DNA from: Caldimonas mangrovi
GTDB lineage: Bacteria > Pseudomonadota > Gammaproteobacteria > Burkholderiales > Burkholderiaceae_C
DNA length: 64,000 nucleotides
Assembly: GCF_023721835.1 (NCBI RefSeq)
Contig: NZ_JAMKFE010000004.1
Coordinates: 1-64,000 of the forward strand
Direction: 5' to 3'
Part shown: piece after piece, positions 1-64,000 of the stretch
How the letters are laid out: the number at the start of each line of letters is the position of its first letter
How positions within the stretch are numbered: position 1 is the first letter of the stretch
The notes under the pieces: model-generated
The model's database searches: none
Told to the model about the DNA's origin: nothing
The model's input: only the letters and a program-made list of their open reading frames with translations
Translations under genes and position numbers: made by a program

Positions 1-1542
1 GAGCGCGAGGATGTTGGTCTGGAAGGCGATGCCGTCGATGACGCCGATGATGTCGGCGATCTTCTTGGAGGAGGTGTTGATCTCGTCCATGGTGGCGACC
101 ACCTGGGAGACGACCTGGCCGCCGCGCGAGGCGACGGACGAGGCGGAAGACGCCAGCTGGTTGGCCTGGCGGGCGGCGTCGGCCGACTGCTTGACGGTGC
201 CGGTGAGCTGCTCCATCGACGAGGCGGTCTGCTGCAGGCTGGAAGCGGCTTCCTCGGTGCGCGACGACAGGTCGGTGTTGCCGGTGGCGATCTCCTGCGA
301 GGCGGTTCGTATGCTGTCGCTGGCCGCCTGCACTGTGCGCAGGTTCTCGAGCAGGCTCAAGCGCATGGCTTCCACGGCGCGGGTGGTGACCCCGATCTCG
401 TCATCACGCGAAGAATCGAGCGAACGGGAAAGATCCCCGGCACCGATGGCCTGCACCTGGGTGCTGAGTCCTTGCAAAGGGCTCACGACGCGACGAATGA
501 AGAGGATCAGCCCGATGCCGAGCAAGCCCGCGGTTGCAGCAATGAAGGCAGCGAGAACGCCGACCTGCCGGTACAGCGCGGCGAGCGCCTCGGCGTCCCG
601 CACTTCTGCAACCACCAGCCAGCCGGTCGCCTCGCTACGCGCGACACTCGCGAAGTGGCTGCCGGTGTGCCCGATGTCCAATACGGCCGGAGCATCGGAG
701 AGATGGACACCCTGGTCGCCGCGGAGTCGGGCCATCCACTGGGCCGCTTGTTCAGGCACGACCTCGCCGAGTTTCTTGCCGGCAGCCCGGGGGTGAAAGA
801 CCAGCAGTGAATCGGCAGCCTTCGTCGCCGGGGCGACCACGTACAGCCCGCCCGATTCGTAGACCCGTGTGTTGTTGATCGTGTCGACCAGACGAGCTTG
901 CTGGCCCGAGATGTCGAGCCCGACATAGGAGACCCCGACCACGCGGCCGGCGTCATCCTGGATCGGTGCGTACACCGTCATGAACGGCTTGCCGAACAGC
1001 ATCACGCGACCCACGAACTTCCGGCCGGCGCGCAGCTCGGTGTAGGCCGGGCTGGTGCGGGCCAGCAGGGTGCCCACGGCGCGCTCGCCGTTTTCCTTTT
1101 TCACCGAGGTGGTGATGCGCTGGAAGTCCTCGCCTTTGGTGACGAAGATGGTCGCGTTGCCGCCCGGGAAGTCCTGCGCGAAACGATCCACCTCGGCGGT
1201 GTTGTCATTGACCATGGAGCCGAAGCTCGTCAGCGTGCCGGTGGCTTCGTCCAGGAGCGACAGCGTCGGTGCGAACTGCTTGCGGAACACGCCGTGGGCG
1301 TTCTCGGCCGTGATCTTCATTGCTTCGTCGAACACGTCGATCGACCGAGCAATGGCTTGCGCTTGGACATGCGCATAACGAGCAGCCTCCTGCGAATGCT
1401 GGCGGGCGGCAAGGACATAGAACACGCCGGTGACCAGCAGCGTCATTGCAAGAATGGCTGCCCCCCCGACGCGCGTGAGAGTCCGCGCGATGGGGCGCAG
1501 CGGCCGCTGCTTCGCTAGGTTCACCTTCATAAGGACTTTCAT
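1..1542 (-). CDS. Methyl-accepting chemotaxis protein, C-terminus beyond left edge
   Basis: Membrane chemoreceptor reporting to the CheA encoded just upstream. The readable 514 residues begin MKVLMKVNL. They show a first membrane segment at about residues 22-45, a large periplasmic region of roughly 280 residues resembling a Cache-type sensor ([20 protein letters not shown], then GVSYVGLDI), a second membrane segment at about 325-349, a HAMP-like stretch, and the start of the signalling domain, which stops at the window edge at FQTNILAL. An alternative start lies at 1530 (MKVNL); neither has a convincing Shine-Dalgarno. It follows cheA by 31 bases and is probably the next gene of that operon. 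The ligand cannot be told from sequence. Confidence 0.93.
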
Positions 1543-1573
1543 CCGATCGTGGATCGCCGGTCGCACGCCGGCA

Positions 1574-3739
1574 TCAGTGGCGCGAGCGCCGCACCAGGCT
1601 GCCGACGTCGAGGATCAGCGCCACCCGGCCGTCGCCCATGATGGTGGCGCCCGAGACGTCGGTGATCTTGCGGTAGTTGGCTTCGAGGTTCTTGACCACC
1701 ACCTGCTGCTGGCCCAGCAGCTCGTCCACCAGCAGCGCGACGCGGCCGCCTTCGGCCTCGACCACTACCATGATCGAGCTGACATGCTCGAAGTCGAAGC
1801 GAGGCACGTTGAACACCTGCTCCACCTCGATCACCGGCATGTACTCCTGGCGCACTTCGACCACGCGGCCGCTGTTGCCGATCGTCTTGACCATGCCCGG
1901 CTGGACCTGGAAGCTCTCGACCACCGAAGACAGCGGCAGGATATAGACCTCCTCGCCCACGCCCACGCTCATGCCGTCCATGATGGCCAGCGTCAGCGGC
2001 AGGCGTACCGAGACACGCATGCCGTAGCCTTCTGCCGAGTCGATCTCGACGGTGCCGTTGAGCGAAGCGATGTTCTTCTTGACCACGTCCATGCCGACCC
2101 CGCGGCCCGACACGTCGGTCACCTCGTCAGCGGTGGAGAAGCCCGGCTCGAAGATCAGGTTCCACACTTCCGGATCGGTCAGCGTGTCGGGCGCGTGAAT
2201 GCCTCGCTCGCGGGCCTTCTTCAGCAGTTTCTCGCGCGACAGGCCGCGGCCGTCATCGCGCACCTCGATGACGATGGAGCCGCCCTGATGCGAGGCTGCC
2301 AGGGTGATCGTGCCGGTTTCGGCCTTGCCCTTGGCCAGCCGCTCTGCCGGCAGCTCAATGCCATGATCGCAAGAGTTGCGCACCAGGTGGGTCAGCGGGT
2401 CGGTGATCTTTTCGACCAGTCCCTTGTCCAGTTCGGTCGCTTCCCCCTGCGTGACCAGCTCGACCTTCTTGCCCAGCTTGGCAGCCAGGTCGCGCAGCAT
2501 GCGCGGAAAGCGGCTGAACACCGTCGACATCGGAATCATGCGGATCGACATCACCGCTTCCTGCAGGTCGCGGGTGTTGCGGTCGAGGTCGGTCAGGCCG
2601 GCGAGCATCTGCTGGTGCACCACCGGGTCCAGCCCGCGACTGTTCTGTGCCAGCATCGCCTGCGTGATGACCAGTTCGCCGACCAGGTTGATCAGCTGGT
2701 CGACTTTCTCGATCGACACGCGGATGGTCGCGGCGTCCAGCGAGCTGTTGCCCTTGGCCTCGACCTTGGCGCCGGTCTTCGGCGCCGCCGGCTTGGCGGC
2801 CGGCTGTGGCGCGCTCGGCGCAGCGTCATGCTGGACCGCCGGCGCGCCGGGGTTGTTCTCGAAGAAGCCGTAGCCGGGATCACCGGGCTTCAGTGTCGGC
2901 AGCGGCGCGCCCGGCGCATCTTCGAAGAAGCCATAGCCGGGATCGTCCGTGGCAGCGGCGTCTGCGGCGTCGGGTGCTTCAGCCGCCGTCTCGGCGCCGG
3001 TCATGGGCGCAAAGCGTACGTGCTCGCGCGAAACGTGGAATGTGAACAGGTCCAGCAGCTCGTTTTCGTGGCTGCTGGTGACAACCTTGAAGCGACGCAC
3101 GCCGTTTTCGGCCTTGCCGCCGTCCAGCGGCTCGATCGTGCCCAGGTCGGCGATCTCCTTGAACAGGTCCTGCAGGTTGTCGGCCTGGGACGGGTCGCTC
3201 AGCGGTCCGACCGTCAGCTCCAGCGTGCGCGGGCCGGGTGCCGGCGCGGCGGCGGCGGCGGGCGTCACCGCGACGGGCGCAGCCGCGGCCGACGCCGGGG
3301 CAAGTGCGACCGGCGCTTCGCCGGCGACCATCGCGCGGATGTTGAACAGCAGTTCGGTGGTGTCGATCTCGTCGCCGATGCCGGTCTGGTGCCGCTTCAG
3401 CTGGGCCTTCAGCGCGTCGCCGGACGACAGCAGCACGTCGACCATCTCGGCCGTCAGCTGCAGTTCGTGGCGGCGCAGCTTGTCCAGCAGCGTTTCCATC
3501 TGGTGCGTCAGTTCGGCCACGTCGGCGAACCCGAAGGTGGCGGCACCGCCCTTGATCGAGTGTGCGCAACGGAAGATGCCGTTGAGCTCTTCGTCGTCGG
3601 CAGCCTCGATGTCGAGCCCGAGCAGCAACTGCTCCATGCGGTCGAGGTTCTCGCCTGCTTCTTCGAAAAAGACCTGGTAGAACTGGCTCAGGTCGATGCC
3701 GGCGCTCAACTGCGAGCCTTCGGACGTCATTTCGCCCAT
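1574..3739 (-). CDS. cheA: Chemotaxis histidine kinase CheA
   Basis: Autophosphorylates and passes phosphate to CheY and CheB. It has 721 residues. An HPt domain carries the phospho-acceptor His60 in the motif AHSIKGG. A long Ala/Pro-rich linker follows, with two copies of DPGYGFFE at roughly 265-310, then the dimerisation domain, an ATPase domain with N box [10 protein letters not shown] and glycine boxes DDGRGL and GRGVGMD, and a C-terminal CheW-like domain. The start at 3739 is fixed by AAGGAG seven bases upstream. It lies between a cheY (43-base gap) and a chemoreceptor, as in beta-proteobacterial che operons. The repeated DPGYGFF motif sits in the region that normally holds the CheY-binding P2 domain. 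Confidence 0.97.
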
Positions 3740-3782
3740 GGCGTACTCCTTGTGCTTGCTTTCTGGCGGAACGTCCGGCGCA

Positions 3783-4145
3783 TCAGCGGATGACCTTCTG
3801 GATCACTTCGATCAGCTTGCTGGGATCGAAAGGCTTGACCAGCCAGCCGGTGGCGCCTGCGGCGCGGCCGGCCTGCTTCATCTGGTCGCTCGACTCGGTG
3901 GTCAGGATCAGGATGGGCGTGGCCTTGAACTGCGGGTTCTCCCGCAGCTTCTTGGTGAGACTGATACCGTCCATGCGGGGCATGTTCTGGTCGGTCAGCA
4001 CCAGGTCGAAGCTGCGGCTGCCCGCCTTCTCGAATGCGTCTTGACCATCCACCGCCTCGACGACGTTGTAGCCGGCGCTCTTCAGCGTGAACGCGACCAT
4101 CTGACGCATCGATGCCGAATCGTCCACGGCAAGGATTGAATGCAT
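3783..4145 (-). CDS. CheY-family single-domain response regulator
   Basis: A stand-alone receiver domain of 120 residues beginning MHSILAVDDSASMRQM. The acidic pocket is D8/D9, the phospho-acceptor is D52 in LTDQNMPRMDG, the switch threonine lies in ILTTES, and the conserved lysine is K104 in LVKPFDPS. It lies immediately before cheA in the same operon, so it is a likely CheA substrate. It is a paralogue of the CheY encoded at 40922, so the genome has at least two. It could be the motor-binding form, a phosphate sink, or serve adaptation; sequence alone does not settle this. Confidence 0.93.
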   Translation of the reverse strand: MHSILAVDDSASMRQMVAFTLKSAGYNVVEAVDGQDAFEKAGSRSFDLVLTDQNMPRMDGISLTKKLRENPQFKATPILILTTESSDQMKQAGRAAGATGWLVKPFDPSKLIEVIQKVIR

Positions 4146-4189
4146 AGCTCTCTCCGTTTTCGCCAATTTCGGAACTTGCCGGGAAATCT

Positions 4190-4642
4190 TTAGAACAGAT
4201 CGATGGAACCGGCGTCCATCTCTGCCTGTGTGACGGGGTTGGGCCGCAGCGGGGGCGACTCGACGACGGCCGCACCGTCCTCGTCGTCGCCCATCGCTTC
4301 GCGTGCCAGCTGGTCGGCGCAATTGCGCAGCCGCCGGTTGGTGTGGGCAATCAGCTGCGACGCCATGTCCTGGAACTGCAGCGCGACCACCGCCGCGCCG
4401 AGGTTCTGCACCACCGGCGTCAGCTCGTTGGTCTGGATGCGGTGGTCCGTGGCCGCGGCCATCAGCGTCTGCATCTGTTCCACCGCGGTCGAGAAGCGCT
4501 GCATCAGGTTGTCGCTCGCGTCGGCCAGCAACGTGTGCAGCCGCTCCAGGTCGTTGGTGGCGGTCATCAGGTGATCCTGCAGGTCCGCCGCCACCAGCAA
4601 TGGAATGGCGCAGCCCTCGTCAGGCGATGGTGTGTCGTTCAT
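4190..4642 (-). CDS. Small CheZ-like helical chemotaxis protein
   Basis: A mostly helical 150-residue protein beginning MNDTPSPDEG. I chose this start over an upstream in-frame one at 4756 because the intervening residues look non-coding. The middle reads ALQFQDMASQLIAH, where D92 and Q96 have the DxxxQ spacing of the CheZ catalytic pair (DLTGQ in the true CheZ at 41328). The C-terminus, AEMDAGSIDLF, is acidic and hydrophobic like the CheY-binding tail of CheZ (VDDLLASLGF here). It is the first gene of the operon, 44 bases before the cheY at 4145. A CheY-P phosphatase or CheY-binding role is inference; it is shorter than CheZ (208 residues) and not clearly full-length homologous. Confidence 0.75.
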   Translation of the reverse strand: MNDTPSPDEGCAIPLLVAADLQDHLMTATNDLERLHTLLADASDNLMQRFSTAVEQMQTLMAAATDHRIQTNELTPVVQNLGAAVVALQFQDMASQLIAHTNRRLRNCADQLAREAMGDDEDGAAVVESPPLRPNPVTQAEMDAGSIDLF

Positions 4643-4846
4643 CAACACGGGTCTCCACGTTGAGGGCTTTCGCTTCAGGCGTCCCAGTAGAATTTTCAGC
4701 AGTCCCGGCCTCGGCGTACGCCCGATAAGGCAAGGAATCAGACAGCTATTCGGCATGGATGGGGTCGCCCTGTAGGACTTTTTTCTCGGATCGGGGCTTG
4801 CTCATACGACAGAAGGCCCAGCGAGCAGGCCCCGGTCAAACATGCG
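4643..4846. promoter_or_regulatory. Divergent intergenic region, che operon / sensor kinase
   Basis: These 204 bases separate the minus-strand chemotaxis operon from the plus-strand sensor kinase and must hold both promoters. I see a weak sigma-28-like arrangement for the che operon on the minus strand (TACA, 16 bases, GCCGAATA, about 4747-4774) but not a convincing one. Nothing else stands out. Confidence 0.4.
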
Positions 4847-6022
4847 ATGCTTCATGCCATGAACGCCAAGCCCCCCCGCCGCGCCCTGAAGGTGCTGCAC
4901 ATCGAGGATTCCGAGCTGGACCACCAGCTGATGGTGACCCAGCTCGAGCGCGCCGGGCTGGACATCACGGCACTGCGGGTGGAGACCGCGGCCGAATTCG
5001 ACGCCGCGCTGCGCGACGGCTGCGGCGGGCGCGACTGGGACATCATCCTGTCGGACTACAACCTGCCGGGTTTCTCCGGCCTGATGGCGCTCGACATGCT
5101 GCGTGCCAGCAGGCGCCTGGTCCCTTTCATCATTGTTTCCGGCGAGATCGGCGAGGACGTCGCTGTCGAGGCGATGCGCAACGGCGCCAGCGACTACCTG
5201 CTGAAGAACAACCTGAACCGGCTGGCGCCGGCGGCGCTGCATGCGATCGATGCCCAGGAGGCCGTGCGCGCGAAGCAGGCCGCCGACGCGGCGCTGAAGC
5301 AATCGAAGGAGCGGCTGCGCGAACTGGCGCAGCACCTGCAGACCAGCGTCGAGGCCGAGCGTGCGGCGATTGCCCGCGAGGTGCACGACGACGTCGGCGG
5401 CTCGCTGACCGCACTCAAGTTCGACATCGCCTGGATCGCCCGCCATGCGCAGGACGAGGCCGTCCGCCAGCGCGCGCAGTCTGCGCTGGAGACGGTGAGC
5501 CAGGCACTCGATGCGAGCAAGCGCATCATGCACAACCTGCGCCCAGCCATCCTGGAACAGGGCCTGGTCGCCGCGTTGCAGTGGATGACGAGCACCTTCG
5601 AGAAGCGCACCGGCATCATTACTACCTTTCATTCGAGTCACGAGCAACTGCAACTTCCTGCAGGGGTGCCTCTGGTGGCATACCGCACCGCACAAGAAGC
5701 CCTGACCAACGTGACCAAACACGCGCAGGCGACGAAGGTCAAGGTCGATCTGACGATGGCCGGCGGCGTGCTGTCGCTCGAGGTGAGCGACAACGGGCGC
5801 GGCCTGAGTTCGGGCGACCTCGCCAAGGCCCGCTCGTTCGGCATTCGCGGGCTGCACGAGCGCGCCGGCACCGTGAGCGGCTGGGTCGACCTGAGCAGCA
5901 GCCCCAACGGGACGACCCTGATCCTGCTGGTGCCGTTGACCGACGACGCCCAGCCAAGCGATGATGCGTCGCAGGACGAGGTGCGCTCGGACGACGACCC
6001 GACGTTCTGGGGAGAACTATGA
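4847..6022 (+). CDS. REC-histidine kinase hybrid (NarX/UhpB-type HisKA_3)
   Basis: Cytoplasmic sensor kinase of 391 residues with an N-terminal receiver domain (phospho-acceptor D70 in ILSDYNLPG, active-site ED at 20-21), a short coiled-coil linker (about 140-170), a HisKA_3 dimerisation motif with His180 in AREVHDDVGG, and a HATPase domain (N box AQEALTNVTKH, G box DNGRGL). No membrane segment is visible, so input probably arrives through phosphorylation of the receiver. An in-frame ATG at 4859 is an equally good start. Its stop overlaps the next gene's start in ATGA, and the LuxR-type regulator there is the expected partner. A link to motility rests on location only. Confidence 0.9.
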   Translation: MLHAMNAKPPRRALKVLHIEDSELDHQLMVTQLERAGLDITALRVETAAEFDAALRDGCGGRDWDIILSDYNLPGFSGLMALDMLRASRRLVPFIIVSGEIGEDVAVEAMRNGASDYLLKNNLNRLAPAALHAIDAQEAVRAKQAADAALKQSKERLRELAQHLQTSVEAERAAIAREVHDDVGGSLTALKFDIAWIARHAQDEAVRQRAQSALETVSQALDASKRIMHNLRPAILEQGLVAALQWMTSTFEKRTGIITTFHSSHEQLQLPAGVPLVAYRTAQEALTNVTKHAQATKVKVDLTMAGGVLSLEVSDNGRGLSSGDLAKARSFGIRGLHERAGTVSGWVDLSSSPNGTTLILLVPLTDDAQPSDDASQDEVRSDDDPTFWGEL

Positions 6023-6648
6023 TCAAAGTGATCCTGTGCGACGACCATGCGCTGATCCGTCGCGGCATCCGCGACACCTTGGCCGATGTGCCGGACATCG
6101 ACGTCGTGGGAGAGGCGGGCGACTATGGCGAACTGCGCAGCCTGTTGCGTACGCAGGCATGCGACGTGCTGGTGCTCGACATCAATCTGCCCGGACGCAG
6201 CGGCCTGGACGTGCTGCACGTGCTGAAGGACGAAGGCTCGCCGGTCAAGGTGCTGGTGGTTTCGATGTATCCCGAAGACCAGTACGCGATCCGGGCGCTG
6301 AAGGCGGGCGCGTTCGGGTACGTCAACAAGGGCGGCGACCCGGCACAACTGGTGGCTGCCGTGCGCATGGTGTCGCAGGGCCGCAAGTACGTCACGCCCG
6401 ACATGGCGCAGATGCTGGTCGAGAGCCTGACCGCGCCGGCCAGCGAGGCCGCGCACGAGCGTCTGTCCGACCGCGAACTGCAGACGCTGGTGCTGATCGC
6501 GTCCGGCAAGCGCCTGTCCGACATCGCCGAGGAGTTGACGCTGAGCCCCAAGACGGTCAGCGTCTATCGGGCGCGGGTGCTGGAGAAGCTCGGTTTGTCC
6601 AACAACTCGGAACTGACGGTTTACGCGATACGGAACGGGTTGGTGTAG
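6019..6648 (+). CDS. NarL/FixJ-family response regulator
   Basis: DNA-binding response regulator of 209 residues. The receiver domain has D8/D9, phospho-acceptor D54 in LVLDINLPGRSG, and a lysine in YVNKGG. The C-terminal LuxR-type helix-turn-helix reads LSDRELQTLVLIASGKRLSD followed by IAEELTLSPKTVSVYRARVL. It is translationally coupled to the hybrid kinase by an ATGA overlap, which makes the two a cognate pair. Target genes are unknown. A dispersed palindromic repeat begins within a few bases of its stop codon. Confidence 0.93.
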   Translation: MIKVILCDDHALIRRGIRDTLADVPDIDVVGEAGDYGELRSLLRTQACDVLVLDINLPGRSGLDVLHVLKDEGSPVKVLVVSMYPEDQYAIRALKAGAFGYVNKGGDPAQLVAAVRMVSQGRKYVTPDMAQMLVESLTAPASEAAHERLSDRELQTLVLIASGKRLSDIAEELTLSPKTVSVYRARVLEKLGLSNNSELTVYAIRNGLV

Positions 6649-6649
6649 G

Positions 6650-6727
6650 GACCCCCCCTACCGGCTGCGCCGGCCCCCCGAGGGGGCGACGCTGGCGGAC
6701 CGGCGGAGCCGGCTCCGCGGCGTCACT
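6650..6727 (+). repeat. Dispersed palindromic repeat, copy 1
   Basis: About 78 bases containing ACCCCCCTACCGGCTGCGCC, a CCCCCCGAGGGGGC palindrome, and GGACCGGCGGAGCCGG ending in CCGCGGCGTC. The same architecture recurs near 18850, 19641, 42043 and 61666. It lies directly after the response regulator stop and may fold into two or three hairpins. Its position at a 3' end suggests a role in transcript ends, but its abundance marks it as a genome-wide repeat. Confidence 0.85.
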
Positions 6728-6772
6728 CGAATTGTGTCCGCGGTGCGCGGGCGCTGGTGCGCTTGCCTAGCA

Positions 6773-7534
6773 CTATTGGAAGTGCGCGAGCATCTGTTCG
6801 AGGGCCATCGTGAAGGGCTTTTCGAGCAGCGGCAGGGACACCACGGCGCCGAGCAGGCCGACCGACAGCGTGATCGGGAAGCCGATGGCGAAAATGTTCA
6901 TCTGCTGGGCGACGCGTGAGATCACGCCGAGCACCAGGTTCACGAACAGCAGCATCGCCATGATCGGCAGTGCGATCCAGACGCCGATCTTGAACACCTC
7001 CGCCCCCAGCCTGTGCGCCTGAACGGCGTGCAGGAAGGCCATCGGCTCCGGCGAGACCGGGAAGGCATGGAAGCTCTGGATCACGGCGGCGATCAGGATG
7101 AGGTGGCCGTTGATCACGATGAACAGCAGCGAGACGGTCGCGCCGAACACTCGGCTCAGGGCGTTGGTCTGGCCGCCGGAGGACGGGTCGAAGAAGGACG
7201 CGAAGCCCAGGCCCATCTGCAGGCCGATCAGCTCGCCGGCGAATTCGATGGCCGCGAAGACCAGGCGCACGGTGAAGCCGATCGTGATGCCGATCACGAG
7301 CTGCTGCACGATCACCGCGAACAGTTCGGGCGATTCGAGCGAGATCGGCGGTGGCGGAGGCATCGAGACCTGCGATGCCAGCGCGATGAAAAAGGCGAGG
7401 GCGACCTTGACGCGCACCGGCGTGGACCGCATCGACAGGACCGGGGCGCTGGTGAAGAGTGCCAGCGTGCGCAGGAAGGGCCACAGGATCGGCGTGATCC
7501 AGGCCATCAACTGCTGGTCGGTGAAGGTCAGCAT
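6773..7534 (-). CDS. fliR: Flagellar export apparatus protein FliR
   Basis: Integral membrane component of the flagellar type III export gate with FliP and FliQ. At 253 residues it is the normal family length, with about six hydrophobic segments, including LRTLALFTSAPVLSM and ATVSLLFIVINGHLILIAAV. The signature FAGELIGLQMGLGFASFFDP is clear. It is the last gene of the fliL-R operon, 73 bases after fliQ. The final residues (LEQMLAHFQ) fall well short of the dispersed repeat copy at 6650-6727. Confidence 0.97.
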   Translation of the reverse strand: MLTFTDQQLMAWITPILWPFLRTLALFTSAPVLSMRSTPVRVKVALAFFIALASQVSMPPPPPISLESPELFAVIVQQLVIGITIGFTVRLVFAAIEFAGELIGLQMGLGFASFFDPSSGGQTNALSRVFGATVSLLFIVINGHLILIAAVIQSFHAFPVSPEPMAFLHAVQAHRLGAEVFKIGVWIALPIMAMLLFVNLVLGVISRVAQQMNIFAIGFPITLSVGLLGAVVSLPLLEKPFTMALEQMLAHFQ

Positions 7535-7607
7535 TTGGCGCGTTCTTCACCGCAGGCATGCCGCGCGCGCGGGGCGAGACCCGGCATCGCCGAGGCGAAC
7601 CGGCGCA

Positions 7608-7877
7608 TCACCCCACCATCGACGGAATCGACAGGATCGTCCTCTGGATGTATTCCACCAGCGTGGTCAACATCCAGGGCCCCGCCACGGCGAGCACCGC
7701 CACCGCCGCCACCATCTTCGGCACGAAGGACAGCGTGGCCTCGTGGATCTGCGTGGCCGCCTGCAGCACGCTGACCAGCACGCCCACCGCCAGCACCACG
7801 ATGAGCATCGGCGCTGCGATCGTCAGCAGCAGGTACAGGCCCTGCTGCCCGAAAGTGAAAACCTGTTGAGCATCCAT
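7608..7877 (-). CDS. fliQ: Flagellar export apparatus protein FliQ
   Basis: Small membrane protein of 89 residues starting MDAQQVFTFGQQ, with two hydrophobic hairpin segments (LLLTIAAPMLIVVLAVGVLV and MVAAVAVLAVAGPWML). The family motif LQAATQIHEATLSFVPK between them is diagnostic for FliQ. It assembles with FliP and FliR into the export gate. The start at 7877 is preferred over 7898 because it matches the family N-terminus. It begins 10 bases after the fliP stop. Confidence 0.97.
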   Translation of the reverse strand: MDAQQVFTFGQQGLYLLLTIAAPMLIVVLAVGVLVSVLQAATQIHEATLSFVPKMVAAVAVLAVAGPWMLTTLVEYIQRTILSIPSMVG

Positions 7878-7887
7878 CTCGACAACC

Positions 7888-8679
7888 TCAGGTGGCAAAA
7901 CTCGCGGCCAGCGAGCCGAGCAGCAGGTTCCAGCCGTCGGCCAGCACGAACAGCATCAGCTTGAACGGCAATGCCACCAGCACCGGCGACAGCATCATCA
8001 TCCCCAGGCTCATCAGTACGCTGGCGACGATCATGTCGATGATCAGGAACGGGATGAAGATCATGAAGGCGATCTGGAAGGCGCTCTTCAGCTCGCTGGT
8101 GACGAAAGCCGGCACGATGACGCGGAAAGGGGCCGTCTCGGCGGTGACTGACGGATCCAGCTTTGCGAGCTTGGCGAACAGCGCGAAATCCGATTCGCGC
8201 GTCTGCTTCAGCATGAATTGCCGCATCGGCACCTCGGCGCGCTGCAGTGCCTGGTCGAACGGGATCTGCTGCGCGGCGTACGGCTGGTACGCCTCGGCAT
8301 AGACCCGGTCGATGGTCGGGCTCATCACGAAAAAGGTCAGGAACAGCGACAGGCCGATGATCACCTGGTTGGGCGGGGCGGCCTGCGTGCCGAGCGCCTG
8401 GCGCAGCATCGACAGCACGATCACGATGCGGGTGAAGCCGGTCATCAGCAACACCACCGCGGGGATGAAGCTCAACGCGGTGAAGAACAGCAGCGTCTGG
8501 ATCGGTACCGAATAGCTGGTGCCGCCGGCGCCCTGGCCGATCACCAGCGGCAGCGAGCCGCCGGGCACCGGTGCCTGTTGTGCGGCCGCCATGTCGGGCA
8601 GCGCGGCGATCAGCGCGAGCGCGGCACCCGCGACGAAGAGGGCGGCGCGACGCCATGAAAATTCGGTCAGACGGCGCAT
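7888..8679 (-). CDS. fliP: Flagellar export apparatus protein FliP
   Basis: Core protein of the flagellar export gate, 263 residues. It starts [20 protein letters not shown] with a cleavable signal peptide ending near AAAQQAPV, typical of FliP. Diagnostic stretches are [36 protein letters not shown] and [20 protein letters not shown]. The start lies two bases after the fliO stop; a longer upstream reading frame in the same frame runs through fliO and is not used. FliP forms the pore with FliQ and FliR. Confidence 0.97.
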
Positions 8680-8681
8680 GA

Positions 8682-9032
8682 TCAACGGTCCTTCCGCACC
8701 TTGTTCAACAGCGACGAGAACGAGGCCGGCAGGCCCGGCACCTGCAGGGGCGCGGCCGGGGGCACCGGCTGCGCGGGCAGGGTGTGCACCGTCGTGATGG
8801 CCTGTGCCGTCACACCGAGCACCAGCCACTGGCGGGCCTCGCCTTCACCCACCTCGACCGTCACGAGGCGCTGGCCCGGCCCGAGGCCGGTCGTCGAGAT
8901 CACGCGGGTGACCTGGTGCGTGCCCATGGCGCCGAGGCCGGCGACCGGCGAGCGCTTGAGCAGCCACAAGGCCACGGGAATCATCGCGATGATGAACAGG
9001 AACCACAGGGCGGAGGTACCGGCAGAGGACAT
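8682..9032 (-). CDS. fliO: Flagellar export assembly protein FliO
   Basis: Small bitopic membrane protein of 116 residues that helps assemble the FliP ring. One N-terminal membrane segment ([17 protein letters not shown]) is followed by a cytoplasmic FliO domain with [19 protein letters not shown] and [11 protein letters not shown], then a Pro-rich tail. It lies two bases before fliP. A perfect hairpin separates it from fliN (see 9125-9151), so expression of fliOPQR may be reduced relative to fliLMN. Confidence 0.92.
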
Positions 9033-9124
9033 GGCAGGCAGGGAGGGTCTGTGAGCGAGCGGTCGCCATCACAGCGATGGCACTGGCTGTCATTCTCTGC
9101 AAGCGGCGCCGGCGCGATGCAAGG

Positions 9125-9151
9125 AACAAGGGGGCCAAAGGCCCCCTTGTT
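9125..9151 (-). terminator. Perfect hairpin between fliN and fliO
   Basis: A 12-base-pair perfect stem (AACAAGGGGGCC with its complement) around a three-base loop lies between the fliN stop and the fliO start. There is no U-tract beyond the stem ends, so it may act as an attenuator, a partial terminator or an mRNA stabiliser inside the operon rather than a full terminator. Confidence 0.55.
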
Positions 9152-9171
9152 GCTTCAAAAAGCGCTGAACC

Positions 9172-9627
9172 TCACATGCCCCGGCTCAGGCGGCGCATGC
9201 GTTCGGACGGCGTGACGATGTCGGTCAGGCGGATGCCGAACTTGTCGTTGACCACCACCACCTCGCCCTGCGCGATCAGGTAGCCGTTGACCAGCACGTC
9301 CATCGGCTCGCCGGCCAGCGCGTCGAGCTCGATCACCGAGCCCTGGGCGAGCTGCAGGATGTGCTTGATCGGAATGCGCGTGCGTCCCAGCTCCACGGTG
9401 AGCTGCACCGGGATGTCCAGGATCATGTTGATGTCGTTGCCGGCGGTGCTCGGGCCGGTCGACGAAAAATTCGTGAACGACGCGGGCGAGACCTGCTCGG
9501 CCGGGGTGCTGATCACCTCGTTGATCGAGGAGGTCGAGCCGCCGCCGGTCTGCTGCGCCAGTGCAGCCTCCCACTCGGCCGCCATCGCGTCCTGTTCGTC
9601 GGTGGGCTTGGAGGATTCAAGTGACAT
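9172..9627 (-). CDS. fliN: Flagellar motor switch protein FliN
   Basis: C-ring switch protein, 151 residues. A variable acidic N-terminal half of about 70 residues precedes the SpoA domain: DIPVQLTVELGRTRIPIKH, VIELDALAGEPMDVLVNGYL and GEVVVVNDKFGIRLTDIV. It overlaps the end of fliM by 11 bases, so the two C-ring proteins are translationally coupled. The length is normal for proteobacterial FliN. Confidence 0.97.
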   Translation of the reverse strand: MSLESSKPTDEQDAMAAEWEAALAQQTGGGSTSSINEVISTPAEQVSPASFTNFSSTGPSTAGNDINMILDIPVQLTVELGRTRIPIKHILQLAQGSVIELDALAGEPMDVLVNGYLIAQGEVVVVNDKFGIRLTDIVTPSERMRRLSRGM

Positions 9628-10621
9628 TGGTTTCTCCCAACCAGCCGAAATCGCTGCCGGTCAACATTTGCTCGATCTTGATGGCGTACTTGCCGTTGGA
9701 GGTGCCGTAGTGGCAGTCGAATACCGGAACGCCGTCGACCTTGGCCTGCACCAGCGGCGACAGGTCCAGCTCGATGAAGTCGCCGGGCTTCAGCGCCAGC
9801 AACTGCTCGACGGTGGCCGGCGCATGGCCGAGTTCGACGGCGACTTCCACCTCGGCGGCCTGGATCTGGTGCGTGAGCAGCTTGACCCAGCGCCGGTCGG
9901 TGCCGACGGAGTCGCCCTGCACCGTGGAATACAGCACGTCGCGGATCGGCTCCAGCGTGGCGTACGGGATGCAGAAATGGATGGTGCCGGAGTTGTCACC
10001 GACTTCCAGCGTGAACGAGGTGGTCACGACGATCTCGCTCGGCGTGGCGACGTTGGCGAACTGCGGCTGCATCTCCGAGCGCTGGTATTCCAGCTCAAGC
10101 GGGTAGATGCCGTGCCAGGCCTTCTTGTACTCCTCGCGGATCACGTCGACCAGACGGTTGATGATGCGCTGCTCGGTCGGTGAGAAGTCGCGGCCCTCGA
10201 TGCGCGTATGGAACTTGCCTGTGCCGCCGAACAGCGAGTCGATCACCGCGAACACGAGTGTCGGATCGCAGACGATCAGCCCGGAGCCGCGCAGCGGCTT
10301 GACCGAGACGATGTTGAAGTTGGTCGGCACGACGATCTCGCGCAGGAAGGCGCTGTACTTCTGGACCTTGATCGCGCCGACCGAGATCTCGGGGCTCCTG
10401 CGGATCAGGTTGAACAGGCCGATGCGGACATTGCGGGCAAAGCGCTCGTTGATGATCTCCATCGTGGGCATGCGCCCGCGAACGATCCGCTCCTGGCTCG
10501 CGATGTCGTAGTTGCGGATGCCGCCGACCTGCTCCTCGACTTCCTCGAGCTTCTGGCTTTCGCCCGTGATGCCCTGCAACAGGGCATCGACTTCGTCCTG
10601 GGAGAGGATTTGCTGATTCAT
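9617..10621 (-). CDS. fliM: Flagellar motor switch protein FliM
   Basis: C-ring protein of 334 residues that binds CheY-P and sets rotation direction. The N-terminus MNQQILSQDEVDALLQGITG is the conserved CheY-binding peptide. The middle domain includes GLFNLIRRSPEISVGAIKVQ and LIVCDPTLVFAVIDSLFGG, and a SpoA-like C-terminal domain ends in GKYAIKIEQML. It follows fliL by 36 bases and overlaps fliN. Confidence 0.98.
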   Translation of the reverse strand: MNQQILSQDEVDALLQGITGESQKLEEVEEQVGGIRNYDIASQERIVRGRMPTMEIINERFARNVRIGLFNLIRRSPEISVGAIKVQKYSAFLREIVVPTNFNIVSVKPLRGSGLIVCDPTLVFAVIDSLFGGTGKFHTRIEGRDFSPTEQRIINRLVDVIREEYKKAWHGIYPLELEYQRSEMQPQFANVATPSEIVVTTSFTLEVGDNSGTIHFCIPYATLEPIRDVLYSTVQGDSVGTDRRWVKLLTHQIQAAEVEVAVELGHAPATVEQLLALKPGDFIELDLSPLVQAKVDGVPVFDCHYGTSNGKYAIKIEQMLTGSDFGWLGETNVT

Positions 10622-10657
10622 CGTGCGGTCCCGCGGGGGGTGGTCATGCCGCCGGGT

Positions 10658-11263
10658 TCACTGGATGATGAAGTTCGAGAAATGCACGCGCGTGACCGGG
10701 CTGTGCACCTTGGACTTGCGCTTCTTGCCGGCCGGGGCGCTGGCGGCGCCTTCCGCGCCTTCGGCGTCCACGGGCGGCAGGTTGATGCCCATCGGGCGCA
10801 CGGCTTCGCGCATGATCTCGGCGGCCAGCCGCTCCTTGCCGACACGGTCGAGCAAGTCTTCGGCGCTCTTGTGGGCCAGCAGCATCAGGATGTTGCCGCG
10901 CACGGCCGGCATGTAGGCCTTGAACTTTTCAGCTGTTTCCGCCGACTCGAGCTCGAGCGTGATGCCGATCTGCGCGTAGCGTTCGACATTCTTGTCGGCC
11001 AGATTGAAGGTGAACGGGTCGAGCGCCAGGAACACGGGCGGCACACCGGTGTGCATCTCGGAGACGGCCTCGTCCACCGTCACGACGTCTTCGTCCAGCT
11101 CTTCGTCGAGCACTGCGGCCTGGCGCTTCTTGAGCAGCACCAGGGCGGCCGCGGCGGCGACCGCCAGCAGCACCAACACGGTGACGATGATCAGCAGCAG
11201 CTTCTTCTTGCCGCCGCTCTTGGGAACGACGTCGACAGCGGCAGCGGCAGCGGGGGCGGGCAT
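10658..11263 (-). CDS. fliL: Flagellar basal body-associated protein FliL
   Basis: Bitopic inner-membrane protein of 201 residues that surrounds the stator. It starts MPAPAAAAAVDV behind AAGGAA, which favours 11263 over 11284. A lysine patch GGKKK precedes the single membrane segment LLLIIVTVLVLLAVAAAAAL. The periplasmic domain shows PFTFNLADKNVERYAQIGIT and ends VHFSNFIIQ, as in FliL. A longer-than-usual Ala/Lys-rich insertion (EGAASAPAGKKRKSK) precedes the last strand. It is the first gene of the second fli operon. Confidence 0.96.
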   Translation of the reverse strand: MPAPAAAAAVDVVPKSGGKKKLLLIIVTVLVLLAVAAAAALVLLKKRQAAVLDEELDEDVVTVDEAVSEMHTGVPPVFLALDPFTFNLADKNVERYAQIGITLELESAETAEKFKAYMPAVRGNILMLLAHKSAEDLLDRVGKERLAAEIMREAVRPMGINLPPVDAEGAEGAASAPAGKKRKSKVHSPVTRVHFSNFIIQ

Positions 11264-11433
11264 GTGATTTCCTTCGGGGCGCAAAAGGCGGTAAAGGTCC
11301 GTTGGGGACGCACTCAGCGCGATGTTTCGATTATTGGAAGGTGCGGCCGTAGCGAAGCCGGGAAAAGGACGGGAAAACGGTCGTTTTCGGCGCGGCAGGC
11401 GATGGCGGCCGGTTCACGGCAGCAGCGCGGCGT
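11264..11433 (-). promoter_or_regulatory. fliK-fliL spacer with a GAAAACG palindrome
   Basis: These 170 bases separate fliK from fliL and are long for this otherwise coupled cluster, so a second promoter for fliLMNOPQR is likely here. At 11373-11388 there is a two-armed palindrome, GAAAACG, two bases, CGTTTTC. I do not see a sigma-28 or a clear sigma-54 site. Confidence 0.35.
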
Positions 11434-12555
11434 TCAGGCATACAAGTCCAGTGCGCCGTTGACGCGGCGGGCCGGGGCGCTGCTGCGCGCGGGCTCGGCA
11501 GCTTCCAGTGCCTCGCCGCGCAACACGCCGGCGCGTGTCGGGCTGCCGTCTCGGGCCTGCTGGCCCGACCCGTGATGCTGCGACACCCCGCCGCCGCTGA
11601 GCGTGAGGCCGGCTTCCTGCAACGCGGCGGCCAGGTGCGACAGGCTGTTTTCGATGGCGGCGCGGGTGGCGGCCGACGCAGCGGCAAAGTCCACTTGGGC
11701 CTGCTGTCCCTGCACGGCGATCTGCACGCTGATCGGGCCCATCTCGGCCGGATTCAGCGTCAGCCGGGCCTGCTGCACGCCGTCACGCGCGAGGTAGCCG
11801 ATCTGCGCGGCGAAGGTGTCGGGGAAGTCCGGCGAGTCGACGGGCGTGTCGAGCTGCCGCATGGCGAGGGCGGTCGCCGGAGCCGATGGTGTCTGCGTCG
11901 GCGCCATGGCTTGCAATGCCGCCAGGCCGACCGGGGCGTCGTGCGCGCGGTTCGGTGCAGCCGGCGCGCGCGCGGACGTGGCGGCAATGGCCTCCTGAAC
12001 TGCGTGCAGGAGTGCATCCGCTTCTTCGGCCGCGAGGGCCGATGCCTCGTCGGCCACGCCCGACAGGTCGATCGAGCCCGGCGACAAGGCGTCGAGCGCA
12101 GCAGCGTCACTCTTCGACGCGTCGGTGGCGGACGCGCCGATCTGCGCGGTGTCTGCCTGCATCTTGGCCCGCCCGGCGACGGCGGTGGCTGGCTCGGCCG
12201 CCAGGCCGGCCGCGGCAACGTCTGCCTCGCCGGTCGGCGGCGCGGTGGCCGTCGCGGGATTTGTCGGCATCGATGATGCCGCCGCGAACACGAGCAGGGA
12301 TTCATCCACCGCGCGGGTCTCGGAGGCGTCGTGCGTCTCGTCGTTTTCGGGCGCCTCGGCGTCTTCGCGTTCGTTCGCCTTGTCGGCTGCCGCACGCTCG
12401 GGGGGCGGCAGCGTTTCCCGCGTGGGCCGCTCGCGGGCCTGCTGCAACGCCTGGGAGAACGCTCGCGACGGCGGGGGCGCCGGTGGCTGTGCCGGGGCAC
12501 GTGGCGCGGCGCCTTCGGCGCTGCCCGACAGGAACAGGAATGGGGCGGAGGTCAT
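11434..12555 (-). CDS. fliK: Flagellar hook-length control protein FliK
   Basis: Secreted molecular ruler and substrate-specificity switch, 373 residues. The N-terminal two thirds are low-complexity, rich in Ala, Pro, Glu and Asp, as in FliK. The C-terminal Flg_hook domain (about 255-345) shows GVQQARLTLNPAEMGPISVQ, QAQVDFAAASAATRAAIENS and LSHLAAALQEAGLTLS. The tail SQHHGSGQQ is also typical. It follows fliJ by 34 bases. Confidence 0.94.
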   Translation of the reverse strand: MTSAPFLFLSGSAEGAAPRAPAQPPAPPPSRAFSQALQQARERPTRETLPPPERAAADKANEREDAEAPENDETHDASETRAVDESLLVFAAASSMPTNPATATAPPTGEADVAAAGLAAEPATAVAGRAKMQADTAQIGASATDASKSDAAALDALSPGSIDLSGVADEASALAAEEADALLHAVQEAIAATSARAPAAPNRAHDAPVGLAALQAMAPTQTPSAPATALAMRQLDTPVDSPDFPDTFAAQIGYLARDGVQQARLTLNPAEMGPISVQIAVQGQQAQVDFAAASAATRAAIENSLSHLAAALQEAGLTLSGGGVSQHHGSGQQARDGSPTRAGVLRGEALEAAEPARSSAPARRVNGALDLYA

Positions 12556-12589
12556 TGGCGGCGAGATCGGCTTCGGGAATCGGCGCGTG

Positions 12590-13048
12590 TCAGGCGGTCA
12601 GCAGATGGGCGCGGCTGGCCCACGAGATGCGCGAGGCCTGCTCGTCGGTGGCTTTCTGATCGTGGCGCCCCTGGGCCAGCGCCTGCTCGGCGGCGCGGCG
12701 TTCGATCAGCTTGCGGATCGAGGCAGCGCGGGTCTCGCGTTCCATCAGCGCTTCCTGGGCGCGCTGGTGGCCGAGGCGTGCCTGCTCGGCGATGCGTTGC
12801 TGCTGTTCGATGGCGGTGTTCAGGCGTGCCATGAAGTTCTGGTAGCAGTGCAGGATGTCGATCGTGCCTTCGCGCTTGAATTGCGTGCTCCAGCGTTGCT
12901 GGTATTCGGCGCGGTAGTCGTGCAACTGGGTCGCCTGGCGCTGGGCGGCGTCGAGCTGGGCGGCAGCGCGCTGCATCACCAGCAGGGCGGCGTCGCGCTC
13001 CTTCTCGGCGTGTTCCAGGGCGACGGTCAAGGCTTGCATGCGGCTCAT
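12590..13048 (-). CDS. fliJ: Flagellar export chaperone FliJ
   Basis: Soluble coiled-coil stalk protein of 152 residues that sits in the FliI ring and couples it to the export gate. The whole chain is charged and helical with Ala/Gln heptads (AAAQLDAAQRQATQLHDYRA). The central QFKREGTIDILHCYQNFMAR is recognisable as FliJ. It begins 21 bases after the fliI stop, within the fliFGHIJK operon. Confidence 0.93.
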   Translation of the reverse strand: MSRMQALTVALEHAEKERDAALLVMQRAAAQLDAAQRQATQLHDYRAEYQQRWSTQFKREGTIDILHCYQNFMARLNTAIEQQQRIAEQARLGHQRAQEALMERETRAASIRKLIERRAAEQALAQGRHDQKATDEQASRISWASRAHLLTA

Positions 13049-13069
13049 CGGTAATCCTCAAGCGACGGT

Positions 13070-14518
13070 TCAACGGGGGTGGCGAGCCGGATCGCCGCTG
13101 GCGGCGAACACGGTCGACTGCATCTGCGCCACGCTGTCACCGAGCGGCGCGCAGACTTGCATGTCTTGCTGGAGCAGTGCGCGCATCGCGGGGAAGGCGC
13201 GCACGGCGGTGTCGAGTTCGGCGTCCTGCCCCGGCGCGTAGGCGCCGATCTGCAGCAGGTCGCGGCTGCGGTTGAAGCGCGCGTACATCTGACGAAAGCG
13301 GCGCGCGGCCTCGATGTGCTGCGGGCTCGCGACGTTGTGCATCACGCGCGAGGCGGACTTCTCGACGTCGATCGCCGGGTAGTGGCCGCTTTCGGCCAGT
13401 TCGCGCGTCAGCACGATGTGGCCGTCCAGGATGGCGCGTGCGGCGTCGGCGATCGGGTCCTGTTGATCGTCGCCTTCGCTGAGCACGGTGTAGAAGGCGG
13501 TGATCGAGCCGACACCGTTCAGCCCGTTGCCGCTGCGCTCGACCAGTTGCGGCAGCTTCGCGAAGCAGCTCGGCGGATAGCCCTTGGTGGCCGGGGGTTC
13601 GCCGATCGCCAGCGCGATTTCGCGCTGCGCCATCGCGTAGCGCGTCAGCGAGTCCATCAGCAGCAGCACGTGCGCGCCGCGGTCGCGGAAGTGCTCGGCC
13701 ACCGCGGTGGCGTAGCTGGCGCCCTGCATGCGCGTCAGCGGCGGCGCATCGGCCGGTGCGGCCACCACGACCGAGCGCGCCAGGCCTTCCTCGCCGAGGA
13801 TGTCCTCGATGAATTCCTTCACTTCGCGGCCGCGCTCGCCGATCAGCCCGACGACGATCACGTCGGCTGCGGTGTATCGCGCCATCATGCCCAGCAGCAC
13901 CGACTTGCCGACGCCGGAGCCGGCGAACAGGCCCAGGCGCTGGCCGCGTCCGACGGTCAGCATCGCATTGATCGCACGCACGCCGGTGTCCAGCGGCACA
14001 CGCACCGGGTCGCGGTCCATCGCGTTGATCGGGCGGCGCACCAGCGGCTCGTTGTGCACGAACTGCAGCGGCCCCTTGCGGTCCATCGGCCGGCCGTGCG
14101 AGTCGACCACGCGGCCGAGCAGGCCATCGCCCATCGGCAGGTGCAGGCTGCGGTCTTCGCTGCGTCGCCACGGATGGGCGGGCTGGCCCAGGCGGGGCGG
14201 AACGATCGGGCTGCTCATCGGCACCACCCGCGCGCCGCTGGCCAGGCCATGCACCTCGCCGGTGGGCATCAGGTAGGCACGGTCGCCGGCAAAACCGACC
14301 ACCTCGGCCTGCACCGGGGGCTGGCCGTCCATGCGCACCTCGCAGACGGAGCCGACCGGTACACGGATGCCGGCGGCCTCCAGCACCAGGCCGGCCACCT
14401 TGACCAGCGTGCCCTGCATCTCCAGCCCGATCGGCGCACCGGCGAAGGCGCGCAGGTCGGCCATGTACTGCTGCCAGTCGCGCAGCTTTTCGGCGGGGGT
14501 GGGCGCGAGTCCGTTCAT
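13070..14518 (-). CDS. fliI: Flagellum-specific ATPase FliI
   Basis: ATPase of the flagellar export apparatus, 482 residues, homologous to F1-beta. The Walker A is [17 protein letters not shown] and the Walker B is [34 protein letters not shown] is also characteristic. The start at 14518 overlaps the fliH stop in ATGA, which I prefer over an upstream start at 14554 that would run deep into fliH. Length is slightly longer than enteric FliI (457). Confidence 0.97.
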
Positions 14519-15237
14519 GCCGGTTCCTCGCTGCCTTCGCTGCCGGTGGTCCATTCGCTGTTCTGGCCGAGCGCGGAGACGGCCTGGCGCCAGCGCGTCT
14601 CGATGGCCGCGTCGATCACGCCGATGTCGGATTCGACGACACAGCCGCCGCGGCTGACGGACGCGTCCGGCACCAGCCGGGCCTGGCGCGACTCGAGGTC
14701 GAGCTGACCCTGCTCGGCCAGCAATTGATGGTCGTCCGGGTGCACGTGCACGCGGATGTGGCGTGCCGAATGCAGCAGCGTCGACAGCGCTTCCTGCGCG
14801 ACCGCCTCGATCAGGGCGGGCTGCGTCTGCAGCTCGCTGCGCACGACCTGACGAGCGAGTTCGCTCGCCACCAGCGCGAGCGAGCCGGCGAGTTGCTGTT
14901 CCATCAGTTCGAGCTGCGCCTGGAAGGCCTGCGCCACCTGCCCGACCTGGGCGGTGATCTGCGCGGCGTAGCTCTGCTTGAAGCTTTCCAGCGCCGACAG
15001 GCCGTCGCGGTAGCCGTCCTTGTAGCCGGCCTGGCGCGCCTGCTGCAGCGCGGCCTGCTGCTCCTCGGAGATCGGCTCGGGCTCAACGGGGGGCGCCGGC
15101 GCCTCGGCCTGTACCGGGCCGCTTTCGCCGTCCTCGAGCGAGCCGAGGTTCCAGGCCGAGAAGGAGTGCAGCTCCTCGCGCGGAATGAACCGGCTGTAGA
15201 GCGTGCGCGACGCGAATTTGTTAGACGAAGCTGTCAT
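14515..15237 (-). CDS. fliH: Flagellar assembly protein FliH
   Basis: Regulator of FliI ATPase, 240 residues. The N-terminal part includes [20 protein letters not shown]. The middle has the glycine-repeat helix typical of FliH ([14 protein letters not shown]), and the C-terminal domain shows [20 protein letters not shown] and [12 protein letters not shown], then [20 protein letters not shown]. It overlaps the end of fliG by 17 bases and the start of fliI by four. Confidence 0.96.
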
Positions 15238-16216
15238 CGCCGCCCATGCCCAGCACGACCTGGCCTTCGTCTGCCAGGCGGCGGACGATCTTCAGCAGTT
15301 CCTTCTGCTCGGCTTCCACCTCGGACAGCCGCACCGGACCGCGCGAGTCGAGGTCTTCGCGCAGCGTTTCGGCCGCGCGGCTCGACATGTTGCCGAAGAT
15401 CTTCTCGCGCAGTTCCGGCGAGGCGCCCTTGAGGGCGATGACCAGCGATTCGGTCTGCACTTCCTTCAGCAACATCTGGAAGCCGCGGTCGTCCATCTTC
15501 ATCAGGTCGTCGAAGGTGAACATGTTGTCCATGATCTTCTGCGCCAGTTCGGCATCGCTCTGGCGGATGTAGTCGAGGATCGCACTCTCCACGCTCGAAC
15601 CGAGCATGTTGATGATCTCGGCCGCGGTCTTGGCACCACCGAGCGACGCCTTGCGCAGCTTGTCGCCGCCGGCGAGCACCTTGGACAGCACCTCGTTCAG
15701 GTCCTTCAGCGCCGAAGGCTGGATGCCGTCGAGCGTGGCGATGCGGATCAGCACCTCGTTGCGCTGGCGCTCGGTGAAGCACTTGAGCACCTGCGAACTC
15801 TGATCGAAGTCGAGGTGCACCAGGATCGCCGCGACGATCTGCGGGTGTTCGTTGCGCAGCAACTCGGCCACCGAGGACGGATCCATCCACTTCAGGCTCT
15901 CGATGCCGGTGACGTCGCTGCCCTGCATGATGCGGTCGATCAGCAGGTTGGCCTTGTCGTCGCCGAGCGCGCGGCGCAGCACGGTCTTGACGTACTCGTC
16001 GCTGTCGCTGACCAGCATGCTTTGTTCGGAGGCGTCGGTCGTGAAGCGTTTCAGCACGTCCTCGACGCGGTCGCGCGGGATCACCTTCATCTTGGCCATC
16101 GTCTCGCCCAGGCGCTGCACTTCCTTCGGCGACAGGTGCTTGAACACCTCGGCCGCGTCCTCTTCGCCGAGCGACATCAGCAGGATCGCCGAGTCCTGCA
16201 GTCCTGCTTCATCCAT
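15221..16216 (-). CDS. fliG: Flagellar motor switch protein FliG
   Basis: C-ring protein of 331 residues that contacts the stator and generates torque. Diagnostic segments are ILLMSLGEEDAAEVFKHLSP at the N-terminus, the EHPQ motif in LLRNEHPQIVAAILVHLDFD, and the charged C-terminal torque helix LEEK-like region MDDRGFQMLLKEVQTESLVI. It starts 42 bases after fliF and its 3' end overlaps fliH, so fliGHI are translationally linked. Confidence 0.98.
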   Translation of the reverse strand: MDEAGLQDSAILLMSLGEEDAAEVFKHLSPKEVQRLGETMAKMKVIPRDRVEDVLKRFTTDASEQSMLVSDSDEYVKTVLRRALGDDKANLLIDRIMQGSDVTGIESLKWMDPSSVAELLRNEHPQIVAAILVHLDFDQSSQVLKCFTERQRNEVLIRIATLDGIQPSALKDLNEVLSKVLAGGDKLRKASLGGAKTAAEIINMLGSSVESAILDYIRQSDAELAQKIMDNMFTFDDLMKMDDRGFQMLLKEVQTESLVIALKGASPELREKIFGNMSSRAAETLREDLDSRGPVRLSEVEAEQKELLKIVRRLADEGQVVLGMGGDDSFV

Positions 16217-16258
16217 GGTGGGGTCCGGAGTGGTTCGTCATGTCGTGGGCCCGGCACA

Positions 16259-17968
16259 TCACGCCGCGGCTTCCTTGCTGACCCAGTTGCGCACGATGTT
16301 GGCGACCGCGCCCGGGTTGTCGCGTGCCAGCTGCCGCGCTGCCTCGAGCTTGTCGCTGGACATGGGCGCTGCCAGGATGGGCAGCGTCTGCGAGGGCCCG
16401 CCCGGCAGGGCCGGCAGCACCTCGGGGTCGTCCACGGTCGCGTCGAGCGTCCCGTTGCGTGCCGACTGCGTCGCGCCGGCTGCCTTCAATGCAGGGCGCA
16501 CCACGCCGAACACGATCAGCAGCGCCAGTGCGGTCAGTGCCCCCGGCACCGCGGCAGCGCGCAGCAGGTCGAGCGTCTGCGGCTGCTTCCACAGCGGCAG
16601 GTCGTCCGGGGTGTCGATCTTTTCGACCCGGAAGGGGGCGTTGACCACCTTCACCGAGTCGCCTCGCTCGCTGCTGAAGCCGATGGCTTCCTGCACCAGC
16701 GCCGTCAGCTTCTCGACTTCCTCTGCCGACAGCGGAGCGGTCGAGGTCTTGCCGTTCGCGGCGGTGTTGGTGCGGTGGTTGACGACCACGGCGGCGTTCA
16801 AGCGCTTGACGGTGCCGGTCGCGTTGCGGGTGACGCGCACGGTCTTGTCGACTTCGTAGTTGGTCACCGCGTCGCGCTTCATGCTCGCAGCGGCTGCCGC
16901 GGCCGCGCCGCCGGCCGCCTGCAGCGGCTGGGCCGCCCCGTTCACCGGGGCCGTCGCAGGCACCGGCGGCTGGTTGCTCGCCGCGCCCGGGATGCCGGTG
17001 GCGGCACCGCCGTTGGGCTGGCTCGACTCGGAGGTCTGTTGGCTGCGGATCGCGGCTGGCTCGTTGCCCTGGTTGGGGCGGTACTGCTCGGAGGTGGATT
17101 CGCTTTGCGAGAAGTCGACCTCGGCAGTGACCTGCGCGCGCAGGTTGTTGCGTCCCAGCACCGGCTCGAGGAGATCGACGATGCGGCGGGTGTACGAGGC
17201 TTCGATCTGGGTCACGTATTGCAGCTGGTTCGCGTCCAGCCCCATGCCGTGTTGGCCGTCGGCCGACTCGGTCAGCAATGCGCCCGACTGGTCGACCACG
17301 CTGACGGCCTTGGGCGCCAGTTCGGGCACGCTGGAGGACACCAGGTGCACGATGCCGGCGATCTGCGCGCGATCCAGCGTGCGCCCCGGGTACAGCGTCA
17401 GCAGCACCGAGGCCGAAGGCTTCTGCTGCTCGCGGAAGAAGCCGTTCTGGTTGGGCAGCGCGAGGTGCACCCGGGCGCTCTGCACCGCGGACATCGCGCC
17501 GATCGAGCGCGTCAGCTCGCCTTCGAGCCCACGCTGGAAGGTCAGGCGTTCCTGGAATTGCGTGATGCCGAAGCGCGCGTTGTCCATCAGTTCGAAGCCG
17601 ACCGTGGAGCCTTTCGGCAGCCCGGCAGAGGCGAGTTTCAGACGCGCGTCGTGCACCTTGTCGGCCGGCACCAGGATCGCGGCGCCGCCGTCGGCGTGCT
17701 GGTACGGGACGTTCATCTGCGACAGCTGCGCGATGATCGCCCCGCCGTCCTTGTCCGACAGGTTCGCGTACAGCACCTTGTAGTCCGGCTGGGCCGACCA
17801 CAGCGACAGTGCGACGACGATGGCCACCAGCCCTGCGACGCCAGCCCCGAGCGTCAGCTTGCGCGACGCGGGCAGGGCGCTCAGGTTGCCCAGCAGGCCC
17901 GCGGGTACGGGCGCGGCAGCGGCCGGTGCGGGCAGGTTGGGTGGTTGCAGTGCGACAGCGTTGTCCAT
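16259..17968 (-). CDS. fliF: Flagellar MS-ring protein FliF
   Basis: Inner-membrane MS-ring protein of 569 residues. It starts MDNAVALQPPNLPAPA; a GTG at 18016 would add 16 residues but has no ribosome site. The first membrane segment (VAGLVAIVVALSLWSA) is followed by YrvJ-like ring-building motifs (VLYANLSDKDGGAIIAQLSQ, ARVHLALPNQNGFFREQQKP), a variable Pro/Ala-rich periplasmic region, a second membrane segment (ALTALALLIVFGVVRPAL), and the FliG-binding tail ending NIVRNWVSKEAAA. First gene of the operon and divergent from fliE. Confidence 0.97.
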   Translation of the reverse strand: MDNAVALQPPNLPAPAAAAPVPAGLLGNLSALPASRKLTLGAGVAGLVAIVVALSLWSAQPDYKVLYANLSDKDGGAIIAQLSQMNVPYQHADGGAAILVPADKVHDARLKLASAGLPKGSTVGFELMDNARFGITQFQERLTFQRGLEGELTRSIGAMSAVQSARVHLALPNQNGFFREQQKPSASVLLTLYPGRTLDRAQIAGIVHLVSSSVPELAPKAVSVVDQSGALLTESADGQHGMGLDANQLQYVTQIEASYTRRIVDLLEPVLGRNNLRAQVTAEVDFSQSESTSEQYRPNQGNEPAAIRSQQTSESSQPNGGAATGIPGAASNQPPVPATAPVNGAAQPLQAAGGAAAAAAASMKRDAVTNYEVDKTVRVTRNATGTVKRLNAAVVVNHRTNTAANGKTSTAPLSAEEVEKLTALVQEAIGFSSERGDSVKVVNAPFRVEKIDTPDDLPLWKQPQTLDLLRAAAVPGALTALALLIVFGVVRPALKAAGATQSARNGTLDATVDDPEVLPALPGGPSQTLPILAAPMSSDKLEAARQLARDNPGAVANIVRNWVSKEAAA

Positions 17969-18141
17969 CGATCGTCCCAGCGGTACTTCGTCTTGGGATG
18001 GATTATTCGAAAGCACACGTGGCCAAGATGGCTGGAAGAGGGCGGCAAAGGGGTCCCAGTTCGCCGCATTGGGCGGCCGGCTCCGACCCTAAGATCCGTT
18101 CACGTCATCGGGGGGCGTCCGTCCCTCATGGAGTGCGTGTC
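17969..18141. promoter_or_regulatory. Divergent fliF-fliE promoter region
   Basis: These 173 bases must carry both early flagellar promoters, expected to be FlhDC-activated. No sigma-28 site is present on either strand. I could not identify a reliable FlhDC box by eye. Confidence 0.5.
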
Positions 18142-18474
18142 ATGGATGTCAGACTCAAACCTTTCAACTTCGACCAGGCGCTGGCCCGCAGCGGCGTGGT
18201 GCTGCCGACGCCACAGCGTGGGGCCGGCAAGGTCGAGGGCTCGGGCACGCAGGTCGGCTTCTCGCAGGCGCTGACGAATGCCCTGAAGTCGGTCAGCCAG
18301 GCGCAGGGCCAGGCCACCGAAATGCAACGCCAGGTGCAACTGGACAACCCCAGTGTGTCGCTCGAAGAGACGATGGTGGCCATGCAGAAGGCACAAATCG
18401 GGTTCCAGGCGACGCTGCAGGTGCGCAACCGCATGGTGCAGGCGTATTCGGACATCATGAACATGCAGGTGTGA
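18142..18474 (+). CDS. fliE: Flagellar hook-basal body protein FliE
   Basis: Rod-MS ring junction protein, 110 residues, exported early. The C-terminal half is diagnostic: SVSLEETMVAMQKAQIGFQA followed by VRNRMVQAYSDIMNMQV. GGAG lies nine bases before the ATG at 18142. The same frame is open upstream, but homologues start here. It is divergent from fliF and appears monocistronic. Confidence 0.97.
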   Translation: MDVRLKPFNFDQALARSGVVLPTPQRGAGKVEGSGTQVGFSQALTNALKSVSQAQGQATEMQRQVQLDNPSVSLEETMVAMQKAQIGFQATLQVRNRMVQAYSDIMNMQV

Positions 18475-18849
18475 GGGGCGCCCGACGGGTCCAGGCCTGG
18501 CGCGGCTCAGGCGCGGGCGAGCGGCCGTCGGCGCTTCGGTGCGGCGCCCTCGCTGGCGCGAGGGTGCGCTGCGGTGCTCGGGCCCAGGGCCCCGCGGCAG
18601 AACTTACTACGCGGCTGCGCCGCTGCGTTCAGACAGCCGCCGCGAGTCAGATCACGAAGCGCGCGTGACAGCGCGCGGGCCCCGACCCCTGCGCGCCTCG
18701 CCGCCGCACAGGCGCGCCGCCCGCCACCCGCCCACACCTTCGCGGAAGCGCCGGGGCGTGCAGATGCTCCCCCCTGAAATGCCCCTGCGCGCATACGCGG
18801 CAAGATCCACGAAGAGAGGCTCCGGCGCACGGCTTGTGCCGGCCCAGCG
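18475..18849. other. Gene-free GC-rich stretch after fliE
   Basis: About 375 bases with no believable gene between fliE and the repeat at 18850. It is open in several frames because of its GC content. Short palindromes occur (GCGCCCTCGCTGGCGCGAGGGTGCGC near 18540 in broken form). The stretch 18650-18845 has a simple composition that looks like a degenerate dispersed element rather than a protein gene. There is no clear terminator for fliE. Confidence 0.5.
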
Positions 18850-18926
18850 AACACCGCGGATCCGGCTTTGCCGGTCCGCTGGTGTTGCCCCCTTGAGGGG
18901 GCCGGCGAAGCCGGTAGGGGGTGGTC
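18850..18926 (-). repeat. Dispersed palindromic repeat, copy 2
   Basis: Inverted relative to copy 1. It reads CACCGCGGATCCGGCTTTGC, then CCCCCTTGAGGGGG, then GCCGGCGAAGCCGGTAGGGG. It lies just beyond the flhC terminator, so it marks the 3' side of flhDC. Confidence 0.88.
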
Positions 18927-18935
18927 TCACCAGCC

Positions 18936-18971
18936 AAAAAAATGCGGGCCGCCCCGTAACGGGCGACCCGC
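18936..18971 (-). terminator. Intrinsic terminator of flhDC
   Basis: Read on the minus strand, a GC-rich stem (GCGGGTCGCCC paired with GGGCGGCCCGC around a short GTTAC-containing loop) is followed by AT and then seven U residues. It lies 78 bases after the flhC stop codon and is a textbook rho-independent terminator. Confidence 0.88.
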
Positions 18972-19048
18972 GAACAGCACATTTGACTGTGCTTCTCAGG
19001 AGGAGACTTTTACAACAGACAAACCCCAACAACGTCCCACAGGAAAAC

Positions 19049-19585
19049 TCATTGCAGTTGCAAGGACCCGCTTGCCTTGCCCTTGCCGGCGCGCGCCGGC
19101 GGATTGCACATGCCGCACACATAGTGCCGCGCGATCTCGTGCGGGTGGGTCACGAAGTGCCCGCCGCATTTGCTGCATTTGGTCATCGACAGCATGCCGT
19201 TGTCGATGAACTTCACCAGGCGCCACGCGCGGGTGACCGACAACAGCGGCTCCAGCGACTGCGCCTGCGTCTGCTCCAGGTACAGCCGGTAGGCCTTGAT
19301 GATGGTGTCGATCTCGTCGAGCTCGGCCACCTTGTTCAGGTATTCGTGGATGTTCAGGAACAGGCTGGCATGGATGTTCGGCTGCCAGGTCATGAACCAG
19401 TCGGTGGAAAACGGCAGCTGCCCCTTCGACGGCGACTTGCCGGAGACTTCCTTGTACAGCCGCAGCAGCCGTTCGTACGACAGGTCGGTCTCGGACTCCA
19501 GCACCTGCAGGCGGGCGCCGAGGTGGATCAGGGTGACCGCGCGCTCGATCTGGCGGGCTTCGGTGAGGATGCTCTTGTTACGCAT
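19049..19585 (-). CDS. flhC: Flagellar transcriptional activator FlhC
   Basis: Subunit of the FlhD4C2 master activator of class II flagellar genes, 178 residues. It starts MRNKSILTEARQIERAVTLI. Four cysteines (C137, C140, C157, C160 in CSKC and CGMC) form the zinc site, and PFSTDWFMTWQPNIHASLF is highly conserved. The gene begins 134 bases after flhD, a gap filled by a dispersed repeat, whereas flhD and flhC usually nearly abut. Confidence 0.98.
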   Translation of the reverse strand: MRNKSILTEARQIERAVTLIHLGARLQVLESETDLSYERLLRLYKEVSGKSPSKGQLPFSTDWFMTWQPNIHASLFLNIHEYLNKVAELDEIDTIIKAYRLYLEQTQAQSLEPLLSVTRAWRLVKFIDNGMLSMTKCSKCGGHFVTHPHEIARHYVCGMCNPPARAGKGKASGSLQLQ

Positions 19586-19640
19586 AAGACTGGGCTTTCG
19601 CTGGTGCTCAAAGGTTCTGCAGGTCACGGATCAACCGAGT

Positions 19641-19717
19641 GACGCCGCGGATCCGGCTTTGCCGGTCCGCCAGCGTCGCCCCCTCGAGGGGGCGGCCGCA
19701 GGCCGTAGGGGGTGGTC
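19641..19717 (-). repeat. Dispersed palindromic repeat, copy 3, inside flhDC
   Basis: Same element as copy 2 and in the same orientation: GACGCCGCGGATCCGGCTTT, then GCCCCCTCGAGGGGGC, then GGCCGTAGGGGGTGG. It occupies the flhD-flhC spacer and ends three bases from the flhD stop codon. The hairpins would form in the flhDC mRNA between the two reading frames. Confidence 0.9.
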
Positions 19718-19719
19718 TG

Positions 19720-20046
19720 TCAGGCGGCTTCCCGGTGCCGGCCGGCCAACACGATGGAGGCGTGCAGTCGCGAGGTGCCGTCGTTGGCCGCGGCCTTGCC
19801 ATGGTTGGTCAGCAGGCCCCACACCAGTTCGTCGTCGAAGCGGAAGCGGCACAGCAGCGTGTTGCCCGAAGCGATCTTCATCATTTGCGCCGGGGTCAGG
19901 ATCGCCAGCATCTCGGCGGTGTCCTCGCTGATGCCCAGGCGGAACAGCGCCTCGTCGCGGTCCGCGCGGATCAGGTTCTGCGCCAGCATCAGGTACGACA
20001 GGTTGGCTTCGCGGATTTCGGTGAGGATCTGTTCGGCGGTGGTCAT
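19720..20046 (-). CDS. flhD: Flagellar transcriptional activator FlhD
   Basis: DNA-binding partner of FlhC, 108 residues, starting MTTAEQILTEIREANLSYLM behind AGGAG at seven bases. It has the conserved helices LAQNLIRADRDEALFRLGIS and LAILTPAQMMKIASGNTLLC. Length is close to the family norm. It is the promoter-proximal gene of flhDC. An upstream in-frame start at 20085 is disfavoured by the strong ribosome site at 20046. Confidence 0.98.
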   Translation of the reverse strand: MTTAEQILTEIREANLSYLMLAQNLIRADRDEALFRLGISEDTAEMLAILTPAQMMKIASGNTLLCRFRFDDELVWGLLTNHGKAAANDGTSRLHASIVLAGRHREAA

Positions 20047-20350
20047 TCGGGACTCCTGTCTTGCTGCGGTCTGGCGGGGGCCCAAGGGGCTGTTCGATGG
20101 GATGAATTCTGGCGAACCCCCCGGGGGCGCGATATCAGGGGCGTTCTGTGCCCAGCGTCGCTTCGCAGGTGCCGCCGTGTCGGACAGATCCCTACAAAAG
20201 CGTCCTGTGTACCGGTCATTTCCGGTTCAGGTTTGTTCCGTCGCGGCCGAGCGGGCCCGGCGTCAGGAATGGCGGGGCAAAACGGCGTTGATCGGCGCTT
20301 TGCGGGGGGGACGGGTTTCGATAATCGGCCCAACACCCAAAGGAGCGTTC
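20047..20350. promoter_or_regulatory. Divergent flhD / glycosyltransferase promoter region
   Basis: These 304 bases must contain the master-operon promoter (minus) and the promoter of the glycosyltransferase (plus). An inverted repeat, ACCGG and CCGGT around seven bases, lies near 20211-20228. AAAGGAG sits before the glycosyltransferase start. I see no sigma-28 promoter; a GCCGATTA on the minus strand near 20323 has no matching -35. Confidence 0.4.
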
Positions 20351-21583
20351 ATGTCAGAGCCCCTGGTCAGCATTTGCATCCCGACCTACCACCGCAGCCG
20401 CTATCTGGAGTCGCTCCTGACCAGCCTGCACGACCAGCTCGCGGGTTTTCCGCATACGTACGAGATCGTCATTTCCGACAACGCGTCGCCGGACGACACG
20501 CCGGACGTCATCGCGCGCTTCGCCTCGTCGTTGCCGATCCGTCACTACCGGCAAGACAGCAACATCGGCGGCGCGGCGAACTGGCACTTCGTCGTCACGC
20601 GGGCGCAGGGCGAGTTCATCATTTCGCTGGGCGACGACGATGCGTTGCTGGGCGAGCAGACCGCACAGGCGATCCACTGCCTCAACGCGATGCCGAGCGT
20701 CGGTGCCGCCTTCGCGCCCTGGGTGCTGTACGACCTGCCGTCGGACAAGAAGCTCGGCCTGTTCTATACCCACCCGGACGACTTCCTGGTGCCGCAGGGC
20801 GATCACCGGGCGCTGCTCGACGGGGTGCTGCAACACCGCATCTGGCCGGAGATCGGCATCGTGCGCCGCCAACTGCTGCACCGCGTCATGCCGCGCGTGC
20901 CGGAGCACGCGTTCTATGCCTTCGTGCACGCGGGCGAATACCTGTCGCGGTCCGACGTCGTTTTTCTCAAGGATCCGTTCTACGTCTTCGTGGTGCGTCA
21001 TTTCCACGGCGACAAGCGCGCACAGACCGGCACCCAGGAAGCGATGCAGGCATGGGACCGTTACCGAGGTGGCCTCGAATACCTGATGTCGCGCTTCGCC
21101 TCGACGCTGGCGCCCGAGGAACGCAACGCCTACCTGACCCGGATTTCGTCGTTCATCGGCGAGCGCATGGCGATGGCGGTGAAGCTGCGCCTGCGGAGCC
21201 GGGCCGACCCGGTCGACACCTTCTACCTCGCGGCCCGGGCCACGGCCCTCGGCGCAGCGCGCGGGCTGCCGGAACCGATGCAGCACCTGCGCTCGCGGGC
21301 GGCGCTGCATTTCCTCACCCACGATGCCGAGCTCAACCGCGACAAGCGCCGGCTCGTGTGCATCGGCAGCTTCGAGGACGGCGTGCGCCGCGGCCTGGCG
21401 CAGCAGGGGGCGGGCGAGGTGAGCTTCTACGACAGCCTGCCGGACCTGCAGCATTTCAGCGATGCGCTGGTCTTCGTGCGCGACGCGAAGGCGGTCGAAG
21501 GCCTGGACATGGAGCCGCTGCTCGCGCAGCGCAACGTGCACGTGGTCCGCGAAGCCGACCTGATGGCGAAGTTCGCCTGTTGA
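20351..21583 (+). CDS. Family 2 glycosyltransferase
   Basis: GT-A fold glycosyltransferase of 410 residues. The opening LVSICIPTYHRSRYLESLL and the acidic motifs VISDNASPDDTPD and ISLGDDDALL mark family 2. A C-terminal section of about 100 residues (DAELNRDKRRLVCIGSFEDG onward) looks like a separate small alpha/beta domain that I do not recognise. AAGGAG precedes the ATG by six bases. It runs convergently towards the sugar operon and is a candidate for adding or extending a glycan built there. The acceptor is unknown. Confidence 0.88.
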   Translation: MSEPLVSICIPTYHRSRYLESLLTSLHDQLAGFPHTYEIVISDNASPDDTPDVIARFASSLPIRHYRQDSNIGGAANWHFVVTRAQGEFIISLGDDDALLGEQTAQAIHCLNAMPSVGAAFAPWVLYDLPSDKKLGLFYTHPDDFLVPQGDHRALLDGVLQHRIWPEIGIVRRQLLHRVMPRVPEHAFYAFVHAGEYLSRSDVVFLKDPFYVFVVRHFHGDKRAQTGTQEAMQAWDRYRGGLEYLMSRFASTLAPEERNAYLTRISSFIGERMAMAVKLRLRSRADPVDTFYLAARATALGAARGLPEPMQHLRSRAALHFLTHDAELNRDKRRLVCIGSFEDGVRRGLAQQGAGEVSFYDSLPDLQHFSDALVFVRDAKAVEGLDMEPLLAQRNVHVVREADLMAKFAC

Positions 21584-21585
21584 CC

Positions 21586-21623
21586 GGCTGGCGGACGGGC
21601 GGAACCTTCCGGTTCCGCCAGCC
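21586..21623. terminator. Hairpin between convergent genes
   Basis: A ten-base-pair outer stem (GGCTGGCGGA with TCCGCCAGCC) competes with an inner GGAACC/GGTTCC stem. It lies between the glycosyltransferase stop and the end of the minus-strand sugar operon and could terminate both. There is no U-tract. Confidence 0.5.
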
Positions 21624-21632
21624 GTGCGGGCG

Positions 21633-22367
21633 TCAGCCCTTCACGCGCTTCAGGTAGCCTTGCGGCGCCACCGTGATCAGCAGCTTGGCTTCCAGGTCTT
21701 CATCGACCACGAAGCTGTCGTTCTCCTGCAAGTACGCGCGTACCGCCGTCTTCGGGTTGTCCCCGGGTTTCCACGGCCGTTCGCCGGTGAAGAAATGCGC
21801 CGGCATGTCCTCGACCAGCGTGTCCATCACGATGCAGTAGCCGCCCTCGCACACCAGTGGCGCATAGGCCCGAAGTTCGGCCAGCACATGCTCGTGGGTG
21901 TGGTTGGAGTCGAGCACGACGATGGCTCGCTTGCCGCGTGCCAGCTCGTGCACCTGGCTGATCACGGCCGCGTCGATGGACGAGCCCTGGATCATGCGCA
22001 GGCGACGGCTCATCGGGTGCGCCTCGATGGCCTCGCGGTTGTGGGCCCGGATGTCGATGTCGACGCCGATCACTTCGCCGTGCCCGGCCAATTCGAGCAG
22101 CGAGGCGTAGTACAGCACCGAGCCGCCGTGCGCAATGCCCGTCTCGATGATCAGGTCCGGCTTGACCTGCCAGACGATCTCCTGCATGGCCATCATGTCC
22201 TGCGGGAACTGGATGATCGGCCGACCCATCCAGGTGAAGTTGTATGCGTACTTGTGCGGCGTGATCTCTCGCAGCCAGATGCGCGACAGCGCCTGCACGT
22301 CGCGGTCGGCCTTCAGGCCGTCGACATTGCTGCGCACTTCCTGCTCGAATTGCTCATGCGGGTTCAT
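21633..22367 (-). CDS. CmcI-family (cephalosporin hydroxylase-like) SAM-dependent methyltransferase
   Basis: A 244-residue Rossmann-fold enzyme beginning MNPHEQFEQEVRSNVDGLKA, with GGAGGACC as ribosome site. The SAM site reads DLIIETGIAHGGSVLYYASL and EVIGVDIDIRAHN, followed by IVVLDSNHTHEHVLAELRAY. This is the CmcI/rhamnosyl O-methyltransferase-like family, often found in polysaccharide clusters. It is the last gene of the operon and overlaps the WbqC-like gene by 14 bases. An O-methylation of the finished sugar is plausible but inferred. Confidence 0.85.
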   Translation of the reverse strand: MNPHEQFEQEVRSNVDGLKADRDVQALSRIWLREITPHKYAYNFTWMGRPIIQFPQDMMAMQEIVWQVKPDLIIETGIAHGGSVLYYASLLELAGHGEVIGVDIDIRAHNREAIEAHPMSRRLRMIQGSSIDAAVISQVHELARGKRAIVVLDSNHTHEHVLAELRAYAPLVCEGGYCIVMDTLVEDMPAHFFTGERPWKPGDNPKTAVRAYLQENDSFVVDEDLEAKLLITVAPQGYLKRVKG

Positions 22368-23082
22368 GCACAAAGGTCCTCCAGGAAACGGTGTCGGAAC
22401 AGAGATGGCGTGCCCCGTCGCGTCCGCAGTGCGCGACGAGATCGAGACCCGAGACATACGGCGTGAATTCGCCGTGCGACTGCGGGTAGGGCAGACGGCG
22501 GTAGTCCATGTACTGTACGTCGACGCCGGCCTGCTCGAACGTTTCGTGGGCGAGGTAACGTGCCGCGCCGTGGCCGGTGACGTAGGTGTCGCCGCCGAGG
22601 CGCCGGACCACCGCGAGCACCCGCTCGCTGCTGTCGCCCGGGATGCCGAGTTCGCGCACGTCGACGAAACGTGTGCCGGCGTCCAGCCCGAAGTAGCGCA
22701 CCAGCGCCATCATCGAGGCGCGGGCGAGCGAGCCGACGTGGGGGTGGTTGCCGGCGTACACCTCTTCCGCGAGCCGCAGGGCGTCGGCCCGGTACGGGGC
22801 CTGCGCCAGGCTGCGGTGCAACAGGTCGAGATGCCGGGCGCACCAGGCGGCGGCAGGTGCGATCTGCACCTCGTCGATACGCTGCCCGAGATGCAGGTCT
22901 TGCAGCGGCACGGTCATCCAGCGCACACCCCGGGGCGTCTTCAGCTGCACCCGGTTCACGAAGCTGCCCTTCGAGAACTGCACGTCGTCGTAGTGGACGA
23001 ACACGTCGGCCAGGCGCACCTGTTCGAGCAGGCCCACCCAGGGGAACAGCATGGATTGCGAGATGACGATGCGCAGGCTCAT
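22354..23082 (-). CDS. WbqC-family protein
   Basis: A 242-residue protein starting MSLRIVISQSMLFPWVGLLE. The N-terminal pattern ISQSMLFPWVGLLEQV, then FVHYDDVQFSKGSFVNRVQL, belongs to the WbqC family. Members are common in O-antigen and flagellin-glycan clusters and their reaction is not well established. It overlaps the GNAT gene in ATGA and the CmcI-like gene by 14 bases. A role in sugar maturation is inferred from context only. Confidence 0.85.
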   Translation of the reverse strand: MSLRIVISQSMLFPWVGLLEQVRLADVFVHYDDVQFSKGSFVNRVQLKTPRGVRWMTVPLQDLHLGQRIDEVQIAPAAAWCARHLDLLHRSLAQAPYRADALRLAEEVYAGNHPHVGSLARASMMALVRYFGLDAGTRFVDVRELGIPGDSSERVLAVVRRLGGDTYVTGHGAARYLAHETFEQAGVDVQYMDYRRLPYPQSHGEFTPYVSGLDLVAHCGRDGARHLCSDTVSWRTFVHEPA

Positions 23083-23612
23083 GGCAGCGCGCCGGGCGCG
23101 GCCGGGCCGAGAAACAGGTCCATCAGCACCACGTCGCGCCAGCTGCCTTCGATGCAGACGTGCTCGCGCAGCAGGCCGCAGGGTTCGAAGCCGAGCCGTC
23201 GATAGCACCGCACGGCGCGCTCGTTGTCCGAACGCACACGCAGGCTCACTTTGCGCAGGTTCCAGGTCTCGCGCAGATAGGCGAAGGCGAGCCGCAGCGC
23301 TTCGCTGCCGGCGCCCCGGCCCTGGGCCTCGGGGGCCAGGCAGATGCCGAGGTCGGCACGGCGGTCCACGGAGTCGAGGCCGGTGAACTGCAGATACCCG
23401 AGCGCCGCATCGGTGTGCCGGTCGGCCACGACGAAAAAGAGGTTGCTGCCGCAGGCGCGCTCGCGCAGCCATTCGCGCACCTGCGCTTCGTTGCTGCCGC
23501 GTGCGCGGGCCAGCAGCTGGGCCTGCAGCGCCACGTCGTTGCGCCAGCGCAGCAGCGCCGGCAGGTCGGCCTCGCACCAGGCGCGCAGGCGCACGGTCTC
23601 GCCGGCCATCAT
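23079..23612 (-). CDS. GNAT-family N-acetyltransferase, sugar-operon associated
   Basis: A 177-residue acetyl-CoA-dependent transferase. It starts MMAGETVRLRAWCEADLPAL in ATGA overlap with the upstream methyltransferase gene. The acetyl-CoA loop reads LAPEAQGRGAGSEALRLAFA, followed by KVSLRVRSDNERAVRCYRRL and GFEP, a RimJ/PseH-like pattern. With a 4-aminotransferase three genes upstream, N-acylation of the new amino group is the simplest role. The acyl donor is not decidable from sequence. Confidence 0.88.
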   Translation of the reverse strand: MMAGETVRLRAWCEADLPALLRWRNDVALQAQLLARARGSNEAQVREWLRERACGSNLFFVVADRHTDAALGYLQFTGLDSVDRRADLGICLAPEAQGRGAGSEALRLAFAYLRETWNLRKVSLRVRSDNERAVRCYRRLGFEPCGLLREHVCIEGSWRDVVLMDLFLGPAAPGALP

Positions 23613-24760
23613 GCGGGCACTCCGTCCAGGTACACCAGTTGCACGCCGCGCGAGCGCAGCCAGCCCATGGGTTGCATCGCTGCACGGGCGATGGCCGGGT
23701 TCAGGCCGACATACAGCGTGCGGACGTCGTCCGGTAACTGCTCGGGTGCCAGCACCGGCTTGCCGAACAGCGTCTTGCCCTGCTGGAACGGGCTGCGGTC
23801 GAGGAAGCAGCGCAGCGGCTGCGTCGATCGCAGCGTGCTGGCGATGTAGGCACCGTAGAACCCGGAGCCGTAGACCGCCGCAGGCGCGTCGCCGGTGGCC
23901 CGTTCGGCCTCGGCGATGCGCGCTTCCAGGCTCGACCAGTAGCGGGCGAGTTCGAGCGACCGCTGCACGGCATCCCGCACGTCCGGGCAAGGCGTGCGCG
24001 GCCCCTGCTTGCGCGCCACGAAGACCAGCGCGCCGCGGTGCGCGGTGGCGTCGATGTCGATCGATTCGAAACCGGCGCCGCGCAGCAGCACGTGCAGCGA
24101 TGACGGCGTGAAGTGGTTCACATGGTCGATGACGACGAAGTCGGCCACGTTGCCGAAAGTATCCGGCACGACGCCGTAGAAGATGCCATCCGCCTTCAGC
24201 AGCCGCGCCACCTTCTCGACGGTGCCGCCGGGGTCTGGGATGTGTTCGAGTGCGAAGAACGAGGTGATGGCGTCGAAGCGTGCTTCCCAGTGTGGCGGCG
24301 TGAGGTGCATCGCGCGGCGCTCCGGTGGCACGAAACGGTCCCAGTGGGCGGTGTACATCGCGCTCACGTCGAACAGGTGCACCTGCAGGTCGGGGCGCTG
24401 AGCGAGCAGGCGCTGCGGCGTCGAGGCCTTGGCGCAACCGTAGTCGAGCAGCAGCGCGCCCTCGGGCAGCGCCAGCTTGGACGCCAGCGTGCTGACCTGA
24501 TGATCGGTGCGGTAGACGATACGCTCGCCGTGCACCTCGTAGATCTGGTCCTCGTCGTCCTGGTCGAGCAGGATGCGGTAATCGGACGCGTAGTAGCGGT
24601 CGGTGTCGTCGAGCGCCTCACCACGCAGGTGCCCGCAGTGCGGGCACGACCACACGCGCGTGCGCCCCGTGCGGAATTCGCACAACGAGGTCAGTGCCCG
24701 GTCGGAGCCGGCGTCGTAGATCGGGTCGCCCAGCGGCGTGCGGCAAACGTTGCAATCCAT
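23609..24760 (-). CDS. Class I SAM-dependent methyltransferase with zinc-binding N-terminus
   Basis: A 383-residue enzyme with two Cys pairs (C3/C6 in CNVC and C39/C42 in CPHC) like the zinc module of sugar C-methyltransferases. A SAM-binding domain (LLLDYGCAKASTPQRLL, ITSFFALEHIPDPGGTVEKV) and a C-terminal Rossmann-like region (AAVYGSGFYGAYIASTL) follow. This is the same three-part plan as the C-methyltransferase at 26725, but the two are diverged. It may methylate the sugar at another position. It begins nine bases after the dioxygenase gene and overlaps the GNAT gene in ATGA. Confidence 0.85.
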   Translation of the reverse strand: MDCNVCRTPLGDPIYDAGSDRALTSLCEFRTGRTRVWSCPHCGHLRGEALDDTDRYYASDYRILLDQDDEDQIYEVHGERIVYRTDHQVSTLASKLALPEGALLLDYGCAKASTPQRLLAQRPDLQVHLFDVSAMYTAHWDRFVPPERRAMHLTPPHWEARFDAITSFFALEHIPDPGGTVEKVARLLKADGIFYGVVPDTFGNVADFVVIDHVNHFTPSSLHVLLRGAGFESIDIDATAHRGALVFVARKQGPRTPCPDVRDAVQRSLELARYWSSLEARIAEAERATGDAPAAVYGSGFYGAYIASTLRSTQPLRCFLDRSPFQQGKTLFGKPVLAPEQLPDDVRTLYVGLNPAIARAAMQPMGWLRSRGVQLVYLDGVPA

Positions 24761-24769
24761 GTCTATGGG

Positions 24770-25615
24770 TCAATTGGCGCACAACTCGGGGTGCACGGTG
24801 CGGAAGTCCACACCGGCCGCGAAAGAGCCCTTCCAGCCGTGAGAGCGGCCGACCGGCTCGGCGAAGTTGAAGTAGCGGAATTGCATCGACCAGCGCGAGC
24901 GCCGGCCGCGGTTGTGCCCGGACGCGTGCAGCAGCAGGAAGTCGATCACGGCCAGGTCGCCCGGTTGCAGCAGCGGCGCGACGCGCTCGTAACGGGCCAG
25001 CAGCGCTTCCTCGTCCTTCAGCATCAGGCTGTACGCGCCGCTGCGCTCGGGGCGGCCCGGATCGGCGGTGTACACCGGCACCGGCCCTTCGCGGTGGGAG
25101 CCGGGGCAGAATTGCACCGGCCCCATCTCGGGCGTCAGCGGCACCAGCGGGCTCCAGAACACCAGGCCGTCGAGGCTGCGCAGTTGCGCCGGGTATTCCT
25201 GGTGCCACTGGGCACGGAAGCGGTCTTCGTCGGGGTTGTCGATGCGGATGCCGTAGCCACCGCCGGCGATGCCCGGCTGGCTGCCCGGGCGCAGCTCGCG
25301 CATCAGCTGTTCGTGTGCAGGGTGCGCCACCAGGCGCACGAAGGCCGGCACTTGCTTGACGGCGTCGTACACCTCACCGCCCCAGGCCCGGTCGGTGCGG
25401 ATGAGGTCGAGATAGCCGCCGTCGAACTCGGCCGGCACGCAGGGGCCGCGCTGGTCGGGCAGGCCATGCCGAGCCATCACCTGGCCGATCACCGCGTGGA
25501 TACCGCGCTGCACCGGTTCGATGTCGGCGCCGAGATCGTAGAAGCCGGGCACGACCAGCAGGCCGGTCTCGGCGAAGGCGCGGCGTTGGGCGTCGGTTAG
25601 GAGAGGCTGGTTCAT
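24770..25615 (-). CDS. Phytanoyl-CoA dioxygenase (PhyH) family protein
   Basis: A 281-residue cupin-fold Fe(II)/2-oxoglutarate-type oxygenase. The likely iron ligands are H138 and E140 in QWHQEYPAQ (HxE rather than the commoner HxD) and H230 in LLLHASGHN, with R237/R241 nearby for 2-oxoglutarate. The stretch GPVQFCPGSHREGPVPVY is typical of PhyH proteins. It sits nine bases after the aminotransferase stop. Hydroxylation of the sugar or its acyl group is the contextual guess. Confidence 0.85.
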   Translation of the reverse strand: MNQPLLTDAQRRAFAETGLLVVPGFYDLGADIEPVQRGIHAVIGQVMARHGLPDQRGPCVPAEFDGGYLDLIRTDRAWGGEVYDAVKQVPAFVRLVAHPAHEQLMRELRPGSQPGIAGGGYGIRIDNPDEDRFRAQWHQEYPAQLRSLDGLVFWSPLVPLTPEMGPVQFCPGSHREGPVPVYTADPGRPERSGAYSLMLKDEEALLARYERVAPLLQPGDLAVIDFLLLHASGHNRGRRSRWSMQFRYFNFAEPVGRSHGWKGSFAAGVDFRTVHPELCAN

Positions 25616-25624
25616 CGTGGTTCT

Positions 25625-26728
25625 TCACGCGTGCAGCGCGCGCCGCACATGGGCGACGACGCGGTCGATGTCGGCTTCGGTCAGGTCGTGGTAGCTCGGC
25701 AGGTTCACGCCGCGGGCGGGCAGCCCGTAGGCCACGCGGTTGCGCGGACGAGCCTCGAACATCGGCAACTGGCTCAGCGGCCAGAAGAAGACCCGGCCGT
25801 CGATCCGGTCGGTCTGGAAGGCAGCGAGCAGCGCTTCGCGGTCGAACGGCACACCCTCGTCGACCACGACGGTGGGCATCCAGTAGCCGTTCACGCAGTG
25901 GGCGGGCTCGGGGTTCATCGACAGCGGCAATCCGCGCAGGCGTTCGGCGTAGGCGCGGAACACGCCTCGCTTGGCGGCGATCAGTTCGTCGATGCGCTCC
26001 AGCTGCGCGCAGCCCACGGCGGCCTGCAGGTTGGACATCTTGTACTTGAAGCCCAGCATGTCGGGCCAGAACTGGCGGCTCTGGCCGGCGGCCCGGCCGT
26101 GGTTGCTCATCGTCAGCACGCGCTCGTGCAGCTGCGCGTCCTGCGACACCCACATGCCGCCCTCGCCGGTCGTCAGCGTCTTGGTGCCGTGAAACGAGAA
26201 CGTGCCGAAGGCGCCCATCGAGCCGGCAGGCCGCCCCTGCCATGCCGAGCCGATCGCCTCGGCGGCGTCTTCGACCACCGGAATGCCGTGCCGGCGGCCG
26301 ATCTCGAGCAGCGCATCCATGTCGCACAGGTTGCCGTACAGGTGCACCGCGATGATGGCCTTGGTGCGCGGCGTGATGGCTTCCTCGACGCATGCCGGGT
26401 CGAGGCACCAGGTGTCGGGCCGCACGTCGACGAACACCGGCTTTGCGCCGAGGTAGGTGACGGGTGCCGCCGACGCGATCCAGTTGATGTCGCCGAGGAT
26501 GACTTCATCGCCGGCGCCCACCCCCAGGGCGGCCAGGCCCATGTGCATCGCACCGGTGCAGCTGGAGGTGGCGATCGCGTGCCGCACGCCCAGGTGGGCG
26601 CGAAAGCCGGCCTCGAAGCGCTGGATGTATTCGTAGCAGCGCTCGCCCCAGCCGTGCCGGGCAGCGTCGCTCACGTACTCGACTTCGAGCTCGGTGATCG
26701 ACGGGCGGGTGTAGTGGATGCGGTTCAT
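25625..26728 (-). CDS. DegT/DnrJ/EryC1 sugar aminotransferase
   Basis: PLP-dependent transferase of 367 residues acting on a nucleotide-linked ketosugar. The PLP lysine is K183 in SFHGTKTLTTGEGG, and the cofactor aspartate is D154 in VVEDAAEAIGSAW. It closely resembles the perosamine-synthetase (RfbE/Per) subgroup, which aminates C4. The start overlaps the stop of the C-methyltransferase in ATGA. In a CDP-4-keto-6-deoxyglucose operon, a 4-amino product is expected; the position is inference. Confidence 0.93.
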   Translation of the reverse strand: MNRIHYTRPSITELEVEYVSDAARHGWGERCYEYIQRFEAGFRAHLGVRHAIATSSCTGAMHMGLAALGVGAGDEVILGDINWIASAAPVTYLGAKPVFVDVRPDTWCLDPACVEEAITPRTKAIIAVHLYGNLCDMDALLEIGRRHGIPVVEDAAEAIGSAWQGRPAGSMGAFGTFSFHGTKTLTTGEGGMWVSQDAQLHERVLTMSNHGRAAGQSRQFWPDMLGFKYKMSNLQAAVGCAQLERIDELIAAKRGVFRAYAERLRGLPLSMNPEPAHCVNGYWMPTVVVDEGVPFDREALLAAFQTDRIDGRVFFWPLSQLPMFEARPRNRVAYGLPARGVNLPSYHDLTEADIDRVVAHVRRALHA

Positions 26729-27948
26729 GTCAGCTCCAGCGCCGGCACCGCGGTCGCGAAGCGGCCGCCCCAGTCGCGGATGTAGTCCAGCTGCGCGGTG
26801 ATCTCGCTGCGCAGGTTCCACGGCAGGATCAGCACGACGTCGGGCCGGACGCGGCGCAGGTGCGATTCGTCGACCACGGGGATGCGCGAGCCGGGCAGGA
26901 AGCGGCCCTGCTTGTGTGGCGACGCATCGACGACGAAGGGCAGCAGGTCGGGCCGCACGCCGGCGTAGTTCAACAGCGTGTTGCCCTTGGCCGCTGCGCC
27001 ATAGCCGGCCACGGTACGGCCGGCGCGCTTGTGTTCGATCAGGAAGCCGAGCAGCTCGTCCTTGATGCGTTCGGCCCGGGGCTGCAGCCCGCGGTAGAAC
27101 GACGGCTCCAGCATGCCGGCGCGCTGCTCCTTGTCGAGCATCGCGGCCACCCGTTCGCCGGCCGGGCGGGTGTGCGACGCATGCTGCGCCCACACGCGCA
27201 GCGAGCCGCCATGGGTCGGCAGCTCCTGCACGTCCCAGACCACCAGTCCCTGCTGCGCGAAGATGCGCTGCACGGTGTGAAACGCCAGATACGAGAAATG
27301 CTCGTGATAGACGGTGTCGAACTGCGACTGCTGCACCAGTTGCAACAGGTGCGGAAACTCGACCGTGACGGTGCCCTGCGGTGCCAGCGCCTCGCGCAGG
27401 CCGGCGACGAAGTCATTGATGTCGGGCACGTGCGCCAGCACGTTGTTGCCCAGCACGAGGTCGGCACGGCGGCGCTGCGCGACGAACTCGCGCGCGAAGG
27501 AGGCGCCGAAAAAGCGTTCGATCGATTCGATGCCGCGCGCACGTGCCGCTTGCGCGGTGCTGGCGGTCGGCTCAATGCCTACACAGGGGATGCCGCGGTC
27601 GCGCACGTACTGCAGCAGGTAGCCGTCGTTCGAGGCCACTTCCATCACCAGCGAGTCGCGCCCGAGCTGCAGCCGCTGGGCTGCCTCGTCGACATAGCGC
27701 GCGGCATGCGCGAGCCAGCTCGGCGAGTACGACGAGAAGTACACGTAGTCGTTCGAGAACAGCGCGTCATGCCGTTGCACCTCGTCGACCTGCACCAGAT
27801 GGCAGGTACCGCAGGTATAGACCTTGAGCGGGAAGTACAGCTCCGGCCGGTCGAGGTCCTCGCGGCGCAGGAAGGCGTTGGACGGAGGGGCCGAGCCCAG
27901 GTCGACGAACACGTCGTGCAGTCCGGCGGCGCAGTGGCGGCACTTCAT
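26725..27948 (-). CDS. Nucleotide-sugar C-methyltransferase (TylC3/CloU-like)
   Basis: A 407-residue enzyme with three modules: a zinc-binding N-terminus (C3/C6 and C46/C49), a SAM domain (VMEVASNDGYLLQYVRDRGI, LGNNVLAHVPDINDFVAGLR) and a C-terminal domain (GYGAAAKGNTLLNYAGV) seen in sugar C-methyltransferases. Family members such as TylC3 methylate C3 of 4-keto-deoxysugars. The conserved segment TVYHEHFSYLAFHTV, with the catalytic His-Glu-His, is present. It overlaps its neighbours in ATGA on both sides. Confidence 0.92.
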   Translation of the reverse strand: MKCRHCAAGLHDVFVDLGSAPPSNAFLRREDLDRPELYFPLKVYTCGTCHLVQVDEVQRHDALFSNDYVYFSSYSPSWLAHAARYVDEAAQRLQLGRDSLVMEVASNDGYLLQYVRDRGIPCVGIEPTASTAQAARARGIESIERFFGASFAREFVAQRRRADLVLGNNVLAHVPDINDFVAGLREALAPQGTVTVEFPHLLQLVQQSQFDTVYHEHFSYLAFHTVQRIFAQQGLVVWDVQELPTHGGSLRVWAQHASHTRPAGERVAAMLDKEQRAGMLEPSFYRGLQPRAERIKDELLGFLIEHKRAGRTVAGYGAAAKGNTLLNYAGVRPDLLPFVVDASPHKQGRFLPGSRIPVVDESHLRRVRPDVVLILPWNLRSEITAQLDYIRDWGGRFATAVPALELT

Positions 27949-28496
27949 GCGGCCGTCCCTTCGCGCAGCGACCGCAAGTGCGGGAGGGCGCGGTCGCGCT
28001 CCGAGACAACGGTCACCGGCAGCGGCCATGCGATCGCGAGGCCGGGGTCGTCGTGGGCCACTCCACCCTCGGCCTCGGGAGCGTAGGCGGCGGTGTGCTG
28101 GTAAAGCAGGTGCGCGTCGTCGGTGAGCGCCTGAAAACCGTGCGCGCAGCCTTCCGGGATGAACACCTGCAGGTCGTTGTCGTCCGTCAGCTCCACTGCG
28201 TGCCAGCGGCCGAAGGTCGGCGACTGCGGGCGCAAGTCGACGGCCACGTCGAACACGCGGCCGCGCAGGCAGCGGATCAGCTTGGCCTCGGCATGAGCCG
28301 CGGTCTGGTAGTGCAGGCCGCGCACGGTGCCGCGTCGGGCGGTCACCGAGTGGTTGACCTGGACGAAGCGCAGGTCGGGGCGGATGGTGGCGAAGGCCTC
28401 GCTGCAGAACAGCCGCGCGAAGCGGCCGCGCTCGTCGCCGCGGGCGGATGTCTGCACGGTCCACATGCCGTGCAAGGGGGCGGGCGTCAGCTTCAT
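27945..28496 (-). CDS. dTDP-4-dehydrorhamnose 3,5-epimerase-like protein (RmlC family)
   Basis: A cupin epimerase of 183 residues. The catalytic-His motif is GTVRGLHYQ, and FIPEGCAHGFQAL is the RmlC signature. It starts [20 protein letters not shown]. Its neighbours make CDP- rather than dTDP-sugars, so it probably acts on CDP-4-keto-6-deoxyglucose, epimerising C3, C5 or both. ATGA overlaps at both ends tie it tightly to rfbG and the C-methyltransferase. Confidence 0.9.
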   Translation of the reverse strand: MKLTPAPLHGMWTVQTSARGDERGRFARLFCSEAFATIRPDLRFVQVNHSVTARRGTVRGLHYQTAAHAEAKLIRCLRGRVFDVAVDLRPQSPTFGRWHAVELTDDNDLQVFIPEGCAHGFQALTDDAHLLYQHTAAYAPEAEGGVAHDDPGLAIAWPLPVTVVSERDRALPHLRSLREGTAA

Positions 28497-29596
28497 GTGC
28501 GGGCCCAGGCCAGTCCGGCGCGCTGCGCGTCGGCGACGTATTGCTGCAGGTCGTGGTGGCTCGCGATGCGGCCGGCCTCGTGATAGGCGCGGTACCACTG
28601 CGCGGTGCGCGCCAGCATGGTGTCGGCATTCCACACCGGGTGCCAGCCGAGCTGCTCGCGCGCCTTGCGGCAATCGAGGTGCAGCAGGTGTGCCTCGTGC
28701 GGCTGCGGGCTCGGGTCCACGCGGTGCCGCACGGCCGGCCAATGCTGCGCGAAACGGTCGATCAGTTGCAACACCGTGAGGTGGGCGCAGCTGCTGGGGC
28801 CGAAGTTCCACGATTGCGCGTGGATCTCGCCTTCTTGCAGCAGGCGCTGGGCGAGCAGCAGGTAACCCGACAGCGGCTCCAGCACGTGCTGCCATGGCCG
28901 CACGGCATGCGGGTAGCGCACCGTGGTGGCGCCCTGATTCAACGCTGCGCGCACCAGGTCGGGCACGATGCGGTCTTCCGACCAGTCGCCGCCGCCGATG
29001 ACGTTGCCCGCTCGCGCCGTGGCCAGCGCGACCGGGCGGCCGGACGCTGCAGCGCCGAGAAAGCTGGCACGGTAGCTCGCGGACACCAGCTCCGCGCAGG
29101 CCTTCGACGCACTGTAGGGGTCGTGCCCCCCCAGCGCGTCGGTTTCGACATAGGCCCGCCCGTTGTCGAGGTTCTCGTAGCACTTGTCGGTCGTCGCGTT
29201 GACGACGGCGCGCACGCTCGGCATCGCGCGAACGGCTTCGAGCAGGTGGACCAGCCCGATGACGTTGGTCTGGAAGGTGCCGGCCGGTTCGCGATAGCCC
29301 TTGCGCACCAGCGACTGCGCCGCCAGATGGAACACGATCTCGGGCTCGAAGCGCTGCACGGCTTCGCGCACGGCACCGGCGTGGTTCAGGTCGACCAGCG
29401 CCTCTTCGATCGGCAGGTCCAGTGCACGCATGTGGCTGTGGCTGCCCTCGGCGGGCAGCGACAGGCCGCAGACGCGGGCGCCCATCGCTTGCAGCCACAA
29501 CACCAGCCACGAGCCCTTGAAGCCGGTATGGCCCGTGACCAGCACGCGCCGGCCGACGTAGGCCCCGGCGAAGAGCCGCGAGAACCAGTCGTTCAT
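28493..29596 (-). CDS. rfbG: CDP-glucose 4,6-dehydratase
   Basis: Converts CDP-glucose to CDP-4-keto-6-deoxyglucose with NAD. It has 367 residues. The NAD-binding motif is [12 protein letters not shown], the catalytic Tyr-Lys pair is in [11 protein letters not shown], and [11 protein letters not shown]-like [17 protein letters not shown] is the family marker. The start at 29596 is in ATGA overlap with rfbF. Because no rfbH-type 3-dehydrase follows, the 3-hydroxyl should be retained for the later C-methylation step. Confidence 0.96.
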
Positions 29597-30363
29597 GCCC
29601 ACACCTTCCAGGGCGCCTCGTTGCCCTGCCACAGCTCCTCGAGCCTGATCTTGTCGCGCAGCGTGTCCATCGGCTGCCAGAAGCCCTCGTGCGTGTAGGC
29701 CGAGAGCTGCCCGTCGCGCGCCAGCGCTTCCAGCGGCTCGCGTTCCCAGGTCGTTCGATCGCCGTCGATCAACTCGATCGCCTCGCGTTCCAGCACGAAG
29801 AAGCCGCCGTTGATCCAGCTGCCGTCGCCCTGGGGCTTTTCCTCGAAGCGGGTGATGCGCTTGTCCTCGATGTCCAGCGCGCCGAAACGCCCGGGCGGCT
29901 GCACCGCGGTCACGGTGGCCATGCGCTTTTGCTGTTTGTGGAATTTCACCAGCCGCGTGATGTCGACGTTGGACAGGCCGTCCCCGTAGGTGAAGCAGAA
30001 CGGGCTCTCGTCGAGATAGTCCTTCACACGCTTCAGGCGCCCGCCGGTCTGCGTCTGCTCGCCGGTGTCCACCAGCGTCACCCGCCAGGGCTCGCAGTGG
30101 CGATGGCAGACTTCCATGCGGTTTTCCGCCAGGTCGAACGTGACGTCCGACATGTGCAGGAAATAGTTGGCGAAGTATTCCTTGACGATGTAGCCCTTGT
30201 AGCCCAGGCAGACGATGAAGTCATTGATGCCGTGGTGCGAGTAGAGCTTGAGGATGTGCCACAGCACCGGCTTGCCGCCGATCTCGACCATGGGTTTCGG
30301 CCGTACCGAGGTTTCCTCCGCCAGGCGGGTACCGAGTCCCCCCGCCAGAATGACTGCCTTCAT
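29593..30363 (-). CDS. rfbF: Glucose-1-phosphate cytidylyltransferase
   Basis: Makes CDP-glucose from CTP and glucose 1-phosphate, the entry step of the operon. It has 256 residues. The nucleotide site reads [20 protein letters not shown] and PMVEIGGKP, then [14 protein letters not shown] and [20 protein letters not shown]. All are characteristic of RfbF. It is the first of the ATGA-coupled genes and begins 101 bases after the stop of the GT41 enzyme gene, so it may share that transcript or have its own promoter in the gap. Confidence 0.97.
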
Positions 30364-30464
30364 CGCTGTCCTTCATGAATGCGGCCCGCATGGGCCCTTG
30401 CGCACGTTCACAAGTTACCGAAGGCGGCCGGCAGCGAAGGCCGGAAATCAGGCCGGAAGTGGGG

Positions 30465-32408
30465 TCAATTCAGCGGGGCCGCCGGCAGGTGCTCGGGCGG
30501 CAGCCCGGCGCGGGCCCGTTCGGCCATGCGCTGGTACAGGCCTTCCAGGCCGGCGGCGAAGCGCGCGCCGTCGAACACCGGGAAGTGCAGGCGGCCTTCG
30601 CGCAGGTGCCGGCGCAGTCGCTCCAGCCTCGGGCGGTCGCGCAACAGCCCGATCGCGGTGGCCTCGTAGCCGGCCGGCGAGTCGCAGATGAGCTCGGGCA
30701 GGCCGACCGCGTCGAGCAGGCTGGCGGCGACCCGCGAGGCGAAGGTGGGCCCCGCGTAGGTCACGATCGGCACGCCCATCCACAGCGCATCGCTGGCGGT
30801 GGTGTGGGCGTTGTAGGGCCAGTTGTCGAGCATCAGGTCGGCCAGCGGCAGCCGGGCCAGGTGCTTCGCGAAGCCGGCTTTGGGCGCAAAGATCAACCGG
30901 CGCGCCGACACGCCCCGGGCTTCGGCTTCGCGGCGCAGGTTGGCCGTGGCCTGGGGGTTGTCCTCCAGCAGCCACAGGCAGCTGTCGGGCACCGCCTGCA
31001 GGATGCGCATCCAGCTGTCGAAGGTCTCGGGGACGATTTTGTAGGCCTGGTTGAAGCAGCCGAGGACCAGGGCGTCGGCCGGCAGCCCCCACTGCCCGCG
31101 GGTGGCGGGCTCGGGGAAGGGCCGTTGCAGGTCGTTCGGTTGGTAGCACTGGGGCATCTGCGCAATCTTTTCGGTGTAGTGGGGCGCGTGCTCCAGCGGC
31201 GTGACCCAGCGGTCGCCGATGACGTAGTCGATGTAGTCGGCGCCGCAAGTGCCCGGAAAGCCGAGAAAGGCCACCTGGATCGGCGCGGGCCGGTAGGCGA
31301 AAACGCCGATACGGCTGTCGTGGGTGTGGCCCTTCAGGTCGACCAGGATGTCGATGCCGTCGGCGCGGATGCGTTCGGCCATCTCGCGCAGGCTGACGGC
31401 GCGCATGTCGACGAAGCGGTCGCAGGCGGCTCGCACCCGTTGCTGCATCGCGCTGTTGTCGTCGCGGCCGTACGAATATAACGTGACGTGAAACCGTTCA
31501 CGGTTGCGTGCTTCCAGCGCCCCCACCATCAGCATGGCGGTGGCGTGGTTGTGGAAATCATTGGAGACGTAGCCCACGCGGATGGGACACCCGGCCGCAC
31601 CGACCGCGGGCGCGCCTTCCAGCGGCACGACGCCGCGCGCGTGCAGCAACGCCGCGTGCCGCGCCGCCTGCCGGAAGGCCGACGGCGGATGCGGTAGCGC
31701 GGCCAGCGCGAACACGCCGCCTTCCGCGCGCTCGGCACCCTCCAGTTCCATCGTGCGCAGGCCCTGCAGCAAGGCTGCGCACGCCGCGTCGAAGCGGCGC
31801 CAGTCGCAGGCGTGCTGGCGCATGTGCAGCGCCATCAGGCGCGACGACAGGTCGTGTTCGTCGAGCGTGGCGGCGGTGTCCAGGCTCTCGGCCGCCTCTG
31901 TATAGAGCTTCATGCCGCGCAGCGCCAGGCCCAGGCGGACATGCACCACCGGGTTCGAGACCTCCAGCGCCATGGCTTCCAGCAGCACCGCCACGGCTTC
32001 CTCGTGGCGCGATTGCCGGGTGAGGGCGACGCCGAAATTCAGCATGAACTTGAACTGCTGGCGCCCGCCGAGGCCGGCCATGCGCTCGAACATCGGCAAG
32101 GCCTCGGCCCAGCGGTTCTGCGCCACCAGTGCCAGGCAGGCCACGTGGCCGGCCTTGAAGTTGTGCGGCTCGAGTTGCAGCGCCCGCTCGGCCGCGCTCA
32201 GCGCGCCGTCGAACTGCGCCAGGTTCAGCCGCGCCGAGGCGAGAGTCACCCAATCCTGCACGGAAAAGCGCTGGTCGGGCGACAGCCGCGCCAGTTCGCG
32301 CTCCGCTTCCTGCCATTGCCCGCCGATAACACATTCGTAGGCGCGCCGGCGCGACTGTAGATAGTGGCGCTCGCGGTCCGGCTGGGTGGGAGAGACGTGG
32401 CGTTGCAT
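30465..32408 (-). CDS. TPR-containing GT41 (O-GlcNAc transferase-like) glycosyltransferase
   Basis: A 647-residue cytoplasmic protein. The N-terminal 240 residues form TPR-like helical pairs (FDGALSAAERALQLEPHNFK, EAVAVLLEAMALEVSNPVVH). The catalytic half matches SPINDLY/OGT: GYVSNDFHNHATAML with the conserved His, CFNQAYKIVPETFDSWMRIL, and MLDNWPYNAHTTASDALWMG followed by FASRVAASLL. The family transfers sugar to Ser/Thr of proteins. It lies directly upstream of, and divergent from, the flagellin genes, and heads the CDP-sugar operon, so flagellin is the obvious acceptor. The donor need not be UDP-GlcNAc. Confidence 0.92.
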   Translation of the reverse strand: MQRHVSPTQPDRERHYLQSRRRAYECVIGGQWQEAERELARLSPDQRFSVQDWVTLASARLNLAQFDGALSAAERALQLEPHNFKAGHVACLALVAQNRWAEALPMFERMAGLGGRQQFKFMLNFGVALTRQSRHEEAVAVLLEAMALEVSNPVVHVRLGLALRGMKLYTEAAESLDTAATLDEHDLSSRLMALHMRQHACDWRRFDAACAALLQGLRTMELEGAERAEGGVFALAALPHPPSAFRQAARHAALLHARGVVPLEGAPAVGAAGCPIRVGYVSNDFHNHATAMLMVGALEARNRERFHVTLYSYGRDDNSAMQQRVRAACDRFVDMRAVSLREMAERIRADGIDILVDLKGHTHDSRIGVFAYRPAPIQVAFLGFPGTCGADYIDYVIGDRWVTPLEHAPHYTEKIAQMPQCYQPNDLQRPFPEPATRGQWGLPADALVLGCFNQAYKIVPETFDSWMRILQAVPDSCLWLLEDNPQATANLRREAEARGVSARRLIFAPKAGFAKHLARLPLADLMLDNWPYNAHTTASDALWMGVPIVTYAGPTFASRVAASLLDAVGLPELICDSPAGYEATAIGLLRDRPRLERLRRHLREGRLHFPVFDGARFAAGLEGLYQRMAERARAGLPPEHLPAAPLN

Positions 32409-32853
32409 AAGGCAGGGCGGCGGGCGAGACCCGCACTCTTGTCGATGGCACCGAATCTAGACAAGCGCAGGCGTGAACATCCCGCAATAAGTGGCAGGGT
32501 TCGCGGCCATTTCGACTTGCCACACGGACGCGCTTCTGGCACGGCTTTTTTCACCTTCGTGCACGAACGCACTTAAGTTCCCGCCGGGGCGGGTCGATAT
32601 CAGCACCAACGAGATGAACATTCCACATCTCGTGGTCCGGAACAGCCAACGGGCGCAGCGGTGTCGCAAGGCACCTAAGCCACCCAGAAGACTGCCGCCG
32701 GGCGCAGCAGGCCACCGGCCAGGACAGGGTGCATCGATGCGATGCGGCAGGTCCGGGCAGGCGGCAGGCGCGGTGATCGGGGCGACCCGGTTGCCGAGGC
32801 AAAGCAAAGCCGGCGTCCTCGCCGGGAGTCTGTGTATATAGGAGAGATCCATC
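32409..32853. promoter_or_regulatory. Intergenic region and long leader before fliC1
   Basis: These 445 bases separate the divergent GT41 and flagellin genes. A sigma-28 promoter at 32573-32600 implies an untranslated leader of roughly 245 bases before the flagellin ATG. GGAGAG lies seven bases before that ATG. The leader contains several G/C-rich inverted repeats, including GGTGCATCGATGCGATGCGG-type sequence near 32728-32746. No small gene is evident. Confidence 0.5.
32573..32600 (+). promoter_or_regulatory. Sigma-28 promoter of fliC1
   Basis: TTAAGTTC, 12 bases, GTCGATAT. The match to TAAA-N15-GCCGATAA is good, with a 16-base core spacing like the fliS site. It points into the flagellin gene at 32854. 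Confidence 0.72.
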
Positions 32854-34047
32854 ATGGCAATGACCATCAACACCAACGTGGCTTCGCTCACGGCGCAACG
32901 CAACCTGAATTCGTCGCAGAGCACCCTGGCCACTTCGATGCAGCGCCTGTCTTCAGGCCTGCGTGTCAACAGCGCGAAGGACGACGCCGCCGGCCTCGCC
33001 ATCGCCGAGCGCATGAACGCCCAGACGAAGGGCCTCAACGTCGCGGCGCGCAACGCCAACGACGGCGTCTCGCTGGCGCAGACGGCCGAAGGCGCGCTGG
33101 GCAAGGTCGGCGACATGCTGCAGCGCATGCGTGAACTGGCCGTGCAGTCGGCCAACGCGACCAACAGCGAAGATGACCGCAAGGCCCTGCAACAGGAAGT
33201 CGGACAACTGCGCGACGAAATCGACCGCGTCGCCAAGCAGACCTCGTTCAACGGCAAGAAGCTGCTCGACGGCTCCTTCTCTGCAGCCAGCTTCCAGGTT
33301 GGCGCCAATGCCGGCGAAAACATCACGATCGCCGCGCTGACCGATTCTTCCTCGGAAGGTCTGTCGGACATCAACTACGGCGAAGCCGAGATCGCCTCGA
33401 TCGATTCCGCGGACGTGACGTCGCTCGATTCGATCGACGCCGGTGACCTGAAGATCCACGTCGACAGCGATTCGTACGACCTGGCCGAGATCAGCAAAGC
33501 CGCGACCGCCGAGGAGCGTCTGGGCCAGACGGTTGAAGCGATCAACCGCCGCTCTGCCGACACCGGCGTGACCGCCTACCTGACCAAGGAAGACGACGGC
33601 ACGTACACGATGCAGATCCGTTCGTCCGCCGTGGACGAGGATGGCGAGGCGCTGGACGTGACCTTCGAGGGCTTCACGACCGAAGCCACCGGCGTGACGG
33701 CGGCCGACATGGACACGACCGCGACCAACACCACCGGCATCGACGAGCTGTCGGTCGAGACCGCCGAAGACGCGTGGCTGGCGATCAAGCAGATCGACGA
33801 CGCGCTGAACCAGGTGAACAGCGCCCGTGCGACGCTGGGCGCGGTGCAGAGCCGCTTCGAGAACGCGGTGTCCAACATCGCGATCCAGGCGGAGAACACC
33901 GCAGCAGCCCGCGGCCGTATCGTCGACGCCGACTTCGCCCAGGAAACCGCGAACCTGTCGAAGGCGCAGATCCTGCAGCAAGCCGGTACCGCGATGGTGG
34001 CGCAAGCCAACCAGATGCCCCAGCAAGTGCTGTCGCTGCTGCGCTGA
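32854..34047 (+). CDS. fliC: Flagellin 1
   Basis: Major filament subunit, 397 residues. The N-terminal D0/D1 reads [20 protein letters not shown] and [20 protein letters not shown]; the C-terminal D1/D0 reads [17 protein letters not shown] and ends [14 protein letters not shown]. The central region is short, acidic and Ser/Thr-rich, offering O-glycosylation sites. An in-frame ATG at 32860 is less well placed than 32854. It has a sigma-28 promoter and its own terminator. It is closely similar to the second flagellin at 34308 along its whole length, so the pair looks like a recent tandem duplication. Confidence 0.98.
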
Positions 34048-34087
34048 TCGCTGCGGCACGCTGCCCTCGTCAGAGGGGCAGCTCCAG

Positions 34088-34114
34088 AAAACGCCCGGCC
34101 CCGCCGGGCGTTTT
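34088..34114 (+). terminator. Intrinsic terminator of fliC1
   Basis: A 12-base-pair perfect stem (AAAACGCCCGGC and complement) around a CCC loop ends in UUUU. It lies 41 bases after the flagellin stop. Confidence 0.92.
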
Positions 34115-34307
34115 GCTTTGTGCTCGACCGGGCCAGGCGTGTCCCCGGGGCGGCATGGCCGGGCATCGGAATCAGCGATCAACTGGCCCGGTTTTTCCCC
34201 CTTTTTCGCGGCTTGGTCCGGCGCGGGCCTGCCGAAAATTGATGGACCGAAAGCGGTAGTCCCGGCGCCAGAGCCGGATCTTGATCCTGGTTCTAAGGAG
34301 AGCTGCC
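34115..34307 (+). promoter_or_regulatory. Region upstream of second flagellin
   Basis: The terminator before it implies that the second flagellin has its own promoter. I see GCCGAAAA at 34231-34238, near the sigma-28 -10 consensus, but no TAAA-like -35 at 15-16 bases. AAGGAG precedes the ATG by seven bases. The promoter is therefore unresolved. Confidence 0.35.
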
Positions 34308-35504
34308 ATGCCTCAAACCATCAACACCAACATCAATTCGCTGACCGCTCAGCGAAATCTGAACTCTTCGCAGAGCTCGCTGGCAACGTCGATGCAGCGG
34401 CTGTCCTCGGGCTTGCGTGTGAACAGCGCCAAGGACGACGCCGCGGGGCTGGCGATCGCCGAACGCATGAACACGCAGGTGCGCGGCCTCAATGTCGCCG
34501 CCCGCAACGCGAACGACGGCATCTCGCTGGCGCAGGTGGCCGAAGGCGCGCTGGGCAAGGTCGGCGATATGCTGCAACGCATGCGTGAGCTGGCCGTGCA
34601 GGCCGCCAACGCGACGAACAGCGAAGCCGACCGCGGCGCGTTGCAGGCCGAAGTGCAGCAGCTGCGCGACGAAATCAACCGTGTGGCCAAGCAGACGGCG
34701 TTCAACGGACAGAAACTGCTGGACGGCTCCTTCTCTGCGGCGACCTTCCAGATCGGTGCCAATTCCGGTGAAAGCATCACGGTCGCGGCGCTGACCGATG
34801 CATCCGCCGAAGGCCTGTCCGACATCAACTACGGCGAGGCGGAGGTGGCTTCCATCGACGCGACCGCCGTGACCAGCCTGGACGAGATCGCCGCGGGCGA
34901 CCTGAGCATCTTCGTCGACACCGAGGAATTCGAGCTGCCGGCCATCAACGAGGCCGCCACCGCGGAAGAGCGCCTCGGACAGACGGTCGAGGCGATCAAC
35001 CGGCGCTCCGCCGACACCGGCGTGACCGCCTACCTGGCGCGCGAGGACGACGGAACCTACACGATGCAGATCCGCTCGTCCGCGCTGGACGAGAACGGCG
35101 ACGCGCTGGACGTCACCTTCAGCGGCTTCGCGACGGAAACCACCGGCGTCAGCGCGGCCGACATGGACACCACGGCCACCAACGTCGGCGGCATCGACGA
35201 GTTGTCGATCGAGACGTCGGAGGATGCATGGCTGGCGATCCAGCAGATCGACGATGCCCTCGACCAGGTCAACAGTGCGCGTGCGACGCTCGGTGCGGTG
35301 CAGAGCCGCTTCGAGAACGCCGTGTCCAACATCCAGATCCAGTCGGAGAACACCGCTGCGGCGCGTGGACGCATCATGGATGCGGACTTCGCGGCGGAAA
35401 CCGCCAACCTGTCGCGGGCGCAGATCCTGCAGCAGGCCGGCACGGCGATGGTGGCCCAGGCCAACCAGTTGCCGCAGCAGGTGCTGTCGCTGTTGCAAGG
35501 CTAA
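34308..35504 (+). CDS. Flagellin 2
   Basis: Second filament subunit, 398 residues, starting [20 protein letters not shown] and ending [15 protein letters not shown]. It shares with flagellin 1 not only the D0/D1 ends but also the variable middle ([20 protein letters not shown] is identical), which points to recent duplication. Differences concentrate in the region after ASIDA (for example TEEFELPAINEAA against [12 protein letters not shown]). Its transcription seems independent of the first gene. Confidence 0.97.
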   Translation: MPQTINTNINSLTAQRNLNSSQSSLATSMQRLSSGLRVNSAKDDAAGLAIAERMNTQVRGLNVAARNANDGISLAQVAEGALGKVGDMLQRMRELAVQAANATNSEADRGALQAEVQQLRDEINRVAKQTAFNGQKLLDGSFSAATFQIGANSGESITVAALTDASAEGLSDINYGEAEVASIDATAVTSLDEIAAGDLSIFVDTEEFELPAINEAATAEERLGQTVEAINRRSADTGVTAYLAREDDGTYTMQIRSSALDENGDALDVTFSGFATETTGVSAADMDTTATNVGGIDELSIETSEDAWLAIQQIDDALDQVNSARATLGAVQSRFENAVSNIQIQSENTAAARGRIMDADFAAETANLSRAQILQQAGTAMVAQANQLPQQVLSLLQG

Positions 35505-35531
35505 CGCAGCCTTGCCGCCGGCCTCGAGCGC

Positions 35532-35563
35532 AAAGCCCTCCGGGAACCCCTCGGCGGGCTTTT
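35532..35563 (+). terminator. Terminator of second flagellin
   Basis: AAAGCCC and GGGCTTT form a seven-base-pair base of a longer imperfect stem (CCG with CGG inside), followed by T residues, 28 bases after the flagellin stop. Confidence 0.8.
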
Positions 35564-35577
35564 CGTCGCTTGAAAAC

Positions 35578-35604
35578 TCAAGTTCCGTCGGCGCGTGCCG
35601 ATAG
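35578..35604 (+). promoter_or_regulatory. Sigma-28 promoter of fliD
   Basis: TCAAGTTC, 11 bases, GCCGATAG: a near-perfect sigma-28 site starting 53 bases before the fliD ATG and right after the flagellin terminator. Confidence 0.88.
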
Positions 35605-35630
35605 GACTTACAAAGTGAAGGAGCATCCGG

Positions 35631-37076
35631 ATGGCCATCTCGTCCCCGGGCCTGGGTAGTGGCCTGGACGTCAGCAGCATCGTCGAGAGGCTCGTCGCGA
35701 TCGAACGGCGGCCCATCGACCTGATCGGCGAGCAGACGACCAAGCTGCAGTCGCGGCTGTCCGCCTTCGGGCTGCTGCAAAGTTACACGGTGAACGTGCA
35801 CGACGCGGTGAACCGCCTGACCGATGCCACGCTGTGGCAGAAGACTTCGGCGTCGACGACCGACATCAGCATCAGCGCCAGCTCGACGGCAGACGCGGTC
35901 AGCGGCCGCTACAGCGTCGAAGTCAGCCAGCTCGCGCAGGCACAGTCGATCTCTTCCAAGGCCTATGCGAGCAGCAGCACGGCGGTCGGCAGCGGCACGC
36001 TCCACATCGAGCTCGGCACGTGGAATGCCGACAAGACCGCCTTCACGGCAAAAAGCGGAGCCACGGCGGTCGACGTCGTCATCCCCGCCGGAGCCGACTC
36101 GCTGGCCGAGGTGCGCGACGCCATCAACAAGGCGAGCGCCGGCGTCACCGCGTCCATCGTCAACGACACGTCCGGCGCCCGGCTGGTGCTGAGATCGAAC
36201 GAAACCGGCGCCGAGAACGCGGTGCGCATCACGGCGACGACCGACGACGACGGCAACGCGGGCGACGCACTCGGCCTGTCGGCGCTGGCGTACGATCCGC
36301 CTTCCGCTGCGGGCCAGATGACCGAGAACCTGGCTGCGCGCAACGCCGTGGCGACGGTCAACGGCTTGAGCGTGTCGTCGGCGACGAACGTCTTCAACAA
36401 TGTCGTCGACGGCCTGAAGTTCACGGTGTCGAAGGTCACCACCGCACCGGCCGAGATCCGCGTGGGCGTCGACACCGAGTCGATGAAGAAGGCCGTCAAC
36501 GACTTCGTCAAAGCCTACAACGACATCAACAAGTACATTGCCGACCAGACCAAGTACAACCCGGACACCAAGGCGGCTGCCACGTTGCAGGGCGATCGTT
36601 CCACCTTGTCGTTGCAGGGCCAGCTGCGCCAGATGGTGACGGGCATCAGCGGCGCTTCGGGCACCTTCCAGCGCATCTCCGACCTCGGGCTGCAGCTTCA
36701 GAGCGACGGCTCGCTCAAGGTGAACGACAGCAAGCTGTCGGACGCGTTGGCGAACAATCGCAGCGAGGTCAGCGCTGCGTTCTCGAAGTCCGATGCCACG
36801 AACCCGGCGAACAACGGTTTTGCGGTGCGGATGAAGGCGCTGACCGCGTCCTTGACCCGCACCGACGGCCTGGTGACGACGCGCACCGACGGGCTGCGTG
36901 CCAGCATCCGTCGCAACGAGCTGCAGGCCGAGAAGTACGAAGCCCGGGTCGCGCTTGTCGAGCAGCGCCTGCTGCGGCAGTACAGTGCACTCGACAACAG
37001 CCTCACATCGTTGAACGGGCTGAGCAGCTACGTCAACCAGCAAGTCACGCTCTGGAACAACAAATCCGGCAAGTGA
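35631..37076 (+). CDS. fliD: Flagellar filament cap protein FliD
   Basis: Cap protein of 481 residues that folds flagellin at the filament tip. It starts MAISSPGLGSGLDVSSIVER, the conserved FliD N-terminus, and has GLLQSYTVNVHDAVNRLTD and the C-terminal FVKAYNDINKYIADQTKYNP plus a coiled-coil end (LVEQRLLRQYSALDNSLTSL). GAAGGAG precedes the ATG. It has a sigma-28 promoter. Confidence 0.97.
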   Translation: MAISSPGLGSGLDVSSIVERLVAIERRPIDLIGEQTTKLQSRLSAFGLLQSYTVNVHDAVNRLTDATLWQKTSASTTDISISASSTADAVSGRYSVEVSQLAQAQSISSKAYASSSTAVGSGTLHIELGTWNADKTAFTAKSGATAVDVVIPAGADSLAEVRDAINKASAGVTASIVNDTSGARLVLRSNETGAENAVRITATTDDDGNAGDALGLSALAYDPPSAAGQMTENLAARNAVATVNGLSVSSATNVFNNVVDGLKFTVSKVTTAPAEIRVGVDTESMKKAVNDFVKAYNDINKYIADQTKYNPDTKAAATLQGDRSTLSLQGQLRQMVTGISGASGTFQRISDLGLQLQSDGSLKVNDSKLSDALANNRSEVSAAFSKSDATNPANNGFAVRMKALTASLTRTDGLVTTRTDGLRASIRRNELQAEKYEARVALVEQRLLRQYSALDNSLTSLNGLSSYVNQQVTLWNNKSGK

Positions 37077-37211
37077 GCCCGGTTCCATCGCGAGGTCGGC
37101 CGGCCCCGTTGCACCCGTCGTCTGGCGGGGTTCCGGGGCCGTGTCATTTGGCCGCCCGGCCGTCTGCGAAAAAGGCGGGGGTCACACCCCCCAAAAATCA
37201 GGATCAGAGGT

Positions 37212-37239
37212 TCAAGTTCGGGGAACGAGGCGCCGATAA
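37212..37239 (+). promoter_or_regulatory. Sigma-28 promoter of fliS
   Basis: TCAAGTTC, 12 bases, GCCGATAA. The -10 is a perfect consensus; the spacer is one base longer than in the fliD site. It sits 37 bases before the fliS start. Confidence 0.7.
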
Positions 37240-37276
37240 CCCCTTCAACAGCTTGAACGACCACAAGGGACCCGAG

Positions 37277-37681
37277 ATGTTTGCTCCTCACAGAAGCCAA
37301 ACCGCCGCCTACCACCGCGTGAACGTCGAGACCGGCATTTCCGCCGCCGACCCGCATCGCCTCGTGGCGATGCTCTACGACGGCGCCATCGACGCGATCT
37401 CCGCCGCTCGCGGCGCCCTGCAGCGCGGCGACGTGCCGGGCAAGGGTGTGGCGATCAGCAAGGCCGTACGCATCGTGGAGGAGGGGCTGCGCGGCGGCTT
37501 GAATCCTCAGGCAGGCGGCCAACTCGCCGACAACCTGGGTGCCCTGTACGCCTATGTCACCCGGCGACTCACGCACGCCAACCTGCACAACGACGACGCC
37601 GCACTGCGCGAGTGCATCGAACTGTTGACCCCGCTGCGCGATGCCTGGAAGATGATCACGCCCCAGAGGCAAGCCGCATGA
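37277..37681 (+). CDS. fliS: Flagellin export chaperone FliS
   Basis: Cytoplasmic chaperone that binds the flagellin C-terminus, 134 residues. It starts MFAPHRSQTAAYHRVNVETG. The core reads LVAMLYDGAIDAISAARGAL and LNPQAGGQLADNLGALYAYV, ending in a helix with PLRDAWKMI. AAGGGA lies six bases upstream. The same frame is open far upstream inside fliD, which is not used. Its stop overlaps the fliT start in ATGA. Confidence 0.96.
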   Translation: MFAPHRSQTAAYHRVNVETGISAADPHRLVAMLYDGAIDAISAARGALQRGDVPGKGVAISKAVRIVEEGLRGGLNPQAGGQLADNLGALYAYVTRRLTHANLHNDDAALRECIELLTPLRDAWKMITPQRQAA

Positions 37682-38031
37682 AATTCCTCGACAGCTCTTC
37701 CTACCCCTGCAACGACACGGTGGCCGCCATGGCAGACGACACGCTCCTGGAGTTCTACGAAGCCATCGAGCGTGCCAGTGAAGACATGCTGCAGGCCGCC
37801 CGCGACGGCGACTGGGACCGCGTGGTCAAGCTCGAAGGCGCATGCGCGGTGCTGATCTCCCAGCTCAAGCATGCCGCCTCCGGCCGCGAACTCGACGCGC
37901 AGGAAGCCCGCACGAAGAGCAAGATCATGCGCCGCATCCTGCAGAACGACGCCCAGATCCGCAACCTGGCCGAGCCCTGGCTCGAAGACCTCGACCGACT
38001 GCTGGCCGGTTCGCCGAAGTCGGTTCACTGA
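37678..38031 (+). CDS. fliT: FliT-like flagellar chaperone
   Basis: A 117-residue helical protein translated from an ATGA overlap with fliS. It matches the FliT position and shape, with a chaperone-like helix YEAIERASEDMLQAARDGDW and an Arg/Lys/Asp-rich remainder. Sequence identity to enteric FliT is not obvious, so the name rests on position, size and composition. FliT binds FliD and restrains FlhDC in enterics; whether it does so here is unknown. Confidence 0.82.
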   Translation: MKFLDSSSYPCNDTVAAMADDTLLEFYEAIERASEDMLQAARDGDWDRVVKLEGACAVLISQLKHAASGRELDAQEARTKSKIMRRILQNDAQIRNLAEPWLEDLDRLLAGSPKSVH

Positions 38032-38053
38032 CCTGCCCAAGGGGCCACTGCCC

Positions 38054-38821
38054 ATGGAAACGATGCCGATGCCCCTGCCGTCGGAGCCCGAGGCCCGTGC
38101 CTCGCTCGACGACTTCCGCGTCAGTGAACCCTTCGAGATTTTGACGCTGTTGCGGCGCATGGCCGAACTCCGCGTGCTCGTGACCATCGCGACACCCGGT
38201 GGCGCCAGCTACACGACCAGCGTGTGGGAAGTCGACCGCGCCAAGGGTGTCGTGCGCTTCAGCGCCGACCGGAACGACCCGCAGCTCGAGCGTGTGCTCG
38301 ACGCCGACGATGCGGTGGCCGTCAGCTATCTGGACAGCATCAAGATCCAGTTCGACGTCGACGGGCTGGTGCACGTGCACGCCGGTGGCGGGATCAGCGC
38401 ACTGAACTGCAGTTTTCCGCATGAGATGTTCCGCTTCCAGCGCCGCAACAGCTACCGGGTGCGGCCGCTCATGACGACACCGCCGCACGCGTGCTTCGGC
38501 CACCCGGCCGCACCGGACATCCGGCTCGAACTGCGCGTGATCGACGTCAGCATCGGCGGCATCGCGCTGTTCCTGCCGCCCGACGCGCTGGCGCTGGAGC
38601 CGGGTAGCACCATCAACGACGCCGTGATCGACCTCGATGCCGAGACGCAGCTGCGTGCGACGCTGCGGGTCGCCCACATCACCTCGATGAACGGCGATGC
38701 GCAGGGCGTGCGCATCGGCTGCGAGATGGAGAGCATGAGCGGCGAGTCGCTGCGCATGCTGCAGCGTTTCATCGACCAGACCCAGAAGCGCCGTCGGATG
38801 ATGGCGGTCGACGGCTCCTGA
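38054..38821 (+). CDS. ycgR: YcgR-type flagellar brake protein with PilZ domain
   Basis: A 255-residue c-di-GMP effector that slows the motor. An N-terminal YcgR domain (FEILTLLRRMAELRVLVTIA) precedes the PilZ domain. Both c-di-GMP motifs are present: RxxxR at R131-R135 in RRNSYRVRP and DxSxxG at D164-G169 in DVSIGG. It lies 22 bases after fliT and upstream of motAB, which fits a stator- or switch-directed role. Gene name by function and context. Confidence 0.9.
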   Translation: METMPMPLPSEPEARASLDDFRVSEPFEILTLLRRMAELRVLVTIATPGGASYTTSVWEVDRAKGVVRFSADRNDPQLERVLDADDAVAVSYLDSIKIQFDVDGLVHVHAGGGISALNCSFPHEMFRFQRRNSYRVRPLMTTPPHACFGHPAAPDIRLELRVIDVSIGGIALFLPPDALALEPGSTINDAVIDLDAETQLRATLRVAHITSMNGDAQGVRIGCEMESMSGESLRMLQRFIDQTQKRRRMMAVDGS

Positions 38822-38946
38822 CGCCAGTCGGTCCGGGCTTCCCGGTCCGAACATTGCCGCCGCGGCGCACGGCTCGACACCGTCACGCGGCGTTTCAGCT
38901 CCCGGCTCCACGGTTCTTTTCCGGCGTTAGAAACACCCGCACGCGC

Positions 38947-38973
38947 TCAAGATGCCGTGAGGCGCGCCGATAA
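38947..38973 (+). promoter_or_regulatory. Sigma-28 promoter of motAB
   Basis: TCAA, 15 bases, GCCGATAA: the -10 is an exact consensus, ending 68 bases before the motA ATG. Confidence 0.92.
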
Positions 38974-39041
38974 AACTTCCAGCATAAGCGGCCAACGGAT
39001 ACAAGCGTGCCGCGCGACGCACCTCGGAAAGTACATCGCTC

Positions 39042-39905
39042 ATGTTCGTCATCATCGGCTACATCGTGGCGCTGGGCTGCATCTTCGGCGGCTTCATCCT
39101 CCATGGCGGAAACATGGGGGTGGTGCTCGCGGCCCTGCCGACCGAAACCATGGTCATCGGCGGCGGTGCGCTGGGCGCGTTCATCGTCAACAACCAGCCC
39201 AAGGTGCTGAAGGCCACGCTCGGCGCCGTCCCCAAGCTGCTCAAGGGCTCCAAGTACACCAAGGCTCGCTACATGGAGCTGATGGCGCTGCTCTACGAGA
39301 TCCTGCAGAAGGCGCGCAAGGAGGGCCTGATGGCGATCGAGAAGGATGTCGATGCGCCGCACGAGTCTGCGCTGTTCCAGAAGTACGCCACTGTCGGCCA
39401 TGACCACCATGTGGTGGAGTTCATCACCGACTATCTGCGCATGATGGTGTCGGGCAACCTGAACGCCCACGAGATCGAGTCGCTGATGGACAGCGAGATC
39501 GAGACGCACCACCACGAAGCGCACGCCCCGGCGGCGGCGATCCAGCGGGTCGCCGGCGGCTTGCCGGCCTTCGGCATCGTGGCGGCCGTGCTGGGCGTGG
39601 TCAACACCATGGGCTCGGTCGGCCAGCCGCCGGCGGTGCTGGGCGGGATGATCGGCTCGGCGCTGGTGGGCACCTTCCTCGGCATTCTGTTGGCGTACGC
39701 CATCGTCGAGCCACTCGCCGGCTTGCTGGAGCAGAAGAACGACGAGGGCACCAAAGAGCTGCAGTGCATCAAGACCACGCTGCTGGCCAGCATGCAGGGG
39801 TACGCCCCGCAGGTCGCCGTGGAGTTCGGCCGCAAGGTGCTGTACTCCACCGAGCGCCCGAGCTTCTCCGAGCTCGAAGGCCACGTGAAGGGCAAGAAGG
39901 CCTGA
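39042..39905 (+). CDS. motA: Flagellar stator protein MotA
   Basis: Proton-channel stator subunit, 287 residues, with four membrane segments: residues 1-20 (MFVIIGYIVALGCIFGGFIL), about 30-50, then the pair AFGIVAAVLGVVNTMGSVG and ALVGTFLGILLAYAIVEPLA. The cytoplasmic loop has the charged torque region LMALLYEILQKARKEGLMAI. It starts a motAB operon with a consensus sigma-28 promoter and ends 19 bases before motB. Confidence 0.97.
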   Translation: MFVIIGYIVALGCIFGGFILHGGNMGVVLAALPTETMVIGGGALGAFIVNNQPKVLKATLGAVPKLLKGSKYTKARYMELMALLYEILQKARKEGLMAIEKDVDAPHESALFQKYATVGHDHHVVEFITDYLRMMVSGNLNAHEIESLMDSEIETHHHEAHAPAAAIQRVAGGLPAFGIVAAVLGVVNTMGSVGQPPAVLGGMIGSALVGTFLGILLAYAIVEPLAGLLEQKNDEGTKELQCIKTTLLASMQGYAPQVAVEFGRKVLYSTERPSFSELEGHVKGKKA

Positions 39906-39924
39906 CGGCCGGAGCGACACCATC

Positions 39925-40884
39925 ATGGCCGGGGACTCCAAGAAACTGCAGCCGATCATCGTCAAGCGCGTCAGGAAGGCGGCCCATGCCCACCACGGCG
40001 GCGCCTGGAAGATCGCGTACGCGGACTTTGTCACCGCGATGATGGCCTTCTTCCTGCTGATGTGGCTGCTGGGCTCGACCACCGAGGGCGACCGCAAGGG
40101 CATTGCCGACTACTTCAACTCGCCGCTGAAGGTGTCGCTGCTCGGCGGCGGCAGCGGCTCGGGCGACTCGTCGCACGTCATCAAGGGCGGCGGTACCGAT
40201 CTGTCGCGCACCACCGGCCAGGTCAAGATGGGCGACATCGACGCGCGTCGCAAGACGGTCAACCTGCAGGCGCTGAAGGAGAACCAGAAGCGCCTGGAGA
40301 TGCAGCGGATGGAACAGCTGAAGCAGCGCATCGAAAGCGCGCTGACGAACAACCCCCAGCTCGCTCCGTTCACCTCGCAGATACGCCTCGACATCACCGC
40401 TGACGGCCTGCGCATCCTGATCGTCGATGCGCAGAACCGGCCGATGTTCGATTCCGGCAGCGCCTTGGTGAAGGACCACATGCGGCAGATCCTGCGCGAG
40501 GTCGGCAAGTCGCTGGCCGAGGTCGACAACAAAATCACGCTGGCCGGCCACACCGACGCCGCGCCGTACAGCTCGGGCGAGCGCGGCTACAGCAACTGGG
40601 AACTGTCGGCCGACCGCGCCAACGCATCGCGCCGCGAACTGATCGCCGGCGGTCTGAACGAGCGGCAGGTGGTACGGGTGCTGGGCCTGGCGTCGAGTTC
40701 GCTGCTCGACAAGGACAACCCGATGAGCCCCGCGAATCGCCGCATCAGCATCATTGTCATGAACCAGGAAGCCGAAGAGCGCCACGAGCTCGGCGGCGAC
40801 GTGAGCCCGCCGGCGGTGCCGTCCGAGCCGTTACCCGGCATTCCGGACATCCGGCCCTCAAGTTTGACGCCGGTCAACCGATAA
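39925..40884 (+). CDS. motB: Flagellar stator protein MotB
   Basis: Stator subunit of 319 residues that anchors the stator to peptidoglycan. The single membrane segment contains the proton-binding aspartate D34 in [20 protein letters not shown]. The OmpA-like domain has [20 protein letters not shown] and [20 protein letters not shown], typical for peptidoglycan binding. The sigma-28 promoter of cheY overlaps its last codons. Confidence 0.97.
40858..40884 (+). promoter_or_regulatory. Sigma-28 promoter of cheYZ inside motB 3' end
   Basis: TCAAGTTT, 11 bases, ACCGATAA, with spacing identical to the fliD and motA sites. It overlaps the last codons of motB and lies 37 bases before the cheY start, so cheYZ can be expressed independently of motAB. 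Confidence 0.8.
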
Positions 40885-40921
40885 ACACACCGAACACCTT
40901 TTCTCCCCGAGGACCCTGCCC

Positions 40922-41314
40922 ATGAGCACCGCAGCCGACATGAAATTCCTCATCGTCGACGACTTCTCGACCATGCGCCGCATCGTGCGGGGCCTGCTCA
41001 AGGAGATCGGCTACCAGAACGCGGAAGAAGCCGAAGACGGCGCCGTTGCCCTGCAGATGCTGAAGAACGGCGCCTACGACTTCGTCGTCAGCGACATCAA
41101 CATGCCGAACATGAACGGCTTCGAGCTGTTGGCGAACATCAAGCAGGACGACGCGCTGAAGCATCTGCCCGTGCTGATGGTGACGGCCGAAGCACGCAAG
41201 GAAGACATCGTGCGAGCAGCGCAGGACGGCGCGGCGGGCTACATCGTGAAGCCTTTCACGAAAGCGACGCTGGAAGAAAAAGTCCAGAAGATCATGCAGA
41301 AGTTGGGTAAGTAA
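40922..41314 (+). CDS. cheY: Chemotaxis response regulator CheY
   Basis: Motor-binding response regulator of 130 residues, starting [20 protein letters not shown]. The pocket is D13/D14, the phospho-acceptor D58 in [12 protein letters not shown], the threonine in LMVTAEA and the lysine in [13 protein letters not shown]. This is the classic enteric-type CheY and its neighbour is cheZ. AGGA precedes the ATG. Confidence 0.98.
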
Positions 41315-41327
41315 GAAAGGCCCCGCG

Positions 41328-41954
41328 ATGAAGCCCCAGAACATGCCCGATACAGCCCCTGCTGCCACCACCTCACCCGAGGTGTACCAGCAGCTCGGCG
41401 AGATGACCCGCCAGTTGCACGACACGCTGACGCAGCTCGGCTTCATGCCGCGCCTCGGCGAGATCACCGACAGCCTGCCGGACGCCCGCAGCCGGCTGAC
41501 CTACATCGCCGAGAAGACCGGCGAAGCGGCCGAGAAGGTGCTGAACCTGGTCGACCAGGCCAAGGCCGAGCAGGGCCGCGTGGCTGCCGAGACCCGTCGC
41601 ATCGCCGAGGCGATCGTCGCCGACCCGGTGAAGGCGGTGGCGCGCGGCGACGTGATGAATTTCGTCGGCGATGTCGATGCCGCGACTGCGCGTATCGACC
41701 AGCACCTGACCGACATCATGATGGCGCAGGACTTCCACGACCTGACCGGCCAGGTGGTTGCCAAGGTCGTGAAGCTTGCCGCAGATATCGAGGACCAACT
41801 GGTCAGTCTGCTGCTGAAGACAGCACCGCCGGGGCATGCACCCAAGGTCGAGCAGACCTTCCTGAACGGGCCGGTGGTGAACCCGGAAGGGCGAACCGAC
41901 GTGGTGGCGAACCAGGAGCAGGTGGACGACCTGCTGGCCAGCCTCGGATTCTGA
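41328..41954 (+). CDS. cheZ: Protein phosphatase CheZ
   Basis: Dephosphorylates CheY-P. It has 208 residues. The long helical hairpin contains the catalytic pair D138 and Q142 in MMAQDFHDLTGQVV. The C-terminal CheY-binding peptide is NQEQVDDLLASLGF. It is 13 bases after cheY and is followed by a strong terminator. A smaller protein at 4190-4642 shares both the DxxxQ spacing and an acidic-hydrophobic tail. Confidence 0.96.
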   Translation: MKPQNMPDTAPAATTSPEVYQQLGEMTRQLHDTLTQLGFMPRLGEITDSLPDARSRLTYIAEKTGEAAEKVLNLVDQAKAEQGRVAAETRRIAEAIVADPVKAVARGDVMNFVGDVDAATARIDQHLTDIMMAQDFHDLTGQVVAKVVKLAADIEDQLVSLLLKTAPPGHAPKVEQTFLNGPVVNPEGRTDVVANQEQVDDLLASLGF

Positions 41955-41997
41955 GTATCGAGAGAACCCGGCCCTTGAGTGGGCCATGGAGAGGGGG

Positions 41998-42032
41998 AAA
42001 CGCCCTGCACGTAGAGGCAGGGCGTTTTTTTT
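41998..42032 (+). terminator. Intrinsic terminator of cheYZ
   Basis: AACGCCCTGC pairs with GCAGGGCGTT around an eight-base loop, followed by a run of eight T residues. It lies 44 bases after the cheZ stop. Confidence 0.93.
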
Positions 42033-42042
42033 GCTGGTTGTT

Positions 42043-42128
42043 GGCCCACCCCCTACGGGCTGCGCCCGCCCCCTCAAGGGGGCAACGCCTACGGCCCGGC
42101 AAAGCCGGTTCCGTGGCGTTCACTGGGC
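42043..42128 (+). repeat. Dispersed palindromic repeat, copy 4
   Basis: Plus-strand copy: GGCCCACCCCCTACGGGCTG, GCCCCCTCAAGGGGGC, then CGGCAAAGCCGGTTCCGTGG. It follows directly on the cheZ terminator and precedes flhB. Confidence 0.88.
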
Positions 42129-42331
42129 CGGCACAAGCCGCGCGCGGGCTTCTGGCTCTTCGATGGGGCTTTGCCCGCCGGCCTGCCCTCGGTTCGAAAG
42201 TTCACCGGGGGATTGAAACCCATCCTGCCAGCCTTTTCCCGGGCCGGCAAAAGCGCGGTTTCCCTCCTTCTATTCGCGCTTAAGAATTCCGGCGGCCTTC
42301 ACACAATGGCGAGGACTCCCCTTCCATCGCC
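42129..42331 (+). promoter_or_regulatory. Upstream region of flhB
   Basis: The remaining 203 bases before flhB must carry the promoter of the flhBAFG-fliA operon, expected to be FlhDC-dependent. I find no sigma-28 consensus. An upstream ATG at 42306 is out of frame with flhB. Confidence 0.35.
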
Positions 42332-43486
42332 ATGGCCGACCAAGACCAGCAAGACCGCAACCTGCCAGCTTCCGAGCGCAAGATCCGAAAGGCGCGCGAG
42401 GACGGCCAGGTCGCGCGTTCGCGACATCTCGGGCATTTCCTGATCGTCGGTGCGGGTCTGGCCGCCCTGGCGATCGGGGCGCCGTGGCTGGCCGGCTGGC
42501 TGCAGGACCTGCTGAGCAACGAACTGAGCTTTCGGGCCGCGGACCTCGCCTCGCCGGCGCAGATGACCGAACGGCTCGGGGCGGCGGCCAGCAAGTTCCT
42601 GGTCGTGACGGTGCCGCTCGGCGCCGTGATGGCGGCCGGTGTGGTGGCGGCGAACATTGCCTCGGGCGGATGGAACTGGACCCTCAAGCCGCTCGCGCCC
42701 AAGTTCTCGAAGCTCGACCCGATCAGCGGCCTCGGTCGTGTCGTCTCGAAGGAGCAGATCCTGGAGGCGCTGAAGGCCAGCAGCTTCGCGGTCGCCATCG
42801 GCACCGTGGGGGGCTTGTACCTCTATACGCATCTCGACGCCTTCCAGCTCGCGCTCGGCATGGCCCTGCCCACGGCGATCGCCGAAATGGGACAGGTGAT
42901 GCTGAAGGGCCTGGCGCTGATGCTGCTGATCCTCGCGCTGTCGGCCGTCGTCGACGTGCCGCTGCAGCGCCACCTGCTGGCCAAGCGGCTGAAGATGTCG
43001 CACCAGGAGGCCAAGCAGGAGCACAAGGAGCTCGAGGGCAACCAGGAGGTCAAGGTCAAGATGAAGGCGCGCATGCGTGAGATGGTCAAGCGCCGGATGA
43101 TGGCCGAGGTGCCGCGCGCCGACCTGGTCGTGATGAACCCGACCCACTACGCGGTGGCGCTGAAGTACGACGAAGCGACGATGGGAGCCCCGCGCCTCGT
43201 CGCCAAGGGCGCCGACCTGATCGCCATGCAGATCCGCGACCTCGCCAAGGAGCACAAGGTGCCGGTGCTGCAGGCGCCGATGCTGGCGCGCGCGCTCTAC
43301 GCGCACGCCGACATCGACCGCGAGATCCCGATGGCGCTGTACGGCGCGGTGGCGCAGGTGCTCGCCTACGTGTACCAGCTGCGCGCCGCCATGGGTGGCC
43401 GCGCACCGATGCCCGGCGCCCTGCCCGAACTGAACGTGCCGGTCGAGATGGATCCCCACCACGGCAAGACCCCTGAAGAGGCCTGA
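42332..43486 (+). CDS. flhB: Flagellar export switch protein FlhB
   Basis: Export-gate protein of 384 residues with four membrane segments in the first 210 residues and a cytoplasmic domain. The self-cleavage site is N269-P270-T271-H272 in MNPTHYAVALKYD. The N-terminus MADQDQQDRNLPASERKIRK is typical. It sits five bases before the flhA start. Confidence 0.98.
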   Translation: MADQDQQDRNLPASERKIRKAREDGQVARSRHLGHFLIVGAGLAALAIGAPWLAGWLQDLLSNELSFRAADLASPAQMTERLGAAASKFLVVTVPLGAVMAAGVVAANIASGGWNWTLKPLAPKFSKLDPISGLGRVVSKEQILEALKASSFAVAIGTVGGLYLYTHLDAFQLALGMALPTAIAEMGQVMLKGLALMLLILALSAVVDVPLQRHLLAKRLKMSHQEAKQEHKELEGNQEVKVKMKARMREMVKRRMMAEVPRADLVVMNPTHYAVALKYDEATMGAPRLVAKGADLIAMQIRDLAKEHKVPVLQAPMLARALYAHADIDREIPMALYGAVAQVLAYVYQLRAAMGGRAPMPGALPELNVPVEMDPHHGKTPEEA

Positions 43487-43491
43487 CCCCG

Positions 43492-45573
43492 ATGAACCCG
43501 ACCCTGCGTCCATTCCAGTCCGTGCTCGGCGCGGTGCCGATCAAGATGCTCGCGGCGCCGCTGGTGGTGATCATGATCCTCGCGATGATGGTGCTGCCGC
43601 TGCCGCCGTTCGCGCTGGACGTGCTGTTCACCTTCAACATCGCGTTGGCGCTGATGGTCATGATGGTGTCGGCCTACATGGTGCGGCCGCTCGACTTCGC
43701 GGCCTTCCCGGCGGTGTTGCTGCTGACCACCATGCTGCGGCTGTCGCTGAACGTGGCGTCCACCCGTGTCGTGTTGCTGGAAGGGCACACGGGCACCGGC
43801 GCAGCGGGTCAGGTCATCGAGTCGTTCGGCCACTTCCTGATCGGAGGCAATTTCGCGGTCGGCCTGATCGTCTTCGCGATCCTGGTCGTCATCAACTTCA
43901 TCGTCGTGACGAAGGGTGCCGAGCGCATCGCCGAGGTCAGTGCGCGCTTCACGCTGGACGCGATGCCCGGCAAGCAGATGGCGATCGACGCCGATCTGAA
44001 CGCGGGGCTGATCGACGAGAAGGAGGCGAAGCGCCGCCGTGCCGAGGTGGGCGAGGAGGCCGAGTTCTTCGGCTCGATGGACGGTGCCTCGAAGTTCGTG
44101 CGCGGCGACGCGGTCGCCGGCATGCTGATCCTGGTCATCAACGTCATCGGCGGGCTGATCGTCGGCGTGGCGCAGCACGGCCTGTCGCTGGGCCAGGCGG
44201 CCGACAGCTACATCCTGCTCGCCGTCGGCGATGCGTTGGTCGCACAGATCCCGGGGCTGTTGATCTCGATCGCGGCGGCGATGGTCGTCTCGCGGGTCGG
44301 CAAGGAGCAGGACGTCGGCAGCCAGATCATGCGGCAGGTGTTCAGCTCGCCCCGCTCGCTGGGCATCACCGGCGGCGTGATCGGCTTCATGGGAATCATC
44401 CCCGGCATGCCGCATGTGACTTTTTTGGCGATTGCGGGCGGCCTGGGCTATGCCGCGTACTGGATGCACCAGCGCAACGAACGCGCCAAGCGCACGCCGG
44501 AGCCGGCCGCCGGCGCCGCGCAGCCCAACCCGAACGCCGAGGCCACCTGGGACGACCTGCAGCCGGTCGACATCCTCGGACTGGAGGTCGGCTACCGGTT
44601 GATCCAGCTGGTCGACAAGGAGCGCCAGGGCGACCTGCTCGCACGCATCAAGGGCGTGCGGCGCAAGTTCGCGCAGGACGTCGGCTTCCTGCCGCCGGCC
44701 GTGCACATTCGCGACAACCTGGAGCTCAAGCCCAGCATGTACCGCATCACGCTGCGCGGCGCGGTGATCGGCGAGGGCGAGTGCTTCCCCGGCATGTCCC
44801 TGGCCATCAACCCGGGCCACGCGACGACGCCGCTGATCGGCACGCAGACGACCGATCCGGCCTTCGGGCTGCCTGCCGTCTGGATCGAGGAGCGCCAGAA
44901 AGAAAGCGCCCAAATGGCCGGATTTACGGTCGTTGATTCCTCGACCGTGGTGGCGACCCATCTTTCACACTTGATGCAAGTCCACGCGGCCAAGTTGTTG
45001 GGTCGCGCAGAGACGCAGCAACTGGTGGAACACGTGACGAAGCTCGCTCCGAAACTGATGGAAGACGTGGTGCCGAAGATGGTCAGCGTCGCCACGCTCC
45101 AGCGGGTGCTGCAACTGCTGCTGGAAGAGTCCGTCCACATCCGAGACATGCGCACCATCGTCGAAAGCCTGGCAGAGCACGGCACCGTCACCGACCCGTC
45201 GGACCTGGCCCAGCGCATCCGCGTGAGCCTCGCGCCGGCCATCGTGCAGCAGATCTACGGCGCGGTGAAGGAACTCGACGTGATCGCGATCGAACCCGAA
45301 CTCGAGCGGCTGATCACCCAGGCCCTGACCTCGCCGCACGGCGCTGCACTCGACCCCGGCGTGGCCGAGACGCTGACCCGCTCGGCAGCCAACGCCTCGA
45401 AGAAGCAGGAAGACATGGGCGTGCCCGCCTGCCTGCTGGTGCCCGACATGATCCGCGCGCCGATGGCGCGCCTGCTGAAGCGCGCCGCGCCCCGCCTGGC
45501 GGTGCTGGGCCACAGCGAGATTCCTGACACCCACACCATCCGGATCGGTTCGATCATCGGAGGAGCAGCATGA
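43492..45573 (+). CDS. flhA: Flagellar export gate protein FlhA
   Basis: Export-gate ring protein of 693 residues, with eight membrane segments (for example VLFTFNIALALMVMMVSAYM and FAVGLIVFAILVVINFIVV), the conserved FHIPEP-like cytoplasmic loop containing FTLDAMPGKQMAIDADLNAG, and a large C-terminal cytoplasmic domain. Its stop is immediately preceded by GGAGGAG and overlaps an ATG in ATGA. In place of a direct flhF start, a tandem repeat array follows. Confidence 0.98.
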   Translation: MNPTLRPFQSVLGAVPIKMLAAPLVVIMILAMMVLPLPPFALDVLFTFNIALALMVMMVSAYMVRPLDFAAFPAVLLLTTMLRLSLNVASTRVVLLEGHTGTGAAGQVIESFGHFLIGGNFAVGLIVFAILVVINFIVVTKGAERIAEVSARFTLDAMPGKQMAIDADLNAGLIDEKEAKRRRAEVGEEAEFFGSMDGASKFVRGDAVAGMLILVINVIGGLIVGVAQHGLSLGQAADSYILLAVGDALVAQIPGLLISIAAAMVVSRVGKEQDVGSQIMRQVFSSPRSLGITGGVIGFMGIIPGMPHVTFLAIAGGLGYAAYWMHQRNERAKRTPEPAAGAAQPNPNAEATWDDLQPVDILGLEVGYRLIQLVDKERQGDLLARIKGVRRKFAQDVGFLPPAVHIRDNLELKPSMYRITLRGAVIGEGECFPGMSLAINPGHATTPLIGTQTTDPAFGLPAVWIEERQKESAQMAGFTVVDSSTVVATHLSHLMQVHAAKLLGRAETQQLVEHVTKLAPKLMEDVVPKMVSVATLQRVLQLLLEESVHIRDMRTIVESLAEHGTVTDPSDLAQRIRVSLAPAIVQQIYGAVKELDVIAIEPELERLITQALTSPHGAALDPGVAETLTRSAANASKKQEDMGVPACLLVPDMIRAPMARLLKRAAPRLAVLGHSEIPDTHTIRIGSIIGGAA

Positions 45574-46028
45574 CTGATGCCGTGAACACCCATTCGAGCC
45601 CGACGCCGGGCCGCCCCAAGGCGGGCGAGATCCCCTCGGGGGATCGGTCGGGGTACTCCGCGAACGAGGGGCGGTCGTGTTCGAGCCCGACGCCGGGCCG
45701 CCCCAAGGCGGGCGAGATCCCCTCGGGGGATCGGTCGGGGTACTCCGCGAACGAGGGGCGGTCGTGTTCGAGCCCGACGCCGGGCCGCCCCAAGGCGGGC
45801 GAGATCCCCTCGGGGGATCGGTCGGGGTACTCCGCGAACGAGGGGCGGTCGTGTTCGAGCCCGACGCCGGGCCGCCCCAAGGCGGGCGAGATCCCCTCGG
45901 GGGATCGATCGGGGTACTCCGCGAACGAGGGGCGGTCGTGTTCGAGCCCGACGCCGGGCCGCCCCAAGGCGGGCGAGATCCCCTCGGGGGATCGGTCGGG
46001 GTACTCCGCGAACGAGGGGCGGTCATGA
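45570..46028 (+). CDS. Possible repeat-encoded protein between flhA and flhF
   Basis: A 152-residue frame that opens in ATGA overlap with flhA behind a strong GGAGGAG (four-base gap) and closes in ATGA overlap with flhF. After MTDAVNTH it is five copies of a 29-residue unit (SSPTPGRPKAGEIPSGDRSG, then YSANEGRSC). The DNA unit is open in several frames on both strands, so openness alone proves nothing. The two overlaps mean ribosomes leaving flhA could pass through to flhF. Translated leader, coupling device or genuine peptide are all possible. Confidence 0.35.
   Translation: MTDAVNTHSSPTPGRPKAGEIPSGDRSGYSANEGRSCSSPTPGRPKAGEIPSGDRSGYSANEGRSCSSPTPGRPKAGEIPSGDRSGYSANEGRSCSSPTPGRPKAGEIPSGDRSGYSANEGRSCSSPTPGRPKAGEIPSGDRSGYSANEGRS
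45593..46027 (+). repeat. Five tandem copies of an 87-bp unit
   Basis: Units begin at 45593, 45680, 45767, 45854 and 45941. Each starts TTCGAGCCCGACGCCGGGCC, contains the palindrome GATCCCCTCGGGGGATC, and ends GAACGAGGGGCGGTCGTG. Copy four has one substitution (GATCGATCG for GATCGGTCG). The last copy ends ATG instead of GTG, and that ATG is the flhF start. Copies are otherwise identical, so the expansion is recent or kept uniform by recombination. The 87-bp length is 29 codons. Confidence 0.97.
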
Positions 46029-47584
46029 ATGTGAAGCGATTTGTGGGCCGCACTTCGCGCGATGCCCTGGTGCAGGTGCGCCAGGCCTTCGGCGAAGACG
46101 CGGTCATCCTGTCGACCCGCCCCTGCAACGAAGGCGTCGAGGTGCTGGCCATGGAGCCTGACAGCGTCGCCGCAATCGAGAAGTTCGACGCGAAGCAGCC
46201 CGCGGCGCCGGCCAAACCGGCCGTCGAGACCCGCGTGGTCAAACCGGCGCCGGTGGAGCGCGACGTCGAACGCCTGGCCATGAGCACGCTGTCGTTCCAG
46301 GACTACGTGCGCGAACGCATGCTGAAGCGCCGCCAGGCCGCCATCCAGCCGCCTGCGGCACCCGAGGCGATGCCGTCGCCGCGCGCCGCTGCACCTGCCG
46401 TCCCGGCCGCTGCCCAGCCGCTCGAGCAGCGCCTGGCCGAGCGTGCTGCGCTGCGCAAGGCGGAACGGCTTGCACAGGAACAGACCGCACAGCCCGATGC
46501 GCCGGCTGCGCCGATGATCGACCGCCGCCCGGCCCCCTCCCGTGCGGCACCGGTGCCGTCGCTGCACGACGCTCCGGCTTGGCAGCCCGTCGCCGCCGCA
46601 GTGCCGTCGCTCGCGCAGGCCGGCGGCAACGACCAGGAACAGCGCGCCATGCTCAACGAGTTGCGCGAGATGAAGGGCCTGATCGAGGAACGCTTCGGCG
46701 CGCTTGCCTTTATGGAAAAGCTGCAGCGCAACCCGCACCAGGCGAAGCTGACGCAGAAGCTGCTGGACTGCGGCTTCTCGCCGGCGCTGATCCGCAAGCT
46801 GGCGGCCAACACGCCGGCCGACGTGGCGGATCTGGACGCCTGGGTGGCCGGCGTGCTGCAACGCAACCTGCTGACCGGCGAAGGCGAAGCGCCGCTGGAA
46901 GACCAGGGCGGTGTCTACGCGCTGGTCGGCTCCACCGGTGTCGGCAAGACCACGTCGACCGCCAAGCTGGCAGCCGCCTTTGCCGCCAAGTACGGCCCGT
47001 CCAATCTCGGCTTGATCACGCTCGATGCCTATCGCGTCGGCGCCCATGAACAGTTGCGGGCGTATGGCCGCATCATCGGCGTCGCGGTGCACACCGCGCA
47101 TGACCGCTCGGCGCTGGAAGACCTGCTCGACCTGCTGTCGGCCAAGAAGATGGTGCTGATCGATACCGCCGGCATCGCGCAGCGCGACAGCCGGACCCAG
47201 GAACTGCTGGAGATGGTCGGCCATCGCAGCATCCAGCGCCTGCTGGTGGCCAACGCGTCCTCGCAGGGCGAGACGATCGAGGACGTGCTGATCTCCTACC
47301 GCGCCAACCAGTGCAAGGGTGTGGTGCTGTCCAAGCTCGACGAGGCCGTCAAGCTGGGGCCCGCGCTCGACGCGATGATCCGCCACAAGCTGAAGGTCGT
47401 CGGTGTCGCCAACGGCCAGCGCGTGCCGGAAGACTGGCACCGAATGTCGTCACAGGCCCTGGTGCACCGCGCGCTGCGCGGCGGCGGCAGCTCGGCCTAC
47501 CGGATGGACAGCGACGACGTCAATCTGGTGTTCACGGCGCCGCCGCAGCGTGCCGGCATCGAAACCGGAGGCCTGCATGCTTGA
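46025..47584 (+). CDS. flhF: Flagellar biosynthesis GTPase FlhF
   Basis: SRP-type GTPase that sets flagellum number and placement, 519 residues. It starts MNVKRFVGRTSRDALVQVRQ. A low-complexity Ala/Pro region (about 105-200) leads to the NG domain: P-loop VGSTGVGKTTS (about 301-311), then LITLDAYRVGAHEQLRAYGR, IDTAGIAQRD and GVVLSKLDEAVKLG. The frame remains open upstream through the tandem repeats, with GTG codons behind GAGGGG at 45677, 45764, 45851 and 45938, so N-terminally extended forms are possible. Confidence 0.95.
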   Translation: MNVKRFVGRTSRDALVQVRQAFGEDAVILSTRPCNEGVEVLAMEPDSVAAIEKFDAKQPAAPAKPAVETRVVKPAPVERDVERLAMSTLSFQDYVRERMLKRRQAAIQPPAAPEAMPSPRAAAPAVPAAAQPLEQRLAERAALRKAERLAQEQTAQPDAPAAPMIDRRPAPSRAAPVPSLHDAPAWQPVAAAVPSLAQAGGNDQEQRAMLNELREMKGLIEERFGALAFMEKLQRNPHQAKLTQKLLDCGFSPALIRKLAANTPADVADLDAWVAGVLQRNLLTGEGEAPLEDQGGVYALVGSTGVGKTTSTAKLAAAFAAKYGPSNLGLITLDAYRVGAHEQLRAYGRIIGVAVHTAHDRSALEDLLDLLSAKKMVLIDTAGIAQRDSRTQELLEMVGHRSIQRLLVANASSQGETIEDVLISYRANQCKGVVLSKLDEAVKLGPALDAMIRHKLKVVGVANGQRVPEDWHRMSSQALVHRALRGGGSSAYRMDSDDVNLVFTAPPQRAGIETGGLHA

Positions 47585-48389
47585 GCGCGGCTTCGACCAG
47601 GCGCACGGGCTGCGCCGACTGTTCGCCCACCACACCGTGCACCTGCTGCCGGTGACGGCCAACCCGCACGTGCCGGGCAGCCATGTCCTGCTCGAAGGGC
47701 TGTGCCAGGGGCTGGCTGCACAAGGCTTGCACACGCTGGTGATCGATGCCGTGCAAGGCCCCTACGGCAGCGGCGTCGATGTGGCCGGCGCGATCGCACG
47801 CGACCTCGACCTCGGCCAGTGGATCGACGAGTTCGACCCCTACACCTCAGTGCTCGCGGCCGGCCCGACGCTCGCCTTCTTCGGCCAGGCGGAGGGGGCT
47901 TCGACGCTGCTGTTCGAGGCGCTGCGCGAAGCGGCACCGTCGGCCGATGTCGTGCTGTTCCATGCCGATGCGAGTGTTCTGGCCGGTCTGTTCGATCAAC
48001 GCCGCGTGCGCCCGCTGGTGCTGGGCGGCGACGACCCGCACGCCGTCACGCATGCTTACGCGTCGATCAAGATCCTGGCGCGCCAGGCCGGACTGCTCCA
48101 CCACGCCATCGTGATGGACACCGCCGAACAGTCGCTGGGCGTGCCGCCGGCAGCACTGCGCCTGATGCGCTGCGTCGGGGACTTCCTGCGCGGCGAGGCC
48201 CAGCTGGCCGCCGTGACCAGCACCGCCGAAAACGACGAACCGACACTGGCGCAGACACTGCACCAGCTGTCGATGAGCCTGCTGCACTACGCGCTGCCGT
48301 TCTCGCTCCAGGATGGCGAGGGCAGCGCCTGGGGCGCGTTGCCCCCTGCACAAGCGGCCAGCGCTGCCGCCCACCACGCGTTCAACTGA
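47577..48389 (+). CDS. FlhG-like protein without a Walker A motif
   Basis: A 270-residue MinD/ParA-fold protein in the FlhG position, overlapping flhF by eight bases. The N-terminus MLERGFDQAHGLRRLFAH resembles FlhG. Where a P-loop should be, it reads VTANPHVPGSHVLLEGLCQG, with no GKGGVGKT-type lysine. LVIDAVQGPYGSG replaces the Walker B/A-prime region. The fold seems to survive because hydrophobic strands and helices alternate as in ParA proteins. It may be a non-hydrolysing partner of FlhF. Alternatively, a second FlhG gene lies elsewhere. Confidence 0.8.
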   Translation: MLERGFDQAHGLRRLFAHHTVHLLPVTANPHVPGSHVLLEGLCQGLAAQGLHTLVIDAVQGPYGSGVDVAGAIARDLDLGQWIDEFDPYTSVLAAGPTLAFFGQAEGASTLLFEALREAAPSADVVLFHADASVLAGLFDQRRVRPLVLGGDDPHAVTHAYASIKILARQAGLLHHAIVMDTAEQSLGVPPAALRLMRCVGDFLRGEAQLAAVTSTAENDEPTLAQTLHQLSMSLLHYALPFSLQDGEGSAWGALPPAQAASAAAHHAFN

Positions 48390-48408
48390 TCCATCGGAGC
48401 GCAAGAAC

Positions 48409-49122
48409 ATGTACACCGCCAAAGGCCGCCTCGACACCCCTTCGATGCTGAAGCAGTACAGCCCGCTGGTGCGGCGGCTCGCGCATCAGATGATCGCGAA
48501 GCTGCCGGCCAATGTGGAGATCGACGACCTGATCCAGGTCGGCATGATCGGCCTGAACGATGCACTCAGCCGCTTCGACGCGGCCCAAGGCGTGCAGTTC
48601 GAGACCTTCGCGACGCAGCGCATCCGCGGTGCGATGCTCGACGAGTTGCGCGGCGCGGACTGGATGAGCCGCGGCACCCGCAAGCAGCAACGGTCGATCG
48701 AGGCCGCCGTGCACCGGCTCGAGCAGAAGCTGGGCCGTGCGCCGCACGAAAGCGAGATCGCCAAGGAAATGGGAGTTTCGCTGACCGAATACCAGGACCT
48801 GCTGAACAAGGTGCGCGGCACCCAGCTCGTCTACCTCGAAGACATGAGCAGTGACAACGGCGACGACGACTACCTGGACCGCCACGTCGCCGACAAGGAA
48901 GCCGACCCGTTGAGCCAGCTCAACGACTACCGGCTGCGCGAGGCGCTGGTCGAAGCGATCAAGACCTTGCCCGAGCGCGAGCAGTTCGTCATGAGCATGT
49001 ACTACGAACGCGACATGAACCTGAAGGAGATCGCCGCCGTGCTGGGCGTGACCGAATCACGGGTTTGCCAACTGCACAGTCAGTCGATCGCCCGTTTGAG
49101 AGTGAAACTGCGAGAGTGGTGA
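48409..49122 (+). CDS. fliA: Flagellar sigma factor FliA (sigma-28)
   Basis: RNA polymerase sigma factor for late flagellar genes, 237 residues. It starts MYTAKGRLDTPSMLKQYSPL behind GGAG. Region 2 reads DLIQVGMIGLNDALSRFD and FETFATQRIRGAMLDELRG; region 4 reads LPEREQFVMSMYYERDMNLK and EIAAVLGVTESRVCQLHSQS. It is held inactive by FlgM (53942-54256). Six matching promoters are visible in the window. Confidence 0.98.
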   Translation: MYTAKGRLDTPSMLKQYSPLVRRLAHQMIAKLPANVEIDDLIQVGMIGLNDALSRFDAAQGVQFETFATQRIRGAMLDELRGADWMSRGTRKQQRSIEAAVHRLEQKLGRAPHESEIAKEMGVSLTEYQDLLNKVRGTQLVYLEDMSSDNGDDDYLDRHVADKEADPLSQLNDYRLREALVEAIKTLPEREQFVMSMYYERDMNLKEIAAVLGVTESRVCQLHSQSIARLRVKLREW

Positions 49123-49164
49123 CGCGAGGGCAACAGACCCTCCCACCTCCCATAGGAGACAAGC

Positions 49165-50523
49165 ATGCTTGCGGTGTTCAAGAAGACTGCGCCGGTGCCC
49201 GCGAACGATTCGCGCGTGGACGAGATGCCCGGCGCGCCGGCCATCGACGCGCGCGCGCTGGTGCAGTCGCTGCAGAAAGAGGCCTCCGGCCTCGGACGCG
49301 AAGCGGCCGAAGTGCGCGGCGTGATTGACGACACGATCCGGATCTCGTCGCGCCAGACCGAGGCGGTTGGTTCGCTCGCGCAGCAGTTGCAGGGTATCCA
49401 GCGCTCGCAGGCCGCGATCGGCAGCTTCAGCGAGCAGAGCCTGCGATCGGTCGGCCAGGCCCGCCAGGCGGTCGAGGAAGTCGGCCGCGAGGTCGGCGCG
49501 ATCGTCGACACGCTGCGCGAGGTGGCGAACGCCGCGCAGCAGATCACGCAGATCGCGATACAGACCCGGCTGGTGGCGTTCAATGCCTCGGTGGAGGCCA
49601 AGCGGGCCGGCGAAGCGGGCCGCGGTTTCGGTGTCGTGGCCGATGCGGTCAAGGACCTGGCCGCCAAGGTGGAAGCTTCGTCGAAGGAGATCATGAGCAC
49701 CGTCGGCACGCTCGACTCGCGCATCGACGCTCTGTCCCGAGAGATTCGCACCGACGAAAGTGCCGGTCGCCAGGGCGCCTTCCACAAGGCCTTGACGGCC
49801 GTCGAGACCGATGTGCACCACATCACGGAGGCCGCCTGCGAAAGCCGCGGCGTCAGCGATGCGATGAGCGGGCACATGAGCCTGATCGACCGTGAATCGC
49901 GCCAGGCGACCGAAGCGTTGCAGAACGCAATGGTGCGCAGCGAAGCCTTCCTCAAGGTCAGCGAGCACCTGATGGAGGTGATCGCCGCATGCGGCATCGA
50001 GACCGAGGATTCGGCCTTCATCAAGGCCGCCCAGCAGGGGGCGGCCGAGCTCAGCCAACTGCTCGACGGGGCGCTGCGCGAAGGAAAGATCTCGATGGCC
50101 GACCTGTTCGACGAGAACTACCGCGCGATCGAGGGCACCAATCCGCAGCAGCACATGACGCGCTTCGCCGAGCTGACGGACCGGCTGTTTCCGCCGGTGC
50201 AGGAGCGCCTGCTCGGCATGTCGAGCAAGACCTTCTACTGTGCGGCGGTCGACCGCAACGGCTACCTGCCGACACACAACCGCAAGTACAGCCACGCGCA
50301 GCGGCGCGGGGACCCGGTGTGGAACGCCGCGAACTGCCGCAACCGCCGCATCTTCAATGACCGCACGGCACTGGCCTCGGCGCGCAACCACAAGCCTTTC
50401 CTGCTGCAGACCTACCGGCGCGACATGGGCGGCGGCAAGTTCGTGCTGATGAAGGAGATCGCCGCGCCGATCACGGTCGGCGGGCGCCACTGGGGCGGCT
50501 TGCGTTTCGCGATCGCGTTCTGA
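49165..50523 (+). CDS. Soluble chemoreceptor with C-terminal sensor domain
   Basis: A 452-residue protein with no membrane segment. The first 300 residues are the coiled-coil signalling domain; the hairpin tip is IAIQTRLVAFNASVEAKRAG and EAGRGFGVVADAVKDLA. The last 150 residues form a separate domain with LFDENYRAIEGTNPQQHMTR, VDRNGYLPTHNRKYSHAQRR and VLMKEIAAPITVGGRHWGGL, resembling a Cache/PAS-type sensor but cytoplasmic. This inverts the usual order of sensor then signaller. It follows fliA by 42 bases and is probably co-transcribed. The hairpin is diverged from the canonical tip, so coupling to CheA needs support. Confidence 0.9.
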   Translation: MLAVFKKTAPVPANDSRVDEMPGAPAIDARALVQSLQKEASGLGREAAEVRGVIDDTIRISSRQTEAVGSLAQQLQGIQRSQAAIGSFSEQSLRSVGQARQAVEEVGREVGAIVDTLREVANAAQQITQIAIQTRLVAFNASVEAKRAGEAGRGFGVVADAVKDLAAKVEASSKEIMSTVGTLDSRIDALSREIRTDESAGRQGAFHKALTAVETDVHHITEAACESRGVSDAMSGHMSLIDRESRQATEALQNAMVRSEAFLKVSEHLMEVIAACGIETEDSAFIKAAQQGAAELSQLLDGALREGKISMADLFDENYRAIEGTNPQQHMTRFAELTDRLFPPVQERLLGMSSKTFYCAAVDRNGYLPTHNRKYSHAQRRGDPVWNAANCRNRRIFNDRTALASARNHKPFLLQTYRRDMGGGKFVLMKEIAAPITVGGRHWGGLRFAIAF

Positions 50524-50554
50524 CAGCCCGGCAGCGCCGGGCTCGAGCCACCGC

Positions 50555-51706
50555 TTACGCGTCGGCCAGGTGCTTCGCCGGCGTGGCCTCGGCGGAGGCC
50601 GTCGGTGCCGCCTCGTCGGAGGGCGGATGCTGGGGCAGGGCTTCCGGCAGCTCGGTGAGTGCCAGCCGCCGGCGCCAGACTTCCAGCAGCGCCATCGCGA
50701 CCGCCAGCACCACCGGCCCCAGCACGACACCCGCACTGCCGAACACCAGCAGCCCGCCGATCACGGCGATGAACACCGGCACGGTGTGCAGCCGCAGCCG
50801 GTTCTTCACGAGGATGGGATACAAGAGGTTGTCGATCAACCCGACGACGATGCTGCCCCAGGCCGTCAGCAGCAGGGCCTTGTCCCATTGCCCCTCGAAG
50901 GCCAGCGCGATCGCCGCGGGGACCCAGACGATGGCGGCACCGAGCAGCGGCAGGATCGCCAGAAAGGCCATCACGGCGCCCCACAGCAGCGGCGCCGGCA
51001 GGCCCAGCCACCAGAACATCAGACCGCCGAGCAGGCCCTGCGCCAGCGCGACGACCAAGGTGCCGTAGACGATGGCGTAGATGGTGTCGCGCACGCCGTG
51101 CAACACCTGTTCGGTCTCGCGCGGCGACAGCGGCACCAGCCGGCGCAGCGCGGAGAGCGTCTTTTCCTTGTCGCGGAAGAAATAGAACAGCAGGTACAAC
51201 GTGACGAGGCCTCCGACCACGGCATACACCGAGCCGGAAACGAAGCGCCGCGCGCCTTCGAGCACGTACTCGGAGAAGCGGGTCATCTGCTCGCGGATCT
51301 TCATCTCGCGTTCGGCCCAGCGCATCAGCGGAACGAAGCGGGGATAGCGCTGCTTCGTCTCCGACCACAGCTTCTCGGCCGGATCGCCGCGTATCTTCTC
51401 GACTTTCTCGGTCGCCTGCTGGGCGATCTCGCGCACCACCAGCACCGTGGGCACCGCCAAGGCCACCGTCACCGTCAGCACCGCCAGGGCAGCGACGACC
51501 GACTTGCCATGCACCTTGTCGCGGATGCGCTCGTGCAGCGGGTGGGCAATCACTGCAAGCACCACCGCCCAAGTCAGCGCCGGCAGGAAGGGCAGCGTGA
51601 TCAGGTAGCACAGATACAGCACCAGCGCCGTCAGCGAGGCGAGCGCGATCAACTGCACGCGGGCGCGCGTCAACCATCCGTCGGCATTGACCGGCGAGGG
51701 CGTCAT
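50555..51706 (-). CDS. AI-2E family (PerM/YdiK-type) transporter
   Basis: A polytopic membrane protein of 383 residues, starting MTPSPVNADGWLTRARVQLI, with about eight hydrophobic segments. The family features are SGSVYAVVGGLVTLYLLFYF, FRDKEK, and WGSIVVGLIDNLLYPILVKN followed by LHTVPVFIAVIGGLLVFGSA. AI-2E members are permeases of varied or unknown substrate; the autoinducer-2 link does not extend to all. It interrupts the flagellar gene series and is convergent with the chemoreceptor gene. The frame is open further upstream; I chose the start at the first hydrophobic-domain-proximal ATG. Confidence 0.88.
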   Translation of the reverse strand: MTPSPVNADGWLTRARVQLIALASLTALVLYLCYLITLPFLPALTWAVVLAVIAHPLHERIRDKVHGKSVVAALAVLTVTVALAVPTVLVVREIAQQATEKVEKIRGDPAEKLWSETKQRYPRFVPLMRWAEREMKIREQMTRFSEYVLEGARRFVSGSVYAVVGGLVTLYLLFYFFRDKEKTLSALRRLVPLSPRETEQVLHGVRDTIYAIVYGTLVVALAQGLLGGLMFWWLGLPAPLLWGAVMAFLAILPLLGAAIVWVPAAIALAFEGQWDKALLLTAWGSIVVGLIDNLLYPILVKNRLRLHTVPVFIAVIGGLLVFGSAGVVLGPVVLAVAMALLEVWRRRLALTELPEALPQHPPSDEAAPTASAEATPAKHLADA

Positions 51707-52266
51707 GCGGGTCGGGTCCCGGCCCGCGAGGCCAGATGGGGGAACCCATGGAACGAGAAAATCATGGCCGTGGTCTCCGTGGTCTCCGTGGTCGGCCGTG
51801 ATGCGCAGGCCGGCGGCGCAATGGCCATAGCAATCGACATGCCTGAACGAGTGTCGGCCGCACCCGGACGATGACGCTTGTGAAGGATCGAACCGATCCC
51901 TCGGCCTTCGCCGCTTCCGGCCCGGACGCCCGGCGTCCCGGCCGAAGGCCGGAATGTCCGCCATGTCCCGGTCAGCCTTTGATGGCGTTGGGTTTTTCGT
52001 CTCCGGGACGCGACGTATCGGCGACGCGTACCACCCCTGTTCAGGGGGGGCAGCCCGCGCGTTTCGTGGTTTGCCTCACGAAAAACGCCCTTTGGCGTTG
52101 CTTGCCTGCACCCGCGCCACCTTCGGTAACAACCCTTTCCAGGGCGTTCCATGATGATTCCTATGTGTGTACTTGCAGACCTGCACAGCCCCGTGAAACC
52201 AGCATGTGGGACGCTTGCATGGGCTGTTGTTCCACATCGCGTTTTCTTACAGCAAGAGAGGCTTCC
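51707..52266. other. Gene-free region before the PEP-CTERM gene
   Basis: These 560 bases between two divergent genes hold no gene I can support. Near 51766-51790 is a short direct repeat (GTGGTCTCC twice). Two adjacent hairpins lie at 52062-52083 (TTTCGTG/CACGAAA) and 52084-52099 (AACGCC/GGCGTT), in the probable leader of the PEP-CTERM gene. No sigma-54 or sigma-28 site is convincing. Confidence 0.5.
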
Positions 52267-53394
52267 ATGCAGGGGACCATCACACGGCGGCTCGCTCCCA
52301 TCCTGGCGGGTGCAGTGTTCGCGGCCATGACCACCGTCGCTGGGGCGGCCACGACGCACGCCCACCGTTACACCGTGACCGACCTGGGTCACGTCAGCGG
52401 TGTGAGCCTGAACGATGCCGGGCAGGTGGTCGGCACCCGCGAGCGCACCGGCGGCGGCTTCGCCGGCTTCGTCTGGGATGCGAAGCAGGGCTTTCGCGAA
52501 CTCGGCACCCCCGGCGGCGCCTGGGTGCAGCCGGCGGCCATCTCCAGCAACGGCGTGGTGGTCGGCCATTCCTACGGCAACGGCGCACCGGCGACGCCTT
52601 TTGTCTGGAGCGAAGGTCGCGGCATGCGGGCGATCGACCTGCCTGCCAGCGCTTTGTACGGCGAAGCGGTCGGTATCAACCGGCAAGGCACGGTGTTGCT
52701 GAAGGTGCGCTTCTCGGCGGCCGACAGCATCTACACCTGGAACGAGAACGGCGGCCTGCAGCCCGTCGCGCTCGGCGACGAAGCTCGGGGCGTGGGTTAT
52801 TTCCCGACGGACATCAACGACCAGGGCAGCATCCTGGGCCACCACTACAGCCCGGTGACGCCCTTCGTGCGGTTCAGCGACGGCCAGCAGTCCGAGTTCG
52901 GCACGCTGGATGGCAGCTGGTCCGGCCCGTCGGACATCAACAACCAGGGGTGGGTGGTCGGCACAGCCGGCACCAACCCCACCGAGGTATGCCACGACAG
53001 CCTGTGCTGGACCGAAGAGACCCCGCACGCCTTCGTCTGGAACCCGGAGACCGGTCTCGTCGACCTGGATGCCGGTGATCCGTCGGCGCAAAGCTATGCG
53101 CATGCGATCAACGACGCGGGCACCGTCGTCGGGTTGACGGTGGGCGAGGGCGCTTTCCTCTGGGAGCAGGGTCAGAAGACCTTCCTGAACACCGTCCTGA
53201 AGCCCGCCGGCTACGACATCCGAGATGCGCGCGACATCAACGCGTCCGGGCAGATCCTCGCCTATGCATCCGACGGCCGCACCGTGCTGCTGTCGCCGGC
53301 ACCCGAGCCCGAGACTCTGGCGCTGTTCGTGGCAGGCCTCGGGGCGCTGGCATGGCGCACCCGCCGTCGGCACCGGGCGCTGAAGGCGGCCTGA
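52267..53394 (+). CDS. PEP-CTERM protein with HAF-type beta-propeller repeats
   Basis: Exported protein of 375 residues. It starts MQGTITRRLAPILAGAVFAA with a Sec signal ending near GAATTHA. The body is a series of repeats with the pattern GVSLNDAGQVVG, DINDQGSILG, DINNQGWVVG, AINDAGTVVG and DINASGQILA, as in HAF-repeat extracellular proteins. The end reads PAPEPETLALFVAGLGALAW followed by RTRRRH: a PEP-CTERM motif, membrane helix and Arg tail for exosortase sorting. It implies an EpsH/XrtA system elsewhere. An upstream in-frame start at 52204 is less likely. Confidence 0.88.
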   Translation: MQGTITRRLAPILAGAVFAAMTTVAGAATTHAHRYTVTDLGHVSGVSLNDAGQVVGTRERTGGGFAGFVWDAKQGFRELGTPGGAWVQPAAISSNGVVVGHSYGNGAPATPFVWSEGRGMRAIDLPASALYGEAVGINRQGTVLLKVRFSAADSIYTWNENGGLQPVALGDEARGVGYFPTDINDQGSILGHHYSPVTPFVRFSDGQQSEFGTLDGSWSGPSDINNQGWVVGTAGTNPTEVCHDSLCWTEETPHAFVWNPETGLVDLDAGDPSAQSYAHAINDAGTVVGLTVGEGAFLWEQGQKTFLNTVLKPAGYDIRDARDINASGQILAYASDGRTVLLSPAPEPETLALFVAGLGALAWRTRRRHRALKAA

Positions 53395-53436
53395 GCGTTT
53401 CGCTGCACGCCGCCGTGGGGCGGCCCACCCAGGCAA

Positions 53437-53459
53437 AACGCCCGCTTCGAGCGGGCGTT
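53437..53459. terminator. Bidirectional terminator after the PEP-CTERM gene
   Basis: A perfect ten-base-pair stem (AACGCCCGCT with AGCGGGCGTT) around a TCG loop. It lies 42 bases after the PEP-CTERM stop and 40 bases beyond the flgN stop, so it can serve both. A GTTGTTTG tract follows on the plus side and AAAA flanks it on the other. Confidence 0.82.
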
Positions 53460-53499
53460 GTTGTTTGCGCAGCAAGTGCGCGCCGGGAGCAAGCGTGCG

Positions 53500-53904
53500 T
53501 CAGGCGCTGGCTGAACGCTGGCTGCGGGGAACCGCTGTGTAGGCCGAAACGCCGGACTGCGCCGAGTAGACCGCGTCTTGCGAGCGCGGCAGCAGCACGT
53601 CCATCGCGCGGTCGAGCGCGGCGGTGGCGCGCGCCAAGCTCTCGCGTTGTGCGGCGACCTGGCCGGTCGCGCTCATCAGGCGCTGGCGCAGCGCCGGCGC
53701 GACTGCGCCCTGGCGAGCCGCGAGCCGGAAGGCGTCGACCGCATCCGTCAATGCGCGGTGCAGCTCGGAGGCCGATTGCTCGACGGCAGCGCTGTCACGC
53801 TGCAGCAAGGCTTGCCCGAGCGCCTGCAGGCGCGCTTCCACCGCCAGCACGACAGGTTCGAGCTGGCGTTCATCGGAGATCGGGGCGGCGGTCATGGGAT
53901 GCAT
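53500..53904 (-). CDS. flgN: Flagellar export chaperone FlgN
   Basis: Helical cytoplasmic chaperone for FlgK and FlgL, 134 residues, starting MHPMTAAPISDERQLEPVVL. It has long Ala/Leu/Gln helices (EARLQALGQALLQRDSAAVE, ALRQRLMSATGQVAAQRESL). Identity is supported mainly by its position after flgM and its size. It begins 37 bases after the flgM stop. A second ATG at 53895 is possible. Confidence 0.85.
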   Translation of the reverse strand: MHPMTAAPISDERQLEPVVLAVEARLQALGQALLQRDSAAVEQSASELHRALTDAVDAFRLAARQGAVAPALRQRLMSATGQVAAQRESLARATAALDRAMDVLLPRSQDAVYSAQSGVSAYTAVPRSQRSASA

Positions 53905-53941
53905 TGCACTGGCGGTTGAAGGCGGAAGGAAGGGCGGCGCG

Positions 53942-54256
53942 TCAGTGCGAATTGCTGCGATCCAGCAGTTCGCGGGCGTTGGCGATCAGCTTGTCGGCGA
54001 TGGCTTCCGCATTGATCTTGAAACTGCCATCGGCGATCGACTGACGAACCTGGTTGACCTTCTCGGCGTCGAAATCCGGCGTGCCCGACATCAGGCTTGC
54101 CGCCGTGCTCGACAGCTGCACCGTGGCACTTTCGTTGGCGGGCCCGCCGGTGGCAGCCGGCTTGGCCGTACCGCCGGCTTCGCCGACCCCCGGGCGCGAC
54201 GCAGCGCCGCTGCCGCCATTGACGGCGGGCTTCTCGATGGGGTTGCCGATCTTCAT
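53942..54256 (-). CDS. flgM: Anti-sigma-28 factor FlgM
   Basis: Binds FliA until exported through the finished hook. It has 104 residues and starts MKIGNPIEKPAVNGGSGAAS, the usual FlgM opening. The C-terminal sigma-binding helices read DFDAEKVNQVRQSIADGSFK and INAEAIADKLIANARELLD. A sigma-28 promoter precedes it, giving the expected feedback loop. Disordered Gly/Ala-rich N-terminus. Confidence 0.95.
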   Translation of the reverse strand: MKIGNPIEKPAVNGGSGAASRPGVGEAGGTAKPAATGGPANESATVQLSSTAASLMSGTPDFDAEKVNQVRQSIADGSFKINAEAIADKLIANARELLDRSNSH

Positions 54257-54307
54257 GAGCTTCTCCTTGACCGCTGGGCGGAAGCTTTCCTGTCCGCCAT
54301 GGACGGT

Positions 54308-54334
54308 ATTTCGTCACCGGTGCGCCGGACTTTA
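54308..54334 (-). promoter_or_regulatory. Sigma-28 promoter of flgMN
   Basis: On the minus strand: TAAAGTCC, 11 bases, GACGAAAT. The -35 is a full consensus; the -10 has three mismatches to GCCGATAA. It ends 51 bases before the flgM start. Confidence 0.7.
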
Positions 54335-54365
54335 GGGCTGACCCCGATTTTTTTGAAAGTCCGCT

Positions 54366-55115
54366 TCACAGCCGTATCTCGACGGTTCGTTCCGCGCGCG
54401 CCACGCCCGTCAGCACGCGGCCCGCGTCGGTGCGCACCCGCACCGACTGGCCGTCGAGCCCTGCCATCAGGGCCCGGCCCTCGCCGCTGACTGAAAACCC
54501 GCGCCCGCGCGCCACCACTTTCACAGTGTCGCCCGCCGCAAACCATTGTTTCGGCCGCAAATGGCCGGACCTGAGGGCCTCCCCCGCAGACAGGGGGGTG
54601 GCAAGCTTGCGGCCGACCGCCTGGGACAAGTCCAGCACCGCGGGCGATGGCGAGGCCGCAAGGTCGACCTCGGCGCGTCGCACCATGGACGGCGCGAGCA
54701 GCACGCCGGCCGACAGCGGCGCGCTGGCAACCCAGGCCTCGGCGAACACCCGGACGGTGACGGGCAGGAAGACGTTCCAGCGCTTCTGGCCTTCCACGCA
54801 GCGCACACCGATGCGCGTCGGCCCCCAGGCCTTCAGCCCGGGCGGCAGGTAGGGCTGCATGCGCCGGCAGGGCGCGAGCTTCAGCCGGCTGTCGAACTCT
54901 CCGACCTGGACCTCGACGCGCGTGATGCGGGGCATGCCGGCGCCCGTGCCGTTGGGGCCCGCCTTGGCAGCGTGCGCCTCGGCGAGCGTGCGCACGCTGC
55001 CTTCGATGTCGAGCTCGTCACTGGCCTGGGCGCCCGTCGTCACGAGCGCGCACAGTGTCGCCGCCGCGGCGAAGCGACGGGCGAGGACGGTGAGGGCAGA
55101 CGCGAGGGTTGGCAT
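54366..55115 (-). CDS. flgA: Flagellar P-ring assembly chaperone FlgA
   Basis: Periplasmic chaperone for P-ring (FlgI) assembly, 249 residues. It starts MPTLASALTVLARRFAAAAT, with a signal peptide ending near TGAQAS. A SAF-type domain shows LSAGVLLAPSMVRRAEVDL, and the C-terminus has GDTVKVVARGRGFSVSGEGR and ALMAGLDGQSVRVRTDAGRV, the most conserved FlgA segments. It is divergent from flgB. Confidence 0.95.
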   Translation of the reverse strand: MPTLASALTVLARRFAAAATLCALVTTGAQASDELDIEGSVRTLAEAHAAKAGPNGTGAGMPRITRVEVQVGEFDSRLKLAPCRRMQPYLPPGLKAWGPTRIGVRCVEGQKRWNVFLPVTVRVFAEAWVASAPLSAGVLLAPSMVRRAEVDLAASPSPAVLDLSQAVGRKLATPLSAGEALRSGHLRPKQWFAAGDTVKVVARGRGFSVSGEGRALMAGLDGQSVRVRTDAGRVLTGVARAERTVEIRL

Positions 55116-55306
55116 GGCGAAACTGAATGTGACGGGTTGACTGTAAATAGACCCGGGCCGCGCCAGGCGCCGAATTGGGCGCGTTTTGGCCCGCTATTCG
55201 CGCTCATGTTCCGCTGGCCGATCCAGACAATGGCTGACATCGATACGAGCATCCGCGCCGAGCGGGTGCCCGACTTCCGCAGTGCCAGACCAGAGGGCTG
55301 ATCGCC
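55116..55306. promoter_or_regulatory. Divergent flgA-flgB promoter region
   Basis: These 191 bases drive flgAMN leftwards and flgB to flgK rightwards. At 55187-55201 there is TGGCCCG, four bases, TCGC, with GG and GC spaced as in a sigma-54 promoter but two mismatches. Because FlhDC is present, an FlhDC-dependent sigma-70 promoter is the expected class, so the sigma-54 reading is tentative. Confidence 0.4.
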
Positions 55307-55717
55307 ATGCTCGACCGACTCACCAGTACGCTGAACTTCCAGACGGAAGCGCTCGTGCTTCGCGCCGAGCGGCAACGCCTGATCGCCAGCAACATCGCCA
55401 ACGCCGACACGCCGGGCTATGTCGCGCGCGACATGGACTTCGCCGCGGCGTTGCGCCAGGCGGTGGGCACCGGCGGGACCGGCGCGGCGTCCGCCGTCGC
55501 GACGACGGCGCCAGGACACATCTCCAACACGGTGAACGGCCGGCCTCCGGTCGAGCTGAACTACGCGCAGCCGGCGCAGACCAATCTCGACAGCAACTCC
55601 GTCGACATGGACCGCGAGCGCGCCAACTTCGCCGACAACACGGTGCGCTACGAAGCGACGCTGCGTTTCATCAACGGCAGCGTCAAGACGATGCTGACCG
55701 CCATCACCGGCCAGTGA
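55307..55717 (+). CDS. flgB: Flagellar rod protein FlgB
   Basis: Proximal rod subunit, 136 residues, starting [20 protein letters not shown]. The N-terminal rod motif is [20 protein letters not shown], and the C-terminal one [20 protein letters not shown]. It is the first gene of the flgB-K operon, with flgC 20 bases downstream. The shared amphipathic ends form the coiled D0 domain of axial proteins. Confidence 0.97.
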
Positions 55718-55737
55718 GGGCCATCGAGGAGCACGCC

Positions 55738-56142
55738 ATGTCGATGTTCAAGATCTTCAACATCTCCGGCAGCGCGGTCAGCTCGCAGTCGCAGCGGCTC
55801 AACGTCGTCGCGAGCAACCTGGCCAACGCCGACAGCGTGGCCGGCCCCGACGGGCAGGCCTACAAGGCGCGGCAGGTGGTGTTCCAGACCGTGCTGATGG
55901 GCGAGCAGGGCGCCGCCGGTGTGAAGGTCAACCAGATCGCCGAGGACCAGACCCCCGGACGCCGCGTGCACGAACCGCAGCACCCGCAGGCCGACGCCGA
56001 GGGCTACGTCACCTACAGCAACGTCAACGCGGTCGAGGAGATGGTCAACATGATCTCCGCTTCGCGGTCGTACCAGAACAACGTCGAAGTGATGAACACG
56101 GCCAAATCGCTGCTGCTGAAGACGCTGCAGATGGGCCAGTGA
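55738..56142 (+). CDS. flgC: Flagellar rod protein FlgC
   Basis: Rod subunit, 134 residues. It starts [20 protein letters not shown] and has the motif [20 protein letters not shown]. The C-terminus [20 protein letters not shown] is diagnostic. GAGGAG lies upstream of the ATG at 55738. It is followed by flgD 16 bases later. Confidence 0.97.
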
Positions 56143-56158
56143 ACGAGGAACAGCATTC

Positions 56159-56827
56159 ATGAGCACCACCGTCAACGGCAACGTCACTTCCGGCACCACC
56201 GGGCTGGAGAACATGGGGGAGGCGACGTCGACCAAGAAGAAGTCCGAGGTGTCGGCGCAGGACCGCTTCCTGACGATGCTGGTCGCGCAGATGCAGAACC
56301 AGGACCCGCTGAACCCGATGGACAACGCGCAGGTCACCAGCCAGATGGCGCAGATCAACACCGTCACCGGCATCGAGAAGCTCAACACCAGCATCACCTC
56401 GATGATGTCGCAGATGGTGCAGGCGCAGGCGATGCAGGGCGCGTCGCTGGTCGGCCGGGACGTGCTGGTGCCCGGCAGCAGCATGTACATGGTCGAGGGC
56501 CAGGGCCGCGCCGGCTTCGAGCTGGCCGGCAAGGCCGACAAGGTCACCGTCGAAGTGCTCGACGCCAGCGGCAAGGTGCTGGACACCATCGAGCTCGGCG
56601 CAATGGAGCAGGGCCGGCATCACTTCCAGTGGAAGCCCGAGGACGTCGACGATGTGCCCGCAGTCGTGAGCTACCGCATGACCGCGACCTCCGGCCAGAG
56701 CAGCATCCCCGTCACTACCTATACGCGCGACACCGTCGGCGCGGTCAGCGCCAACGGCAGCTCGCTCGAACTCGACCTGTACAGCGGCAGCACGGTCTCC
56801 TACGACAAGGTCAAGGCGGTCGTCTGA
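56159..56827 (+). CDS. flgD: Flagellar hook assembly (cap) protein FlgD
   Basis: Hook cap of 222 residues, starting MSTTVNGNVTSGTTGLENMG. The export/assembly signature is DRFLTMLVAQMQNQDPLNPM followed by DNAQVTSQMAQINTVTGIEK. The C-terminal Ig-like domain reads GAMEQGRHHFQWKPEDVDDV. It ends 43 bases before flgE. Confidence 0.97.
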   Translation: MSTTVNGNVTSGTTGLENMGEATSTKKKSEVSAQDRFLTMLVAQMQNQDPLNPMDNAQVTSQMAQINTVTGIEKLNTSITSMMSQMVQAQAMQGASLVGRDVLVPGSSMYMVEGQGRAGFELAGKADKVTVEVLDASGKVLDTIELGAMEQGRHHFQWKPEDVDDVPAVVSYRMTATSGQSSIPVTTYTRDTVGAVSANGSSLELDLYSGSTVSYDKVKAVV

Positions 56828-56870
56828 CGGCCTGCCAGATCAACGCATTCCATCCGAAAGGACTCGCACC

Positions 56871-58223
56871 ATGGGTTTCCAACAAGGCCTCTCCGGGCTG
56901 AACGCCTCCAGCAAGAACCTCGACGTGATCGGCAACAACGTTGCCAACGCGAACACCTTCGGTGCGAAGACGGCCCGGGCGGAATTCGCCGACGTCTACG
57001 CCGCGGCGATGAACGGCACCGGTGCCGGCAACATCGGCATCGGCGTCGCGCTGAGCACCGTGGCGCAACAGTTCTCGCAGGGCAACATCACGACCACCGA
57101 GAACGCGCTCGACCTCGCGATCAACGGCTCGGGCTTCTTCCAGATCGCCAACGTGGTGCGTGACCCGAACGCGGCGCCGAACGCGACGCCGCAGATGGAC
57201 GGGGCCCCGATGTACAGCCGCAACGGCCAGTTCAAGGTCGACCGCAACGGCTTCATCGTCAACAACCAGCAGCAGGTGCTGCTGGGCTACATGGCCGACA
57301 CCAACGGCATCATCGCGCCGCAGCAGGCCCGACCGATCCAGTTGCCGACGGCCGGCATCAACCCCCAGGCCACCAGCGGCGTGCAACTCGAATTCAATGT
57401 CGACTCGCGAGCGGCCGTCACGGGCCCGACCGCGACCAACATCAACTTCAACGACCCCACCAGCTACAACAACGCCACCTCGGTGACGATGTACGACTCG
57501 CTCGGTCAGGACGTCGCGGTGACCTACTACATGCAAAAGACGGCGGCCAATACCTGGAACGTCTATGCCACCGCCAGCGGTACGCCTCTGAGAACCGATG
57601 GCGGCGGCAACCCTGCACCGGTCGCGACGATCAACTTCCCGACCACCGGCGGCAACCCGACTGCCACCGGCGGCGGCAACATTCAGTACTTCATGGGCGG
57701 CGGCGGCACCTCCACCGACGGCCGCATTCCGCTCGACATTCCCGCCACCACGCGGCCCGACGGCGGCACCACGCTGCCGATCACCGGCGTGGACTTGAAC
57801 ATGGGCAGCGCGACACAGTACGGCACCGTGTTCGGCGTGACCAACCTGACGCAGAACGGGTTCGCGCCCGGCCAGCTGGTCGGCGTGACGATCGACGACA
57901 GCGGCGTCGTCATGGCCCGTTTCTCGAACGGGCAGTCGCGCGCCGCGGGCCAGGTCGAACTGGCCACCTTCCGCAACCCGCAGGGCCTGCAGCCTATCGG
58001 CGGCAATGCCTGGATCGGCACCTTCGCCTCGGGTGACCCGACGCTGAGCGTGCCGGGCTCCGGCAACATGGGCGTTCTGCAGGCGGGCGCCCTGGAAGAG
58101 TCGAACGTCGACCTGACCGGTGAACTGGTCAACATGATCACCGCACAGCGCAACTACCAGGCCAACGCGCAAACCATCAAGACGCAGGACCAGGTGTTGC
58201 AGACGCTGGTGAACCTGCGCTGA
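56871..58223 (+). CDS. flgE: Flagellar hook protein FlgE
   Basis: Hook subunit, 450 residues, starting MGFQQGLSGLNASSKNLDVI, with GNNVANANTFGAKTARAEFA. The C-terminal part has GALEESNVDLTGELVNMITA and QRNYQANAQTIKTQDQVLQ. AAGGA precedes the ATG by eight bases. Length is slightly above the enteric one because of an expanded Gly/Thr-rich middle domain (about 245-300). Confidence 0.97.
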   Translation: MGFQQGLSGLNASSKNLDVIGNNVANANTFGAKTARAEFADVYAAAMNGTGAGNIGIGVALSTVAQQFSQGNITTTENALDLAINGSGFFQIANVVRDPNAAPNATPQMDGAPMYSRNGQFKVDRNGFIVNNQQQVLLGYMADTNGIIAPQQARPIQLPTAGINPQATSGVQLEFNVDSRAAVTGPTATNINFNDPTSYNNATSVTMYDSLGQDVAVTYYMQKTAANTWNVYATASGTPLRTDGGGNPAPVATINFPTTGGNPTATGGGNIQYFMGGGGTSTDGRIPLDIPATTRPDGGTTLPITGVDLNMGSATQYGTVFGVTNLTQNGFAPGQLVGVTIDDSGVVMARFSNGQSRAAGQVELATFRNPQGLQPIGGNAWIGTFASGDPTLSVPGSGNMGVLQAGALEESNVDLTGELVNMITAQRNYQANAQTIKTQDQVLQTLVNLR

Positions 58224-58254
58224 CGTACCGCACCCCTAGACGCCGGAGCCGCAC

Positions 58255-58989
58255 ATGGACCGCATGATCTACCTCGCGATGTCGGGGGCCAAGGCCACGA
58301 TGCAGCGGCAGGAGTCGCTGGCGAACAACCTCGCCAACGTCTCGACGACCGGCTTTCGCGCGGAGCTGCAGGCCTTTCGCGCCGTGCCGGTGCGCGGCGA
58401 CGGCGCCAGCACCCGGGTGTACGCGCTGGAGACGACCCTCGGCCACAGCGACGCGCCCGGCGTGATCACCAACACCGGCCGCCCGCTCGACGTGGCGATG
58501 CAGGGCAATGCCTGGCTGGCGGTGCAATCGCTGGACGGCACTGAAGCCTATACGCGCAACGGCGCGATGACGGTCGGCACCGACGGCACGCTGATGACCC
58601 ACAACGGCCTGGTCGTGCTCGGCGACGGCGGGCCGATCCAGGTACCGAACAACGCCACGGTCGCGATCGCGGCCGACGGCACCGTCAGCGCGAAGGGCCC
58701 GACCGGGCCGGTCACGCCCCTGGGACGGCTCAAGCTGGTCACCCCCGAAGAGCCGCTGCAGCGCGGCACCGACGGCTTGTTCCGCTCGGCGCAGGGAGAA
58801 GACCTGCCTGCCGACCCGAATGCCCGCGTGCAGGACGGGGCGCTCGAAGGCTCGAACGTCAGTGCGATCGACACCATGGTCTCGATGATTGCCGCGGCGC
58901 GGCAGTTCGAGGCTCAGATGAAGATGCTGCAGACGGCCGAACGCAACGAGCAGGCGGCCGGCAGCCTGCTGTCCAACAACGCAACGTGA
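58255..58989 (+). CDS. flgF: Flagellar rod protein FlgF
   Basis: Proximal rod subunit, 244 residues, starting MDRMIYLAMSGAKATMQRQE. FlgF differs from FlgG by this MDRMIY start. Motifs are LANNLANVSTTGFRAELQAF and, near the end, GALEGSNVSAIDTMVSMIAA. GGAG precedes the ATG. Adjacent flgG is 20 bases downstream. Confidence 0.96.
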   Translation: MDRMIYLAMSGAKATMQRQESLANNLANVSTTGFRAELQAFRAVPVRGDGASTRVYALETTLGHSDAPGVITNTGRPLDVAMQGNAWLAVQSLDGTEAYTRNGAMTVGTDGTLMTHNGLVVLGDGGPIQVPNNATVAIAADGTVSAKGPTGPVTPLGRLKLVTPEEPLQRGTDGLFRSAQGEDLPADPNARVQDGALEGSNVSAIDTMVSMIAAARQFEAQMKMLQTAERNEQAAGSLLSNNAT

Positions 58990-59009
58990 AGTAGCAAGGA
59001 GCCGACGCC

Positions 59010-59792
59010 ATGATGCGATCGCTGTGGATCTCGAAGACGGGCATGGAAGCCCAGCAGGTGCAACTCGACCATGTGTCGAACAACCTCGCGAACGCGGCCA
59101 CCACCGGCTACAAGCGGGCCAGTGCGCAGTTCGAGGACCTGATGTACCAGAACCTGCGCCAGAGCGGCGCCAACTCGAGCGAGCAGACCAGCCTGCCGAC
59201 CGGCCTGCAGGTCGGCCTCGGTACGCGCGCAGTCGCCACGGCGCGCAGCTTCGCGCAGGGCAACCTGCAGCAGACCGGCAACACGCTCGACGTTGCCATC
59301 AACGGCAACGGCTTCTTCGAGATCCAGATGCCGGACGGCACCTCCGCCTACAGCCGAGACGGTGCGTTCAAGACCGACGCCAACGGCCAACTGGTCACCA
59401 ACAACGGCTATGCGGTGGCGCCCGGCATCACGGTACCGCCGAACGCGCAGAGCCTCACGATCGCGCCGGACGGTACGGTCAGCGCCGTCGTCAGCGGGTC
59501 GGCCCAGCCGGTCGTGCTGGGCAACCTGCAGCTGGCCAGCTTCGTCAATCCGGGCGGCCTCGAGCCGCGCGGGCAGAACCTGTACACCGAGACGGCGGCC
59601 TCCGGCACGCCGACAGCCGGCACGCCGGGCAGCGACGGCCTGGGCCTGCTGCAACAGGGCGCGCTCGAGACCTCCAACGTCAACGTGGTCGAGGAACTGG
59701 TCGCGATGATCCAGACCCAGCGCGCCTACGAACTCAACTCCAAGGCGATCCAGACGTCCGACCAGATGCTGCAGCGCCTGAGCCAGATCTGA
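59010..59792 (+). CDS. flgG: Flagellar distal rod protein FlgG
   Basis: Distal rod subunit, 260 residues, starting [20 protein letters not shown], with [20 protein letters not shown] and the ending [21 protein letters not shown] diagnostic stretch is [26 protein letters not shown] lies before the start. The length is the usual 260. Confidence 0.98.
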
Positions 59793-59809
59793 CGAACCAA
59801 AGACGCAAG

Positions 59810-60490
59810 ATGAACACATCCCGCAAGCTGCTCGTGCCGGCGCTGTGCGCGCTGTCGCTGCTGTCGACCGGTTGCGAGACCCTGGACCCCAAGGTCGAGG
59901 TGGCCGAGCAGCGCACCATGCGTCCGCGGCCGGTGCCCGACGTGCAGGCCAGCAATGGCGCCATCTTCCAGGCGGTCAACTACCGGCCGCTGTTCGAGGA
60001 TCACCGCGCGCGGCTGGCGGGCGACACGTTGACGATCAACATCGTCGAACGCGTGCAGGCCAGCCAGAAGTCGTCGACCACGGTCGACAAGACCGGCAGC
60101 ATCGAGGCCGGCGTCACGGCCCTGCCGTTCCTGAACCCGAATTCGTTCAACCGGGCCAGCGCTTCCGGCTCGTCGTCGAACACCTTCCAGGGCAAGGGCG
60201 GCACCGAGGCGTCCAACAATTTCACCGGCACCATCACGGCCACCGTGATCGAGGTGCTGCCGAACGGCCACCTCGTGATCGCCGGCGAAAAGCAGATCGG
60301 CCTGAACAAGAACGTCGAGGTGATGCGCTTTTCCGGGCGAGTCGATCCCCGCTCCATCCAGGCCGGCAACACCGTGGCCTCGTCCCAGATCGCCGATGTG
60401 CGCATCCAGTACAAGGGCCAGGGCCAGCAGGCCGAAGCGCAGGGAATTGGCTGGCTCGCACGGTTCTTTTTGAGCGTTCTGCCGTTGTGA
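59810..60490 (+). CDS. flgH: Flagellar L-ring protein FlgH
   Basis: Outer-membrane lipoprotein of the L-ring, 226 residues. The signal peptide ends in a lipobox with Cys22 (SLLSTGCETLD). Recognisable segments are SLFEDHRARLAGDTLTINIV-like PLFEDHRARLAGDTLTINIV, NNFTGTITATVIEVLPNGHL and VIAGEKQIGLNKNVEVMRFS. A long frame upstream overlapping flgG is not used. It is 40 bases before flgI. Confidence 0.97.
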   Translation: MNTSRKLLVPALCALSLLSTGCETLDPKVEVAEQRTMRPRPVPDVQASNGAIFQAVNYRPLFEDHRARLAGDTLTINIVERVQASQKSSTTVDKTGSIEAGVTALPFLNPNSFNRASASGSSSNTFQGKGGTEASNNFTGTITATVIEVLPNGHLVIAGEKQIGLNKNVEVMRFSGRVDPRSIQAGNTVASSQIADVRIQYKGQGQQAEAQGIGWLARFFLSVLPL

Positions 60491-60530
60491 TGGCGGTGAC
60501 ACTTTCCTCAAGCTTGAGGAAAGTCCGCCG

Positions 60531-61664
60531 ATGAAGATCACCCCCGAGAAGCTCCTGCGCCGTGCCGTCGTCCTGGCGGCCGTGCTCGCCAGCGCCGCGC
60601 TGTGGTGGCCGGCGTCCGCGCAGGCGTTGCGCATCAAGGAAGTCGCCGCCGTGCAGGGCGTGCGGACCAACCAGCTGGTCGGCTACGGCCTGGTGGTGGG
60701 CCTTGACGGCACCGGCGACCAGACCACCCAGACGCCCTTCACGACGCAGAGCATCGCCGCGATGCTGCAGCAGATGGGCGTGACCATTCCCCCCGGCACC
60801 AACATGCAACTGCGCAACGTCGCCGCGGTGATGGTGACCGCCCAACTGCCCCCCTTCGCCCAGCCCGGCCAGCCGATCGACGTCAACGTCTCGTCGATGG
60901 GCAATGCCAAGTCGCTGCGCGGCGGCACCCTGATCGCCACGCCGCTGAAGGGCGCCGACGGCCAGATCTACGCGCTGGCGCAGGGCAACCTGATCGTCGG
61001 CGGCGCCGGCGCTTCGCAAGGCGGCAGCAAGGTGCAGATCAACCACCTGAGCGCCGGCCGCATCCCGGACGGCGCGACGGTCGAGCGCAGCGTGCCCACG
61101 CCGCTGCAGCATGGCGATCACATTCAGCTGGACCTGAGCGCCGACGACTACAGCACCGCGCGCCAGGTGGTGCAGGCCATCAACCGCGCCAAGGGCGACG
61201 GTGTGGCTGAAGCACTCAACGGCCGCGCCGTGCGCGTGCGCATGCCGCTGGCGGGCGGCGACCGCGTGGCCTTCCTGGCCGATATCGAGAACCTGCCCAT
61301 CGACATGGCGGCGCCGGCAGCGAAGGTGGTGTTGAATGCGCGCACCGGATCCGTCGTGATGAACCAGGCGGTGACGCTCGGCGCTTGCGCCGTCGCGCAC
61401 GGCAACCTGTCCGTGAGCATCAGCTCGACGCCGGTGATCAGCCAGCCGGGGCCGCTGTCGGGCGGCCAGACGGTGGTGGCCGAGCGCGCCGACATCCAGA
61501 TTTCGCAGCAGGCCGGCTCGCTGATCGAGATGCCGGCCGGCACCAAGCTGACCGACGTCGTCAAGGCGTTGAACTCGCTTGGCGCGACGCCGCAGGACCT
61601 GCTGGCGATCCTGCAGGCGATGAAGGCCGCAGGGGCGCTGCAGGCCGAGCTGGAGGTGATTTGA
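60531..61664 (+). CDS. flgI: Flagellar P-ring protein FlgI
   Basis: Periplasmic P-ring subunit, 377 residues. A signal peptide (about residues 1-31, ending PASAQA) is followed by LRIKEVAAVQGVRTNQLVGY and GLVVGLDGTGDQT, the family signature. LRNVAAVMVTAQLPPFAQPG and SLGATPQDLLAILQAMKAAG complete it. Its stop abuts a dispersed palindromic repeat. FlgA assists its assembly. Confidence 0.97.
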   Translation: MKITPEKLLRRAVVLAAVLASAALWWPASAQALRIKEVAAVQGVRTNQLVGYGLVVGLDGTGDQTTQTPFTTQSIAAMLQQMGVTIPPGTNMQLRNVAAVMVTAQLPPFAQPGQPIDVNVSSMGNAKSLRGGTLIATPLKGADGQIYALAQGNLIVGGAGASQGGSKVQINHLSAGRIPDGATVERSVPTPLQHGDHIQLDLSADDYSTARQVVQAINRAKGDGVAEALNGRAVRVRMPLAGGDRVAFLADIENLPIDMAAPAAKVVLNARTGSVVMNQAVTLGACAVAHGNLSVSISSTPVISQPGPLSGGQTVVAERADIQISQQAGSLIEMPAGTKLTDVVKALNSLGATPQDLLAILQAMKAAGALQAELEVI

Positions 61665-61665
61665 T

Positions 61666-61748
61666 GGCCCACCCCCTACGCGCTTCGCGCGCCCCCTTCG
61701 AGGGGGCGACACCAGCAGACCGGCAAAGCCGGATCTGCGGTGTCCGCT
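61666..61748 (+). repeat. Dispersed palindromic repeat, copy 5
   Basis: Plus-strand copy: GGCCCACCCCCTACGCGCTT, CCCCCTTCGAGGGGGC, GACCGGCAAAGCCGGATCTG, then CGGTGTCCGCTCGG. It starts two bases after the flgI stop and lies before flgJ, again inside a flagellar operon. Confidence 0.9.
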
Positions 61749-61785
61749 CGGATATGGCCGCTGCGTTCAAGGCAGGACGGACGGC

Positions 61786-62658
61786 ATGAAACCGGTGAAT
61801 CTGCCGCCGCAGGGCTTGACGAGCGATGTGAAGTCGCTCGACTCGCTGCGCAGCGCCGCCGCGAAGGACCCGAAGGCGGCCATCAAGGAAGCCGCCAAGC
61901 AGTTCGAGGCCGTGTTCATGCAGGAGCTGATGAAGAGCATGCGCGAGGCGACGATGAAGTCGGGCATGTTCGACAGCGAAGGCTCGGACATGGCCAGCGA
62001 CATGCTGGACACGCAGTACGCGACGCAGATGAGCGGCCTGCCCGGCGGGCTGGCCGATCTGATCGCGAAGCAGTTGTCGCGCCAGATGGGCGGCGCCGAG
62101 GCGACCACCAGCGCCGAGCTGACCCGCAGCCTGCCGGCACGCTTTGCCCGGATGCCGCAGGACATCGCGGCGCCGCGCGCACCGGGCCGGCAGGGCGATT
62201 TCCTGCGCGAGCACTGGGACGCGGCGCAGGTGGCGACACAGGAAACCGGCATCCCCGCGCAGTTCGTGCTGGCCCAGGCCGCGCACGAATCGGCCTGGGG
62301 CCAGCGCGAGATCCGCATGGCCGACGGGTCGTCGTCGCGCAACCTGTTCGGCATCAAGGCCACCGGCAGCTGGACCGGCAAGGTGGCCGAGATCACGACC
62401 ACCGAATACGTGGGCGGCCAGCCGCGCAAGGTGACCGCGAAATTCCGCGCCTACGACTCGTACGAAGACGCCTTCCGCGACTATGCGCGGCTGCTGAAGA
62501 ACAACGACCGCTATGCCGACGTGGTGCGACGCGGCCAGACGGCCGAAGGTTTCGCGCAGGGTTTGCAGAAGGCCGGCTACGCCACCGACCCGGCGTACGC
62601 CGACAAGCTCGAACGGATCATCAACACCACACTGCGCCTGCAGCGCGCGGTGATGTGA
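61786..62658 (+). CDS. flgJ: Flagellar rod-capping peptidoglycan hydrolase FlgJ
   Basis: Bifunctional rod cap and muramidase, 290 residues. The rod-cap domain shows AKQFEAVFMQELMKSMREAT. The glucosaminidase domain begins near 135 (GDFLREHWDAAQVATQETGI) and includes AQFVLAQAAHESAWGQREI with the catalytic-type glutamates and NLFGIKATGSW. It ends VMT-free at RLQRAVM, a full-length fused form typical of beta- and gamma-proteobacteria. It is seven bases before flgK. Confidence 0.97.
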   Translation: MKPVNLPPQGLTSDVKSLDSLRSAAAKDPKAAIKEAAKQFEAVFMQELMKSMREATMKSGMFDSEGSDMASDMLDTQYATQMSGLPGGLADLIAKQLSRQMGGAEATTSAELTRSLPARFARMPQDIAAPRAPGRQGDFLREHWDAAQVATQETGIPAQFVLAQAAHESAWGQREIRMADGSSSRNLFGIKATGSWTGKVAEITTTEYVGGQPRKVTAKFRAYDSYEDAFRDYARLLKNNDRYADVVRRGQTAEGFAQGLQKAGYATDPAYADKLERIINTTLRLQRAVM

Positions 62659-62665
62659 GGACGCC

Positions 62666-64000
62666 ATGGCAGGGATGATCAACCTCGGCACGCGCGCGAT
62701 GTACGCCGCGCAAGCCCAGCTCAACACCGCGGCGGCGAACATCTCGAATGCGAACACGCCCGGCTATTCGCGCCAGACGGTGCAGCTCGAGACCGCGGGC
62801 GGGCAGTTCAGCGGCGCGGGCTTCTTCGGCAACGGCGTCAACATCACCACCGTCACTCGTTCGCACGACGCGTTCCTGACGCGCGAGGCGGCCACGACGC
62901 AGGCGGTGGCGTCGATGGACACGGCGCGCCTGACGCAGCTGCAGCGGCTGGAACAGGTGTTCGACCTCGGCGAGGCCGGCCTCGGTTATGCCGCCGGGCA
63001 GGTGCTCAATGCTTTCACCGACCTCGCCAGCAAGCCGGGCGATTCGTCCGCCCGCCAGGTAGCGCTGTCGCGCATGGAAGAACTGGCATCGCGTTTTCGC
63101 TCTGCATCCGAAGAGCTGACCAGCCTGCAGGCCGGGGTGACGCAGGAGCTGAAGACTTCGGTGGCTGCCGCCAACGAGCTGGGCCGCCGCATCGCCGACC
63201 TGAACCAGCAGATCGCACGCGTGAAAGGCCTCGGACACGAGCCGAACGACCTGCTGGACCAGCGCGACCAGTTGGTGCGCGAGTTGAACAAGTACGTGCA
63301 GGTCACGCAGATTCCGGCCGACGACGGCACGGTCGGCCTGTTCCTCGGCGGCGGCCAACGTTTCGTGCTGGGCAACAACGCGCTGGAGCTGCGCGCAATT
63401 CCTGACGAATACGACGCGAGCATCACCAGGCTCGGCGTGCGCGAAGGAGGCGTCGATCGCGTCGTGCCCGAGGCCGCGCTGACGGGCGGCTCGATCACCG
63501 GCCTGCTGCGCTTCCAGCGCAACGACCTCGCCGCTGCGCAGAACGAACTGGGTCGGCTCGCGTTGGCGTTCTCGTCGGCCATCAACGGACAGCACGCGCT
63601 CGGTCTCGACCAGAACGGCAACCCGGGGGCTGCGCTGTTCTCGACCGATCCGCCGCGAGCGCTGCCGAACGTCAACAACACGGGCAGCGCCTCCGTCGGC
63701 CTGGCGGTCACGTCGGCCAACCTGCTGCGGGCCAGCGACTACGAGCTGCGCTACCAGGGCGGTGCCTGGCAGATCACTCGGCTGTCCGACGGCGCCAGCA
63801 GTCCGTACACGCCCGGCGCGGAATTCGACGGGGTGACCATCACGGTGCCCAGCGGCACACCGGCCGAAGGCGACCGCTTCCTGCTGCAAGCCACGCGCCT
63901 GGCGGCGCGCGACGTGCAGCGCGAACTGGCCGACCCGCGGGGGCTCGCGGTCGCCTCGCCGGTGATCGCGACGGTGAACGTCGACAATGCGGGTACCGCT
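62666..64000 (+). CDS. flgK: Flagellar hook-associated protein FlgK, C-terminus beyond right edge
   Basis: Hook-filament junction protein (HAP1). The readable 445 codons begin MAGMINLGTRAMYAAQAQLN, with AAANISNANTPGYSRQTVQL. Other matches are LLDQRDQLVRELNKYVQVTQ and LTGGSITGLLRFQRNDLAAA. The reading frame runs open off the right edge. The Shine-Dalgarno-like GAGG is five bases upstream. It is expected to be followed by flgL. The chaperone FlgN is at 53500. Confidence 0.95.
   Translation, partial: MAGMINLGTRAMYAAQAQLNTAAANISNANTPGYSRQTVQLETAGGQFSGAGFFGNGVNITTVTRSHDAFLTREAATTQAVASMDTARLTQLQRLEQVFDLGEAGLGYAAGQVLNAFTDLASKPGDSSARQVALSRMEELASRFRSASEELTSLQAGVTQELKTSVAAANELGRRIADLNQQIARVKGLGHEPNDLLDQRDQLVRELNKYVQVTQIPADDGTVGLFLGGGQRFVLGNNALELRAIPDEYDASITRLGVREGGVDRVVPEAALTGGSITGLLRFQRNDLAAAQNELGRLALAFSSAINGQHALGLDQNGNPGAALFSTDPPRALPNVNNTGSASVGLAVTSANLLRASDYELRYQGGAWQITRLSDGASSPYTPGAEFDGVTITVPSGTPAEGDRFLLQATRLAARDVQRELADPRGLAVASPVIATVNVDNAGTA

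Follow-up and report, generated by a model that had tools for sequence, protein, structure and literature searches.

The locus examined here raises the question of whether a set of nucleotide-sugar genes lying among the flagellar genes of Caldimonas mangrovi serves the flagellum and, if so, which sugar is made and how it reaches its acceptor. Gene calls on the window (the whole stretch of 64,000 nucleotides that was analysed) place eleven intact minus-strand genes at positions 21633-32408, between flhDC and two flagellin genes. All ten coupled sugar genes and the GT41 gene listed by the first-pass annotation are thereby recovered; a GT2 glycosyltransferase gene between flhDC and the operon, convergent with it, had been overlooked (Table 1). 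The preferred reading, with a probability of roughly 70%, is a flagellin glycosylation island, in which the operon makes one nucleotide sugar and the GT41 enzyme sugars the flagellins, either taking the exotic sugar directly or with the GT2 enzyme acting on top.

Table 1. Features of the island and its flanks in the window.
Feature	Position	Strand	Evidence and remarks
flhDC	19049..20085	-	flhD 19720-20085, flhC 19049-19627; PF05247 and PF05280; one island flank
GT2 glycosyltransferase	20351..21583	+	PF00535 63.5 bits; converges on operon
RMNT/CmcI-type O-methyltransferase, presumed 2-O	21633..22367	-	PF04989 (RMNT_CmcI) 302.9 bits
WbqC-family protein	22354..23082	-	PF08889 199.4 bits
GNAT acetyltransferase, presumed sugar-amine N-acylation	23079..23612	-	PF13302 76.7 bits
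Second SAM methyltransferase	23609..24760	-	Methyltransf_23 57.8 bits; distant relative of the C-methyltransferase, 4rv9 E 1.6e-5
PhyH-family Fe(II)/2-oxoglutarate oxygenase	24770..25615	-	PF05721 49.8 bits
DegT/DnrJ/EryC1/StrS aminotransferase, presumed 4-aminotransferase	25625..26728	-	PF01041 403.5 bits
Sugar C-methyltransferase, TylC3/MtmC/TcaB9 type, presumed 3-C	26725..27948	-	Methyltransf_13/23/14; Methyltransf_14 209.4 bits
RmlC-type 3,5-epimerase (NDP-4-keto-sugar)	27945..28496	-	TIGR01221 178 bits, cut-off 155.75; RmlC structures E 2e-41
RfbG, CDP-glucose 4,6-dehydratase	28493..29596	-	TIGR02622 448.7 bits, cut-off 278.45
RfbF, glucose-1-phosphate cytidylyltransferase	29593..30363	-	TIGR02623 469.6 bits, cut-off 300.25
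TPR and GT41 (OGT-like) protein glycosyltransferase, 647 aa	30465..32408	-	PF13844 (Glyco_transf_41) 305 bits and TPR families; divergent from fliC
Flagellin 1	32854..34047	+	Flagellin_N and Flagellin_C; presumed acceptor
Flagellin 2	34308..35504	+	Flagellin_N and Flagellin_C; presumed acceptor

Ten of the eleven minus-strand genes form a tight operon behind the TPR/GT41 gene, with intergenic gaps (read 5' to 3') of 101 bases after GT41 and then -4, -4, -4, -4, 9, 9, -4, -4 and -14. The last value follows from setting the start of the CmcI-type gene at 22367, which fits best; the mechanical open reading frame start at 22457 gives a 104-base overlap with the WbqC gene. The GT41, GT2 and ten sugar genes are inserted in a flagellin locus, which is what defines a flagellin glycosylation island; fliD also lies on the flagellin side, and the scanned neighbours of the operon, GT2 aside, are flagellar wherever a family matched. 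In the gap between fliC and the GT41 gene, only a weak sigma-28-like site with two mismatches was found. Deviant G+C content is a reported sign of transfer in Enterobacteriaceae islands, as a hallmark and not as a definition; in a comparison restricted to the window, the module (68.6% G+C against 67.2% for the rest) does not display it.

Families were assigned with Pfam and NCBIfam profiles and with sequence searches of the PDB. The cytidylyltransferase and dehydratase equivalogs of the CDP-4-keto-6-deoxyglucose pathway both score above their curated cut-offs, and the single own-genome matches to RfbG (at E<=1e-20) and to the C-methyltransferase (at E<=1e-130) are those at the island. The C-methyltransferase matches the D-mycarose 3-C-methyltransferase (PDB 4rv9, E 5.2e-68) with its YHEH stretch kept, and shares the three-domain architecture and active-site stretch of the antibiotic-pathway enzymes TylC3, MtmC and TcaB9; those enzymes act on dTDP sugars, whereas the donor here is predicted to be CDP-linked. 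The solved chains nearest to the DegT aminotransferase are perosamine synthases (3bn1, 3dr7 and 3dr4, E about 1e-85), and in the PhyH alignment H138 and H230 occur in 38/38 sequences, with position 140 being E in 34 and D in four. The GNAT protein scores 49.2 bits against the PseH model, below the cut-off of 93.1 and not as its best NCBIfam match, while the CmcI-type protein scores 106.9 bits against the rhamnosyl O-methyltransferase model (cut-off 400) and matches CmcI 2bm8 at E 2.8e-9. For the WbqC protein, the search for a solved relative gave no sequence match up to E=1 and no convincing profile match, and among the 12 titles and abstract starts listed by a literature search none concerns its function.

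The chemistry, the acceptor and the division of labour between the two transferases are inferred. RfbF would make CDP-glucose, RfbG would convert it to CDP-4-keto-6-deoxyglucose, and the RmlC-type enzyme would epimerise this intermediate; the TylC3-type enzyme would then introduce a methyl branch, presumably on C3, and the DegT enzyme would aminate C4. The GNAT, PhyH, second methyltransferase and WbqC proteins may build or decorate the N-acyl group, with the CmcI-type enzyme O-methylating the ring. The predicted product is thus a CDP-linked, N-acylated, O-methylated 4-amino-4,6-dideoxy-3-C-methyl sugar (a 4-acylamido-4,6-dideoxy-3-C-methyl-O-methyl-hexose) resembling mycobacterial kansosamine. 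Kansosamine is an N-acylated 4-amino, 3-C-methyl, 2-O-methyl sugar; family members for 3-C-methylation, 4-amination and 2-O-methylation are all present, their regiochemistry and donor being predictions. The cytoplasmic TPR/GT41 enzyme would recognise the flagellins and place the first sugar on Ser/Thr, and the exotic sugar would either be that residue or be put on top by the GT2 enzyme, by analogy with VioT of Pseudomonas syringae.

The GT41 protein combines a TPR region with a catalytic domain that resembles the Xanthomonas campestris OGT (2jlb, E 2.3e-84 by phmmer against the PDB), whose SNDFxNH, NQAYK and PYNAHTTASDALW segments it retains. Its His, Lys and PYNAHTTASDALW segments, which we take to be active-site residues, are preserved in comparison with 2jlb and 2vsn. 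The only own-genome match at E<=1e-60 lies at the island, and GT41 homologues adjoin flagellins in 14 of the 20 stretches fetched around relatives' best GT41 matches. Cassettes whose C-methyltransferase shows at least 58% identity have flagellar neighbours in 22/33 loci versus 0/21 below that value, a split chosen after the data were seen. Among close relatives the flagellin site is constant but the island content varies: in the 20 kb fetched from each of three genomes (G001, G007, G008), GT41 and flagellins are present but none of the ten genes was detected; two (G002, G006) have a shorter cassette at the flagellin site; and in one (G013) different open frames separate GT2 from GT41. Judging by gene families and synteny, the ten-gene set probably decorates the flagellar filament.

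How the sugar is transferred is less clear-cut. The GT2 gene probably belongs to the island: it is found in the islands of G002, G006, G013, G041, G042 and G247, and among 399 family genomes it is present in seven (own included), all of which also have the C-methyltransferase (hypergeometric 6e-7; by genus 6/6 vs 32/141, 9e-5). GT41 is far commoner (157/399 genomes at E<=1e-90, versus 54/399 for the C-methyltransferase), so its donor is not necessarily the cassette sugar, and GT2 may add the sugar after GT41 has primed the flagellin. Alternatively, GT41 could itself attach the exotic CDP-sugar, as a lone residue, with some other role for GT2, a serious contender though we hold it to be the less probable course. 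It agrees with the position of the GT41 gene, on the same strand and directly upstream of the operon here and directly upstream of RfbF in G002, G006, G042 and G247, with the lack of a GT2 match (at E<=1e-50) in 47 of the 54 C-methyltransferase-bearing genomes, and with FlmG, a TPR glycosyltransferase that needs a pseudaminic acid donor (PMC7591256). However, GT2 is confined to cassette-bearing genomes within the 399-genome sample, GT41 lies beside flagellins in G001 and G008, both of which lack a C-methyltransferase match at E<=1e-130, and nine Ralstonia-type loci have GT2 with no GT41 match at E<=1e-6 within 10 kb. We therefore lean slightly towards the route with GT2 on top. In Curvibacter delicatus (G022) the complete module adjoins flagellins, with no GT2 match, and no GT41 match at E<=1e-90; together with the frequent absence of GT2, this indicates that neither transferase is needed everywhere.

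Searching through the PhyH oxygenase gene gave 80 module loci (17 of them under 20 kb) spanning seven phyla, as labelled. All ten genes are present in 41 of these and at least nine in 60. FliC or FliD is encoded in 18 loci, seven of which have all ten genes and ten at least nine; no FliC or FliD was found in the other 62. The first-pass annotation's view of a flagellin-directed operon is supported by the GT41 and cassette neighbourhoods, but the module also lies beside pilins and polysaccharide-type genes. GT2 homologues occur in 11/18 flagellar module loci versus 1/62 others; nine of the eleven are from Ralstonia or a near relative. On the module tree, the flagellar label needs eight changes, six forced by supported branches (seven and five when short loci without flagellin are left unscored), and after Roseateles the nearest relatives of the window module are loci of Pseudomonas and Pokkaliibacter that lack flagellar neighbours. 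With the same gene set beside flagellin, pilus and polysaccharide genes in distant bacteria, the ten genes look like one mobile, exchangeable module for one unusual sugar, and its occurrence away from flagella means that the natural use of the sugar extends beyond flagellin.

Such neighbourhoods bear on two further explanations. In the first, the sugar would be of general use in protein glycosylation and would reach more than one appendage in trans, flagellin and type IV pilin alike, with this locus as just one of the places where its genes are kept. Type IV pilins are encoded in four module loci (Dyella L125 and L130, Lysobacter L136 and L137; L125 Pfam-confirmed), and in Aquabacterium (G041; L118 is on the same contig) pilB/pilC/pilD adjoin the complete module, with GT41 and GT2 beside flagellins ~90 kb away; the flagellar neighbours in the window nevertheless count against this reading, which we consider improbable here. 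Marginally less credible still is a sugar destined for O-antigen or exopolysaccharide, with an operon that lies among flagellar genes by chance. RfbF and RfbG are classic O-antigen enzymes, and several of the few other module loci examined have polysaccharide genes, as the first-pass annotation's own counter-case of O-antigen or capsule neighbours in part foresaw: Dyella L125 has GT4 genes and one of flippase type (Polysacc_synt), Rhizobium L167 a Wzz/GNVR-type protein, cyanobacterial bin L155 GT4/GT11-type genes, and Pseudomonas L131 a UDPG/GDPM dehydrogenase and additional DegT genes. Against this, the flagellin association is repeated (18/80 loci; five to six forced label changes), a scan of 30 window proteins turned up none of the Wzx, Wzy or Wzz type expected of an O-antigen or capsule locus, and own-genome Wzz and Wzy_C matches lie on contigs C3, C23 and C50, not C34.

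The proposed flagellin glycosylation island provides a defined, testable route to a flagellin sugar and a handle on the WbqC family. More tentatively, at somewhat under even odds, the ten genes would be a widespread, self-contained, horizontally exchanged pathway to one undescribed CDP-activated branched amino sugar, with PhyH, the second methyltransferase and WbqC as new sugar- or acyl-tailoring enzymes; at least seven phyla would plug the module into flagellin by way of GT41/GT2, into type IV pilin by way of a membrane transferase, or into polysaccharide, the same rare sugar coating different appendages. Since largely the same ten genes lie beside flagellins, pilins and polysaccharide genes, a single solved structure would tell which glycan to expect in dozens of genomes and how sugars are exchanged between protein appendages and polysaccharides.

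Several known systems resemble parts of the island. The gene table of a Mycobacterium kansasii lipooligosaccharide (LOS) cluster gives a glucose-1-phosphate cytidylyltransferase, an epimerase/dehydratase, a rhamnose epimerase and a methyltransferase in the same order as here, none of them with an orthologue in M. marinum (PMC4403928). Some M. kansasii LOS contain N-acyl kansosamine, although the gene functions are putative, the available text does not assign the listed genes to this sugar, and the glycan belongs to a glycolipid whereas the presumed target here is protein (PMC4403928). In the viosamine island of P. syringae, VioT adds modified viosamine distally on flagellin, and this sugar, like the one predicted here, is 4-N-acylated, 4,6-dideoxy and 2-O-methylated; as far as the available text describes it, that island differs in its dTDP route, fatty-acid-type acyl enzymes, gene set and lack of a C-methyl branch (PMC3927599). 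FlmG of Caulobacter crescentus glycosylates flagellin in the cytoplasm and is required for its modification; by domain layout it resembles the GT41 enzyme (TPR N-terminal domain, GT-B C-terminal glycosyltransferase domain), its pseudaminic acid donor contrasting with the CDP-hexose type of the present operon (PMC7591256). The closest parallel is provided by the Enterobacteriaceae flagellin glycosylation islands (FGIs; De Maayer and Cowan 2016), inserts beside fliC of which 11 distinct ones have GT41 (198 strains) (PMC4875605). These also have aminotransferases and methyltransferases, with contents swapped between strains, and FGI 23 (four strains) has CDP-4-keto-6-deoxyglucose genes, as here; they lie between fliC and fliA instead of flhDC and the flagellins, the transferases within any one strain all belong to one GT family, in contrast to the coexistence of GT41 and GT2 here, the ten-gene module is not described in the available text, and neither "phytanoyl" nor "cephalosporin hydroxylase" appears in the main text (PMC4875605). 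GT41 flagellin islands are already known, and the present island is a new variant.

Between flhDC and two flagellin genes, in a window of 67.4% G+C that represents a flagellar region of a 5.5-Mb genome, lie eleven minus-strand genes, all intact: a TPR/GT41 gene (GT41 being an OGT-like protein glycosyltransferase) and ten sugar genes that overlap slightly or are spaced nine bases apart, here called the module. Family scans bear out the first-pass annotation's list of these eleven genes, but a plus-strand GT2 gene on the flhDC side had been overlooked. A search for a sigma-28 promoter by consensus returned one weak two-mismatch site only, at two neighbouring spacings. Just beyond the window, near hook genes, Flagellin_N matches a third time, more weakly (72.7 bits), in what is possibly FlgL.

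Features of the Caldimonas mangrovi island and its surroundings
Feature	Position	Strand	Remark
flhDC	19049-20085		one flank of the island
GT2 glycosyltransferase	20351-21583	+	convergent with the operon
RfbF, RfbG, RmlC-type epimerase		-	module; family scores exceed curated cut-offs
Three-domain C-methyltransferase, DegT aminotransferase, PhyH oxygenase, second methyltransferase, GNAT, WbqC-family protein, RMNT/CmcI-type methyltransferase		-	module; family scans
TPR/GT41	30465-32408	-	module starts 101 bases behind it
Flagellins, two	32854-34047, 34308-35504		other flank of the island
Third Flagellin_N match	G000:C34:64605-65015		on the same contig (C34 of this genome, G000)

Matches to the GT41 protein at E≤1e-60 occur in 49 of 120 related genomes, this genome among the 49, and flagellin genes lie near GT41 in 14 of the 20 stretches fetched around the best 20 matches outside the own genome (the six without them include one 6-kb contig). 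Two genomes of the same genus (G002 and G006) carry RfbF, RfbG, RmlC, the C-methyltransferase, DegT, CmcI, and GT2 at the same place, whereas in the 20 kb fetched from three other related genomes (G001, G007, and G008) GT41 and flagellins are present and not one of the ten genes was detected; the pairing of GT41 with flagellin thus persists without the module, and the sugar genes are exchanged. The C-methyltransferase is found at E≤1e-130 in 54 of 399 family genomes, own genome included, all counts over the 399 leaving out G002 and G006, which have no row there. Flagellar genes are present at 22 of the 33 C-methyltransferase places with at least 58% identity and at 0 of 21 below (54 places in all, from the 53 genomes besides the own one), a split chosen after seeing the data, and of the 11 loci above it that lack flagellar genes, seven are no longer than 12 kb. 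A further seven context stretches, which lacked a query place, are not among the 54; two of them are flagellar (L078 and L081) and five not (L076, L077, L079, L080, and L115). The own genome's matches to RfbG, the C-methyltransferase, and GT41 at the thresholds used are single and all within the island. Three to four GT41-like pieces stand in a row beside the module and flagellins in two other loci (L073 and L088), which suggests several GT41 paralogues per island there.

To survey the distribution of the module itself, a species-genome collection was scanned with patterns derived from an alignment of three PhyH sequences, and the best 80 of 102 relatives were kept. Each of the ten genes is present in 61 to 80 of these best 80 loci (PhyH by construction), all ten in 41, and at least nine in 60; 17 of the 80 are shorter than 20 kb, so that absences there are lower bounds. 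Of the 63 loci that reach 20 kb, 16 list precisely the ten genes, arranged as in the window (strand not considered). The record labels cover seven phyla, in each of which a locus has nine or ten genes, many of the loci being metagenome bins whose labels may be wrong (e.g., Mycobacterium L162, Akkermansia L153, Verrucomicrobiota L157). FliC or FliD accompanies the module in 18 of the best 80 of 102 loci (Roseateles, three Curvibacter, nine Ralstonia or near, Neisseriaceae, Pseudomonas khazarica, Sphingobium, a Planctomycetota bin, and a Nitrospirota bin), and 62 are without flagellin. All ten genes are found in seven of the flagellar loci and at least nine in ten, with eight in seven Ralstonia-type loci and six in the Planctomycetota bin.

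Several loci carry variants of the module. Eight flagellar loci of Ralstonia type (L138, L140, L142, L143, L145, L146, L148, and L149) have it without the C-methyltransferase, which suggests that the sugar is unbranched there, and a Ralstonia bin (L126) keeps that gene. Three Hoeflea loci (L134, L141, and L151) hold the PhyH, second methyltransferase, GNAT, WbqC, and CmcI half, which looks like a submodule in its own right, with RfbF, RfbG, and the C-methyltransferase absent from the fetched locus. The contig binned as Mycobacterium (L162) has the full set of ten, at 36-70% identity, next to an Lhr-type helicase, and could be a real transfer or a binning error.

As to which transferase uses the sugar, GT41 residues 129-631 align with the Xanthomonas campestris OGT (E 2.3e-84), with the active-site stretches conserved. 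We lean slightly towards GT41 as a primer of flagellin, to which GT2 would then add the exotic sugar. The alternative, in which GT41 transfers the exotic sugar directly, is made a little more probable by the absence of GT2 from 47 of the 54 C-methyltransferase genomes; against it, GT41 is common without the module (157 of 399 family genomes at E≤1e-90), and all 7 of the 399 with GT2 at E≤1e-50, own genome included, are among the 54 (hypergeometric 6e-7; by genus 6/6 versus 32/141, 9e-5). In two genomes (G041 and G146) GT2 lies beside GT41 although the module is 90 kb off or on another contig, and in a third (G013) both transferases are on contig C9, with the module on C25 beside other flagellar genes. 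Among the named loci (best 80 of 102), 11 of the 18 flagellar ones and 1 of the 62 others contain a GT2 homologue (at least 37% identity over 300 aa), nine of the eleven being Ralstonia or near; at the edge of the one non-flagellar locus with a homologue (L179) there is a GT41-like end. In Curvibacter delicatus (G022, on the contig of L152) flagellins adjoin the module, and neither GT2 nor GT41 gave a match at the thresholds applied. A precedent for a separate distal transferase, the role that GT2 would have, is VioT of P. syringae (PMC3927599).

The flagellar association is clustered by descent, yet it has been gained or lost several times. In a quick tree of three module proteins with many long branches (76 rows including the window; 5 of 81 dropped because one protein had no usable frame), the flagellar label requires 8 changes, 6 of them forced by supported branches, versus 17.2 in shuffles, and with short non-flagellar loci unscored it requires 7, 5 of them forced, versus 16.8. 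After Roseateles, whose fetched locus is without CmcI, the nearest to the window's module are non-flagellar modules of Pseudomonas and Pokkaliibacter. A recent import of anomalous composition was rejected because the G+C content of the module matches that of the window. Plasmid spread is not supported (a search of 72,556 plasmid records gave no PhyH match at E≤1e-40), nor is phage origin (PHROGs gave no match to WbqC or PhyH, and the second methyltransferase led to a weak tRNA-methyltransferase family only).

The neighbours of the module vary with the host. Type IV pilin genes, sought by a single sequence motif that may miss other pilin loci, lie near it in two Dyella and two Lysobacter loci (L125:1639-4962, L130:390, L136:791-3208, L137:1870-2915). 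Pfam Pilin was confirmed for both L125 pilins, and L125 and L136 also encode a large hydrophobic protein, matching no Pfam or NCBIfam family, which may be a pilin glycosyltransferase. In Aquabacterium a complete module in the window's order adjoins pilB, pilC, and pilD (L118), about 90 kb from GT41 and GT2 with flagellins on the same contig (G041). Neighbours of polysaccharide type were seen among the few loci whose neighbours were scanned: a flippase-type gene and GT4 genes in Dyella L125, a Wzz-like protein in Rhizobium (L167), GT4 and GT11-type genes in a cyanobacterial bin (L155), and a UDP-sugar dehydrogenase and DegT genes in Pseudomonas (L131). These varied neighbours indicate that one sugar probably serves flagellin, pilin, or polysaccharide, depending on the host. 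O-antigen or capsule as the main reading in C. mangrovi was rejected, since genes of that kind were not seen next to the operon and the genome's own Wzz/Wzy_C matches are on other contigs.

Judged by enzyme families, the first four steps would lead through CDP-glucose and CDP-4-keto-6-deoxyglucose to epimerisation and C-methylation, the nearest relative of the C-methyltransferase being D-mycarose 3-C-methyltransferase (4rv9, E 5.2e-68). The DegT protein is nearest to perosamine synthases (E about 1e-85), which aminate C4, and a step of this kind would give a 4-amino sugar. The GNAT, for which PseH is among several profile matches, all under the cut-off, suggests N-acylation, and the RMNT/CmcI enzyme suggests O-methylation. 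PhyH has both histidines in 38 of 38 aligned relatives and an acidic ligand that is Glu in 34 and Asp in 4; its profile search (top match leucine hydroxylase, E 1.7e-9) gave no substrate hint, and WbqC had no solved relative by sequence or profile (three matches against solved structures, best E 0.3). The predicted sugar would resemble kansosamine.

In M. kansasii some LOS contain N-acyl kansosamine, and the LOS cluster includes four genes that have no M. marinum orthologues, listed as a cytidylyltransferase, a dehydratase/epimerase, a rhamnose epimerase, and a methyltransferase (PMC4403928); the text consulted does not tie these genes to kansosamine. In S. meliloti, ddhA, ddhB, and an NDP-hexose 3-C-methyltransferase stand in a row (PMC4053727). 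No earlier description of the ten-gene module came up in full-text searches, which were judged by titles and abstract starts and covered few subscription papers; such papers may contain one. The C. mangrovi island is real and ordinary in kind, with a gene content that appears new; of greater interest is the module of ten genes, widely distributed and exchangeable as it is. Published examples of flagellin glycosylation islands already include some with GT41 and even with CDP-4-keto-6-deoxyglucose genes (PMC4875605), and in those islands glycosyltransferase families are mutually exclusive per strain, whereas GT41 and GT2 coexist in C. mangrovi.
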